In this document: positions 1 through 64,000 of the stretch, in pieces
Position numbering within the stretch: position 1 is the stretch's first letter
Layout of the letters: every line of letters starts with the position of its first letter
Source: Tubulanus polymorphus
Taxonomy: Eukaryota > Nemertea > Palaeonemertea > Tubulaniformes > Tubulanidae
Length of the DNA: 64,000 nt
Direction: 5' to 3'
Assembly: GCF_964204645.1 (NCBI RefSeq)
Contig: NC_134025.1
Coordinates: forward strand, 372,001 to 436,000
Notes under the pieces: generated by a model
The model's input: the letters and a program-made list of their open reading frames with translations, nothing else
Databases searched by the model: none
Told to the model about the DNA's origin: nothing
Translations under genes and position numbers: made by a program

Positions 1-1465
1 CCCACTCTCTTAGCCAGTAGTGGACTACCCTTTTGACGCCACTTTTGTGCTTGGTGGCTTTAAGCTCACCTTTCTTGAGTCGAGGTAGGAATAGACCCCT
101 GCCCGCCATCTAGGCCAGCAGAACACTAAACCTTCGAATTGCTCTCGGACCCCACTCTTTTCATGTTCTTTCTTTTTCTTATGGCTCTCTCTCTATCTCT
201 CTCTATCTCTCTTTGCTTTGTATCAGTACCACCCGGCAGTAAGTGAATATATAGGAAATATAGTAATTGAACTGGGTTTAAATCCATCCCAATCAGTGCT
301 TTTAAAACCAGTAGTAGGGCAGCAGTTCACTATAGTCAGACAGAATCATATCATTGTTTGATGATATTGTTTATTTGCAGCACCATTTGTTCCATGAAAC
401 AAGTTTCAATTCCTAAATGAATCAATGAATTCAATCTTCAATAGCATCATTCTCGATGTATCTCATATAGAGATTGTGGAATAGTAAGCGCGGGAAGGCT
501 GTATAAGGCTAGGTACGATACTACTGATATAAACCCTTGAAGTATTTACATCCAAGTTGAAATCACTCTGTTGAGTTCTATCCTGTCAAGGACATGCTAA
601 AAGCCCATCTTATTCATCAACGCGTATCAGAATTTTGCGCGTACCTATATTTCGTAAATGAGCCACGCATTCAAAACGACGGGCTTTCTATACAGGCTTG
701 TATTCAATTACACTGCACAATATGTCAGTGAAGAGACATAATGAATGCAGATCAAAACACTAGTTCAACTAGAGAAAATACACATGTGAGTATTTTCAGT
801 CAATACATATTTGAGTGAAACTCAACTCATTTCAAAAATACCCGTGTACTCAAAACGACAGGCTTTCTACACAGGCTCGTACTGTATCCAAACTCCAACT
901 CTGGACTGGTCCACTTTCTACACGGGCTCGTACTGTATCCCAACACCAACTCTGGACCGGTCCACTTTCTCTGAATCGCATTACCCTACCCCAACATCAC
1001 CCGTGTACTGTCCTATCACCATCCTTGTCACCATTTCCCTACATTTCAGACAGAAACAGATTTCTATCTAAAGAAGTTGTGGGGGGGGGAAGGACAACAT
1101 CTGTTATATGAGCCGTACTTCAGTACTGTCTCCTGATGAGTGAAAGAGCATCAGGAGCATCACTCATCATTGTTCAAAACATTCAACTGTGGTCCCATTC
1201 AAAACACAGCAAAAACCCTGCTACTAGTGAAAACATGGATAAATTCACCCTTACCTCAACAACACCAAACATCCTGCCCCCCCACATTACCCAAACTTAC
1301 ACTATCCTTAACACTCTACACACACCGCCCCCTATCTTACACATACCATACCAGCATCACTACGACACAACCTCCCTCGCCAGGGTCTGGTTGCGTTCCG
1401 CTGAATCTCACATCTGGATAATTACTCCGCAATAATTGGCTGAATAATTCCTCGTATTTCAATAG
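1..1465. other. No gene resolved; upstream part of an unidentified gene possible
   Basis: No open frame here looks coding. The open stretches between about 811 and 1430 lack convincing ATG starts and are rich in CA/CCA simple sequence. A CT-rich tract at 185-220 runs into a good acceptor. Only 12 nt later, at 239, comes a GTAAGT donor, so 227-238 could be a microexon. Other acceptor-like sites (for example about 380) lead into stretches closed in all frames. Earlier exons of the gene that ends at 2365 may lie here or before the window. Confidence 0.4.
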
Positions 1466-2365
1466 ACCGATGAATAAAGAGATGCAGTCGGCGTTTGTCG
1501 ACGTGAGCGACAGCAGGAAGCGACCCGAGCCCTGGTGAGTGAGGATGCTACTGTACCGCCCTCTACAAGCAACCTTTCAATCCGTTATCATACACCCTCC
1601 GAACATACACACCGTACACTACCACATACACCCACCCCAAACAGTTCTATATTAAACTCATCATCGAATCCAACCACATCAAACAACCCTGCATCATCCA
1701 ACCGACCTTACCTCATCACATTATCATATCCTACCCTAACAGTCAACTACACCATACCCTGCCCCATTCCATACCCAAACCTCATACAACTCATTCCCTA
1801 TATGATTGAATGAGTGGAAATGTTACGATGTTGTAGTTACACGGATGAGAATGATTCTTATCGCTAATGAAGATGAGAGAATAAAACATTCTTCGAACTG
1901 AGGAGGAATAAGTGAATAAATGACTGCAGTGTTACACAGTCAGTGTTACATGTACATCAGTTATATCTCTATTAGACTGAAACAATGAGTGAAACTTCTA
2001 CAGTTACAATCTGACACAAATCAAACTGCGTCAGAAAACATTTGACAACTTTCTATTTTTCTATCACTTTGGTTTCAGATGTGCTTCATATGTATTCATA
2101 TAGAATGTGTTATTATTATTTCAGTTGTAATGATTAGGTTGATTCAGTGGTCGCTGTAAGGAACTCTGATCTATAGCTGTGTGTGAAGTGAGCTGAAGAT
2201 GGATACAGATACTTGCTGGAGATAAATTTAATAACCGTTTATAATGATTCTACATTTTGTTTTAGTCTGTTAGGAGATAAACTGAATTCTGATCCTGAAC
2301 ATCTTCAACTCCTCCAAGCAATAAGTGGTATGAATGATGACAGAATTCTAAAACTACTTATCTAA
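1466..2365 (+). CDS. 3' end of an unidentified protein-coding gene (two exons seen)
   Basis: Two exon-like segments fit together in phase. The first (1466-1534) follows a TTTCAATAG acceptor, encodes MNKEMQSAFVDVSDSRKRPE and ends at a GTGAGT donor, leaving two bases of a codon. The second (2266-2365) follows a TTTTGTTTTAG acceptor, supplies the missing base, encodes a helical-looking tail (LNSDPEHLQLLQAIS, then MNDDRILKLLI) and stops at TAA 2363-2365. AATAAA lies at 2551-2556. A possible donor at 2328 would instead join to 2393 and give a low-complexity leucine/cysteine tail, which I think less likely. I do not recognise the protein. Codon use and phase agreement favour a real gene whose 5' part lies upstream. 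Further exons may exist between the two shown. Confidence 0.45.
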
Positions 2366-2392
2366 TCTGTTATCTCATTCAGCTGCTCCTGC

Positions 2393-2510
2393 ACTGCTCC
2401 TACGATACTCCTGCTGCTCCTACAATACTCCTCCTCTGCTGCTCCTACGATACTCCTGCTGCTCCTACGATACTCCTCTGCTGCTCCTACTGCGTTGCTC
2501 TTGACTCTTG
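2393..2510. repeat. Short tandem repeat, GCTCCTACGATACTCCT-type
   Basis: Imperfect copies of a motif like CTGCTCCTACGATACTCC (about 18-21 bp) run through this interval. It lies in the presumed 3' UTR of the plus-strand gene ending at 2365. Confidence 0.7.
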
Positions 2511-2519
2511 AATCTTATT

Positions 2520-2776
2520 TCATACCACAGTAAACAGGAATTGTGCCTGAAATAAAGAATATTAGATTTCAATGTGGTATCTGTTGATTGTAGACTATTC
2601 ACAGATATCAGTTACACGATTGATTAAAAGAGAGACAAACCTTTTCTAAAAGATGATTAATAGATCTCAACCCAGTTACAGCCAGTGAAGGGAGGTAGTT
2701 GTTCATATTGTTGTTTTTAACTGATTTGGACTGACCGTTGAAGGAAGGATCGATTGATGAAATCTGCTGTTTGTAT
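2520..2776 (-). CDS. 3' end of an unidentified minus-strand gene (two exons)
   Basis: On the minus strand a 136-nt segment (2776 down to 2641) is bounded by a TTATTGTTACAG acceptor and a GAAAAG/GTTTGT donor. It is open in one frame and contains YLPSLAVTGLRSINHLLEK. It ends on a codon boundary. The next minus-strand acceptor (TTCTTTATTTCAG, exon from 2546) reads AQFLFTVV and stops at 2520-2522. No upstream exon could be traced between 2777 and 4200, and the protein is not recognised. If real, its last exon overlaps the 3' UTR and poly(A) signal region of the convergent plus-strand gene. A single well-bounded exon plus a 27-nt terminal exon is modest evidence. Confidence 0.33.
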
Positions 2777-2799
2777 CTGTAACAATAAGAAAAGGAGGT

Positions 2800-3545
2800 C
2801 ACTGTAATTATTACTGGTAATATTCACCACAATATAATCTGTAAGCAGTAATGACAATGATTTAGTTCACTCATCACAACTGGCTGTTGTTACTGTTATT
2901 GTGTTGAAGACCTCGATCTTCCAACAACAACTAAAGCACATGTAACTAATTCAACAGTTTGTTCTAAGTGTGTTTGAATGATAATTATTGTAGGATAACT
3001 CGGATAGTTTCTCCCTCATATAGTAGCAGCAAGGGCCACCTTCAGTTATCGGAGTTAGTCGACTATAGTCGAACTAAATTAAACCGAATGTCCGTTAAGT
3101 AGTCGGAACTATGGTCCGGAAATGGTCGATCACGCAATTGAGCACGGTCGCTACAGTTCGGACCTAGGTTCAAGATGGCCGACACTGTGTGAAATACGTT
3201 TCGACCGATCTAGTGTGTTCGGTAATTAGTTCCGACCACTCGTCGACTAGCTACGACAACCGAAGTTGGCCAAGTCCAAGAAGGCGAGGTGCGGCTCATC
3301 GGACCGTGACGACACACGTGACGTACTTCAAACACGACTTAGAATAATATTTGGCGGCGGGTCTCAGGTCAGTTTTAGAGACGGTGTTTAGTACCTGCAT
3401 CTCCGGGGTTTATACCGAACTGTTAACTTAATACATAGATATAATTCAAAGTTAAAATACTGGAAAATTCCAAGACTTACCAAATTTCAATATGGCGGGT
3501 CACGACTCCACACCGGAAGTGAGGACTTGCGGATTCTCGGCGTGG
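2800..3545. other. Intergenic, no gene seen; CpG-rich block at about 3050-3400
   Basis: No plausible exon was found. From about 3050 to 3400 the sequence is richer in CG dinucleotides (many CGA/TCG) than its surroundings, which could mark an old inserted element or an unmethylated regulatory stretch. It contains CAAGATGGCC at about 3171, resembling a YY1-type site. This is composition only. Confidence 0.4.
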
Positions 3546-3550
3546 TCGTG

Positions 3551-3681
3551 GATTTTAAATGTATGTCCACTCTTGTACTGTTTTCCCTGTGTTTTGATGT
3601 TAATATTTTATTGCATGTCATTTCCTATGTAACTTGTGTATTATATGGAGCAATAAAATTAAAGTTCAAGTTCAAGTTCAA
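3551..3681 (+). mobile_element. 5'-truncated retroelement 3' end (LINE/SINE tail) with candidate 7-bp target duplication
   Basis: About 131 bp ending in AATAAAATTAAAG followed by a short TTCAAG repeat, which is how many non-LTR retroelement copies end. The insert is flanked by GGTCGTG at 3544-3550 and again at 3682-3688, consistent with a target-site duplication. No coding sequence survives. The family cannot be named from this fragment. Confidence 0.55.
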
Positions 3682-3844
3682 GGTCGTGACAGTAGTTGGA
3701 GCGCTGTCGCGATATGGGTGCCCTGATGTCGATATTGTCGGAGCTCCCCATTTTTCGACCGATCCATACTTACCAATTCAAATCAAATACAAACGCATTT
3801 CAATCGATCATCATTAATAATTGAATGGAATCACAATTATCGGG

Positions 3845-4105
3845 TTGATAGGTAAGTAGCCCAAACCGACCCTCTCATTTCTAAAGGTTTGATTATAGCA
3901 AAGGTTTGGTTGGGTAGCCCTGTGGGGCGGTGGTGAAGCTAGTCAGTAACCTGTCTGTGGTTTAGTTTCACGATCGGATATTTTCACAAACCACATATGC
4001 CTGGTACCAGTTGGTATAAGCCCATCCGATTATAAAAAGCTTACCACCAACGATTAGGTAACTAACTATGGTGAAGCAAACCCCACAAAAACAATCCGTG
4101 TGGTG
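3845..4105. repeat. Dispersed repeat, copy 1 (second copy at 17400-17590)
   Basis: The stretch with GATATTTTCACAAACCACA, then TTGGTATAAGCC, CCGATTATAAAA and GATTAGGTAACTAA recurs in the same order in a MICAL intron at about 17400-17590. Flanking sequence differs, so this is a dispersed repeat of roughly 200 bp. No terminal repeats or coding capacity are evident. This copy lies just upstream of ALG3. Confidence 0.6.
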
Positions 4106-4232
4106 AATGAATAAAGTTGCTGACTGCTGAGCCGGTAGTCAATTGTTTAGGATTTCCCCTGGATTTACATAAACTTAACTCTTAAAATTCTTATATTTAT
4201 TGTAGGCTGATTTTGGAATAGATTAACTGGCG

Positions 4233-4238
4233 ATGTAA
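4233..4238 (+). promoter_or_regulatory. Start-stop minimal uORF before ALG3
   Basis: The sequence ATGTAATAATGG places an ATG followed directly by TAA two bases before the ALG3 ATG. Start-stop elements of this kind can stall or divert initiating ribosomes in other eukaryotes. Whether it is in the mature leader depends on the 5' UTR acceptor at about 4205, which would retain it. Confidence 0.5.
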
Positions 4239-4240
4239 TA

Positions 4241-5458
4241 ATGGCTCCAGTGATAATGAGAAAATTCAAATCGTTGCTTCGCGACAATCATTTGTCGTGG
4301 TGGATCGTGATTTTACTGTTTGCCGCTGAGATATTCCTGAACGTGTTCGTTATTCTGAAAATTCCTTACACTGAAATTGATTGGAAAGCTTACATGCAAG
4401 AGGTGGAAGGGGTTGTAAACGGATCCTACAATTACACAACGCTTAAAGGTGACACCGGTCCACTAGTTTACCCAGCTGGATTCGTATATATATTCATGGC
4501 ATTATATTTTGTAACGGGCTATGGAAGGAATATTCGTGTGGCTCAGTTTATATTCGCTATATTCTACTTGTTAACGTTTGTTTTGGTGTTTAATATTTAT
4601 CGAATAACTAAAAAGGTGCCTGCTTACGTGTTGATATTAATGTGCGGTATTTCATATAGAATCCATTCGATTTATTTATTGCGTTTATTCAACGATCCAG
4701 TAGCTATGATATTCCTGTACGCTGCTATTAATTGGTTTCTGATCGGAAGATGGTCGGTTGGTTGCGTATTTTATAGCGTCGCTGTTTCGATTAAGATGAA
4801 TATACTACTGTTTTCACCAGCTCTGCTCATGTTGCTGCTGTCGTCTCAAGGACTCGTTAAAACCGGGCTTCATTTAGCCCTTTGTGCAATGATTCAGGTT
4901 GTACTGGGTTTGCCATTTCTTATGACGAATCCTTGGGGCTACGTGAAAATGTCATTCGACTTGGGAAGACAGTTTATGTACAAATGGACGGTAAATTGGC
5001 GTTGTATTCCACTCGATACGTTTGAAAATCGTAACTTTCACATCTTGTTACTGATGCTGCATATCGTGTTTCTTATTCTATTTGCTTACTATAAATGGAG
5101 TCCGATGTTTGGTAATATGAAGACCGTTATTACGAAGTATCGTAAACCGGTATTAAATATCCTTCGTTCAAACGATATAATCTTACCCCTTTTTACCGCA
5201 AATTTCATCGGTGTAACATTTAGCCGATCTCTACATTATCAATTTTATGTGTGGTATTTTCATACTCTTCCATATTTGTTATGGTCGACCCGTTACCCTG
5301 TCGTATTAAGGTTACTGATGCTGGTTGCTATAGAGTTGTGTTGGAATACTTATCCATCGACTGTTTGGAGTAGTGGGTTGCTCCATCTTTGCCATTTAGT
5401 TCTCTTGATAGGACTTATTTCTGCGCCTTTTAAAGCGACATTAAAAAAAAGAATTTAG
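4241..5458 (+). CDS. ALG3: ALG3, dolichyl-P-mannose alpha-1,3-mannosyltransferase
   Basis: ER membrane enzyme of N-glycan assembly. It transfers mannose from dolichol-P-mannose to Man5GlcNAc2-PP-dolichol on the lumenal side. The 405-residue product has the family's hydrophobic multi-span profile, the early IPYTEIDWKAYM segment with its conserved aspartate, GDTGPLVYPAGF (about residues 70-80), and the late HYQFYVWYFHTLPYLLW block. It ends in KKRI, a dilysine ER-retrieval signal. Length is close to the usual 410-460. The coding region is a single exon; an acceptor-like TTATTGTAG ends at 4205, so the 5' UTR may be spliced. A minimal upstream ORF (ATG TAA, 4233-4238) sits two bases before the start. 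AATAAA lies at 5613-5618. No frame break is seen, so the gene looks functional. Confidence 0.93.
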   Translation: MAPVIMRKFKSLLRDNHLSWWIVILLFAAEIFLNVFVILKIPYTEIDWKAYMQEVEGVVNGSYNYTTLKGDTGPLVYPAGFVYIFMALYFVTGYGRNIRVAQFIFAIFYLLTFVLVFNIYRITKKVPAYVLILMCGISYRIHSIYLLRLFNDPVAMIFLYAAINWFLIGRWSVGCVFYSVAVSIKMNILLFSPALLMLLLSSQGLVKTGLHLALCAMIQVVLGLPFLMTNPWGYVKMSFDLGRQFMYKWTVNWRCIPLDTFENRNFHILLLMLHIVFLILFAYYKWSPMFGNMKTVITKYRKPVLNILRSNDIILPLFTANFIGVTFSRSLHYQFYVWYFHTLPYLLWSTRYPVVLRLLMLVAIELCWNTYPSTVWSSGLLHLCHLVLLIGLISAPFKATLKKRI

Positions 5459-5714
5459 AAATCTAAATACTTCGTGGTCACAAGGTCTCATTCAAATAGT
5501 TTTACAAACTAACCGATATATACAATTTGTTAACATGGAAAACAGTTTGTCGTGATGCATATTGGTTAAGTGTCAAAAGATGGCATACGGTATTTATACA
5601 TCTAGGGGAGGGAATAAAACACATTATTATTCAAACGATTTTATTTTCATTGCTCGCTTGCTGCAGTTTATTCTATCAAATCATTCTAATAAATCACTGA
5701 TCTGATCCGTGTCA

Positions 5715-6150
5715 ACTCCAGATAAATGAACGCGGTTACCCTAGTGTTGGCCTGGTGAATTAACGCAGAAACCCTAGTGTTGGTCTGATGAATAAACGCA
5801 GAAACCTTAGTGTTGGCCTGTTTAATAAACGCAGAAACCCTAGTGTTGGCCTGTTAATAAACGCAGAAACCCTAGTGTCGGCCTGTTAATAAACGCAGAA
5901 ACCCTAGTGTCGGCCTGGTGAATAAACGCAGAAACCCTAGTGTTGGCCTGTAAATAAACGCAGAAACCCTAGTGTTGGCCTGGTGAATAAACGCAGTAAC
6001 CATAGTGTTGGCCTGTGAATAAACGTTGAAACCCTAGTGTTGGCCTGTAAATAAACGCAGAAACCCTAGTGTTGGCCTGTAAATAAACGCAGAAACCCTA
6101 GTGTTGGCCTGTAAATAAACGCAGAAACCCTAGTGTTGGCCTGGTGAACC
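5715..6150. repeat. 31-bp minisatellite between ALG3 and MED8
   Basis: About 13 copies of a unit like AATAAACGCAGAAACCCTAG followed by TGTTGGCCTG, with 2-4 bp length variation (GTG, TA or TT linkers). It fills most of the 850-bp gap between ALG3 and the MED8 start and ends about 160 bp before the MED8 ATG, so it lies in or beside the MED8 promoter. Confidence 0.9.
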
Positions 6151-6307
6151 GCCGTTTCATTTGAAATATGGCAGGTTTGACATTTATACTCTCAGAGGCG
6201 AATACGCCTGTCAGGGCAGGTCTGCGGATTCTTAAGAACGACCCTACTCTACTCAAAATATCGTCTTAGATGTTTCTACAGCTGTTTGAATTGTTAAATG
6301 TTATGAA

Positions 6308-8340
6308 ATGCAGGTAAATAAAGCTAACTATTCGTTTAAACAGTTTACAGTGATTTACGCGTCAAAAACTGTTGAAAAACCAAATGAATTATTTGTAGAC
6401 CTTTCTTAAAGTTCAATTCAAATCTTGTGGTATATTCCGGTAGTACTCTGACGAGTTTCTTATCTTTTTAGCGCGAAGAAAAACAATTAGAGGCAGCTTT
6501 AGACGCTTTAGTGCAGAAATTGAAAGATTTAAAAAGTGCATTGACAAGTTTTCTAATAAAATTAGAACATGAATATGAATCGTCAAACTGGTATGTATTA
6601 AATACAGTCAACTCCTCACTCATTCATTCAGCCAGGGCTGGAATCAGTGCATTCTTCATGTTATGTGTTTGTGTTTATTTTAGGCCGACGATGTTGGATA
6701 GTTTTGCGTTGATCACAAGTCAATTAAACAGTCTTCATAAATTATTGAAATCCGATCGTTGTCCTCCGCTGAGGAATTATATATTACTGCCTTTAGTGTT
6801 GAATCCTGATCGCGACCCAGAGCTTGAGGTAGGTAAACTTATTCTCCAGGGGGGTGTAGATTGTCAAAGCATCTCAATTTGTAGATCTTTGATATATATA
6901 GGGAAGAGAGCCTGATCATTGAGACTAACATCTTCTGAAGGAATTGGTGCCTTCCATTCTTGAATCTCTAAAGATTGAAATTTATTTCAGAAATTATCGG
7001 AAGGAAGAGTTTTGACGTTTGATCACGCGTTAGTTCCTGATTATCTACGAACTAAACCCGAACCGGAGATAGAAGAAAAGATCCACGCTTACTCAAACCG
7101 AGCTCACATTCTATCAGTCGATAATCTACAGGTTAATTTCTCATTTTACTCATCGAACTGATTTTCAGTATTTTGTTACTATTTTATCCCGAAAAATACT
7201 GATTTGGTTTTGTTTGATGCGTACAGAAGATGTAACCGAGGGTCGAATCCCATTAATAACTGATTAATTTAAACATTTTCTTTGATTCATATTTTCAATG
7301 TCATGTTCAAATGGTTACTGATTCTGCCCTTGTTTTGGTGTGCTGGGTTTGTAAGGGACACCAAAACAGAAAATCAAAACGAAATCCACCAATCAAATAA
7401 ATAACAAGGTCAATCCCTATTTTAAGATAAGAAAAAACTTATTTTTCCAGGATTGAGAAATTGTTTTTGTTTTTCTTGCAGAAACAAATAAATGGATTAA
7501 ATAAAGTATCAAATCACATGATTGACACGATACAATCGTCTAGAGATGATTGGGAAAGTGAAATCAGTAAGTGACTTTTATCTCTCTTCCTTCAGACTGT
7601 TCTATATCCAGTTACACAGTTATCAGTTCAGGTTTTAATCTTATTGAATATCAATTCATTTCTGATATTTTAATCTCTTGCATCCAATCATCACTCACAA
7701 CTGGATTCTAGTTATGAGATAATATCAATCCTTGTCAGTGATAATCAATGATTTGAATGTTGAATATTATTTTTTAAGGTCAGAAATCAGCTCAACCTCA
7801 AACATCATCCCTCACTGATACAAACGCTTTAATTGCTGCAGTCAGTTTTGGTAAAGGTTTAAAACAGTTGCGTCGATCAGATAGTTTTACTGGAATGCCG
7901 GATATGACTGTTCGAGGTCCTCCTCAAATGATGCAACAACAACAAGGTGTGGATTTCAACCTTTACTTTATTTCTCTTCCATTATACAAACTACAGTCGA
8001 TGTGGAAACTTGCAAAATTCAAATTACCTCAAGATCCGGATTTTAGCTGTAAAGATGGCTACTTTTTTTTAGAAGAACCTCTTAATCTTCTCCTCTCAAC
8101 CAAATGCAGTTTCCCTCTCACCCTCCTCTCACTCCTCTATCTTTTATCTATTTTAGATCGTTTTAGATACTGGTAATTTAGAACTCAGATCGTTTTCACA
8201 GAAAGTTTCTGACTCTATAAACTGTTTGTTTTATATTTTCAGTTCCGACTCCTACAATAAATATGAATATGAATAAAGCACCGAGTTCAGTGAAAACACA
8301 AATAAAAGCAGCTTCCAGCATGAACCCTTATTCACGTTGA
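6308..8340 (+). CDS. MED8: Mediator complex subunit 8 (MED8), 7 coding exons
   Basis: Head-module subunit of Mediator, bridging transcription factors and RNA polymerase II in the nucleus. Exons: 6308-6313, 6472-6590, 6684-6828, 6991-7131, 7482-7566, 7779-7946, 8243-8340. They sum to 762 nt, giving 253 residues with every phase consistent. The first coding exon is only ATG CAG, joining to [13 protein letters not shown]; vertebrate MED8 also starts [10 protein letters not shown], which supports this start. Family landmarks are [44 protein letters not shown], the conserved [16 protein letters not shown], and the C-terminal [15 protein letters not shown]. Length is close to the human protein. AATAAA lies at 8427-8432. 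Retained-intron reading frames at 6511-6915 and 7868-8176 are not separate genes. Confidence 0.93.
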
Positions 8341-9274
8341 AATTCAAGTGGGTCTCGAGTTTGTAACCCTTGAAATGAAACCTATTTGTAATATGTATCT
8401 GTGTTTGTAAACTAAATGTTGTAAAAAAATAAATTTGTCTCATTAAATATTTATAATCTTTTTATATTTTGATTAAAATCTTCTGAAAGGAGTCGGTATG
8501 TTTTTTGCTGGAGCCAAGAAATCAAATACCCGGTAATCACAATGTAGTTCTATCATTTATCTGTGTCAGGTACTACATTCCTACTGTGGCAAGCCAGCAA
8601 TAAAGCTATTTTCAGACATAGGATATTGAATAAAACGTTAAATTTCTTCAGATCAACACTGAATCTTTATTTGTCTGAGGTATGAATCTATCTTCCTAAG
8701 TCCATGTACCGGTAAATAACTGTATCCCAGTTTTACTCAATTCAAAATCCGTATCCGAGTTTTATTTGTAATGGTGGCAGCACCTGACGGTGTTTAATTA
8801 ATTACTTCCGCAAAATGGCTGACTATATCTAATAATATTGTATAATGAATTTCCGAATAAACAGATAAAGAGGTAGGCTTTGAATCATATTTGAATAAAG
8901 GGCTGGGTTTGATTAAATTCAGCTGTTCATTGAGATAAAACTGAGTCGTTTCCTCGCCGTAGGTTTATCTGTAATAAATCCGATGACTGTGTCTGACTAA
9001 AAAAAAACAGAGATACTATGTCTATACTGGAAACGAAGTGACTGATCTGATGATGAGTCTGATGGAAGAATTTTTTAAGAACTTTTTTCTATCTCAGGCC
9101 CAGAATTGAATGGAAACATTTGAACTAGATCATGTGATTTTGATGGATTCTATTTCAGCTGCCCCTCCCTGCCTGACTGACAGACTATGTGCGCTGATGA
9201 GTCCTCAGCTGGTAAACTAGAGAAATGAGATTATAGAGATCAGATACTGGTATCAACCGAGGATAGAATCAATC
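8341..9274. other. MED8 3' UTR and MICAL 5' region
   Basis: The MED8 poly(A) signal is at 8427. No exon is visible between about 8460 and 9270 except probable MICAL 5' UTR: an acceptor-like CTATTTCAG near 9161 could begin the exon holding the MICAL ATG at 9275. Confidence 0.5.
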
Positions 9275-12200
9275 ATGGGTTTCAAAGATAACAATGAACA
9301 GCAACAGAAAAGAGTTCCTTTATTTGATCAGTTTATGAATGCTAATACTCTGAGAGGAATAGTTCATACATTTCATCAGTTGTGCGATCACTACGATCTA
9401 CGAACAAGTGAACAGAACTTTTACTGGAAACTACGCTCGAAATTAACCACGTGGAAAGCACAATCTCTCTGGGCTAAACTCGATAAGAAAGCTAATCAGA
9501 AAGAATACAAGAAAGGCACAGCTTGTAACAATACAAGGGTAAGAGATCCATAGTTCCTGTCGCACTTACACACAGTCCATCTTGTACTTACAAAAAGTCT
9601 GTCTTGCACTTATGCATAGTCCATCTCTTATGCTGACACATAGTATCAGCTGTAGCTGCCCCAAGTTTTTAATTTCTAACGGTTTTATGATTTTGCCTCA
9701 GTCGTCAATAGAAAATAAACTTCAGCAATTATATGCAGATATTTCAGCAAATGTGTGATCTTCAATAAAACAGAAGCAAACACCAGTGATTCAGTGTTGT
9801 ATGTTGTATATTGTATGTTGTATGTTGTAGGTGTTTATAATAGGCGCCGGACCATGCGGATTACGAGCTGCTATCGAAGCTGCGTTACTCGGAGCTCGAA
9901 CTGTCGTCGTAGAAAAACGAGATCGATTCTCTAGAAATAACGTTCTTCATCTCTGGCCTCACGTAATTTACGATCTAAAAAGTCTCGGCGGAAAAAAATT
10001 CTACGGAAAATTCTGCGCTGGTGCCATCGATCATATCAGTAAGTGAGATACTTATTTCATTAATTAATTAATTTCACTTAATTGTTGTAATTAATGATAA
10101 TATATGTTAATTATGATGTATTTATGCGAACAGGTATTCGTCAGTTACAGTGTATGCTGTTAAAAGCTGCGCTAGTTTTCGGTGTCGATGTTCAAATTAA
10201 TGTCGGTTTTGAAGGTTTAATTGCTCCTCCTGAAGATCAATCCGAAGGTATTTATTTATTCAGCCTATTATTAGGGGCGAGATTGACGTGAAAAATAGTA
10301 GAAAAATCTTAAAAACTGAGTTGAAATTTCTGAGTGAAAAATATGGAAATTGCAAAAGCCAAGGCTACAGTTTCATGCCTTTTCTTACACAATTTAGAAA
10401 ATTCATATTTTGAAGAATCAATTTCACTCCTGGTTTTCTTTCAAACGATATATAATTTCATACTGATCATGATTGTACTGTAGGTATAGGATGGAAGGCT
10501 AACGTTACACCTGCTGATCATCCACTCTCTGAATTTGAGTTTGATGTATTGATCGGCGCCGATGGAAAACGTAATACTCTCGACGGTAAGAAATATTTGT
10601 AGATTTAATTTTTATGATTATGTTTATCCAAATGACATCTTACACTTAGAAATTGAATTTGAAATGCAAATTTGAATTGAAAAATTCAGACAACTTATTT
10701 TAGGTAATATTGCTAAAAAGAAAATAAATGCATTTCTGTTTCTCTGAAGATGAGATTTATATAAATTTCAAACTGTCATGGCCCAGTTTCACAAAAAGGT
10801 TTAACTCTTAAATTGATTTAATTTCTTCATTAATTCAGTTTATCTGAAATCGATTTAGGCCTTAATCCTTTTCGTGAAACTGGGCCCTGAATGATAAACT
10901 TAGAAATGTGATCATTGTTCGTTTTCTAGGATTCAAAAGAAAAGAATTTCGCGGTAAATTAGCGATAGCGATCACCGCAAATTTCATCAACTTTCACTCG
11001 ACGGAAGAAGCTCAGGTAGAAGAGATCAGCGGAGTAGCGTTTATATTCAATCAGAAATTCTTCCAGGATCTAAAAGAAGAAACTGGAATCGATCTAGAAA
11101 ACATTGTCTATTACAAAGATGAAACTCATTATTTTGTGATGACGGCTAAAAAACAAAGTCTTCTTTATAAAGGAGTTCTTCTGAATGTAAGTTTAACCGA
11201 ATGATTAGGGGTTTGTGGACCTGGAGGGATTACATAAGATTATCAATATTTCGAATGAACAAAGACTTTGCGCTCGATGTTGAAGAATCTGAAAATGGTT
11301 ATTTCTGTAAAACAAAGGCGTAGCTTAAAACCTGACATGAAATGGTTAGATTTCTTGTACTACTGCCAGAATGAACATTTCAAGGGGATTTGTTTTACTA
11401 ATCTGACCAGTGATCAGTGACTGGTGACAGAAATTAATTGTAATAGTTTTATTCGATGTTTTATTTCAGGATTACCCAGATACGGCTATGTTACTATCTC
11501 GTGATAACGTCAATCAGGAAGCTTTGAGAAATTACGCTAAAGAAGCTGCCGATGTTTCGACTAAGAAACAGCTACCACTTTTAGAATTCGCTCACAATCA
11601 TTACAATCAGGCAGATTTAGCTATGTTTGATTTTACGTCGATGTTCGCCGCGATAAACGCATCCAGAATTATAGAACGTAGAAATCATAAACTATTAACG
11701 TGTCTCGTCGGCGATAGTTTATTAGAGGTAGAGATTATTATTATTAATCAGCTCAGTTAAACTAACACAACAACTGTATATCAGAATTCATTTCTACGGT
11801 TCTGGGGCTGCAGTTGCTCAAATGTTGTTTAGAGTTAACCACTGGATAGTTGACCTAGTTAAGATTAAAAGTCCATTGTTACTATGGTATTTATCCACCG
11901 GTTATCCCTGTCCCTGGGTTATGTTCAACTCTCAACTCACTGTGAAACTGAGCCCTGGGGCCGGTTCCTCAGTTGAGACTTAAGTCCAAAAATGGTCTTA
12001 AATTTCAAGAATGGTCTTTAAGTTGTAAAATTGGTTATAGAACTAAGATGGTCTTAAATTGGTCTTAAGTCTAAGCCATGACTATGGAACTGAGCCCTGG
12101 GGCTGGTTCCTCGGTTAAGACTTAAGTCCAAAAATGGTCTTGAATTTTAAGACTGGTCTTAAGTTGTAAAATTGGTTATAGAACTAAGATGGTCTTAAAT

Positions 12201-15200
12201 TGGTCTTAAGTCTAAGCCATGACTATGGAACTGGGCCCTGGTTCTTAAGTTCTTTAATTCATAAAACGTTTAATGATTGAATTTCAGCCGTTTTGGCCGA
12301 CGGGCTCCGGTTGTGCCCGTGGATTCCTCGGGGCTCAGGATGCCGCGTGGGCGATACAATGTTTCGCTGCCGGGACGATGACTCCTCTAGAAGTTTTAGC
12401 CGAACGTGAAAGCGTTTATCAACTTTTATCGCAAACAACTCCTGAAAATATCAATAAAGTTTTCTCTCAACATTCATTGGATCCCCAGACGAGGTAATTA
12501 TACATACCGGCACTGTTAACTCATACAAACTGTGACCAGTGGACTGATTAGTCTGAGCTGAAGTAAAGTCCGATAAAAAGATCGGTGAAATTTGATCAGT
12601 TTGTCAAAATTTTTAGTTTAGGCGAGGTTAAACCTAACCTAAAATCTGACTCCACCTGGCAACTATTACTGAATATATCCTCCCTTCCCCGCCCTCCTTC
12701 CCTCCCCCGCCCTCCTTCCCTCCCTCTTCCCCTCCCTCCCTCCTCCCCTCCCTCCTTCCCTCCCTCTTCCCCTCCCTCCCTATCCTCCCCTCCAACCCTA
12801 TCCAATCCTTACAGTAACTCAAAATAATATTGAATAATATTTTGTAGATATCCGACGTTGAATAAAGGATTTTTCAAACCGATACAAGTTCGTAATTTAT
12901 ACGACACAGATCGAGAGACGATCGATGATATTATAGAAATACCTTTAAAACGTCGACAGAGCGGAGAATTTGTACGAGATTACGACCGCCTACTCAGATG
13001 GTTCAAACGTACTTTAAACGAATATAAAAATATCGTTAAAATCGAAGATTTATCGACGTCTTGGAAAAACGGAGTCGGTTTATGTGCGTTGATTCATCAC
13101 TTCAGACCTGATCTTATGTAAGTTATATTTCAGATATATATATACTTCATTTGTAGCTGAATTTATCCGAGATTCTCGTGACTCCTTGAAACCTCGAAAA
13201 TGAAGAAAATTTGCAAGCGCCTTAGATCTGCTCTAAATTTGAAAAAGTTACTCTAAAACTCCTTGAAACTTGAAGTTTGGGCTAAGTTTTGAGGAAGTTT
13301 TAAAAAGTTGATGTATTTCTGTCTGAGACAATGGTTCGTGGCACCTAATCCGCAAAATACACATGTAATTAGACCAGATAAATTGAATACTTGTTATTAT
13401 GACGATATGAATCTCTTCAAATTTTGATTCAATTTAGAATTTCTGGGATTGAATTGTATAAACCTGTAGTTAATGAATTCTTATTCTTACATCATATTTT
13501 CCAGTGATATTTCAACACTTTCCGCCGATAGAATCGCTGAAAATAATCAAAAGGTATTTAAACTTCCATTCATCTGCATTGAGTTTGATACATGAGCAAA
13601 ATAAACCCCCAGCAACAATTTAAAACTCCTCAGTTATTATCATGGACTCTCATTGGTAGTCTGGGTTGATGTTTTATTACCGGGGGTTACTTTCATACCC
13701 GGTCTATAAAACCGGGTCGTGTTGTTTGTAGTTCATGTGATCATTGAATTGATGCTGATTAATTATTTTTCAGGCATTTGATATTTTGGAGAAGGAATTT
13801 GAAATCAGTCCAATAATGACCGGAGAGGAAATGGTACTATGTGATATTCCTGATCGTCTGACTATGTGGTCTTATCTATCGCAAGTTCATGAAACTTTTA
13901 AAACTGACAGTCCTTATAAAGGTATCATCAATGTCCAATAACTAATTCAACAGTTCAGATAAATCAGTTAGTCCGAACTATCAAATGCAGATTGTCGAGG
14001 GGTGCAGGTTACAGGTAGCAGATAGTGTGAGGAAGGGGGGTTCAGACATCAGATTTCTGATGTCTGCTTCATATTTCAATATTTATAAAGTCTGCACGTT
14101 TGAATAAGTATGAAGCTTTAGTGTTATTCTGATTTAGTGTTGTATTTTATTTCTAGAACTAATGGATTCTAAGAGTATTGAAAGTTTATCACCTGAAGAT
14201 GGACCGGTGATGAGAATGCCTCATTCCCCTTCACAAAGACGCTCATTATTAAACAGACTAAGTCATAGATTACACAGACATAAAAAGGTAAAGCTACTCA
14301 CAGAATCCTGCAATAAAGATAAATAGAGTCTGAAATATTTCCTTAGCTTATATTTTATCCGTTATTTCAACTTTATCCTAATAATCATCTTCAAGGAAAC
14401 ATTTATGACTATATTTTACATTCTTTCATTTCAACATGGACGGGTGAGGTTTCCATCAAATATTTTCTGAAATGTATCGAGTCTGTTTTATTGATTTTCT
14501 CAGGAGAACCTCGAAGAACCGGACGATCAGAGCGGTTTAAGACCGGTTAACATGAAGAATAAACCGATGATGACGTTTGGTGGAAGTTTAGCGAAAAGAC
14601 AAAAAGTCGGTTTACCAGAAATGGTAAGTTTTATCAATAACGCAATTAATCAAACATTTACTCATTAGAGTTTTTTTTTAAATTCTGATATTTCTTGTCC
14701 TTCAGCCGGGTCGATCGGTGCAGTTATCAAATTTATCTCGTATGGATGAAACGATGGAAGCGGCGCAAAAACACCTCGACCTACCTCCGGGAGTTTACGA
14801 AATCGGACCCAGAGGCAACAATAAAGTCAGTAACTTAGCGACGAAATTATTTCCGACGAAAAAAGAAGAAAAACCGATTGAGAAGAATTTGATTCCGTCG
14901 AAAAAACAATCGGTAAATATTCAAATATTTAAAATCAACTGAATATTAAAAAGATTTGATGAGATCGGTTTCGATTAAAATGATTGGATTTTCATTTTCA
15001 GTTGTATAAACAAATAGCTACGAAACGGGAAGAAAAAGTAATCGTTGGTTGTTAATCATTGTGTATTCATTTTGTTACTAAATTAGACTCCGCTCAACTC
15101 AAAAAGATAAAAGCTTTACTCATTCAATTCAGAGATAACTGTTTAACTCAGAGATAAATGTTTAACTCAGAGATAACTGATTAACTCAGAGATAACTGTT

Positions 15201-18200
15201 TAACTCAGAGATAACTGTTTAACTCAGAGATAACTGATTAACTCAGAGATAACCATTTAATTCAGAGATAACTGTTTAATTCAGAGATAAATGTTTAACT
15301 CAGAGATAACTGATTAACTCAGAGATAACTGATTAACTCAGAGATAGCCATTTAATTCAGAGATAACTGTTTAACTCAGAGATAAATGTTTAACTCAGAG
15401 ATAACTGTTTAACTCAGAGATAAATGTTTAACTCAGAGATAACTGATTAACTCAGAGATAGCCATTTAATTCAGAGATAACTGTTTAACTCAGAGATAAA
15501 TGTTTAACTCAGAGATAACTGATTAACTCAGAGATAACTGTTTTAGTTAGATACAACTGTTTAACTCACAGAGATCATAGTTTTACTCAGAGATAACCGT
15601 TTTAGTTAGATGTAACTGTCAAGAGATAAATACTTAACTCAGATGTTAGTTGAAACTCTGAAATCACTTTAAGTCGGACAAATTTTGTCCAGTCCAAAAA
15701 GATACGACTTGAGCGGAGCCTACTGTACCTGTCTCTCTCTCTGTCAATCTCTCTCTCAAGGGTTATAGCTCTTATTACAGTATTCACTGTTTGATGTATT
15801 TATTCTAACTGTTCTTTATCTGTTTGGTTCATTGCAATTCTCTAGAAAACTTCTTTAGAAATACATCCAATGCATGTTTGGTGGGACTCCTCTAATTTCA
15901 ATAAACGTACATATATTATGAACTTTTCAGTATCTCAGACGTATCATTAGTATCGGTTCTGGGTTCCTCTCTCTCTCTGTCTCCCTCTCAGTTTCAGGTG
16001 TATTCAATGATGTTGTTTTCTATTCAACAGGCTACGATGTTAAACGATATGATAAACACAGGATCCGGAAGTCAGTTTTGTTATTTCTGCGAGAAGAGGG
16101 TGTATCTAATGGAGCGTTTGAGCGCTGAAGGATTATTCTTCCATCGCGGGTGTCTGAAATGTGATTATTGTTCCACTACGTTACGTTTAGGAAATTATGC
16201 ATTTGACAGAACTCCATCTGGAGAAGGTAAAATTAGCACTCAATTAACAACCATTTACAAATACTACCTGGCAGATACTGTATCTAAAATATATATGTAT
16301 ATATGCTGTTTACTGGAGAGATGTTTTTATGGACGAACTCTCTAAGACTTAATCAAATAAGGCGTAAATATACTTGGTTTTAATCAACTATTCTCTGTTT
16401 CAGCTAAATTCTATTGTATTCAACACATGGGATTCAAAAAGAGAGTTCGAAGACAAAGAATATCGTTTGATAATGTTGATTTTGAAGTGAGTTTAACTCT
16501 TGTGTTTCACACTGTCGTGTAATGTGACTATATTCTATTATGAGGTTGTATTTGTATTTCAGTCACAGATGATACAGGAAGAAGATGATGTACCTCCACC
16601 CAGACCTCCTCTACCAATGTTATCTCAAAGTAGATTCTTGAAATGTAAGTTTGTTTACTATGAATGTATGGCACTCTGCCAACTGAGTTGCCTTGACAAC
16701 TTCAGGTCAGTTGACCTAGGATTTAGGCTGTGATTGGCTGTTATCACTGTTGTCACCTAGGGTTAGGGTTAGATGCTAGTACTGAGTGGCTGTGATGTCA
16801 CCGGTCAGCTGACCTAGGGTTAGGGTTAGATGCTAGTACTGAGTGGCTGTGATGTCACCGGTCAGCTGACCTAGGGTTAGGGTTAGTTGTTAGTACTGAG
16901 TGACCGTGATGTCACCGGTCAGCTGACCTAGGGTTAGGGTTAGTTGTTAGTACTGAGTGACTGTGATGTCACCGGTCAGCTGACCTAGGGTTAGGGTTAG
17001 TTGCTAGTGCTGAGTGACTGTGATGTCACTGGTCATTTGAACTGACTGCTAGGATTACTATGGAGAACAGGATTTATTGTAGATATTTTCATTACAGCTG
17101 AAGGAATAGTAGCTGCAGCATCTGCCGCAGTACCACTAACACCACCTATTGTCAGTATATTAGCGACTCCGGAGAGAGTTGAATTTGAGAACAGCACAGA
17201 AGAAGAATCACAGGAATATCCTGAGGAGATCACTATAGAACATAATCTACATCGATCATTGAGTAGTGTCGATTTTGATGAAGATGAAAGCGACGATGAC
17301 GATGACGATGACGATGATGAATATGACTCCGAAGAAGAGGACACTGAGGAGGAAGAGTAAGTTATTATTATTGAATTATTTATAAGTGTAGTTAGTCTGA
17401 ATCTACCAGGGATACTTGACTTACACAGGGGTAGTCAGTTACCTTTCTGTGATTTAGTTTCATGTCCAGATATTTTCACAAACCACACTTAAACTGTCAA
17501 TATTAGCTGTTGGTATAAGCCAGCCCTTCCGATTATAAAAGATTAGGTAACTAATTAACACGGTGGCAGCATCGAGATGAATGGCAGATGATCTAATCAA
17601 ACAACAGCTAGATAACCATTGGAGGAAGTGGGATAACTAACTGGAGACCAGATTTTAAGGGGAAATTGGAAGGTAGATAAATAAACCCCTATGCGCCCCC
17701 TTCCCTCCCTCCAACGCGATGAGCAGAATGTAGGGTATAGTGTATATGTATGTATTTTCAGTAGTAGTGGTGATAGTGATATTACTGCTCTCTCAGAACA
17801 GGAAATAATGGCGTTTCTCGGGTAACAATCATTCAATACGTCCGTCTGCTCTCTCACTCTCTTGTCTTGTTTTGCGTTTGTTGCTTTTTGTTTTTAGCCA
17901 AGATTTCGAGCTTCAGTTTAAGATCAATGTATTATTTCATTCATTACATCATCAATTTGCAGAAGCATAGTTTAGTTTACTGGTGTTACTGGCTATGATT
18001 CACATCTTGGTTCCACATTTCTCCGTGAAGTTTAAACTCTTGAATTAGAATTAAAGTTCATTTTCTATGCTTTAACTTAATTCAAATCATAACCGAAACA
18101 CTCATGTGGAACTATGGAACTGCAGCCTGTTATTTTCTGTTATATTTTCAGCTGTTTTAACCATTTAGAGTTGATAACTGAAGTTAACAAGAGTCTTCTT

Positions 18201-21200
18201 AAAATAAAAATCCTACATGTAATTTGATATATTTGGAACTGCATCCAAAACTTTCACCTGGGTTTTTGCAAATCTGACTCTTCCTACCTGGTCAACTTCA
18301 AATGGATGCATGTCGCATCTGTCACAAGAAATTATATATCATCATTTTGAAGGTCTTTCAATGAAAATCATTTCTTACAGTTTTGGTATTTTGCCTAAAT
18401 TTGATTTATCAATTCTTGATAGGAGTAGCAGCGAAGATGATGATGAAGAGTCTGATATAGAAGTGTCTAGTTTAGAGGATGATGAAGAGGTTCCTATGAC
18501 TTGGGAACAAGCTTGTAAAATAGCCGAAAAACTAAAACAGAAAAATAAAACAGATGTGAAAAAGACTGAAGATATTGATGGAGAGCTACAGGAGCAGGAG
18601 GATGAGGAGGAGACAGAAGAATCGGATACCACGGAAACATGTGATGAGGAGACAGAAACTGAAGGTCAGTGGAGTCATTACAAATTTCAAAATTCCACCA
18701 CGTGTGACGTGTTTGAATTGAAGCTTTTTATTGCGCGTGAAACAAGAATTTCCGATTATTTAAAAAAAATGTTTTTATTCTTAACAGGAGGAGAACCAGA
18801 GGAAGATGAAGAGGAAGAAGAAGAGATGGAAGTAAAGAGAGATGTTGTTGAAGTTGTTGATATAAGTAATGATGATAAATATCACACTCCGAGGATGTTA
18901 GGTTTAGCGAAGGAACAGTTTTTTACGCAGATGGCTCAACCAGTTCGTATCGATCCGTGGGACTTCTTCCGTCGAAATAAACTCGCTCCGGAGAAAGAGC
19001 CAGAACCAGAACCAGAACCTGAGCCAGAGAAAGAACCAGAACCAGAACCAGAACCAGAACCTGAGAAAGAACCAGAACCTGAGCGAGAACTAGAGCCTGA
19101 GAAAGAGCCCGAACCTGAGGAGGAACCCGAACCTGAGGTAGAGAATGAACCTGAACAACCAGAAAATCAGGTAAAAATTAAGTCTTATTCGAAACTGAGT
19201 TCAATATACAAACAATTCATGTTTATCTGTGCTTGGAATTCTAGGTTGAGGACACAGAGGAAATAGAGGATAAGAGTGAAGAGGACAAATATGTAGATCA
19301 CAGTGAACTTGAAAAACAGTTTGAAGAGTTAGCTGAAGGATTAGAGGAAGGCTTAGAGGAAACAAATGAGGAAGAAACTGAGAGTGATGAAAATGGTTAA
19401 TATTACTTTATTATGTTTTACCCTCAATTTTCCTCCATTAATCATAAAATGAATATTTTGGTTTGTTTGTTTCAGTAATTAGCGAAGGTTTGGCTGAAAT
19501 TGTAGCGGATGATTTGACGTCACCGAAACACGAAGTGATGGAGGAGATCGAATCAGTTGCCGCGGGTAACGATACGGAGATGAAAGAAGCGATTACGACG
19601 GCGATGACTGAGATGAGTAATCTCGTCGGAGATGAGATCGATGTTTGTAAAGATTCAGAAACCGAACAGACGGATGATTTAGATACCCTCGTCGCCGCCA
19701 ATTTACCTGAAAACGATCGAACAATCGAATCAGTTAGTAACCACCGACGACCGCAATTCAAATCGGAAATAAACGATAGTTTGGATATAAATTTAGACGA
19801 ACGATTCGTTACGGTTCGCGATAAAAAACGGAATCAGAGAGATTCGGAATCGAGTTTTACAATCTCAACTCCTTCGGAATCTGGTTCACAGACTGGTTCA
19901 TCTATTTCATTAGTCATGGAAGTAGCAGTAAATCAGATATATGAACATGACGATACAATGTCAATAATCGCTAATAATCAAAGTATTTGTGACGATTCAT
20001 TGGATGTAACTGTAGATTCATCTGATATTCCTGTGGATTCATCTGATATTCCTGAGGATTCATCTAATATTTGCGTAGGTTCATCTGATATTTGCGTAGA
20101 TTCATCTGATATTCCTATGGGTTCATCTGATATTCCTATGGATTCATCTGATATTCCTATGGGTTCATCTGATATTTGCGTGAGTTCATCTGATATTCGC
20201 GAGGATTCATCTAATATTTGCGTGGATTCATCTAATATTCGTGTAGAGTCATCGGAATTTAGTGTAGATTCATTGGATATTCCCGTAGATTCATCTCTTG
20301 TGAATCAAGATGAATCTATAAACATTGAGGATGATGTTTCTTTATCAATGGAAGTTAAAAAGAATGAAAAGTTTAAGCATGATGATACAATGTTATTAGT
20401 TATCCGGAACCAGCAAGAATCATCGGTGATCAATAGAATCCAGGATGAATCGCAAGTGATTGATAGCATCCAGGATGAATCGCAAGTGATCAATAGAATC
20501 CAGGATGAATCGCAAGTGATCAATAGAATCCAGGATGAGTCACAAGTGATCAATAGAATCCAGGATGAATCGCAAGTGATCAGTAGCATCGAGGATGAAT
20601 CGCAAGTGATCAATAGAATCCAGGATGAATCGCAAGTGATCAATAGAATCCAGGATCAATCGCAAGTGATCAGTAGCATCGAGGATGAATCGCAAGTGAT
20701 CAATAATCATAGTGTAGATATAAATAATAGTAGTTTATATGAAACGCCTGATAGCAGTATTACAGAGACTAATAACAATAAAACAACACCGACTAAACCA
20801 GATTCAGATGTAACCCCGGTTGTGTCACCTCATCGGTCACCTCACAGGTCACCTCACAGATCACCTCATAGAAAACCACGCATTTCTAATATGAGATCAC
20901 CATCAAAGAGATTATCCCCAATCAGAAATCTGAAAAAATCACCACTTCGGAAAAGTCCTGATCGCGATAAAACTCCAGTCGTTAGTCCGGATAAAGCTAT
21001 GCCATTGATTCCGTTAATCAGTCCGGCGACTCGTCCGGCTAATATCAGCGTATCGCCGGTATATCGAGGTTCAACTCCGCGTTACGAAATGGAAAAACGT
21101 CGAAGTCAATCATATAAAGATTACTCAATCGTGAACATCAAAAAACCAACAACCGAACAAAATAAACCGAAAAAATCAGGAGCAAACGATTTGAACGACG

Positions 21201-24200
21201 CTTTAAAAATATTAATGGGCGGAAATAATAAACCGAAAACTAAAATACCGGTCGATGAGAGTTTATTAAAATCACCCGATCAGGAAACCGACGTCGCTAT
21301 GACGACAACGCTACCCGAAGGTAAATACGAAGTAGAAACTGGCAGAAAGAGAATCATTAAACCGAATATAACATTCGATAGTTTGAATTCATCGGCTACC
21401 AGCGAATTATTCTCAACGCCGGTTACATCTATTAAACCACCGAGACCGAGGAATCTAGGTGCTCCGATTCAGGAATCTACTCCGATTCAGGAATCTACTC
21501 CGATTCAGGACGACGATGAGAACAGTTTAACGGAACGAGAGAAATTACGGGCTGCGGCGCGAGAGAAAGCGCGTCAGAAAACGGACGAACAACTCGGTAT
21601 AATACATTCTCCTATAACACGTAAACTATCGTCTCCTTCGATGAGTCCAAACACGACCGCGCAGAACAGACAATCTACATTCAAACGACAACAATCATCA
21701 CCGTTATTACCATCAGAGGACAATACGAGAAAAATACTATTCTTAAATAACGAATCTACGATTGAATCGACCTCACCGGAAAAACCCTCGTTACCGAGAC
21801 AACCGAGTAGCGGGTCGAGGTCGTTACCGTGTACACCGGTATCAGACGGTAAATCGTTCATTGTTGATTCCGCTCAAACTGGTGCTAAAAACATTCATCG
21901 CAAAATTGTATCCGATAAGTCAACTGTTGCTATTGATAAACGCGATGCTACTCGGTCTGTTGTTGCTATGGATATTTCAGAATCTAATAAATCCATTGTT
22001 GCTATGGATACTACGGATTCGGATAAATCCCGTGTTACTATGGATACGCCCGATTGTAAACCGATTGTTACCGTCAGTAAGGCGTCGTCATCACAGGAAG
22101 TAAATATTGGTGCTAAAACAGAATCTAATAAAAGATCAGACAGTAATCTAGTGAACAAACGAGTCGGACTGATTAAATCTGATCCCGATCACAGAAACAG
22201 CTTCTTAGCCGAGTTCGATGATGATTCAGATCTGAATGTTCCATCACCGGAAAAACCTGTTGAATCTTATAACGAAAGACCTATTGATGTTTATAATGAG
22301 AGACCTATTGATGTAGCACCGGTACCTGCAGCAGCAGCAGCAGCTGCACCGCAAAAGATACAGCAGCAGCAACAATCTGAACCTGCAGTCGTCATGAGAC
22401 ATCGCAAATATTCACCGACAAAATTGAAAAAATCAAAATCACTTGAAAAATTGACGAAATCTCTAGAAAAATTGTCACCGAAAAAAAATCATCGAAAACA
22501 AGATGAACAACCGGATAAGAGACCCTCACCACCTCGTGTGGAGAGACCCTCACCTGGACCGTCACCACAGAGAGAGGCAGTGAAACCCTCGCCTCAGAGA
22601 GATACAAGATCGTTACCTCGGAGAGATGTGAAACCCTCACCACAAAGGGAGGAGAAAGAGTGTAAAAAAGAGAAACGTAAATCTTTATTAGCAATGTTAC
22701 TGCCTTCTCCAAAAACACCGGATAAAAACAAAAAAGACAAGAAAAATAAGAAAGAAGAAGAACAAACTCCGACCCCAAAAATCAAACGTAAAACTCCGAA
22801 ATCTAAAGATAAGAAAAAGAATAAACAACAAGATATCGAGGGAAATTTATTGGAGCAAATGAAATTATTGAATCTCGGGGAACGTAAAGAAAAACAACCG
22901 AGACCGCAGATATTGTCATCAGCTGCCGCAGCTGCTCCTATAGGTCAGTATCAGTGTAGTATGAGCTGTTTGTTTGTTTTGATGTTCTCTGATTCGTTGT
23001 TTTAATTCTTTATTTATAGATGAAGAAATATCGGACAGTGAAAGTGAACGAGGATCTACAATGAGTAGAATGAGTTTAGATAGAATTTCTGTTCAGGTTT
23101 GTTTCAAATTGAGTTTCATTTCACTTGAGAATTTTCACCCAGGATCAGCTATACAGCGGTGACTAGAGACTGTGAATGGTCTTAAATCCTGAGACCGATC
23201 ATAAGTTGTTCGATTGGATTTAGAACCAAAATGACTCGTTTTGAATCTAAGCGTGTGTAACTGACCGTTGTTTGACGATGTTTAATTATTTTGACAGGCG
23301 AAGCGTTCAGCGAGAGCAGCTCGAAAACAACAACGACAAAAAGAATTGAGACGATTGCGTATGGCTCAGGAAATACAACGACACATGCAGGAAATAGAGG
23401 TGAAACAAAAAGAATTAGAAGAACAAGGTGTTATAGTGGAGAAATCATTACGAGGAGAAGGAACAGGTATAAAAACATACAATATGATAGTGTTTGTAAT
23501 GTGAGGGGAGAGGAGTACAATTATTAACAACTTCTTCCTTATTGTTTATCTTACTTAATATCAATCAGAGACTGAACTTATGGGATAATAACAGGACAAC
23601 AGCCTTTGAACAACAGCATCTAACTTGACACTGATAATCAATGTAATCATGCTTTATCCTACAGTGAGCTATAACTGTTTATTAGTAAATGATGCTTAAG
23701 ATTGTGTACGTTTGCAATAAAGGGATTAAGGAAGAGAAGGGGGTTTATTGAGAAGGGGGTTGATGAGGAGTAGGGTGTTTAGGGAGAGGAGGGGGTTTAT
23801 TGAGAAGGGGGTTGATGAGGAGTAGGGTGTTTAGGAAGAGAAGGGGGTTTATTGAGAAGGGGGTTGATGAGGAGTAGGGTGTTTAGGGAGAGGAGGGGGT
23901 TTATTGAGAAGGGGTTGAGGAGGAGTAGGGTGTTTAGGGAGAGGAGGGGGTTTATTGAGAAGGGGTTGAGGAGGAGTAGGGTGTTTAGGGAGAGGAGGGG
24001 GTTTATTGAGAAGGGGGTTGATGAGGAGTAGGGTGTTTAGGGAGAGGAGGGGGTTTATTGAGAAGGGGTTGAGGAGGAGTAGGGTGTTTAGGGAGAGGAG
24101 GGGGTTTATTGAGAAGGGGTTGAGGAGGAGTAGGGTGTTTAGGGAGGGGAGGGGGTTTATTGAGAAGGGGTTGAGGAGGAGTAGGGTGTTTAGGGAGAGG

Positions 24201-27110
24201 AGGGGGTTTATTGAGAAGGGGTTGAGGAGGAGTAGGGTGTTTAGGGAGAGGAGGGGGTTTATTGAGAAGGGGTTGAGGAGGAGTAGGGTGTTTAGGGAGA
24301 GGAGGGGGTTTATTGAGAAGGGGGTTGATGAGGAGTAGGGTGTTTAGGGAGAGGAGGGGGTTTATTGAGAAGGGGTTGAGGAGGAGTAGGGTGTTTAGGG
24401 AGGGGAGGGGGTTTATTGAGAAGGGGTTGAGGAGGAGTAGGGTGTTTAGGGAGAGGAGGGGGTTTATTGAGAAGGGGTTGAGGAGGAGTAGGGTGTTTAG
24501 GGAGAGGAGGGGGTTTATTGAGAAGGGGTTGAGGAGGAGTAGGGTGTTTAGGGAGAGGAGGGGGTTTATTGAGAAGGGGGTTGATGAGGAGTAGGGTGTT
24601 TAGGGAGAGGAGGGGGTTTATTGAGAAGGGGTTGAGGAGGAGTAGGGTGTTTAGGGAGAGGAGGGGGTTTATTGAGAAGGGGTTGAGGAGGAGTAGGGTG
24701 TTTAGGGAGAGGAGGGGGTTTATTGAGAAGGGGGTTGATGAGGAGTAGGGTGTTTAGGGAGAGGAGGGGGTTTATTGAGAAGGGGGTTGATGAGGAGTAG
24801 GGTGTTTAGGGAGAGGAGGGGGTTTATTGAGAAGGGGTTGAGGAGGAGTAGGGTGTTTAGGGAGAGGAGGGGGTTTATTGAGAAGGGGTTGAGGAGGAGT
24901 AGGGTGTTTAGGGAGAGGAGGGGGTTTATTGAGAAGGGGTTGAGGAGGAGTAGGGTGTTTAGGGAGAGGAGGGGGTTTATTGAGAAGGGGTTGAGGAGGA
25001 GTAGGGTGTTTAGGGAGAGGAGGGGGTTTATTGAGAAGGGGTTGAGGAGGAGTAGGGTGTTTAGGGAGAGGAGGGGGTTTATTGAGAAGGGGTTGAGGAG
25101 GAGTAGGGTGTTTAGGGAGAGGAGGGGGTTTATTGAGAAGGGGTTGAGGAGGAGTAGGGTGTTTAGGGAGAGGAGGGGGTTTATTGAGAAGGGGTTGAGG
25201 AGGAGTAGGGTGTTTAGGGAGAGGAGGGGGTTTATTGAGAAGGGGTTGAGGAGGAGTAGGGTGTTTAGGGAGAGGAGGGGGTTTATTGAGAAGGGGTTGA
25301 GGAGGAGTAGGGTGTTTAGGGAGAGGAGGGGGTTTATTGAGAAGGGGTTGAGGAGGAGTAGGGTGTTTAGGGAGAGGAGGGGGTTTATTGAGAAGGGGTT
25401 GAGGAGGAGTAGGGTGTTTAGGGAGAGGAGGGGGTTTATTGAGAAGAGGTTGATGAGGAGGAGAGTGTTTAGGAAGAGGAGGGGTTGACAGAAATTCACC
25501 TCCCTTAGAAAGGTATCTTCATGCGAGTGAAATTTTGGTATTTTCTGCTTTTTTCAGAGAATGATAAGAACGAAAATCAACTGATGCAACAATGGTTTAA
25601 TTTGGTTCATGAGAAAAATGCGTTAGTTCGTTATGAATCTGAATTAATGGTGAAGTAAGTATTCAATATATTCTAAACTCAGGTCAGTTTGATGCAGTCA
25701 CTGTCGGTATGATATAAACTGGTTTGTATTCTATGTGTTTAGAGCTCGTGAGTTAGAGTTAGAAGATCGTCATGGCCGACTTGAACAACAACTTAGAGAA
25801 AGAATGTCAACTTCAGGTAAAATAATCTATTCTATTCCATTTCTGATGATATTTTAAATGTTGTATTAATTGTGATCAGAATTCATGAATTTAGTTTTCA
25901 ATAGTTTACGGTTCAGGTTCTCTCTCTTACTAGGGCTTCGTTCTACCTTTTCATGTCACCAACCCCAAAAATTCATTCATTACAATCGTCGGATATTTTT
26001 GAGTAATTTCTCGATGAATAATGTGAATATTTTGTGCTGCTCTCCTAATTTCCAGTTCAATGTCAGGTTAAACAGATTCTAATGATGGTATGATGTATAA
26101 AGTTGCTTGCATGGACCTCTTTCGCATCATCAAATTTTGCCACATTCTTTTCGTGAATAATAACATCATATCATAAACAAATATTATACAATTATTACTT
26201 GTCTCTTGTTTTCGACATAATTAAAAATATTCTCAGTCTCCTCAATTTCTCAAATTCTGAACTTTGTTTCAACCGTATTTCTATTGAACTGTTTATATTA
26301 ACAGTTTGATAATTTCGAATATATTTGAGAGGTTTGGTCGATGAGTTGAATTAATGTTTGTCACACAGTTTATAGCCGAATGAGTGAATATTTGATTGGA
26401 TACCGTGTTCTCGCTCTCTCTCTCTCTCATTCTTAGTGGTTCAAGTGTTTAACAGTTATTATTAGATGTTGTGAATATATAGTAGTATAGAGTGTATTGA
26501 GTGTATTGATAGAACTGATGTTATGTATAGTATTTCGATAGTTCAGTATATTAAAAAAAGCTTCCGACAGTTTGCATGGTTTTTTTTGTACATCAAGTAT
26601 AAACGTTACTTCTCGTATATATCACATGTTTCTAAAATGCTTGTGTTGGAATATTCACTGGGTTGAAGGATTCACACTTGACTTAGCTCATTCCTATTGC
26701 ACCGAGTGAAACCTACGTTAATTACGAATTTAATCCAATTTTTCAGAGGAACAGAAATCGCCGTCACAAATTGCTGAGGAGAAAAAGATCCTTGATGAAC
26801 TCTTGGAAGTTGTCGAACAAAGGGACTCCCTCGTCGCATTACTTGAAGAAGACAGGCTTAGGTAAAACTTTAATCATCCCTCACATCTATAGTTGAAACA
26901 TCAAATTAACTATTAGCTCAACAAAATCAAGGAAAAATTTTAGACTCTTTAGAAGTTTTTAGAAGTTTTTCATAATTATTTTTCAGACAACAAAAAGAAG
27001 ATGAAAGTCTCCAAGCCATCATGACAGCAAAAGGATTTCAACTATCACCGCTAACTTATAGTCGGAGTATTCGTCAGGCTCTTGGAGAATCTCCTCTACT
27101 CCGGCGATGA
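9275..27110 (+). CDS. MICAL: MICAL: flavin monooxygenase, CH, LIM and bMERB domains, 29 coding exons, 2649 residues
   Basis: MICAL oxidises methionines of F-actin with NADPH and FAD, disassembling filaments; its C-terminus binds Rab GTPases. Exons: 9275-9538, 9831-10038, 10134-10247, 10484-10585, 10930-11186, 11470-11727, 12288-12493, 12848-13117, 13505-13553, 13774-13921, 14157-14287, 14504-14623, 14706-14912, 15002-15037, 16031-16226, 16404-16486, 16563-16644, 17098-17356, 17762-17821, 18423-18664, 18788-19170, 19245-19395, 19476-22943, 23020-23096, 23298-23466, 25558-25654, 25743-25816, 26747-26861, 26987-27110. They total 7950 nt with all phases closing. Visible landmarks: FAD-binding GAGPCG at residues 93-98, the DG motif [10 protein letters not shown], the GD motif CLVGDS; calponin-homology domain about 512-620 ([18 protein letters not shown]); LIM 807-863 (CYFC, HRGC, CDYC, YCIQH); acidic and low-complexity middle; coiled-coil bMERB from about 2457. 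Much longer than typical MICALs, mainly through the 3.5-kb exon. Donor at 19396 (GTTAAT) is weak. Catalytic landmarks are intact. Confidence 0.93.
10780..10886. repeat. Palindromic fold-back element, MICAL intron
   Basis: Starts GGCCCAGTTTCACAAAAAGG and ends CCTTTTCGTGAAACTGGGCC, the near-exact reverse complement. The arms continue inward (TTAA-rich, GATTTAA/TTAATTC). About 107 bp, non-coding. Same family as elements at 27551-27660, 33697-33804, 32650-32882 and others. Confidence 0.8.
11950..12242. repeat. Two tandem copies (about 142 bp) of a second fold-back family
   Basis: Each copy runs from GGGGCCGGTTCCTCAGTTGA through repeated TGGTCTTAA motifs to CATGACTATGGAACTGAGCC. The ends are imperfect inverted repeats. 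The same element occurs singly at 41729-41877 and as a fragment near 23170-23260. It lies in the MICAL intron before the exon carrying the end of the monooxygenase domain. Confidence 0.75.
12668..12808. repeat. Polypyrimidine (CCTCCCT)n tract
   Basis: Almost pure C/T on the plus strand with repeated CCTCCCTCC and CCTTCC, inside the MICAL intron between the monooxygenase and CH exons. Polypurine/polypyrimidine of this length can adopt triplex or G-rich secondary structures. The open frames through it on both strands are composition artefacts. Confidence 0.85.
15125..15600. repeat. 19-bp minisatellite, AACTCAGAGATAACTGTTT-type
   Basis: More than twenty copies of AACTCAGAGATAACTGTTT with variants (AAATG, ATTAA, GCCATTTAA), in a MICAL intron between the linker exon 15002-15037 and the LIM exon 16031. 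Later copies degenerate. Confidence 0.9.
16740..17040. repeat. 57-bp tandem repeat with telomere-like AGGGTTAGGGTTAG core
   Basis: Five copies spaced exactly 57 bp (the CCTAGGGTTAGGG core begins at 16756, 16813, 16870, 16927 and 16984). Each holds two TTAGGG-like hexamers and a GTGATGTCACCGGTCAGCTG segment. Intronic in MICAL, directly before exon 17098-17356. Confidence 0.9.
17395..17590. repeat. Dispersed repeat, copy 2 (first copy at 3845-4105)
   Basis: Shares ATATTTTCACAAACCACA, TTGGTATAAGCC, CCGATTATAAAA and GATTAGGTAACTAA with 3900-4080, in the same order and spacing. Intronic in MICAL. Confidence 0.6.
18990..19160 (+). repeat. Coding EPEPE/EKEPEPE repeat in MICAL
   Basis: Hexamer-based repeats of GAACCAGAACCAGAA and GAGAAAGAGCC encode a long Glu-Pro tract in exon 18788-19170. 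It adds to the acidic middle region after the LIM domain and is probably an extended, disordered spacer. Confidence 0.85.
20005..20300 (+). repeat. Coding 21-bp repeat, SSDIPVD heptapeptide
   Basis: About a dozen copies of GATTCATCTGATATTCCTGT-like units encode heptads such as [21 protein letters not shown] and SSNICVD. In-frame units with conservative changes indicate expansion inside the MICAL coding sequence. Confidence 0.9.
20420..20705 (+). repeat. Coding 30-bp repeat, [10 protein letters not shown] decapeptide
   Basis: Nine near-identical 30-bp units (GAATCGCAAGTGATCAATAG plus AATCCAGGAT) encode [10 protein letters not shown], with variants ISSIED and IDSIQD. Changes between units are few and often two-base blocks shared between units, which points to recent expansion or gene conversion. 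Confidence 0.92.
23720..25490. repeat. 51-bp G-rich minisatellite, about 35 copies, in MICAL intron
   Basis: Array of about 1.77 kb. The unit is built from GAGAAGGGGTTGAGGAGGAG, TAGGGTGTTTAGGG and AGAGGAGGGGGTTTATT. Two main variants differ by a GGGTTGATGAGG versus GGTTGAGGAGG segment. The sense strand is extremely purine- and G-rich. Because the period is 17 codons, it stays open on both strands ([17 protein letters not shown] on plus), giving long false ORFs. It occupies most of the intron between bMERB exons 23298-23466 and 25558-25654. Confidence 0.95.
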
Positions 27111-27195
27111 CTGCAGTAACTCCTCCAGTCTATTCGTCAGGCTCTTGGAGAATCTCCCCTACTCCAGCACTGACTGCTGTAGTTACTCCTCCAGT
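27067..27195 (+). repeat. Tandem duplication of about 64 bp spanning the MICAL stop codon
   Basis: TATTCGTCAGGCTCTTGGAG through ACTCCTCCAGT occurs twice, beginning at about 27068 and 27132, with a handful of differences. The first copy holds the last 14 codons and TGA (27108-27110); the second is in the 3' UTR. Confidence 0.85.
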
Positions 27196-29400
27196 GGGTT
27201 TATGCAATATGCTAGCTACATGTTTTTATATTATATTTCGTGCCTGTATTTATGAATATAAAGCTTGTGTTTTTTTATAAGATCTAAATGTATGAGAATC
27301 AATGATTATCGCAGCCAGTGTATATTTTATACATCAGTTCAACATCCATCTATTCCATATTGCATTCCACAACTTAATTCTTATAAACATTCAACGTTTT
27401 TGTAAGAGATTTTTTGAATTAGTTTGATGAGTAATTTAGATGATAGATCCAGTAGTTTACTGTGAATAGTTGAATCAGTAGTTTATAAATTGATTTTAGA
27501 TTTTAGATTTTACATCCATATTGTAATTCAAGCATCTGCATCTTAAACACCAGGAACTTGTTACGCAGTTGTGAGTTCAGATTTGAGTCAGAGTTGATTA
27601 ATTGAAAATGAACTAATTGTAACTCATCATTTAAACTGACAACTGTGGAACTGGGTCCAGTATTTAGAATGAATAAAGTGTCCTTGAATATTAAGCTATA
27701 CAGTGAGATAGGGGTATACACTGTATAGAGGTAGTCTATACACTGTATAGAGGTAACCTATGCACTGTATAGAGGTAAACAAATGTGTTTAAAAGTATAA
27801 ACCGGTACAGTAAACCTTGCCTTACTCAAATAAACTAGCACTGACAAAATAAGTTAAAGATCAGAGGAAATGAGAAAATGATTTACGTTAGTTTTTTGCT
27901 TGAGTTCGTGAAGAATCTGAGATGGCCTACAAGGTTTACTGTATGAACATTGTACTAATTGATTGAATAGACTAAAAATAGTTTCAATATAAATTGGACA
28001 ATCGCAGTTTAAAAGAAAACAGTTCATTAAATTCATCAGCTTGCATTTACTTTCTTCAGAGTATGTTATAATTAGTGTTCAGTAGAAATAGTGATAGAAT
28101 ATTATTAGTGTTTTAAATGATGATTTTAATGTTCGCTGCTTAAACCAAATCATATACATGTATCTATGTAAAGGTCACAGACTTCATCACTCCCAAAATG
28201 TATAGTTTAGTAATTTAAATGCTGAGTTTTAGTTTAGAAATAATGATAACATGTTGTTTGAATACTGGTAACACAGTTTGTGGCTTAAAGCACTAAAGGG
28301 TATTGTATTTATGTGGCTATAGATGTATGAGCCATGCTTTCAGTTTGAATATATATTTGTATATAGTTTAAATCGTGATGGTTTATGCTATTAAACCATG
28401 TCACATTCTTGACTGTGATCATAGAGAATTGATATACCCCGGGGGTCATTTCAAATAGGTCTGAAAGCTTCATTCAAATTTCATTATTACTGGTGAAACT
28501 TTGACACGTGCCCCCAACTCTATGCTGTGATTTAATACTTGATTTAATTAAGTTAAGTATGCATGTATTTAGAAGCGTTTGTTTGTTAGCTTTACAATGT
28601 AGTTCATATGAGGACATCTTTTCTCATTCAATCGAGGTTTACACAGCGCCTCCTGTTGGCGGCTAACTGAAGTATGTAGATATAAGTGAAAAACCTCAAC
28701 GCGAATTAAATTTAGATGAGATTTATATTGATAAATGATGAATATTCTATTTATGTCGACTCATTGCGCGCCTTGAATTCAGCAAGCATTCTGCATAATA
28801 GTCATTGAATAATTATAAATGAATGTATGTCTATAAGGTGCTAACATCATATCAGATATCAATGATCAGGTTTTTTCTATCAAATCCTGTATGAAATTTC
28901 AGTTGTACAGTAGAATCTGAGCCAGTGTGAAACAATATGAAATCAGTTTTATATTGTAAATCAAACGCATGGAATAATTTATTGATTCTTATTAAATGTT
29001 TAATGTTCATATGATGATGTTGGTACTTTGTTGTTTAAAGTTAAGGGGTCCAGTTTCACAGAGTGCAAAATTAGTAAGTAAATCCACGGCTTATGTTTCA
29101 TAGATCTTGGGCCAAAATGGTATTACTGGCAACATATTGAAAGTTGTCCCATGCTCTAATTATGGTGTGGTTGTCACCCAGGTTTGGTTTAACCCCTAGG
29201 GGCATATGTTGTGATACTCAGTTTTGAAAACCGGGATTTGGGTTAACTTAGTGAAAGTGGACGCCTATAATATATGTAGGCTTACTACTGTTTTTGTTTA
29301 TCTGCCGGGCTAAACGCTGTATATAACTTAAAATGAAAAATAAAATTGCTACGATATAGTTCGAAAAGATTTCTTTATTAATTCGACTCTATTGAACCGA
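27111..29400. other. MICAL 3' UTR/intergenic; no gene seen
   Basis: AT-rich non-coding sequence. It includes a fold-back element (27551-27660) and CAGTTTCACAG/GTGAAAGTGG-type remnants at 29047-29260. Several AATATA/AATAAA-like hexamers occur, so the end of the MICAL transcript cannot be fixed. Short open frames at 27503 and 27854 (minus) have no coding features. Confidence 0.5.
27551..27660. repeat. Fold-back element, degenerate left arm
   Basis: Right end ACAACTGTGGAACTGGGTCC matches the terminal consensus of the family. The interior GAGTCAGAGTTGATTAATTG and AAAATGAACTAATTGTAACTC are mutually complementary. About 110 bp. Confidence 0.6.
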
Positions 29401-29423
29401 GGAAGTAGTGAGGAGTGGCGCTG

Positions 29424-29520
29424 ATTGGTTGAAAGCGACAGGAAAACGCGTGACGTCACTGGTCACAGTTCCGCTCACCAGGTCACATGCACGTGACGTC
29501 ACTGCGCGTCATATTTAACC
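29424..29520 (+). promoter_or_regulatory. Promoter-like cluster: inverted CCAAT, two full CREs, E-box, TATA-like
   Basis: ATTGG at 29424-29428, palindromic CRE TGACGTCA at 29451-29458 and again at 29494-29501, the second overlapping E-box CACGTG (29490-29495). GGTCACA half-sites lie between them and ATATTTAA at about 29511. The block is unusually CpG-rich for its surroundings. It lies about 1 kb upstream of the cadherin ATG and is the best candidate for its promoter, though closer TATA-like sites exist at 29986 and about 30450. Confidence 0.45.
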
Positions 29521-30529
29521 ATCAGCGCAGCGGCGGCAAACTGAGCAACTAAAAATCACATTTGGCGGCAAAAATCACGTGTGGAACCAATATGACGCGT
29601 GTTGTATGCAATACATGACGTGTGACTCGAACCTAAGACAGGACAAGCGAAAGTTTAATGGGAAAGTCTATTATACAGGATATCTACACGAGAACAATTT
29701 CAATAAAGAAGGAATCATTTAAGATGGATCTAGAGGGGGCGGACAACACCCCTCGAAAATCTAGGGCCCTTCAAAACAGCCAACCCCAAAAAGGTTTTTA
29801 GTTGTTGTATGATCGTTGGCATCATCGCAACAATGCAGACGGGCCCTTTTTTTATTTCGTTGGACCCCACCCCTACAAAAATCCTAAATCCGCCCTGACT
29901 ATTTACATATACGCCGGGTATTTGATCGTATTAAGATCGTCTGCTAATTGTGTTTATTGGATTTAGTTGCGGTCTATGACCGGGGTATATATACACCTGT
30001 CCGTAAGTCGGAGAAAGAATCGTCACCATAACAGAAAACAACAAAACCAACACGCATAACTGCACTCAACAAACTTATACTGAAAACACGTCGAACGATT
30101 TCGACAATTACAAATATTACTGAAAGTTGACGCATGTCCCAGTTATATTCACCAGTGTAAAACCTACTGCGGTGCGACCAGTTCTCAAAACCGACGTCGT
30201 CGTCTATTAACATACTCTACAGATCTAGCGATAATCATTGAAAACAAATACTTCTTTTATGTATTTTATATTTTTGTACCGAGAGACATAAGAATACGCG
30301 GTTCTGTGACATGACGCATTTTTCAAGAATTGCACTATTTCAATAAGACGTGACAAAAATGATTCTTTTGTGTCGATCAGAAAAGTGGGATAGAAAAAAA
30401 ATCTTACAGGATATTGCGTGAACAGGGTATATGTAAAGTGAACACTTTTATATAGTTCTGTGACGAGGAACTCTGATCAAATTACCGATACACACTCTTT
30501 ATAATGATCGATTGATTGATCGATTCAAG

Positions 30530-33500
30530 ATGTCTGTTGATTTTAGTGTAGGATTTATGAACTATTTCAGGATTATTTTCATCGTTATTTTCTTGATTCC
30601 GACTTCCGTTTGGTCAGGTGAGAATAACGACGTTTTTAAAGATCGAAAATAACGAATTCATTTTAGTTTTTCTGATGATGAAGTTTAGTCGAAACTGTTC
30701 AGAATAAATTGTTAATTCATCAACTGTTTTTTTTTGGTTGCTTCTCAACTCCTGAAATACTGAGCCGTTAATATCAGTTTCTATCAGTCTTAACTAATTC
30801 AACTCAAAAAACTCGAAAACTTCTTTCATTCTTGTTGTTATCTACTGTTAATCAAAATATAATGAAATCACATCGCATTTTATGAAAATTGCGTTTTAAT
30901 ATTTCAGTTGTTCCAGTTTTTACCGGAAATCCAGCAACCGGAAGCATCGATGAGAATGTTACTGTCGCTACGACTGTATTAGCACTGGGCACATTCAAAA
31001 CGGCCGGAACCCCGAACTTCTACTCCATGACCGTCACTCCTAATGATGGGAAATTTGCATTAGATGCATCTAGTAAGTGAAATGAATGAATAACAAACTA
31101 TAAACTCGATGGCTTCCAAAACCCGTTTACGATATAGGCCTAGAGGTGAGAAGGAGGAAAGGTCGATCCTCTTACACAATGATAAATCATCATCGCCAAC
31201 ATGGATTTGAAGTTTAATAATTTACCAGAATAGATCGTCACCGCCCTGTATAAAAATAAGGCAAGATATTGTCAGAAATCTGGAGAAGCGTTTGATTTAT
31301 CCTGTCGAAATAGTACTGCTGTCAGACCGCCATTTTATCAGTAATTTTGTGAGACCCTCAGTCAGATCCTGCGCCTGAAATCCATCCCTGATACAATTCT
31401 CTAGAGAATTCTGGACAAATTTGTATTAAGGAATATACAATCATATATGCCTAATACTAAGATCAGAAAAATGCTACATTATAAGGGCTTATGTAAATAT
31501 CTCATATCATCCCTGATACTAAGAGAACGATTATATAGTGCAGAAAGGGGTTGGGGGCACAATACATGTCACATGCTTGATTTAGCCATATTTAGCCTTA
31601 TGACACAACCATGGGTTCATATGATTTTTTTTAGATGGAGCTCTGAGTTGTATCGCTAATCCTGGGTTTGATTATGAAACACAAACGTCATACACGTTTT
31701 CACTAACCGCTACTGATGGTGTTGATACATCATCTGCCGTAGCTTTCACTCTCGATATCAATGATATCAATGAACCACCGATCATCACGAATCTTCCCAA
31801 TTCTGTAGTCATACCGGAAATATCCAGCGTCTCCAAGTCAATTTTCAAGGTAGGAATTTTATTTGATCGGATTTTATTTTTCAGTATTCATACAAAAATC
31901 TACACATATGTTAACAATATTTGCAAACAACTTCACATTTATATATAATCTCACATTTGAAATTCTGATTTGCATTTTCGGATTTGATCATAGATTTTGC
32001 TGTCAATTTCATTCCAGGTTCTCGTTAACGATCCGGAATCTAACACCACTGAGTGGGCATTTTCTTTTGAATCGATCTGGCCACCAGATGGAGTTGATAA
32101 ATTTTCTATAGATAAAAGTATGTATCCTATATCTCGTGAAAAACTAAAATGTAGAATTTCACTTGGACCTTGACCCAAATAACACATGAAACGAAGATCA
32201 AACGAGATATCAATCAATGCTTGAGTTTAAGGGAAGAATCTATTCACAATAAAACTTGATTTGACGATGATCGATCGTTACAATTATAGTTTTAACGAGT
32301 TTTTGTCGTCGCGATCTTAACAATTTTACTGTTTGAATTAGTGCCAAAAAACCCACGAAATCAAGTGGTTTGATCTGGTCTTGTATTATCTTTTCACGAA
32401 TGCTACAAACGATTTGAGACGTGACATTTACAAAAGAAGTGATTTCAATCTATCAATCAGAATATACAATAGATTCTAAAACCCGTCGTCAGATCAACAA
32501 GACAATCTAACCGTATTCCTAAATGTCAAATATACCTCAATCATTATTCAATTTATCGTTTATCATAAGTACAAAATGTCGATTCATAGATTTGCGGTTT
32601 TGTGAATATTAGAAAATAATTGAATATAGAATTCCAAGAAATAAAAACCCAGGACCCGTTTTTCATAGTTCGATTAATTCAAATTTGACTCGAGAAGTTG
32701 AAAACATTTTGGAATGAACTACTTTTAAGTTAAATCAAACGGCAGCCGTAGAATTGAGTCCAGAATAAAGGACACAGTTCCACCATTCTGAGATTGTTGA
32801 GTTAAACTAATTGGAAATGAACTAATTATAAATCTAGAACGATATTTAAACGATAAACTGTAGAAGTTCTAGATCCAGAGTATAAATCAGAAAACACGCT
32901 TGTAGGGGCTGCTTGTTGTTTCGGTTGGAAAACTGGACAACGTGATAATTAACACTGCGCTATATTTATCTGACTCACGAGATATAGAATAGGAAATGAC
33001 CTGATTTCAGAGGCCAAAAATTGTTCCGGTCAGATCGTCCCTTGACCAAGCAACTGCAGCCCCTACTTAACATGTTACAATAGCTATTAAAGTAATTTAA
33101 AATGAACTAATTCTAGCTATAAACTTATTTACAGCGGGAGTCGTTAGCACTACAGCTACGGCTACAGATTATGAATTAACTAAACAATATTGGTTAACAA
33201 CTAAAATGACTGATGGAGTTTGGACGACTAGTGCTAGTATTCTGTACGTCGATATATTCAACGTGAATGAAGCACCGATTCTCAATACGACCAATTATCA
33301 ACTACCACAAGAAATTGCAATCTACGAAGAAACGGTAACTGAGACATGTCAAATCCTTCACATGCTATTAAAAAAGAGATAACTTTGTTAACAATTGATG
33401 TTTTTACAATTTATTTTATTAATTGATTTAGAAAATAAATGGTTAAATCATCAACTGTGGGTTTGAAATACTGATATCAATACCAGTTTCTACCGTCTTG

Positions 33501-36500
33501 TTCTTTACACATTTTTGGAAAAGAAGAAAATCTCACATATTTAATATTGCCAAATACAATGCATCCAGTTCCACTTGACTCTAGTTCACTGGTCTAATCG
33601 ACGATTTGACTATATCCTTAAGTCGTTTACGAGCTTCCGTAGTACGTACCTTCATCAGGTGGATTACTCCACATCAGGTGGAATTCTCCACATCAGGACC
33701 CAGTTCCACAGTTGTGAGTTATAGTTAACTCTGAGTTAGTTACTTCATTTTCAATGAGTTAACTCAGAGTCAAATCTTAACTCGGAACTGTGGAACTGGG
33801 CCCAGGTGGATTACTCCACATCAGGTGGATTTTACTCCACAAGCTCGTGCGTTAAATAAACTATAGTTACACTTATGAATTGCTATTCGTCTTGTATTTA
33901 TTCACAATAATTCAGCGAAAGATGAAAATTATATCTTCTCGTCCTTGACCTATCCTACAATAGTCTACTTCAGACGAATATATGAGTATGATTATGTAAA
34001 TGTATATTTACAGCCAATAGGAACGACATTAGCGATAGACCCAATCGGAGCGTATGACGTGGATGCTGGTGATACTATAACATTTGAATTGGAAGGTCGT
34101 GACCATGAATTCTTTCAACTCGTCAAAGGAGCAGGCGATAGAGTTTATTTAACCGTCGCTAAACGCATTGATTTTGAGAGTAAAACCCCTTATTTAGACA
34201 GTCAAAATCGAATCAAATTATGTAAGCACATTCAACAAAATACAATGTCTATGTGATTCTAATATGTATTGGGAAATATTTGTGTTTTTTTTTGGTATTT
34301 TTCTTTTTATAAATCGAGTGTTTATAACATTTACTTCTATTATACATCTTGCTATGTTCTCTGTATCTTGCCGCCTTTTTGTATCAATTTGATACGAATG
34401 ATTGTGATATAGATATCAATATGTGTTCTGCATTTTCATCGTAATAAATGCAACAAGCTTAAAATAACTCTACTTTGAAAATATAAAAACTGTATGAAGA
34501 GAAAGTTTATGTAACTGAAAATTCATGAAAGCGACAACAATATAAATCTTTATTTTCTAATGAGTATTTCATAACATTTTGATATACACAACATAGAGAG
34601 GCGACTTAAAGAATATAATCTCTCTTTTAGAAATAGACGATTTGATATTAGTAGTTTCTATTTTGCAGATGTTTGGGCCAGGGATAATCACCAGTTAAGA
34701 AATGTAAACAATGGTTACATAACGATGTATATAAAGATAATGGATATCAATGATAATTTACCAGTTTGTTTTCCGGATTCATACACAGCAACTATAACTG
34801 AAAATACAGCCATAAATACTGAAGTTTTACAGGTTCAGTGCTATGACGCTGATGCCAGTAGTCCGCTTGTATTTACCGTTAACGGTACTGTGGCTGCGCA
34901 ACAGTGGTTTCAGGTAAGAGAAGTTAACTTCAATACGGGGTTTAATACAGAAAAAGGGAAAAATTGAAATTTCCTACGTTTTTCTTTCGAACTTTCGGAC
35001 GTTAGGTTTGATTTATTCATTGTGCGTGATATATACATGTACATATCACAAATATACGCATCATATATATGCTTGGAAATTCTAGCCGATGAAAAGTGAA
35101 TTGACGATAATCACAACTGTCTTATTTATTTCAAGGTTTTATCAAATGGAAGTTTAACAGTAAAACATCCCTCAGATCTGGAGACTGATACAACTTTATC
35201 GTTTTATGTTTACGGATATCAAGGAACGTATCCGAACCGAACCAGTACACGAGCTGCTGTCGCTATAACTATACGCGCTGTTAATGACAATAAACCGGTA
35301 TTCAAGCAAAGTTTCTATAATTTTGAAGCTCGTTCCGATGCATCAGTGGCGCACTCTGTCGGTGTGATTTCAGCTACTGATGCCGATATTAGTAAGTACC
35401 ACTAGACGGCGTGCCGCACTAGATATCCCGCTAGATGGCGTGTGCTTGAATAGGGCAACGCAAAATTTAATTCATTTTCAATTAACTTTCATCTTCAGCC
35501 CCACATCAGAAATTAGGCAAATCGTGTTGATAAACCAGATTGATCTGAAAGGGTTCATATTCATCGTCCATATTCTGAAAAGCCACATAAAATCTGATAC
35601 CGTTGTCCTAGTGCACACTAGCGCCCCTGTAGGATCCTCGCTTGCCACAGTCGAAGGGTCCGCATTCATAATGTAATTTTCGATATTTTCTATTGTAGCT
35701 ACATCAGTGATCAGCTATGACTGGGTGTCTAGTATAACTCTGTTCAGTCTCGGTTCGGCAGACGGCATCATTCGAGTTCTGAATCCTTTGACAGATGATA
35801 AAAAATATATATATTTTGCGGTCGCTAAAGATAATGACGTTCCACCAGACTATTCCGAGTAAGAATTGAGAATAACTTTAGAACCAGCACCGGATTGTCT
35901 TAACCAATCTAACAACTACCCTGAGTACCAGTCTTATTATTCATTATGGTCACTCTCATGAACCGGCGTGGTCATGGTGTCACGTGATATCGGTTACAGA
36001 CCTCATAACTTTCATTTCCACTAAAAGATGGCGAATACATTACACATTACAGAATATAAATGAATGAATGAATGAATGAATGAATGAATGAATGAATGAA
36101 TGAATGAATGAATGAATGAATGAATGAATGAATGAATGAATATAATAGTTTTGATCAGAGTACGAAATGTTCTGTTTCAATTTGTATATACTCTACTGGA
36201 TTATATCTATACATCTCATAAATACGATACATTTCATAAATTTCAGGCATACAGCAATAAGAATAGATACATTTCCTCCTGATGCGTACCTGGTGAATTT
36301 TGATGTAACTCGACCCCTTACATACTTCACACCCAGTCGTCAGCAGGAATTCATAGATGCCGTGACGTCAGGTTGCGGTGGATGCTTAGCGAGATTATCC
36401 AGTTTAAAATCGACCCCTGGTGCCGAAACTACCAGGTACTACACCTTACTCCCTGTAATCAATCTCGATTTATTACGAAATTACAGCAAAAAACTTTGAT

Positions 36501-37374
36501 TTGAATTTTGATTTATTTCAGTACAACATTGACGATGTATGCGCTTAAGGATAACACAACCGAATCTTACGCGAATATCGACCAACCGAAAATCTTTTTA
36601 GGAAAATCTGAATTACTGAATACATTCACTGTTAACGCAGATGGACAGCCATCGTCTGCGACAACTTTACCAGGATTCTCAAACTACCCGGTTACGAAAG
36701 TTTATTCAGCTTCGGCGACCAGTTTAACAGCGATCGAATGGTTGGTTACAACTCCCGGTGGTCAAGCAGTGATAGCTTTACTCAGTATCATAGCACTGGC
36801 TTTACTCATTACCGGACTGGTTTATTTCTTCAAATGGTGCGTGCCGAAAATGAGAGATGTCAAATGTCCTAAAGCGAACTGCGATTGTTGTAAGCGGTAA
36901 GTAGTAGTTAGATGCCGCAAAGAATGACAAAAAGTCTCTGTAATATTTCCTTGAGTTTGTAGTTCGTTTATTCAACGTTTCGACTTCAGAAATACTGATG
37001 GAGTGATAATTGGGTTGTCACATTATTCATGTCTATTAAGAAGTCGACGTGCTGAATTAATTATCAGCTCAAGGAAACATTTTGTCCTCTTTTCATTCTT
37101 ATTGTGGGATCTTATATCATCGTTACAATACGAATTTAGAGGTTTTCATCAATGGGATTTCCACAGTAAAAGTACCCCCTTGAATCGCTGGGGTCATTAT
37201 CGGTAAAATCAGATTTACTAACTTACGATGATAATTTTTTTCTTGTATTTCTACAGCGAACCGAAACCGGAACCACCTAAAAAACGATTACATCATCCAG
37301 ATGGTGACGCGAACGTGTTTGACTTCCGGTATAGAGCCGATCAACCTCTGTATAAACCAAACAATCTTGGATAA
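30530..37374 (+). CDS. Single-pass cadherin with five EC-like repeats, 12 coding exons, 772 residues
   Basis: Calcium-dependent adhesion-type membrane protein. Exons: 30530-30617, 30908-31072, 31635-31849, 32018-32117, 33135-33334, 34014-34221, 34669-34913, 35136-35391, 35699-35858, 36247-36435, 36522-36896, 37257-37374. They total 2319 nt with all phases closing. A signal peptide (residues about 1-29) precedes repeats with Ca-binding motifs: DENVT, DINDINEPP, NVNEAP, DVDAGD, DFES, WARDNHQ, DINDNLP, DADA, DLETD, AVNDNKP, ATDAD. A membrane-proximal region of about 100 residues follows, then one membrane span (about 690-712, AVIALLSIIALALLITGLVY) and a 60-residue cysteine-starting, proline-rich tail. 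No catenin-binding segment is visible, so it is not a classical cadherin. It resembles short protocadherin-like or cadherin-related invertebrate proteins. EC1 and EC2 are weak matches. AATAAA lies at 37660-37665. Confidence 0.88.
32650..32882. repeat. Two adjacent degenerate fold-back elements in a cadherin intron
   Basis: GGACCCGTTTTTCATAGTTC to CCGTAGAATTGAGTCCAG, then CAGTTCCACCATTCTGAG to CTGTAGAAGTTCTAGATCC. Both carry weakened versions of the family ends and the internal TTGAGTTAAACTAATTGG/AAATGAACTAATT complementarity. Confidence 0.5.
33660..33845. repeat. Well-preserved fold-back element inside a short tandem repeat
   Basis: The element at 33697-33804 begins ACCCAGTTCCACAGTTGTGA and ends CTCGGAACTGTGGAACTGGG. 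Inner arms TTAACTCTGAGTTAGTTA and GAGTTAACTCAGAGT are also complementary. It interrupts an array of GGTGGATTACTCCACATCA copies, so the insertion boundaries are unusually clear. Confidence 0.8.
36056..36142. repeat. (GAAT)n microsatellite
   Basis: About twenty uninterrupted TGAA/GAAT tetranucleotides in the cadherin intron before exon 36247-36435. Confidence 0.97.
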
Positions 37375-37744
37375 CGCAATATTTACCACCAGTGTTTTAA
37401 ACTGGACAATAGAATCCATCACTGCTGACAATCTTCAAATAAAAAACTCTCATGTGACCAGTAACGCAAAAAGGATTAACGCCTATTTAATCCTTTAAAT
37501 GCGTTCATGGTTACTGGTCGATGTTTTAATCCGTTTTTATCTGGGGCGGTTTTCTTTCTCACTAGTTTTAGACTGTGACGTCACTTCTCTGTTCATGCAC
37601 GCAATTTGTTCATTGTAAATAAATACAATGTGTTTATACATATATTGTAAAGATGTTGAAATAAATTAATGTTTATTTTTTTTCAAAACGCATGTTTTGA
37701 TTGTTTGTTGCAGACGAAATGCTGGCGATGCGGCTTTAGTTCTG

Positions 37745-37840
37745 TATCCAGTTCCACAGTTGTCCCGAGTTAAAAAAAATGAACTGAGCTATTCAGTCAA
37801 ACTGAAACCGGAAACTATGGAAATAGATTTTGAGGTTTTT
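37745..37840. repeat. Fold-back element remnant in duplication copy A
   Basis: TATCCAGTTCCACAGTTGTC near 37745 and a decayed right half with GAAACTATGG. The orthologous position in copy B (40075-40172) keeps ATCCAGTTCCACAG and GAACTGAGCAACTGGATC. Confidence 0.5.
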
Positions 37841-37937
37841 GCAAAGAGGAATTTATCAGTGCTTAAACACGCTTTCGCGGTCTGTCTGGTCTCATATATA
37901 ACGCGGGTTTAACCATAGAAATTACCATTGAAGGATT

Positions 37938-38990
37938 TTATCGAGTTCTTAGTTTCGACCTGCAGTGAATCCTATTGAAAATAACGGTCGTCTCAAAACG
38001 GAATTTTTTATTTGTTAAACAGTAAACGGAAAAATTGACACATGAATCAAACATGGACAATAATAGGGAGATTTTTCGTAGAATCATTTTACTGCCTTTA
38101 CCGAAAACTGGTAGAATATAGTTGCTGGGAAGTCGTTCCAGAACAGCAGGAAATTCACAAATAAAATAGAGAAAAACAACTGCTGTAACCGTCTTCAATA
38201 TTCCTGCATCTTTATCCTGAGCAGAAGCGCCACCTATTAGTGATATGCGTCGTTTTCTCGTCCAATTATACACGACAAATAGAATTGTGTTTGAAATTAA
38301 CAGAAATGTGATTGGTAGGTAATTTATGTTCATGGCGAATCTATAATCGTCACTTTTTTTCCAAAAATGTCTCCCATTAAAAAAACGTGTTACATCAGTA
38401 AAATTCAGCTTCCGCCAGTAAAGTGTGTAAGCGTACTGACCTGGTTTTAGACACGGCCATCTCGTTAAACCTGGTAATCTGTTGGGAACAATGGTATTAT
38501 AATAAAACATCACTGCAATCAATAGGATCACGAAGCAGAGTAAATTAATAGTTAAAGGTTTCCAGTAGCGCTTATATTTCAATGGGAAAATAATGACTAA
38601 AATTCTCTCTAAACTCACAACAACAACCAGCCAGTTTCTCATAAACTGTGACGGATACAGTCCCATATAGGCGATAACTATGAACCACCAACCAAACTTC
38701 CAGTCGTCATAACGAAAAACCAAGTCACCCAGATTACTGTAGATAAAATACGTTCTCAGCGGATACATGGTAAAAGACGATAAACTGAACGCAAGATCAG
38801 CGATTGCTAAAATACCGAGAGTGTGATAACAATTATTGCGTAGTCTCTTTATAACGATAATAGTGAGTAAATTCAGCAGAATACCACTTATAGTGACAGG
38901 ACCCATTCCTGCCATGTAGATATAAACACTGAACTGATAGTTCCATTTGATTTTCTGAGAACAATGATACTGTGAACTATTCACTGCCAT
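37938..38990 (-). CDS. Class A GPCR, FMRFamide-receptor-like (copy A)
   Basis: Seven-span rhodopsin-type receptor in one exon, 350 residues from the ATG at 38988-38990. An open frame runs 9 nt further upstream but lacks an ATG, and the paralogue aligns at this methionine. Landmarks: N-glycosylation site NSS near the N-terminus, LLNLLTIIVI (TM1), LAIADLAFSL with Asp2.50 (TM2), SLERILVIIFPLKY in place of DRY (TM3), CEFP in TM6 in place of CWxP, and VNFSVYCLTNKKFR in TM7 in place of NPxxY. The TM7 form is typical of FMRFamide/myosuppressin-type peptide receptors. The usual TM3 cysteine (3.25) is absent; ECL2 has one cysteine (RWPCLKPG) and the N-terminus one (QYHC). Ligand unknown; peptide is a guess. 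It lies tail-to-tail with the cadherin gene. Confidence 0.85.
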   Translation of the reverse strand: MAVNSSQYHCSQKIKWNYQFSVYIYMAGMGPVTISGILLNLLTIIVIKRLRNNCYHTLGILAIADLAFSLSSFTMYPLRTYFIYSNLGDLVFRYDDWKFGWWFIVIAYMGLYPSQFMRNWLVVVVSLERILVIIFPLKYKRYWKPLTINLLCFVILLIAVMFYYNTIVPNRLPGLTRWPCLKPGQYAYTLYWRKLNFTDVTRFFNGRHFWKKSDDYRFAMNINYLPITFLLISNTILFVVYNWTRKRRISLIGGASAQDKDAGILKTVTAVVFLYFICEFPAVLERLPSNYILPVFGKGSKMILRKISLLLSMFDSCVNFSVYCLTNKKFRFETTVIFNRIHCRSKLRTR

Positions 38991-38999
38991 GATCCGCAC

Positions 39000-39714
39000 A
39001 TCAATAGCGCAAAGGTAGCTTTAGCGTGAGTTCTGCGACTGCTGTTGGTGTTCGCTGTTCAAACATGATTTAATATCTTCCAGCACATCACAGGGATATA
39101 ACGCGTTTGCTTTCAACTCAACTTGGCAAAAAACATTCAAAATGATGAACATTTTATCAGGATAATCTTTTGTTGTCTAATAAATCAGGCACAACACGCG
39201 TGGAAATCGAATTAGATACAGCGCAAAATATAAATGCTTTTAAAATTGATTATTCAATTCCAAACAGTGTGGTTGAATTTATACCAGGACCGCGCAATCA
39301 TTTTCCGTGAGGTTCACAGTTTGCAAGGATTGACCTACATCAGTAATATTTGGTAATAATTCTTCAGATTCCTCTGTTAGATGATATAGCCTCACTCTCA
39401 CCCATTCTAAAGACGAATATTCATAGTGCGAGTGATCCGTCTTATTTTTTTTTGAAAGCTCATAACAAACCGATATAATCAGTGATTAGAGACCAAATTT
39501 CGAATAACGTTCGAAACTGAACGAAAATAGTCATCGGGGTTTGAAACTATTCTTCCTTTGGCATGTGAGTGATCGCTACGCTGCCCGTTTACCAATCCCA
39601 AATACAATCGCTGCACAACATAGTTCCATTATAAGTGGCTTAAAAACTATCGCTTAAAGCAGAATCGTCTTGTGTAAGGTTTTTATTGATAGATTTATAG
39701 AAATCATTCGTATT
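39000..39714. other. Spacer upstream of GPCR copy A; no gene seen
   Basis: Presumably holds the copy-A promoter on the minus strand. No coding sequence or clear core promoter motif could be fixed. It does not obviously match the region upstream of copy B, so the duplication breakpoint lies near the GPCR start. Confidence 0.4.
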
Positions 39715-41256
39715 TTAGACTGGACAATCGAATCGATCACAACTGACTGGACAATCCTTCAAATAGTAAACTTTCATGTGACCAGTAACATACAAAAAGG
39801 ATTAACGCCTAGTTAATCCTTTAAATGCGTTCATGGTTACTGGTCGATGTTTTAATCCGTTTTTATCTGGGGCGGTTTTCTTTCTCACTTGAGACTGTGT
39901 CATCACTTCTCTGTCCATGCACGCAATTTGTTCATTGTAAATAAATACAATGTGTTTTAAACATATATTTTAAAAATGTTGGAATAAATTGATGTTTATT
40001 TTTTTCAAAATTTTGATTGTTTGTTGCAGACGAGAGCCTGGTGGTGCGGCTGTAGTTAAATTCGGTTCATCTGGATCCAGTTCCACAGTTTTCCGTTGAT
40101 TCCAGGATTTACTGAAAATGAACTACAGTTCTACAGTCAAACTTAAACCGGGAACTGAGCAACTGGATCTTGAGATTAAACATACACGAACTCGGCTTTG
40201 ACCATGGATTGTTCAGAACCGATTTAATCGACTACTAAGTTTATTGAAAATTTTGGTCGTCTCTAAACGGAATTTCTTATTTGTTAAACAATAAACGGAA
40301 AAATTGACACAAGAATCAAACATGGACAATAATAGGGAGATTTTTCGTAGGACCATTTTATCAACTGTACCAAAAATTGTACGATAGATGAAATCGGGAA
40401 GTCGTTCCAAAATAGCAGGAAATTCACAAATAATATAGAGAACAACAACTGCTGAAACCGTCTTCAATATTCCTGCATCTTTATCCTGAGCAGAAGCGCC
40501 ACCTATTAGTGATTTGCGTCGTTTTCTCGTCCAATTATACACGACAAATAGAATTGTGTTTGAAATTAACAGAAATGTGATTGGTAGGTAATTAATGTTC
40601 GTGGTTATTCTATAATGACCACTTCCTTTCCAAAAATGACCCCCAGAACGATGGGTATGAATCACATCTGTATACTCCGGCCAGTAAATTGTGTAAGCGT
40701 ACTGACCTGGTTTTAGACACGGCCATCTCGTTAATCCCGGTAATCTGCGGGGAACAATGTTATTATAGTAAAAAAATACTGCAATCAATAGGATCACGAA
40801 ACTGAGTAAATTAATAGTTAAAGGTTTCCAGTAGCGTTTATATTTCAACGGGAAAACTATGACTAAAATTCTCTCTAAACTCACAACAACAACAAACCAG
40901 TTTCTGGAAAACTGTGACGAATACAGTCCCATATAGGCGATAATTATGAACCACCAGCCAAACATCCAGTCATCATAACGAAAAACTAAATCTCCCAGAT
41001 TACTGTAGATAAAATACGTTCTCAGCGGATACATGGTAAAAGACGATAAACTGAACGCAAGATCAGCGATTGCTAAAATACCGAGAGTGTGATAACAATT
41101 ATTGCGTAGTCTCTTTATAACGACAATAGTGAGTAAATTCAGCAGAATACCGCAAACAGTGACAGGACCAATTCCTATCATGTACATATAAACACTGAAC
41201 TGATAGTTCCATCTTATTTTCTCAGCGCAATGATACTGTGAACTATTCACTGTCAT
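39715..41256. repeat. Segmental duplication, copy B
   Basis: Second copy of the block at 37380-38990. It includes a pseudo-3' UTR of the cadherin with AATAAA at 39983-39988 and the fold-back element at 40075-40172. Cadherin coding exons are not included. Confidence 0.88.
40213..41256 (-). CDS. Class A GPCR, FMRFamide-receptor-like (copy B)
   Basis: Paralogue of the receptor at 37938-38990, single exon, 347 residues, ATG at 41254-41256. TM1-TM3 and TM5-TM7 are nearly identical to copy A, including YHTLGILAIADLAFS, SLERILVI, NWTRKRR, CEFP and VNFSVYCLTNKKFR. Differences concentrate in the second extracellular loop (HRSGGHFWKGSGHYR versus NGRHFWKKSDDYR and flanks), in ECL3 and at the C-terminus (SSRLNRF). 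It also lacks the TM3 cysteine but keeps the N-terminal and ECL2 cysteines. An intact frame and concentrated loop changes suggest both copies are functional and may differ in ligand preference; that is inference. Confidence 0.85.
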   Translation of the reverse strand: MTVNSSQYHCAEKIRWNYQFSVYMYMIGIGPVTVCGILLNLLTIVVIKRLRNNCYHTLGILAIADLAFSLSSFTMYPLRTYFIYSNLGDLVFRYDDWMFGWWFIIIAYMGLYSSQFSRNWFVVVVSLERILVIVFPLKYKRYWKPLTINLLSFVILLIAVFFYYNNIVPRRLPGLTRWPCLKPGQYAYTIYWPEYTDVIHTHRSGGHFWKGSGHYRITTNINYLPITFLLISNTILFVVYNWTRKRRKSLIGGASAQDKDAGILKTVSAVVVLYIICEFPAILERLPDFIYRTIFGTVDKMVLRKISLLLSMFDSCVNFSVYCLTNKKFRLETTKIFNKLSSRLNRF

Positions 41257-42387
41257 GCCTATTCACTGCCACTTAATTCGACCTGTAGTTGCCTTAGAAT
41301 TACGATAACGATGCATGTGCAAATAGATTTCATAAGTTATTAGAAGCGCTGGCGCTTTTGTGAAATCGATACCTATGGTAATGTATAATATATAAAATTG
41401 TAGCTATCATTACGTTGAGTATTTCTTCCAGTAAGAACCCGACACAACCATACGTGAAAACTAAATGAAGAATATATTTCTGCAAAATATATTTGAAATT
41501 GACGACTGAAAAGAGATTTACTTGATTTATATTTTCTGATTTATTAACAGCAGGTTTTATTCAATTCACAACGTACTAGCAGTGATTATTCAGTGTTACT
41601 TTGTTGAGTTTGAGTTTAACAACTGCAGGGACGTGGTCGTTTAACAGAAGTTACCAGTGACCTTCAATATTGATATTGTAGCGAATTTGTGACGAAAATA
41701 GCCAAGAAATCGCCTTTCACTAAACGTCCAGGGGCAAATTGCGCAGTCTAAAAAAGGTCTTAAATCTTGAGACTGGTCTTAAGTTGTAAGATTGGCTATA
41801 GAACTAAGTTGGTCTTAGACTGGTCTTAAGTCTAAGACTGATCTTAAGTCTAAGCCATGACTATGCAACCGGCCCCTGTGATTCTTGACTCTTTGTTCCA
41901 TACTAAAAAATCGCGCATTCTGCTCTATATATTATTACTGTGTTGCGTGTAGATTAAACTCGCTATTTAAAATCATTTGTGTTCAGTTTTCAACCCCCCC
42001 TCCCCCTCTGTACGCAAAATCGGCCATTATTTCATATACATTAAGCATTACAGTACGCAATTGCACTGACCTCTCCCCCCTCCACTAATGCGTACGTAAT
42101 AAATCAATGACCCCTTAACTAGAAAAATCGTCAGAGATATTTCTTTCCTTTAAAAAAAGTCGAAGAAAGAACTTTTGAATGAACATAAAATTTGAATGAC
42201 CCCCTGCCAGAACTAGAAAAATAGAACTGGGCACTTCTACAATCGTGAGTACTGCTCCAGCGGTAGTAGCCCTAGGCTCGATCCGCCCGTGTGTCCCGGG
42301 CGATCGGACATGCGCTGGGAACGGACCCCGGTATTAAAAAACGATAATAATTTCATTTCTGATAATTTTTCTCTTAATATTTTTCAG
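41257..42387. other. Intergenic; fold-back element at 41729-41877 and profilin 5' region
   Basis: Non-coding. Element 41729-41877 begins CAGGGGCAAATTGCGCAGTC and ends ACTATGCAACCGGCCCCTG, with internal TGGTCTTAAG repeats, and belongs to the family duplicated at 11950-12242. A GC-rich stretch at about 42255-42330 probably includes the profilin promoter or first non-coding exon. Confidence 0.6.
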
Positions 42388-42424
42388 TCTCGAATAAGAA
42401 CAACTAACTCACACACTAAACATC

Positions 42425-42823
42425 ATGTCTTGGGATTCGTATATACCGAACTTACAGGCGAACATAACCCCGGCGCCGATGTGCTGGCTCGGCGGAAAGG
42501 ACGGCTCCAAGTGGGCGTCGTCGAACGAAAAGGAGATAACGGATTTAACGCCGGAGCAAGCGGTGGCGATCGTGAAAGGCCTCGCCGATCAAAGTAACTC
42601 TGTGTTTCCGGCCAATGGCATCACCATCGGCGCGGTGAAATTCATGTTCCTTCGGAAAGACAACAACCTGGCGCTCGGCAAGAAAAAAGATCACGGCTTT
42701 GTGACGGCCGCCGTCACCAAGTCGGCGCTGATCGTCTGCATCGGTCGCGAGGGCACCCAACACGGCGACTTAAATAAAAATGTGTCATCGATCGCCGAAT
42801 ATTTGGAGGGCGCCGGAATGTAG
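42425..42823 (+). CDS. Profilin, 132 residues
   Basis: Small cytosolic actin-monomer-binding protein that promotes nucleotide exchange and feeds formins and Ena/VASP through poly-proline. MSWDSYI at the start is the conserved N-terminal poly-Pro-binding segment. ITIGAVKFMFLRKD, LGKKKDHGFV and the C-terminal GREGTQHGDLNKNV plus SIAEYLEG match invertebrate profilins, and the length is standard. The whole CDS is one exon. A TTTTTCAG acceptor at 42387 places a short leader (42388-42424) before the ATG, so a 5' UTR intron is likely. The CDS is much more GC-rich at third positions than the other genes here, as expected for a highly expressed gene. It was called a retrocopy candidate and not adopted, because no poly(A) tail or decay is visible. 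Confidence 0.9.
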   Translation: MSWDSYIPNLQANITPAPMCWLGGKDGSKWASSNEKEITDLTPEQAVAIVKGLADQSNSVFPANGITIGAVKFMFLRKDNNLALGKKKDHGFVTAAVTKSALIVCIGREGTQHGDLNKNVSSIAEYLEGAGM

Positions 42824-45350
42824 ATGAGGTGGCGCTGCTCGATCTAACCCCCGCCGCCGATGCCTTCGAATATTATTATCGAAAACAATTGCGAACTTTT
42901 TATTTAGGAAATCGAAGAAGAAATGATGATGACGATGATAAGGAACACTAGGCGGCGCTTTTTGTAACGCGCGAAAAAAATGTCGTTGAATGACTTTTCA
43001 AAATTTTGAATTAATTATCGCGAAATTATTTCGTAGGAATTCACGATAGAAAGACTTTCCGAAAATAGTCTGAACCGTAGCTTACTGAAATTACAGTCTG
43101 GACTTCGGTTTTTACCCTACTTATAAAACAACTATTTCAACGTTTCAATTTCTGATTGTGTAATCGTCACAATGAAAATAAGTATAATTATAATAATTAA
43201 TAATAATTAAAGAATATAATCACAGAAAATAGAGGAAGAACTAGTATTAAATTTCAAAATTGTTCGAACGAAACGAGATTGATTCATTCGTAACAATTAC
43301 AACCGCTACTTTATAAAATGAAAATTCTTCATGACAATTTTAATAATTATTTGATTTTAGTTAAATTGACAGAAAAATTGTTCTATAAAATTTTGTCTTG
43401 GTTTTCGTTAAATTTTTTGTGCGGAGGAGATGTTTTTGGATTTTTCTCTAGACTTTGAAGAGCGCAGGGCCCAGTTTCACGGAAAAGTGTAAAGGCTAAA
43501 ACGGTTTAAGTTTGAAATGTTGTCCTCATTAGAAACATGAAGTAACCAATAATAGCAATTATATACACCGTAAATTTGAGTTGAACTTTTTAGTGAAACG
43601 ACTTGACCGGACGTTCAACAGGAATCGAAATTCTGTAACGAGCTGAGGAAAGCTTTAAACGGAAGATATCTGCAAATCTGTGCTGGAAGTAACATGATTT
43701 TTACAGCCTGGAGTCGTTAGAAGGCGTTGGATTTCATCTTTAAAAATTAAAGCAAGCAGGGGCTCGAATAGTTCAAGCCTACCGTTAAAAGTGTAAGCTA
43801 GGCCGCAAGAGTTTCACTTGTACTTCTATGAACCCACACACTTATCAAGTCTTGATTTGCATTACTAAGCGGTAGCCATCTAAAATGTCAAAACCTTGCA
43901 TACTGGTGCAATATATCTGAAGCGCAAGAGCCCGGAATCGCAGCTGTGATTTATTGTCCTCGGGAGTGTTAGGGTTTTGAGAGGGTCAGGGTTTTGGGAG
44001 AGTTAGGAAGAGTGTCAGGGTTGGAAAGGGTGTTAAGGTTTCAAGAGGGTCAGGGTTTTGATAGGGTTAGGGTTTCCAGAACTAGAAGGTCAGAGTTCCT
44101 AGAGAGAGGGTTAAAGTTTCAGCTATTATGTATATAGCACAGGGAGCATGCGGGATCGTTCGGGTTAGGATTACACTTCATTGGTAACAACTACCAGTGC
44201 CGGTACCAATAGAGGCTATAGTCAGTATGAAGAGGAACCGCTGCAGTAGCTTAAAAGAAAACACAATGACATTGATAAAGTACAAAAGTATAGCCGAATC
44301 GCATGAAAATAAGCCAGTAAACTTATATATAGTAGAGCCTACAAAACGATTGTTCGCAATTAATTTTTTGTTTGAAGTGTCATCAGTTTGCGTAAACTTG
44401 TTATTTCTGCAAAAAAAAATTGTTTTCTTTATTTCCTCGTAGTCTATAAGTCAAGGTCGTATGGATGCGAAAGTTTTTTTATTTTTGACAGTTGTAAGCC
44501 GGTGTAATTCGATACAGATTCAAGATGGTGTCTCTACAAGAGGGCGCCACAATACGATAGCTTCACAAACGTACGACATCAGGAGTGCTCCGTCCATGTT
44601 TCGGGGACCGCCGGTAACTCCAAGGTATCGTGGGTATCTTCGGTATTGTGGTTAGGTAGCCAGAGGCTCACAGGCCGTGAGACAGGACGTATCCTCGGTA
44701 TCGCAGGTGACCTGGAGGCTCACAACAGGCCGTGAGACTAACAGGTATCCTCGTATCATCCGGCGTTGGTATCGAGAGTCACCGCGCGCCCTGGCGGGCT
44801 GGGATCTCACAAGCCGGGAGACAGGTATCCTCGGTAACGTAGTATCGCAGGGGGTAACCTGGAGGCTCGCAGGTCGTGAGCAGGTGACGTATTAAGACCG
44901 AATTCGGCGAGGGCAATTTCAATAGATTATAACGAGATATCTAAAAAATTTATCCCAGACGAAAAAAAGACATTTTAAATCATTATCATCACCGAGCTTA
45001 GTAAAACGTAAAGACATATATTACTCAATAGGTTAACTAGTTAACAACAGTATTTAACTAATACGAAGAGGACACTAACTAGAGAAAACTGCAGTAGTGA
45101 TAGCAGGTATCTGCAGCCGAAAAATCAAGGAAATTATGTGGATCAATGACCTAGGCATCATCGAGAAAGAGTGAAAAAACTGCTGGTTAAAACGTCACGC
45201 TTTTGAATAGTGTTGTCATTTAGTTTTGATCAAACTTTTTCAAGTTTTTAAAAGTTTAAACCTTAAGAGTACCAACTCGGCATATACCTTACAATAAATA
45301 CGAATACTTATTGGTTGGCTGCTGAAGATACGAAGAAAGATTAGAAAGAA
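42824..45350. other. Profilin 3' UTR and intergenic; no further gene supported
   Basis: AT-rich non-coding sequence. It holds a fold-back remnant starting GGGCCCAGTTTCACGGAAAA (43467), a decayed repeat of AGGGTTTTGAGAGGGTCAG type (43965-44130), and GC-rich repeats of GGTATCCTCGGTATCGCAGG and GAGGCTCACAGGCCGTGAGA (44590-44890). The open frame at 44461-44655 starts with a hydrophobic stretch but runs into these repeats and has no splice or family support. Confidence 0.5.
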
Positions 45351-45356
45351 AGAAAG

Positions 45357-45575
45357 GGGCGTCACTCCGCACTTTTGGAATGCACCATGGATACAGTCCC
45401 GTAGAATGTCCAGTCCTTATTTTCTAGCCATCCTGAAGCCATCCCCGCATTACAATCTGAAACATTAAAAAGAGTAAAATACTTAGCCAAACTAGAGAGA
45501 TTGATTCCAGCCGGGTTCGACACTGCGACCGTTAGGAGTTCAGACGGGCACTCTAACCACTGGACCATAGACCCG
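45357..45575 (-). mobile_element. tRNA-derived SINE
   Basis: On the minus strand, a tRNA-like head has A-box TGGTCCAGTGG (45557-45567) followed by TTAGAGTGCCCGTCTGAACT. After a 33-bp gap comes B-box GTGTCGAACCC (45513-45523, 9 of 11 to consensus). A non-tRNA body of about 150 bp follows, ending GTGCGGAGTGACGCCCC and a TTTC-rich simple tail (45335-45356). The acceptor stem does not pair and there is no proper 3' end, so it is not a functional tRNA gene. An open frame on this strand (45362-45712) runs through the element and is not a gene. Confidence 0.7.
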
Positions 45576-45835
45576 TGGTATTCGTAGAGGATTTTAAGTT
45601 TGGTTTTCAGTACGCAACTTTGTATGTGTTTGCGATTTTCAGAATACATCGCCAACAGTTTTTCAAACCGATGAAAACATACAGCTAGTGGGGTTAACTG
45701 AGGACACATCATGATGATAATTAATTGTATTTAATTCGTCGATTTGGTCGAAATAATTTGGGTGGCGTTAATCGGGTTCGAATCCCATCAGAACATTTTG
45801 ATTTTCTACACTTGGCGGGAATATCAGCACTTTTC

Positions 45836-45917
45836 ATTGGTCAGGATAATGACGTCACGCTGTCGGTATAAAAACCCAGGTCAGCTGATCCCTCCTTCCA
45901 GTTCGGCCATTTTGCAG
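45836..45917 (+). promoter_or_regulatory. Core promoter and 18-nt first exon of the 46-53 kb gene
   Basis: Inverted CCAAT (ATTGG, 45836-45840), full CRE TGACGTCA (45850-45857), TATAAAAA (45867-45874) and an initiator CCAGTTC (45898-45904). The A at 45900 is 33 bp after the first T of TATA, the expected spacing. A GTAAGC donor at 45918 ends a short non-coding exon, about 45900-45917. Confidence 0.7.
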
Positions 45918-48900
45918 GTAAGCAAAGATTCATTTTTTCTCTCAGGTTTTAAAAGTAAATTTATATAACTATACCTAAAATATTTCTTGTACCATTTACG
46001 TTAGGTAATTTCCGAAAATAAGTTCCGAAAGGACAAATTATAAAATAGGTGCGAAATGTGTGTAAATTTGGTTATTTTACTTATTAAAAGCACTTTCCGT
46101 GTTACTCTTAAAATTTTTGAAGAATTCGCAATTTCCATGACATTGATTTTCAATATAGATAGCCATAATTAAGAAATTATATGCAATTTCATTGTTTAAA
46201 GCATCTGTAAAAGTTAAGTAAATTTTCTGCTGTTCATTTAATCTACGCGGTAAAGCGGCTCGTTGACATGCCTAGGAGTAATACACAGACAGCTCAGTCT
46301 ATTCAACCATGACTCGAATCTATAGAAACCTTTCATTCGAAGCGTCGTTCAACTTAATCCTGCTGGCTTCTATATCTATTATTAAGAAAATAATGATAAA
46401 ATAATTTAATGTTAATTATTATTATTACTTAATAGAAACTCGATTTAGCTATTTCTTAGAATCAATAATTTTCGATTTTCTTGATTTTTATAAGATTGTT
46501 TTTACATTGCAGTAGCAGCAGCAGCATCAACAGCAGCAGTTAATATGTCTACAAAATATGACCTTTTTTCGGGACTGTTAAAGCTGGTACGCGCCGAGGT
46601 GCTGACGCTCGACCCTGAAACCCTCGGCGCGTTTTTTGATTTGAGTAAGTACAAAGTCTACTTCATCAATCTCAATCTGGGGTATCTCAAATTCTCGATT
46701 ATTTTTGATGAACATCTCAAATTATTTGATTTCCAACATCCGAAATTATTTGATCTCAAATTCACAATCACAATTATTTTATCTAAATCTCCTTTTTATC
46801 TAAATATCCTAAATCTCAAATTGTCTAAATCTCAATTATTTCGAATATCATCAATTAAAAAATCTAATATCATCTAATTTCAATTTCTTTCAATTCTCTT
46901 TTTAATTTTAGAAAACTCAATTTATGTCACACTGATAAAATTAGGAAATCTATTTTGAACATATCATTTTATGTTTCTAGTCTCTTATTCTATTTCAAAT
47001 TACTCAATATTGTTCGAGTATAATTTTTTCATTTTGACGAATGATGCAATTCTGTCACCACCCTTAAACTCGATTGAATTTGGTAACAAATCTAATGGTG
47101 AATAAATTTTGAATTGAATTGAATAGTGAGTAGAGGCTCTGGTGGATGAGAATTAACTTGAGGAAGTAACCTCATTTCCTGGTTCCTGGTTTCGGTTTCA
47201 AATATCGTCGAAATTGTGATATATTCCTCATGTTATTCATGTGAATGCTGTATCCAGTCAATAGAGATAAGTTACAACATAAATAGTTAAAACTGTCTAG
47301 GCCTCCAGACCAATGCACTTCATAGAAAATCCGGATTTATGTTTGATAAATCAAGTAATTGGACTGCGCAGTTCAGTCCATTTACTATTTAGTCAGTAAG
47401 CAGACTTCAGTTTAGTCCATATTTTAATCAGTAACTGGACTGGCCGGGTTTAGTCCATAGTGTATTTAGTCAATAACTGGACTGCGATGTAGTCCATAGT
47501 TAAGTCAATAACTGGACTGCGGTTAGGTCCATATTTTAGTCAATAACTGGACTGCGGTTTAGTCCATAGTTTAGTTTAGTCAATAACTGGACTGCGATTT
47601 AGTTGATAGTTAAGTCAGGAACCGGATAGCTGTTTTGTCCGTATCCAGATACCCATCACATTATGGGACCAACTTTTTAGATACCGCTGAAAAGTAGAAC
47701 TAGTATTTACGGTACTTTCGTTTTTCTCTGCGACTCCAGGATCCGAAAACATGTGATTTTCTTTTTTATTAATCATTCGTCAATCGTCAGGAAATTCAGG
47801 ATCACTATTTTTGATTTATTGGTTAAACTTTGTTCTTCGTATCTCTAGGTAGTTGCTCACAACAGTTTGAGATCCCGAGATTATAGCGGGAAGGAGGTAT
47901 ACCTCGCAACTGCTATCATTTCGGCTAACTATTCTAAAGCCACACCCACTCAATGTTTATACTAGATCTAAACTACAGATATGATGTTTGATACGAATGT
48001 CGTTCACTAGCTCGGCTCATAGTCGGAACCTTCATCGTCTAATTGTTGTCGAATCCTAGATATTGCGGCCTTGCGGCAAATACAGTTTACCCACGATTTA
48101 TTTCTAACGGATTCATTATTACGGTCAATGGTTGGTGCCTCGTTAGGTACTGAGTCTTATACAGTGAGTTTACTCAGTATCGGGATCACAGTTTACTCAG
48201 TATCGGGACCACAGTTTACTCAGTATCGGTACCACAGTTTACTCAGTATCGGTACCACAGTTTAGTCAGCATCAGGACCACAGTTTAGTCAGTATCGGGA
48301 CCACAGTTTAGTCAGTATCGGGACCACAGTTTACTCAGTATCGGGACCACAGTTTAGTCAGTATCGGGACCACAGTTTAGTCAGTATCGGGACCACAGTT
48401 TACTCAGTATCGGGACCACAGTTTACTCAGTATCGGGATCACAGTTTACTCAGAATCGGGACCACAGTTTACTCAGAATCGGGACCGCAGTTTAGTCAGT
48501 ATCGGGACCACAGTTTAGTCAGTATCCGGACCACAGTTTAGTCAGTATCGGGACCACAGTTTACTCAGTATCGGAACCACAGTTTAGTCAGTATCGGGAC
48601 CACAGTTTACTCAGTATCGGGACCACAGTTTACTCAGTATCGGGACCACAGTTTACTCAGTATCGGGACCACAGTTTACTCAGTATCGGTACCACAGTTT
48701 AGTCAGTATCGGGACCACAGTTTAGTCAGTATCAGGACCACGGTTTAGTCAGTATCGGGACCACAGTTTAGTCAGTATCGGGACCACAGTTTACTCAGTA
48801 TCGGGACCACAGTTTAGTCAGTATCGGGACCACAGTTTAGTCGGTATCCGGACCACAGTTTAATCAGCATCGGAACTGTGATTCATTTCGTTCTGAGACC

Positions 48901-51900
48901 AGATTTTATCAAATTTCCTCTAGCTGTTCTTCAGATAGGCCTACCCTTTGACTTCATGTTTTTTTTTTCAGAATTCTTTTATTTTCTTAAAGCCATGAAA
49001 TGTATTTCCTCTACCGTTATCCAGGCCTGACATTTATCTAGGTCTATCCTGTTTTACACCTTACAAGTTCGACGGCAACATTTCATATTGTTTTTTCTGT
49101 AAACGGCTGCAGCTGTATTTATAGTGAATTATTCCACTGAATAATTCACTATAATTCACTATACTTGAAGGGTAAGTAGTGATTATTTGAAATACTTAAT
49201 GAATGCATGTGATATAATGGGCCTAAATTTTAAATATCGTTTATTGTTCGCTGTTTAATGATGTTTGATTTTTATAGATAGAAATCTTATTGTAATTTGT
49301 AGTGAATGGATTTGATTGTATGAAGTTGCAGCAGTGGACAGTGTCGTGTGAAATGGTTTTTACCCCTGATGGTTGTTTCTGAAGGTACAGTAGTGGACAG
49401 TGTCGAGTGAAATGGATCTTACCCCGACGGTTGTTTCTGAAAGTAAAAGTTGAAGATTTTTGATTGATGATGAAACACAGAAAATACAGTAGAAATTTGT
49501 ATGAAATCTTTTGTGTCCTTTTTCTGTTTGTCATGAAATAAAAATGAACTAGACTTACTTAGCAAAAACCATATAGGGAAATGTACAGTACTCGAAGGAT
49601 ATATTGCAATTTTTTCGAACTAAAATTCGGTGAAAATTCATTTTACAAAAATGTATCAAATTTTATTGGATTTTTTGCCCTTAATGATACTGTAGACTTC
49701 ACTTAAACTGGTAGACGGTCTATATCTAGTATAATCTGTTCAATTCGATGAAATAAAGATGAAATGTTGTTTTTCAATACATATGTTTTGCCTTTTCTGG
49801 TATTGCTCTGTTCGATGATAATAATGATAATAATAGTATATGTCTAATATAGCCCTAAAACCAGCAGCTGCTCAGAGCGCTTCACATTTTCTGTTTTATT
49901 GCCCCAGCCATTTAATAGTCTCCTGGGGTGAGGTAACATTCGAACAGCTGCTAGGTGCTCGGGGGTCATCTATCGGCCCAGGTACCCATTTACTCCTGGG
50001 TGGAGAGACGAATGAGGATAAGTGTCTTGCCGGGGACACAATGGTAATGTACGGGGTTCAAATTCACGACCTGGTTTCCCAGAATGCTTCCCGTATCCCG
50101 TAAATGTTCACTTCATTTCCGTTTATTCTCTGCCTGAACCGGTAAACTGTAACGGCTGTTCGCCTATATTATAGAATACATGTATGTACTATCAACCTTC
50201 TATCTCTGTTAGCAAAAATACATAAAAACATAAGAACATCTTTATGTATTTTTACTGTTAGTGATTAGGCCTTATGTTCTATGTGTAATTAGAGAAAAAC
50301 CCTCAGAGTGCCCATCATTGTTATCTAGAAAGTAGGAAAATCAGTAGAAACTTTGGAGTTCCGTAGAGTGAAAACTGTAAGAGATAGAGCGTTATGGTAA
50401 TTGAAAAGTTTGTAGGGTATATGATCCTTGGAAAATTTTGGTGGTAATTTTTCTTACTGAAAGTGACGTTCTATGCAAATGAGCTAATTTGCATGAATTA
50501 TAATCGGTGACCTATTTATTTGATAAGCCCCTAAATTTTAGGTATCAAAATGAACAAATCAGGTATCTAGCCTCAGCTAACAGCTGACAATGGAATATTC
50601 TATGTCTACGGTCACAAATATTTATTGTACGGGTAATTATAATTAGAAAATGACCTAATAATTAAATCAGGTGACCTCCGGATAAGTACCCGCTACTTTC
50701 AAACGCAAAAAACTCAAATATTTTGAATAGCATCACCACAAAAACGCGGCATAAAAACAAACTAACGGGCACTGCCATTTAATCAAGCCATCTAGCGGCA
50801 GATTTCTCTGCTGAATTCTATGCGAAAAACTAAAAATAAAACTGCTATAAGAAATGTCGACGAAAGTTGACAGGGCACAGTACGACCTGAAATAATCTGT
50901 AGACGAAAGTCGACTGGGCTCTGAAAGAGTTATAGAAGAAATTTGGGGATTCACTACATGGTCAGATTGTATAAAATACAAAGAACTTGATAATTTTGAC
51001 CGCTATTAGGCTCAATAAATCTTTTCATCAATTGATTTTTGCAATTCTTAAAAGCCGGTAACTGCCTAATAAGGTAGAAAATAGAAGGTGCCAAACTGTA
51101 GCAGTTTAGGCGGAGGCTACTGTATGATGAATATCAGCTGAAATGGCTGTGCATAGAATTTTGTTGATCTGAATAAATGAATGGCTGCTGTACGATGAAT
51201 TATACATTCTAGGTGAGTTATATAATGAATATGTGGAGTACCGATAGGCCTATTGCTGACAATGAATATTCTATTGGGAAAATTGAATTACAGCCATTTA
51301 TGTTGATAGTGAAATATTGTTCTTCAAAATGAATGTTTTTTATCTGTAGTGAGTGTTGTTTCTGAAGGTGCAGTAGTGGGCAGTGTTGTGTGAAATGGCT
51401 TTTACTGGTTTTAGATTCAGCGAAGTGAAATTATTTGTGTCGTTTTTCTGTTTTAATTCATGCTGTAAATAGTTTAAACAATAAAATATTTAAAAAAAAC
51501 AATCATATTTTTATCTTCATTTTTGAGAAAATTCAGTAGAAAATATACAAATTCTCCCACTTACCGTGGATGGAGTGTGGCACTGTATGCAATGAAAAAG
51601 TTTTCTACAAAATAATTGAATACATTTCTGAAGTGTGGACACATTTTTCACTCATCCATTTGAAAAGTAATTACTGAATAAAAGGAATTATCGATTAATT
51701 TTTTGTTGATACAGCGCGACATTTGTTTTAAATTAGATCTTTTATCGTTTCAAAGTTTCCATTTCAATTGGTTGATAAATGAAAAGTTATCATGCGTGTT
51801 ATTCCAAAGAGGTTCCCAGATTTTGAAACCAGGGTCATGGGTAACAATTCCATTGATTATTCATTATAATGTATAGTTTTTGTCACCTGGAACCTGGTAC

Positions 51901-53345
51901 GTCATCACCCCAGAAAAAAAATCAAGTGTATTTTTGATTCATGATTATCTACCAAAATTGATTGTCAAGGTAATGGTAGGATGTAATTTATTACAATCAG
52001 TATTTCCATTAATGAATTAACAAAAGTGTACCCGTCCACGTACAGGGTTGGTTCTGAAATATATCAAGTATATAAGACATGAAAATACCATTATAAAATG
52101 TGTATTGGAAGATTCAATTATCAGCCTCACTGATGATATACTGTCAACTCATCGTTATTATGTAATGGATGATGCAAATCATGAGAGCAGTTAAAAGTGT
52201 AGTTACAACAGCGTTAGTCTACAACCAGTGACATGATCACTTCTCACAAAATAAGCTTACGATCCCTTCCAAACGTTCAAATGACCCTTCTCACCCCATC
52301 ACGTCACATTCACCTATTGGATAACTGCATTATTTTATAGGTTACTATATACAAATATGATAATTATATTCGAACATGTCATTATGTCATTTATGTGTAA
52401 TATGCATGATCCTTAATGTTTTTTTTTTTCATTTCAGATATAGACATCATTGAAAACATCCAACATGACCAGTCTGAAGCAGCCCGCAGAGCACTTCCAG
52501 CATTACGAGATACTTATACAAGGTGTGTATCTCTCTGCGGGCCTAAGGAACCAACTCTTCCTGAAATTGTTCCACCTTTTGAGTTGGTTCCTTTGCAGGA
52601 GGTGGACCCTGCTTCTCCCGTAAATGTGGAGCAGGAGGTCGCCCCTGCAGTGGTGACCCCGACAGAGGCGCCACAGCTTCAGACGCCTTCACTGCGTCGG
52701 TCGCCCCGTCAAAAGACTAAAGATATAGATTACACAATAGGTTCGGGGCGTCCGAAAACAAAAAAAAAAGGCAAACGTGCAGCTCGTCCTCCTCCACCTC
52801 CGCAACCAAATTTTGAGGAGGAGAGCAGTGATGAGGAGGAATTCGCCACTCCTGGAGCGACACCACCAGGGCCCGCAACTCCCCCGCCACCACCACCACC
52901 ACCACCACGTACCAGACCACCACCACGTACCAGACCACCACCACGTACCAGACCACCAACATCTACGTCAACACCAGCATCTACATCAACACCAGCATCT
53001 ACGTCAACACCAGCATCTACGTCAACACCAGCATCTACGTCAACACCAGCATCTACGTCAACACCAGCATCTGCCGGACCACCACCATCAACCGGACCAC
53101 CACCATCAACATCGACATTGACTGGAAAAAATAGAAATAAGAAGAGAAAATATAATGATAACGAAAATGCTTCTACATCAGGAGCTCCAGTGGGGGCACC
53201 ACCTTCCCCCGCTGTCGAGCTGGTGGCGCGCGGCCCTGGGTGGTCAAGAAACATCAACTACCACGATCCAATCAAAATGCTCCGCGATGTTGAAGGGGCC
53301 TTTAAAGGAAAATATGAGTTAGTTAAACGTAGGCGAACAAATTAA
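45900..53345 (+). CDS. Unrecognised 335-residue protein: helical N-terminus (possible death fold), proline-rich, basic C-terminus
   Basis: Exons: non-coding about 45900-45917; 46513-46644 (ATG 46545); 52438-53345. Coding length 1008 nt; the phase closes across a 5.8-kb intron. N-terminus: LFSGLLKLVRAEVLTLDPET, then LGAFFDLNIDIIENIQHDQS, then EAARRALPALRDTYTRC. The pattern LGxxxxLxxxIIExI...A...LxxL resembles the second half of a death-fold domain, weakly. Then come acidic/Pro linkers, LRRSPRQKTK, a basic KTKKKGKRAARPPPPP stretch, EESSDEEEF, polyproline, PPPRTR x3, STPAST x6, a KNRNKKRKY nuclear-localisation-like cluster, and a non-repetitive tail ending KGKYELVKRRRTN. AATAAA at 53542-53547. 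Likely nuclear. The function is unknown; extra exons in the large intron cannot be excluded. Alternative: a gene of a mobile element, but no terminal repeats are seen. Confidence 0.65.
47340..47640. repeat. 37-bp tandem repeat, TCAATAACTGGACTGCGGTT-type
   Basis: About seven imperfect copies of AGTCAATAACTGGACTGCGG followed by TTTAGTCCATAGTT. The TTTAGTC core is shared with the 23-bp array 500 bp downstream. Confidence 0.8.
48160..48880. repeat. 23-bp minisatellite, GGACCACAGTTTAGTCAGTA-type
   Basis: Roughly thirty copies of ACCACAGTTTAGTCAGTATCGGG with TTTACTC/TTTAGTC and GGTACC/GGGATC variants, inside the first large intron of the unrecognised gene. Confidence 0.95.
49840..50105 (+). repeat. 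Dispersed repeat fragment (SINE-like)
   Basis: Carries GGTACCCATTTACTCCTGGG, GGAGAGACGAATGAGGATAA, GTGTCTTGCCGGGGACACAA and GGGGTTCAAATTCACGACC. The last resembles a pol III B-box. From general experience this consensus recurs widely in invertebrate genomes as a short interspersed repeat. No A-box is evident here, so it is probably a truncated copy. Confidence 0.5.
52895..53110 (+). repeat. Coding 18-bp repeats, PPPRTR and STPAST
   Basis: Three copies of CCACCACCACGTACCAGA (PPPRTR) are followed by six copies of TCTACGTCAACACCAGCA (STPAST), then two PPPSTG units, in the last exon of the unrecognised gene. Units are almost identical at the DNA level, indicating recent expansion. Confidence 0.92.
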
Positions 53346-53840
53346 AATAACATCAGCCCCTTCACTCGCCATCACCCGGGCAACAACATCAGCCCATGCA
53401 CGTCTGCAGATCGGCACTTCTTGAAACTCAGTTTTCCCTTCCACCTTCGTCGATCTGCAGGTTGCGCAGTGTTAAATATCTGTCAACACTCCTTGAACCA
53501 GTGGGCGTGCAGTCCTCCTTGCTTTTATAAAAAAATATAAAAATAAAAAACCAGACATCATTGCATATAATCATTGCTTTTATGGAGGTTTTACGGTTTC
53601 TCCAAAAAAATTTAAAAAATTGAAAAATGATAAAAAAAATTCATTATCATTTCATCCCTTTATTTACTTTTTGGACAAAAAGAAATATTTGTCCATCATC
53701 CCATTCATTTACTTTTTAAATCATTTATTTATTTTTTTTGACTGTACGACCCACTGTGTTCCACTCCATTTTAACCCCCATTTTTGCATTAACTCTTACC
53801 TTATTAACTAAGGTTCATTGTGCTTCTCACAATGCTGAAG
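53346..53840. other. 3' UTR of the unrecognised gene and T-rich spacer
   Basis: Contains AGATCGGC and TCGATCTGCAGG halves of a small inverted repeat (about 53400-53462) and the AATAAA at 53542. Beyond about 53580 the sequence is T-rich and non-coding. Confidence 0.5.
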
Positions 53841-54350
53841 CATTAACCCTTCTTGGCGCTACTTTGCAGCAGTAGCCATCTATACCACCTAATTGTGGCA
53901 GTAGCCTTCTTAGGATTCATCAATTCTAATACCATGGTCGACCTTTTCAAATATCTTTCGGGATATAAACCATCCTTGCAACTACTTTGCAGCAATAACC
54001 ATCCATACCACCTGATTGTGGCAGTAGCCTTCTTATGAGTCATCAATTCTAATACCATGGTCGACCTTTTCAAATATCTTTCGGGATATAAACCATCCTT
54101 GCAACTACTTTGCAGCAATAACCATCCATACCACCTGATTGTGGCAGTAGCCTTCTTAGGAGTCATCAATTCTAATACCATGGTCGACCTTTTCAAATAT
54201 CTTTCGGGATATAAACCATCCTTGCAACTACTTTGCAGCAATAACCATCCATACCACCTGATTGTGGCAGTAGCCTTCTTAGGAGTCATCTATTCTAATT
54301 CTATGGTCAGCCGTTGTAAATCTCTTTCGAGATATGCAGGGAATCAATTC
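53840..54350. repeat. 123-bp satellite-like tandem repeat, four copies
   Basis: ACTTTGCAGCA recurs at 53861, 53984, 54107 and 54230, exactly 123 bp apart. Copies are nearly identical apart from the edges. The period is 41 codons and the minus strand stays open for 148 codons, giving a repetitive peptide (KKATATIRWYGWLLLQSSCK per unit); the plus strand is also partly open. No splice or start support, so treated as repeat, not gene. Confidence 0.92.
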
Positions 54351-54429
54351 CTACAATAACTCCTATGGAGTTTGAAAAAAAGTGGATTTTTCAAATCAAA
54401 AGGAACTGTTACGTGATTCTTTATCGAAC

Positions 54430-54550
54430 TTTATCGGAACATGGAGAAGGAATAGCTATGTTTCACACATAATGCGTTTCCTTATGAAGCTGAAAATAAC
54501 GTGGAGAAGGAACAGCTATGTTTCACATAATGCGATTCCTTAGGAAACTA
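54430..54550. repeat. Two-copy tandem repeat, about 62-66 bp
   Basis: GGAGAAGGAATAGCTATGTT plus TCACACATAATGCGTTTCCT is repeated as GGAGAAGGAACAGCTATGTT plus TCACATAATGCGATTCCT. Confidence 0.75.
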
Positions 54551-54559
54551 CATTGAAAC

Positions 54560-57170
54560 AGATTGTTCAATGTTCCATGTTGCTCCCTCCCCCAAATACT
54601 ATGACGTCTATACGTCAAGTGTAAAACCATTATATCATTATTAACATACTTGTTTTTCTAATTACAGAATTAAAGATTAATTTAATATGACATGAAAACT
54701 TGAATGATTGAAATGTTAATATCTAATGCTCAACAACGGAGGGAAATCCTTCACATGTGATCGGAGGGATTTAAAATGTTTACTCATAAGGAAAAGGGAT
54801 ATATATTTATATACGTGAGATTGCCCGGATTAAAAATTGCGCAAGAAAGGAAACCACAGCAAAGACTACGGTAATCAATTTCATTACATTTCTAAGGTGT
54901 GAAACCATCACCATCTGGATCGGTGATCAATGCATGAATGCATGAGTTCATAATTGAACATAGGATATAATAGAAAAATGCTAAGATCTGCAAAAATGCA
55001 ATGATTGAGAATCGCTGATAAAGAAAGTATTAAAAAAAAGATCTTGGATTGGAAAATTCGTTGTTATCACATCAGTGATCAGGTTTTATTGATTGATATT
55101 GATCTCTACTGATTCTAACGATCACCAGGATCAAAATTCTTGTTAATAATTAGTCTTAATTAATCTCTTGCTGAAATCAATAAGGCATATGAGAGAGGAG
55201 GTCTGATATATGAGAGAGGAGGTTCAGGGAGGTATGAGAGAGGAGGTTCAGGGAGGTATGAGAGAGGAGGTTCAGGGAATATGAGAGAGGAGGTTCAGGG
55301 AATATGAGAGAGGAGGTTCAGGGAATATGAGAGAGGAGTTTATGGAGATATGATAGAGGAGTTTATGGAGATATGATAGAGGAGTTTAGAGAGATATGAT
55401 AGAGGAGATGGTCTAAAAGGAAAATTGTTAAGTTCATAACAATCGAGCAACTCAGTAATAGACACCGCTCTGATGAAGTAACTCCTGGTCCTTTATTGGG
55501 GTCTAAATTGGAATTTCGTTTAGCAATTGAAATATGGTTGATAGAGCGTGGAATTGTTTCCATGTAGGCGAGCAATGCATAAAACACACGTCAGATTAAG
55601 GCTGTTGAGAGTGAATTATCAATAGATTTAAGAAATCGAGGATGAAGTTGTTTTCAAGAGGTCAATCATTCATATGGTTGTTAATCAGATCAGGTTCTCA
55701 GGTGCTTCCTTCGTCCCCAAAAACGGCATAAGTCGTATCAAAGTATGTGATATAACCTACTAATTGATTACATGAAAAGAGGCTATTTGTAGTTTCTCAG
55801 CCATTTTGCAATTATTGTTGTGAAGAGGTCACAAAATCCAAACTAAAACCAGCATCATTAATAGATTTCTACTGACTGAGACCCGGTCATACTGCTCATG
55901 TCGAACAGTTTGTTGTATTTTTGTGGTTCCAGTTTCTCACGTTCTAAGATAGAACAAAGTTCCTAAATTTTGAGTCCTTCAGTGCTGAAATTCAAATTTA
56001 CTACAAATTTCCTAATTCCAATTTCAATTGAAATTCCAATTTACTACGAGTTTCCTAATCTTAACTTTCCAAAAGTTTGAATTTTTCCTAATATATCTCT
56101 TTTCATGATTTCATTCCAGTTCTCAAAATTAATTACGGTTTTTGAATATCTGCGAAATATCATTAATTATTTTCCTAGTTTCATTTTTACTATTGCCCAA
56201 AATCATATTTTATGTGAATTATTATCGCTATTATTGGATTCTTTCAATGATGTTTTGGTTCGATATTATGATTGATCAAGGTGATCCATCTAAATCTATT
56301 TCATTGCTATAAATTATGAATTATTCATATCTGCAAACATTTCATTGATACTTCTAAACTAGTAATTCTGAAAACACTCTAAAAACTATTTTACCCATAT
56401 TTTAAAGACAATTGTAGAAAGTATTTTGAATTATCACAATTTTAAAGTATCTATAATATGTAAAACTATTTTATCTGAATTTAAAAAGATTGAAGAGACT
56501 ATTTTATATCTGAATTTTAAAACACCTGTGATATCTAAAAACTATGTTATCTGAATTTTAATCTATTAAAGAAACTATTTTATATCTGAATTTTAAAATA
56601 CCTATGATATCTAAAAACTATTTTATCTGAATTTTATACTATTTCATTTGTATGTATTTTATCTCAAAGTATCTTTTTAAACTATTTTATTTGTGTATAT
56701 TTAAAAAACTATTTTTTTTGTTTATATTTGAAAGCTATTTTATTTTTTATATTTAAAAACTATTTTATATGTATATATTCCTTTTAGAACAATGATTTAT
56801 TTATATTTCAATACTTACTAAAAGATCAATTTGATGAAATATTTTATATTTGACTATCACTGTGTATATTCGAACCCCAGTGATTTCATGAGAATGGAAT
56901 AACTGAAGGTCCAGGTTTTATCACCGAATACTCTTTGACACAATTACGTGGTCCACAACACAGATATAAATAGTGGTTATATAAAAGGCCCATGTTGTAT
57001 ATAGTGCACGCATAAAGAGCTTTTACTCGTAGTTGATATAGGCTTAGTAAATATGAAATGTGATTGAGAACGTTTTCTCATACTTTCTTTACCTTTTTTT
57101 CTTGTAGTTTTTTTCAATTTTTATTAAAGTAATTCAATGAATTATCTACTCATTTTCAGTTGGTGTTTCA
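54560..57170. other. Gene-poor AT-rich region; GAGAGAGGAGG repeat at 55185-55400
   Basis: The array at 55185-55400 consists of ATGAGAGAGGAGGTTCAGGG units of about 20-23 bp. From 56390 to 56790, AT-rich sequence repeats AAAACTATTTTATCTGAATT-like motifs. The minus-strand open frame at 55363-55587 has no recognisable family. Nothing else was seen. Confidence 0.6.
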
Positions 57171-57176
57171 CTATCA

Positions 57177-57345
57177 TGGAATGCGATGAATAAAAAACAG
57201 TCTGAGTGTATTTTTCACATGATATTTTCAGCGTCCCGTTGTATGAAATTTTGAATTTTGAATTTTATGTTATCTCAAGAAAATATATGACTGAAAACAT
57301 CATATGAAAAATACACTCAGATTGTTTTTCATTTATCTCGTTCCA
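57177..57345. repeat. Inverted repeat with 55-bp arms
   Basis: The left arm starts TGGAATGCGATGAATAAAAA and contains CTGAGTGTATTTTTCA. The right arm is its reverse complement with a few changes (CTGAAAACATCATATGAAAA to CTCGTTCCA). The loop is about 59 bp of AT-rich sequence. MITE-like. Confidence 0.85.
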
Positions 57346-57357
57346 TACAATACAGGA

Positions 57358-57430
57358 CTCAGTTCCACAGATTGATTTGGATGCAAGAATTTAAATACAT
57401 ATTTGTTGCATAACTGTGGAACTGGGTCTT
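57358..57430. repeat. Short fold-back element
   Basis: ACTCAGTTCCACAGATTGAT to GCATAACTGTGGAACTGGGT, a compact (about 73 bp) copy of the CAGTTCCACAG family. Confidence 0.7.
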
Positions 57431-57794
57431 GTTAAATTGTGAGCATGATGTTTATGATTAATCACTAGTGCGTTTTAAACTAGATTTCAAGTTAACCTAA
57501 GTTTAGATTAGTTGGTTTTTGTTTAGTTATTTTAGTAATTTTTGCTGTTATTGAATTTAATTCATTCCAGTTGATTTAAGTCTAATTTAGTTAAAGTTTT
57601 AGTTCATTTAGGTCAAGTTGATTAAGTTTTAACTATAGCTGTTAACTTAAATAAAGAATAAACCTCTGATAAACTGAGGGTCAATTTATCTTATAAGTTA
57701 CACTCAGGTTTTAATCAATAATCGCGTTTAAGATCTCCTTTTTTATGCAGTTCAGAGATTATCTCTGAATAAAATAGTAACATCTTAGAATGTG

Positions 57795-58085
57795 ATGAAC
57801 TGAGGGTTAATTCAGCATTGTTGAAATTACTCTCAGGATCATCATTAAAACAATGAATGAACTGAGGGTAAATTCATCATTGTTGAAATTACTCTCAGGA
57901 TCATCATTAAAACAATGAATGAAATGAGGATAAATTCATCATTGTTGAAATTACTCTCAGGATCATCATTAAAACAATGAATGAACTGAGGGTAAATTCA
58001 TCATTGTTGAAATTTCTCTCAGGATCATCAGTAAAACAATGGATGAACTGAGGGTAAATTCATCATTGATGAAATTACTCTCAGT
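57795..58085. repeat. 62-bp tandem repeat
   Basis: Four to five copies of AATGAATGAACTGAGGGTAA, ATTCATCATTGTTGAAATTA and CTCTCAGGATCATCATTAAAA. Divergent single units flank it at about 57670-57720. Confidence 0.9.
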
Positions 58086-58089
58086 TCAT

Positions 58090-59035
58090 TGAGGATATTT
58101 TAGCATTAACACCAGTTTTAATTACCCCCCTGTTTTCTTGTTATTGAAAGTAACATCACTAGTTATAGAGTAGATGATTAGGTTTTTTATTGTTTGATGA
58201 ACTTGCAGTTAATTAGATTGATTAATAATACAATACTCTCAGGTCATTGAAACATAATCTTTAATGTTATCTTAATTTTAGGGATCTAGGGTTTTACGCC
58301 GAAATAGATTATAAATGAATGAAACAATGGAATTTTTAATCAGTATTTTTTCGTTACTGTTAGAGAACTTTTATTTATTTAGTTTTTAGGCTTTTCACTT
58401 TTTGCTTTCTCTAGATTCTAGTTTTTTTCTAAAATATTGTTGAAATTTTGTTGTGTTTTTTTAATCGATTTTAAGCTTAACTTGAGTCCCAGCAGGCTAG
58501 TGTATTCACTTTTCATCCGTTATTCGACTGGCAGAATATCAAGATGGCTGACTGGTAGCCATTCTTGTTCGCTAAAATTGGCAGTTTTACACATATTTGA
58601 AGTTTTTAAGGGAGGTTTCAAAGATTTCTCCAACATTTGATGTTTGATATCGATATGTATCCCCCATCATAATTAGAAATATTGGGTTGCTTTAACTTAC
58701 AGTCATGATGTTTGATAATTGTTAGCATTTTCATAGAACCAGTCTTACCCCATTTTCTATTCTTCCCATCAGGGGTATTTAATTCATACAATTTTTCCAT
58801 GAGTTTTGGTATTTATGCATATAACCACAATCAATTGCATATTTGTAGCATTAGTTTTTGTTATGTTTACCGGGGGCATTGAATATTGAAATTGTCAGAT
58901 TGTCAAGCATTTCACCGAGTGGGCATGGTGTCCCTGCACCTCTAGTTTATATCTTATTTCACTGCTTTCAAGGTTCTCGTACACATTTCATATTTACATG
59001 CAGCTTTCATTCAATATACATCAATGCCATCCTCG
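58090..59035. other. No gene seen
   Basis: AT-rich, with a CAAGATGGCTGACTGG motif near 58540 (YY1-like) and short open frames lacking splice or family support. Confidence 0.45.
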
Positions 59036-59038
59036 CTT

Positions 59039-59366
59039 GCCAGGTTTTAATTGTCGTCTGCCGAAGCTCATGCCAAGACAAACCCTGGTCGCAAACTCTT
59101 CATTGGTCTATTAACGTTGTTCAAGATTACTTGTGTAGACAGGTTGCCACTGAGAGGCCACCAGTCTATATATCTAGCCAATCAGATGCGTTGTTTTTCG
59201 CCGGCAGATTTGCTACACATCTGATTGACTAGATGTAAAGACTAGTGGCCGCTTAGCAGCAACCTGTCGACTCGAGATATCTCGAACAATGTAAGAGACC
59301 AATGAAGGGTTTGTGACCAGGGTTTGTGTAAGCGTGAAATTCGGTGGGCGACAATAAAACCCTGGT
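59039..59366. mobile_element. Long fold-back element of about 328 bp (arms about 150 bp)
   Basis: Left arm landmarks CCAGGTTTTAATTGTCG, ACAAACCCTGGTCGCAAAC, CTTCATTGGTCT, GACAGGTTGC and CCAATCAGATG reappear in reverse complement on the right arm (CATCTGATTGACTAGATG, GCAACCTGTCGA, AGACCAATGAAGGG, GACCAGGGTTTGTG, CGACAATAAAACCCTGG). The arms are diverged, separated by about 28 bp. No transposase. A non-autonomous DNA-transposon-like or fold-back element. Confidence 0.8.
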
Positions 59367-59369
59367 GAT

Positions 59370-60475
59370 TGAGGATGTATCGATGTACATATCAACACAC
59401 AAAAAGCCAAACATAATAGGCGGCATTATTATTGGGAGGTGCACCTGGCCTAATATACCGCGCGGTAAAAATCACTCTTTCTGTGGTTGTGTAGTACCAG
59501 TAATTGATGATCATCGAGTGAGTGATTGGCCTGGCCCAGTTATTCCATTCTGAAATCACTTGGGTTCCGATTATGATTGACAAATAATTCAAAATATTTC
59601 ATCAAATTGATCGACACATTTTATCCGTACTTTTACATTATTATATTTATATTGTAAATATGTAAATAGCTTTATATTTATATTTATATTATATTTCTTT
59701 TTAGATTTTTTTATTGATTTTGATTTCTACTTATAAATATTTTTAGATATCTTTTTAACTTAAGATTTTGATGAAAAATATAAATAATTTTATCTAAACA
59801 TTTCAAATATAATCCTAAAACTTTTTAATTTTCTAAACTTCATAATATCTATACATCAAATCTATTTTAGTGAAAATTTTGATATAGATTTAAACGATAA
59901 TTAATATTTTTAATTCTATTGAATAATTTTAATATTCAAAACAACAGAATGAATGCATTCAATCTTAGTTTGATACTGATATCACTTGTTGCATCTATTG
60001 TTTTAACGAGATTTTAACCTATAAGTTTGGAGCATTGATATTATTTCATTGCATTAGTCCCGCCTCCTCATTTATGGCTGATGGTTGATTTCAGATTTTC
60101 AGCTTCTAATAACATTAATATTAATTCAATGCTACGTTATGTTTTGTTGTTTTATTTCTTACGAACGTTTTCAAAGATGACTTTTTGTCGAATTGATATT
60201 TGGTAGTGCAGAGGTTGAGATAATTATACAATTTTATAGAATTGTCTAAAATACTGTACCAAGTAACATATAAGTAGTATTGCTAGTTTACCTCTATTTT
60301 CAAGTTGTCCTGTGGTACGACGTTAAACTGCCTCATTTTAACAATACGTTTTATCCATACATTTTATCAGTGATTTTTATCTATTTGTCCTGTGGTACGA
60401 CGTTAAACTGCCTCTTTTTAACCGTTTTTACCCATATGTTTTATTGTTTTTATCATATGTTTTATTGTTTTTATC
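59370..60475. other. No gene seen; AT-rich
   Basis: AT-rich, including a near-duplicate of TTGTCCTGTGGTACGACGTTAA at about 60304 and 60386 (82-bp spacing). No exons found. Confidence 0.5.
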
Positions 60476-60479
60476 ACCC

Positions 60480-60812
60480 CTTCTTTTTCTACCTTTCTCT
60501 ATCCTTTCCCTCTCTGTCTCTATCCTTTCCCTCTCTGTCTCTATCCTTTCCCTCTCTGTCTCTATCCTTTCCCTCCCTCTCTCTATCCTCCCTCTCTCTC
60601 TCTAACCCACTAACTCTCTTCCTCTTTCTCTAACCCACTAACTCTCTCCCTCTTTCTTTAACCCACTAACTCTCTCTTCCTCTTTCTTTAACCCACTAAC
60701 TCTCTCCTCTCTCTCCTTTCTTCCTCTCACCCCTCTCCTTCATCCTTCCTCCTCTCTCCCTCCTCTCTCTCTCCTCACTCTCCTCTCTCTCTCTTTCGCT
60801 CTCTTTCTCTCT
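60480..60812. repeat. CT-rich simple sequence (TCTCTCTATCC)n
   Basis: CTATCCTTTCCCTCTCTGTC units pass into AACCCACTAACTCTCTC repeats and then plain CT. Almost pure pyrimidine on plus. Confidence 0.92.
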
Positions 60813-61035
60813 ATCTTGTAAATATTGTAAATTTGTATATAGTAGTTTTTATTTCTCTTGTAAATATTGTAAATTTGTAAATAGTAGTTTTTATTTCTCT
60901 TGTAAATATTGTAAATTTGTAAATAGTAGTTTTTATTTCTTTTGTAAATATTGTAAATTTGTAAATAGTCGTTTTTATTTCTCTTTTTAATTTTCTTGTA
61001 GATATTGTAAATTTGTAGATAGTAGTTTGTTTTTT
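60813..61035. repeat. 42-bp tandem repeat
   Basis: Five copies of TCTTGTAAATATTGTAAATT and TGTAAATAGTAGTTTTTATT directly adjoining the CT tract; the last copy has G substitutions. Confidence 0.9.
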
Positions 61036-61429
61036 TCTTTTTTCATAATTTTCATCGGATCTCACTTTATTCAATACAACAGAATGAATGCATTCAATCT
61101 TGGTTTCAAACTATTACTTTTCACTTTTTTCATACATTCGTAGCATTGATACCATTGCGTTAGATTAGTCCCTCCTCCTTTTGAATTAATATTTGAAAGA
61201 AGATTCTAGTTAAGCATATAGTAATAAGCGTATTACATCGAAGACATTTTGCCACAGGCTGAAGAGCATTTTATATCATATGTCAAGAAATAAGGATTGG
61301 AGTGACGTTGCTTCCTGAGATCTCTGATCTGTTAGCTTGCAAGTGTATTTAACTATCACTTGTTTGTAAATGATTGAGTGTACTTTACCATTACTGGTTT
61401 GCAATATGTTTTACCATCATTGGTTGCAG

Positions 61430-62310
61430 TTATGAAAAAGATCTCAATGACTGTGCATACCTACCCCTCACTGGTTGCAGTTCACTACATTTGTTGCAGC
61501 TACAAACAATCATCTCATCGATTGTGCATACTTTCCCCTCACTGGTTGCAGTTCACTCCATTGGTTGCAGCTATGAACAATCATCTCATTGATTGTGCAT
61601 ACTTTCCCTCACTGGTTGCAGTTCACTCCATTGGTTGCAGCTATGAACAATCATCTCATTGATTGTGCATACTTCCCCTCACTGGTTGCAGTTCACTCCA
61701 TTGGTTGCAGCTATGAACAATCATCTCATTGATTGTGCATACTTTCCCCTCACTTGTTGTCACTTCATTGGTTGCAGCTATGATCAATCATCTCAATGAT
61801 TGAGCTAATTTCCCCTCACTGGTTTGAAATATAATTTCCCCTCACTGGTTGCAGTTCACTCCATTGGTTGCAGCTGCGAACAATCATCTCATTGATTGTG
61901 CATACTTCCCCTCACTGGTTGCAGTTCACTCCATTGGTTGCAGCTATGAACAATCATCCCATTGATTGTGCATACTTTCCCCTCACTTGTTGTCACTTCA
62001 TTGGTTGCAGCTATGATCAATCATCTCAATGATTGAGCTAATTTCCCCTCACTGGTTTGAAATATAATTTCCCCTCACTGGTTGCAGTTCACTCCATTGG
62101 TTGCAGCTGCGAAGAATCATCTCATTGATTGTGCATACTTTTCCCTCACTGGTTGCAGTTCACTTCATTGGTTGCAGCTATGAACAATCATCTCAATGAT
62201 TGTGCATACTTCCCCTCACTGGTTGCAGTTCACTCCATTGGTTGCAGCTATTAACAATCGTCTCATCGATTGTGCATACTTCCCCTCACTGGTTGCAGTT
62301 TTCAGCTTTG
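61430..62310. repeat. 70-bp satellite-like array with higher-order structure
   Basis: Copies of CACTGGTTGCAGTTCACTCC, ATTGGTTGCAGCTATGAACA and ATCATCTCATTGATTGTGCA repeat every 70-71 bp (GTTCACTCCA at 61551, 61621 and 61691). A larger block with TGATCAATCATCTCAATGAT and GGTTTGAAATATAATTTCCC occurs twice (about 61750-61860 and 61985-62095), showing multi-unit duplication. Confidence 0.92.
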
Positions 62311-62499
62311 GTTTGATGATGATAAATGCTGGTTTTATCATTGGCTCTACGCGAACAGTTATCATAATGTTTGAAGCCTTTGCCAGACGTCTTGTGGGTT
62401 CAATCTCTCTTAAGAAAAAGCTAAAAGGGTTTCGATTGGAATACAGTTTGTCTCCTCCAGCAACAAATGTCCATAGTCTAGAATAAACTGATTTGCATT

Positions 62500-63450
62500 T
62501 GCAAAAAAAGCTTTGTTGGGTGTATCGCTACATTTCCTACAAGACTCCTCTCTCCTCTCTCATCACGAAAAAAGTAAGACACAAATCTGAAAGTTAAGAG
62601 TTACAAAACACTGTGGATGAATTACTGCTAAATCAATTGGTAGTAATGAAAGTTAAGTGTTACAAAACACTGAAAGTTGGTGTCTTGAAACAATGATAAA
62701 TGTAATGAAACATTGATAGATGTACTGATCTTGCGGTTTGTTCTACCTCCTTCCTCTGCTACGAGGTGATATATCGTGCCATTTTTATATACAATATCAA
62801 AATCATAGACAATTAAAATCTTGTGGTGGCATGGCTTCTCCTTTTGTTCTCTATAACTCCCGGTAATGGCCTTGCTATGACATCAAACGAGTATCAAATA
62901 CAGAAGATACTCCTTTCTTCTCCTTTAAAAACGGCAAATACTGTTGTTTGCTACTATGGCAAATACTGTTGTTTGCTACTGCATGTTGCTCATTCCACTC
63001 TGTTCTAGGGGTGATATTGAGTTTTGGAGACTCTTCTCCTTCCCTTGCCTTCTTGAATTGTCAAATAGATGTGACTTACAATACTGATTACTTCCTTATT
63101 TGAAAACTACATGTTGCTGATGCTTGCTATCATTCAACTCTGTTTTGGTTGTGATATTGAGTTTTAAACGTTGTGTTAGGTGTTACATGCCTCCTCTCCT
63201 CTCTCTCCTCTCTCATCAAAAATTAAATAAGACACTCCTTTTTTATATACATTTAGTTTTTTGCTGTGGTTTCCTCAATAGAAAAGTTTGAAATGCGCTG
63301 CAATCAATGAGCAATTTCAAACTATTGATCAATTACTGGTCGTGATGTAAGTTAAGTGTTACAAAACACTGTGTAAATTACTGCTAAATCAATCGGTGGT
63401 GATGAAAGTTAAGTGCTACAAAAACACTGTGGGTAATTCACTGCTAATTT
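62500..63450. repeat. Diverged duplicated blocks, AGTTAAGTGTTACAAAACACT
   Basis: GAAAGTTAAGTGTTACAAAA, CACTGTG and AATTACTGCTAAATCAAT recur at about 62590-62670 and 63345-63440. CT-rich CTCCTCTCTCATCA recurs at about 62545 and 63200. These look like the ends of a larger tandem unit (about 700-800 bp). No gene. Confidence 0.6.
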
Positions 63451-64000
63451 ATAACTGATGACCTCCTTTAATACTGCTGCTTGGTGCTGGGTGTTAATTA
63501 ATACACTCTGTTTTGGGGTGATATTGAGTTCAGGAATCTCCTCCTTCCTGCTTCAACTGTCATGTAGAAACGTGACAAACGAACTGAATTGTCAGTGCGT
63601 TACAACACTGATGACCTCCTTTAATACTGCTGCTTGCTGCTGCGTGTTAATTAATACACTCTGTTCAGAGGTGATATTGAGTTCAGGAGTCTCCTCCTTC
63701 CTGCTTCAACTGTCATGTAGAAACGTGACTAACAAACTGAATTGTCAGTGTGTTACAACACTGATGACCTCCTTTAATCCTGCTGCTTGCTGCTGGGTGT
63801 TAATTCTTACCACCTTCCATGAACTTCTTGAATTATTACATTAAACATTATTACAATAAGAATTATTACATTAAACATTATAACATCATGAATCATCCTC
63901 CTTAAATACTGCTGCTTGCTGCTGGCTCTGTTTTGGGGTGATATTGAGTTCAGGAGTCTCCTCCTTCCTGTTTCAACTGTCATGTAGAAACGTGACAAAC
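63450..64000. repeat. 153-bp tandem repeat running off the window end
   Basis: CTGATGACCTCCTTTAATAC begins at about 63454, 63608 and 63761. Each unit contains GCTGCTTGCTGCTGGGTGTT, GGTGATATTGAGTTCAGGA and TGTCATGTAGAAACGTGAC. The third unit is partly replaced by a TTACATTAAACATTA duplication. The final unit is incomplete at 64000. Confidence 0.92.

Follow-up and report, generated by a model that had tools for sequence, protein, structure and literature searches.

A conserved three-exon gene of a multicopy family on a dispersed ~30-kb repeated unit

The window analyzed here, a 64,000-nt stretch of a 267.8-Mb genome comprising 77 contigs (G000:C1:372001-436000), carries a three-exon gene on its plus strand. 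Its sequence matches, to the base, the gene model put forward in an earlier note on this DNA, with the TATA box, leader exon, splice junction and poly(A) signal claimed there all in place. The core promoter (45814-45899) contains motifs that we take to be an E2F-like site, GGCGGGAA (45814-45821), an inverted CCAAT box (ATTGG, 45836-45840), a CRE, TGACGTCA (45850-45857), and a TATA box (45867-45874). It is followed by an 18-nt noncoding leader exon, AGTTCGGCCATTTTGCAG (45900-45917), which includes a YY1-like CCATTTT motif and is closed by a GT donor at 45918. Exon 2 (46513-46644) comprises 5′ UTR and the first coding exon, with the ATG at 46545 opening 33 codons plus one base; ~90 nt of 5′ UTR that are present in other copies of the gene are absent from this one. 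Intron 2, of 5,793 bp (46645-52437), runs from the GT after 46644 to the AG before 52438 and harbors a 23-bp minisatellite of 31 repeats (48167-48873). The coding part of exon 3 (52438-53345) begins with a phase-1 junction at 52438 and ends with a stop codon at 53343-53345, and the 3′ UTR (53346-53560) comprises a highly conserved stretch, a predicted hairpin with arms at ~53402-53415 and ~53449-53460, and the AATAAA poly(A) signal at ~53542-53547. By eye, a minus-strand stretch upstream of the promoter (45500-45580) is tRNA-like (SINE-like); ARAGORN predicts no tRNA gene there.

The spliced product is a protein of 335 residues with a pI of 9.6 and 18% proline. Exon 3 contributes the second half of an N-terminal domain, an SPR/AT-hook-like GRPK basic segment, an acidic patch, a Pro/Thr/Ser region built of in-frame 18-bp repeats (52898-53107, plus strand) and a conserved C terminus (ELVARGPGW...MLRDVEGAFKG). 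The number of 18-bp repeats is variable between copies and differs even between ones that are otherwise ~97% identical, in keeping with the fresh expansions suspected earlier. A G-S/T-GRP core, conserved in the family members read through that segment, gives no Pfam hit; compared with the RGRPRK-type core of an AT-hook, the match is partial, GSGRPK having no leading Arg and matching no family model. What the product shares with AT-hook chromatin proteins is its basic, proline-rich character and the conserved GRP core, whereas the incomplete AT-hook and the conserved N- and C-terminal segments of its own set it apart. For the full protein, Pfam returned nothing above the cutoff, the C terminus gave no credible match in our searches, and literature searches for a described family yielded general reviews only. 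A phage or viral origin was considered and rejected, as the phage and IMG/VR collections held no relatives. The earlier impression of an unrecognized family thus agrees with the outcome of the Pfam, PDB, phage and IMG/VR searches, and, judged by its sequence, the product probably represents an undescribed, lineage-specific family of basic, AT-hook-like nuclear proteins.

The N terminus had also been proposed as a possible death fold, which would make the protein a signaling adaptor (with a death, CARD or DED domain) carrying a disordered tail. The domain does look helical by eye, but three divergent N-terminal domains, searched as single sequences, gave no Pfam death-fold hit at E≤10. Likewise, a profile of eight N-terminal sequences, run against all PDB sequences, found no death fold and returned only designed helical proteins and chance matches. 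With no sequence-search match, the idea is therefore one of appearance. The death fold is a six-helix Greek-key bundle of ~80-90 residues, compared to which the domain, at ~65 residues, is short. We consider a death-fold adaptor very improbable.

Searching the genome with the protein, the promoter and exons 2 and 3 as queries revealed what the earlier note had missed, namely, that the gene exists in about fifty or more copies and that this one lies inside a ~30-kb repeated unit; a single-copy novel gene is ruled out by these copies. All copy numbers given here are lower bounds. A first tier of gene copies, with DNA identities of roughly 75-100%, resides on a ~22- to 40-kb unit at at least 35 locations, one of which is a seven-unit tandem array on C6 with a spacing of ~30 kb. 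The second tier comprises ~15 further loci with a 55-70% identical diverged paralogue, which come without the unit's right end and whose last exon is mostly open (~255 residues). The diverged paralogues L074, L075 and L076 (the latter two being different loci, each read in part) have the same promoter, leader exon, acceptor and 3′ UTR, their first coding exon is in the same phase, and the GRP motif is present; in L075, the exon 2 acceptor TTGCAG/TAGCA recurs. The N-terminal domain of the diverged paralogue, assembled from the first coding exon of one locus and exon 3 of another, is 30% identical.

The copies bear out the view that this is a real gene: donor, acceptor, phase-1 junction, promoter and 3′ UTR are kept across many of them, and dN/dS is below 1. 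Specifically, both coding exons were covered in 11 further copies, all of which share the donor GTAAGTAC, the acceptor and the phase-1 junction and have introns of 3.2 to 6.7 kb; splice sites and junction phase are also kept in most of the remaining loci, which were read over one exon. Exon 3 is open in nearly all first-tier loci read, the clear exception being L021/L060 (one locus read twice); all exon 3 lengths are multiples of three, and all coding indels are in frame. Stops or frame damage are seen in a few copies (C3:4855643 and C2:3454675). Pooled over 20 distinct copies, dN/dS fell from 0.53 where exon 3 begins to 0.47 in its middle and 0.29 at the C terminus, and the first coding exon, previously described as looking constrained, indeed gave values of ~0.1-0.3. 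Values below 1 were also obtained in single comparisons, with Fisher p values down to 1.6e-7. The protein is under purifying selection, with a dN/dS of about 0.3-0.5.

Within a single pair of copies, divergence can vary greatly from one segment to the next. Between the window copy and L026, for example, dS is 0.66 at the start of exon 3 and 0.07 in the middle, which points to sequence exchange between copies. The copies look mosaic, as they would under such exchange, and the pattern points to concerted evolution of the family.

Conservation extends to the noncoding parts of the gene. The core promoter is conserved in 33 sequences, including that of the diverged paralogue L075; in their alignment, GGCGGGAA, ATTGG, TGACGTCA, TATA and TTCCAGTTCGGCCATTTT are near-invariant, as is the leader exon. 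Judging by these motifs, we presume that the promoter is of an S-phase type. At the other end of the gene, the 3′ UTR at 53346-53520 is more conserved between paralogues than synonymous sites are, its blocks being 85-89% identical to the diverged paralogue, compared with a synonymous divergence (dS) of ~0.7. This stretch is predicted to form a long hairpin, and in the predicted fold of L074 the stem is retained with a G-U substitution. It may be a regulatory RNA element; an Rfam search of 44400-64000 of the window matched no known structured RNA.

The repeated unit that contains the gene occupies 44490-64000 (plus strand) of the window and extends beyond it to about C1:446,060, a total length of ~29.6 kb. 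Homology between copies stops sharply at ~44,490 on the left and extends past the window end on the right. The left edge is common to five copies with unrelated flanks (one of them without the first ~10 nt), and its sequence, GGTTATAAGCCGGTGTAA, is the terminal inverted repeat (TIR) of a dispersed family; the left terminus (44490-44886, plus strand) consists of the TIR tip AGTTGTAAGCCGGTGTAA (family form GGTTATAAGCCGG) followed by a minisatellite. The tip is kept in only 6 to 7 gene-bearing copies; the other left ends are ragged and lie 0.36 to 1.5 kb upstream of the promoter. Toward the right, most of the copies read include a 123-bp tandem array of 3.9 repeats (53859-54335) in their unit, and about 28 copies, as counted from paired hits, have a right-end module (C1:443-446 kb) at a distance of 22 to 40 kb downstream of the promoter. 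The window copy, whose right TIR tip is missing, has its right end marked by an inverted minisatellite (C1:445.8-446.06 kb). Within the right end, we noticed a region that is repeated and micro-exon-like and that contains a signal-peptide-like ORF, MVTTFISCIFVVASGLLLVVVSGVQNQ (L065:6900-8100; C1:442.9-444.1 kb); this region is found in most copies, often broken by stops.

One member of the TIR family is a 36.7-kb element at C2:17,544,206-17,580,883, which has the same long TIR at both ends, a perfect 8-bp target duplication, CAAAACCC, and a fragment of a MULE-type DDE transposase (PF10551, E=6.5e-4) inside. This fragment is also found at two sites without the TIR; therefore, it may be nested in the 36.7-kb element, and for the same reason we do not accept a MULE as the proven transposase of the unit. 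If the fragment does belong to it, the 36.7-kb element is very large for a MULE. Among the PF10551 matches listed, none lies within gene-bearing units, and no transposase was found among the unit ORFs tested. One gene-bearing copy of 31.2 kb (C2:456,597-487,801) has TIRs at both ends and no target duplication. A candidate for a second clean TIR pair, at C8:3,194,351-3,230,177, was set aside, since it shows no target site duplication (TSD) and the flank to its left has a duplicate on C8. The earlier note had said that many genomic copies, if found, would point to a mobile element instead; the copies are there, whereas the mobile nature is plausible but, given the ragged left ends, the mechanism of dispersal is unproven. 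As far as can be read from the ends, transposition is a plausible cause of part of the unit's spread.

Mutator-like DNA transposons (MULEs, Pack-MULEs) have long TIRs and 8- to 11-bp TSDs and often gain extra ORFs; extra genes, or genes of the host, tend to travel with them (PMC6446971). What resembles them here is the 36.7-kb TIR relative, with its long TIRs, 8-bp target duplication and MULE transposase fragment. In contrast, arthropod MULEs are reported to span 1.4 to 10 kb (PMC13359780), compared with ~30 to 37 kb here, and our gene-bearing units have no detected transposase and mostly no clean ends. The giant eukaryotic transposons Terminons and Burro (PMC6431247) resemble the unit in their length of 30 to 40 kb and in containing tandem repeats as well as accessory genes, and Terminons share its location at chromosome ends; however, they are retroelements with a reverse transcriptase, of which there is none among the unit ORFs tested.

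Could the unit be a self-propagating giant mobile element, with the protein as its essential DNA-binding factor in transposition or maintenance rather than host cargo? The TIR edge, the purifying selection in dispersed copies and the nuclear, DNA-binding look of the protein would fit, as would our finding no other long, well-conserved gene in the unit. The protein has no catalytic domain, however, and the second-tier genes, lacking the unit's right end, have no TIR tips nearby. We regard such an element as quite unlikely.

The copies cluster toward chromosome ends. With the C6 array counted once, 33 of the 35 first-tier loci fall in the outer 15% of a chromosome (median, 1.03 Mb), as do 12 of the 15 second-tier loci; for the first tier, the distal location is a strong pattern, although its p value overstates the evidence because duplications are not independent events. 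This bias is what a host multigene family alone might produce, if an ordinary nuclear protein gene with ~30 kb of flank had been multiplied through tandem duplication and through ectopic recombination of the subtelomeric kind, with the TIR as a passenger transposon end beside an ancestral copy. The seven-unit array on C6, the ragged left ends, the diverged paralogues outside the unit and the selection on the protein all agree with such an origin, and subtelomeric multigene families likewise have many near-identical copies of mosaic sequence in distal arms. Yet the flanks immediately beyond the left edge are mostly unrelated, whereas segmental duplications usually share longer ones, several copies have a transposon-type edge, and one has TIRs at both ends. 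We see a purely host-driven amplification as possible but lean against it.

The explanation we prefer, giving it about an even chance of being right, is a functional three-exon gene of a lineage-specific, multicopy nuclear-protein family that spread with a transposon-bounded repeat. Its product would be a basic, mostly disordered nuclear protein associated with DNA or chromatin, in which the small helical N-terminal domain would mediate protein contact, the GRPK AT-hook-like basic segment would touch DNA and the conserved C-terminal segment might have a further contact role. The promoter, with its E2F-like, CCAAT, CRE and TATA elements, would confer expression in dividing (perhaps germline) cells from many copies. 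The unit may have spread in part as the cargo of a giant TIR DNA transposon, probably MULE-like, and in part through ectopic duplications within distal chromosome arms; the gene would be its cargo or an accessory gene. A bolder version, which we think unlikely, would place the unit in a new class of animal DNA transposon, giant (~30 kb) and dependent on a dedicated noncatalytic nuclear protein that it carries under an S-phase-type promoter; such an element would now be colonizing distal arms, with free-standing domesticated paralogues elsewhere in the genome. An undescribed protein family at about fifty or more, mostly intact loci, the majority of them carried by a ~30-kb repeat, in a single animal genome makes it possible to ask concretely whether large repeats disperse together with a selected gene cargo. 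It also raises the question of what role a nuclear protein encoded in so many copies, behind a replication-type promoter, might have at, or for, chromosome arms.

Elsewhere in the window, an ALG3 mannosyltransferase is encoded by a single open exon (4211-5455, plus strand; Pfam E 2.3e-140). A 1185-residue open frame at 19448-23002 (plus strand) is full of in-frame tandem repeats and has no Pfam match, and downstream of it lies a 51-bp purine-rich minisatellite of 34 copies (23729-25484); the interval 24001-25000 shows a GC skew of 1.000, with zero C on the plus strand. Two similar single-exon ORFs on the minus strand (37941-39020 and 40216-41262) look like rhodopsin-type receptors by eye. Cadherin-like coding segments, also recognized by eye at 31.6-36.9 kb and in L066, flank the repeated unit on both sides, as if it sat in or beside a cadherin-type gene cluster.
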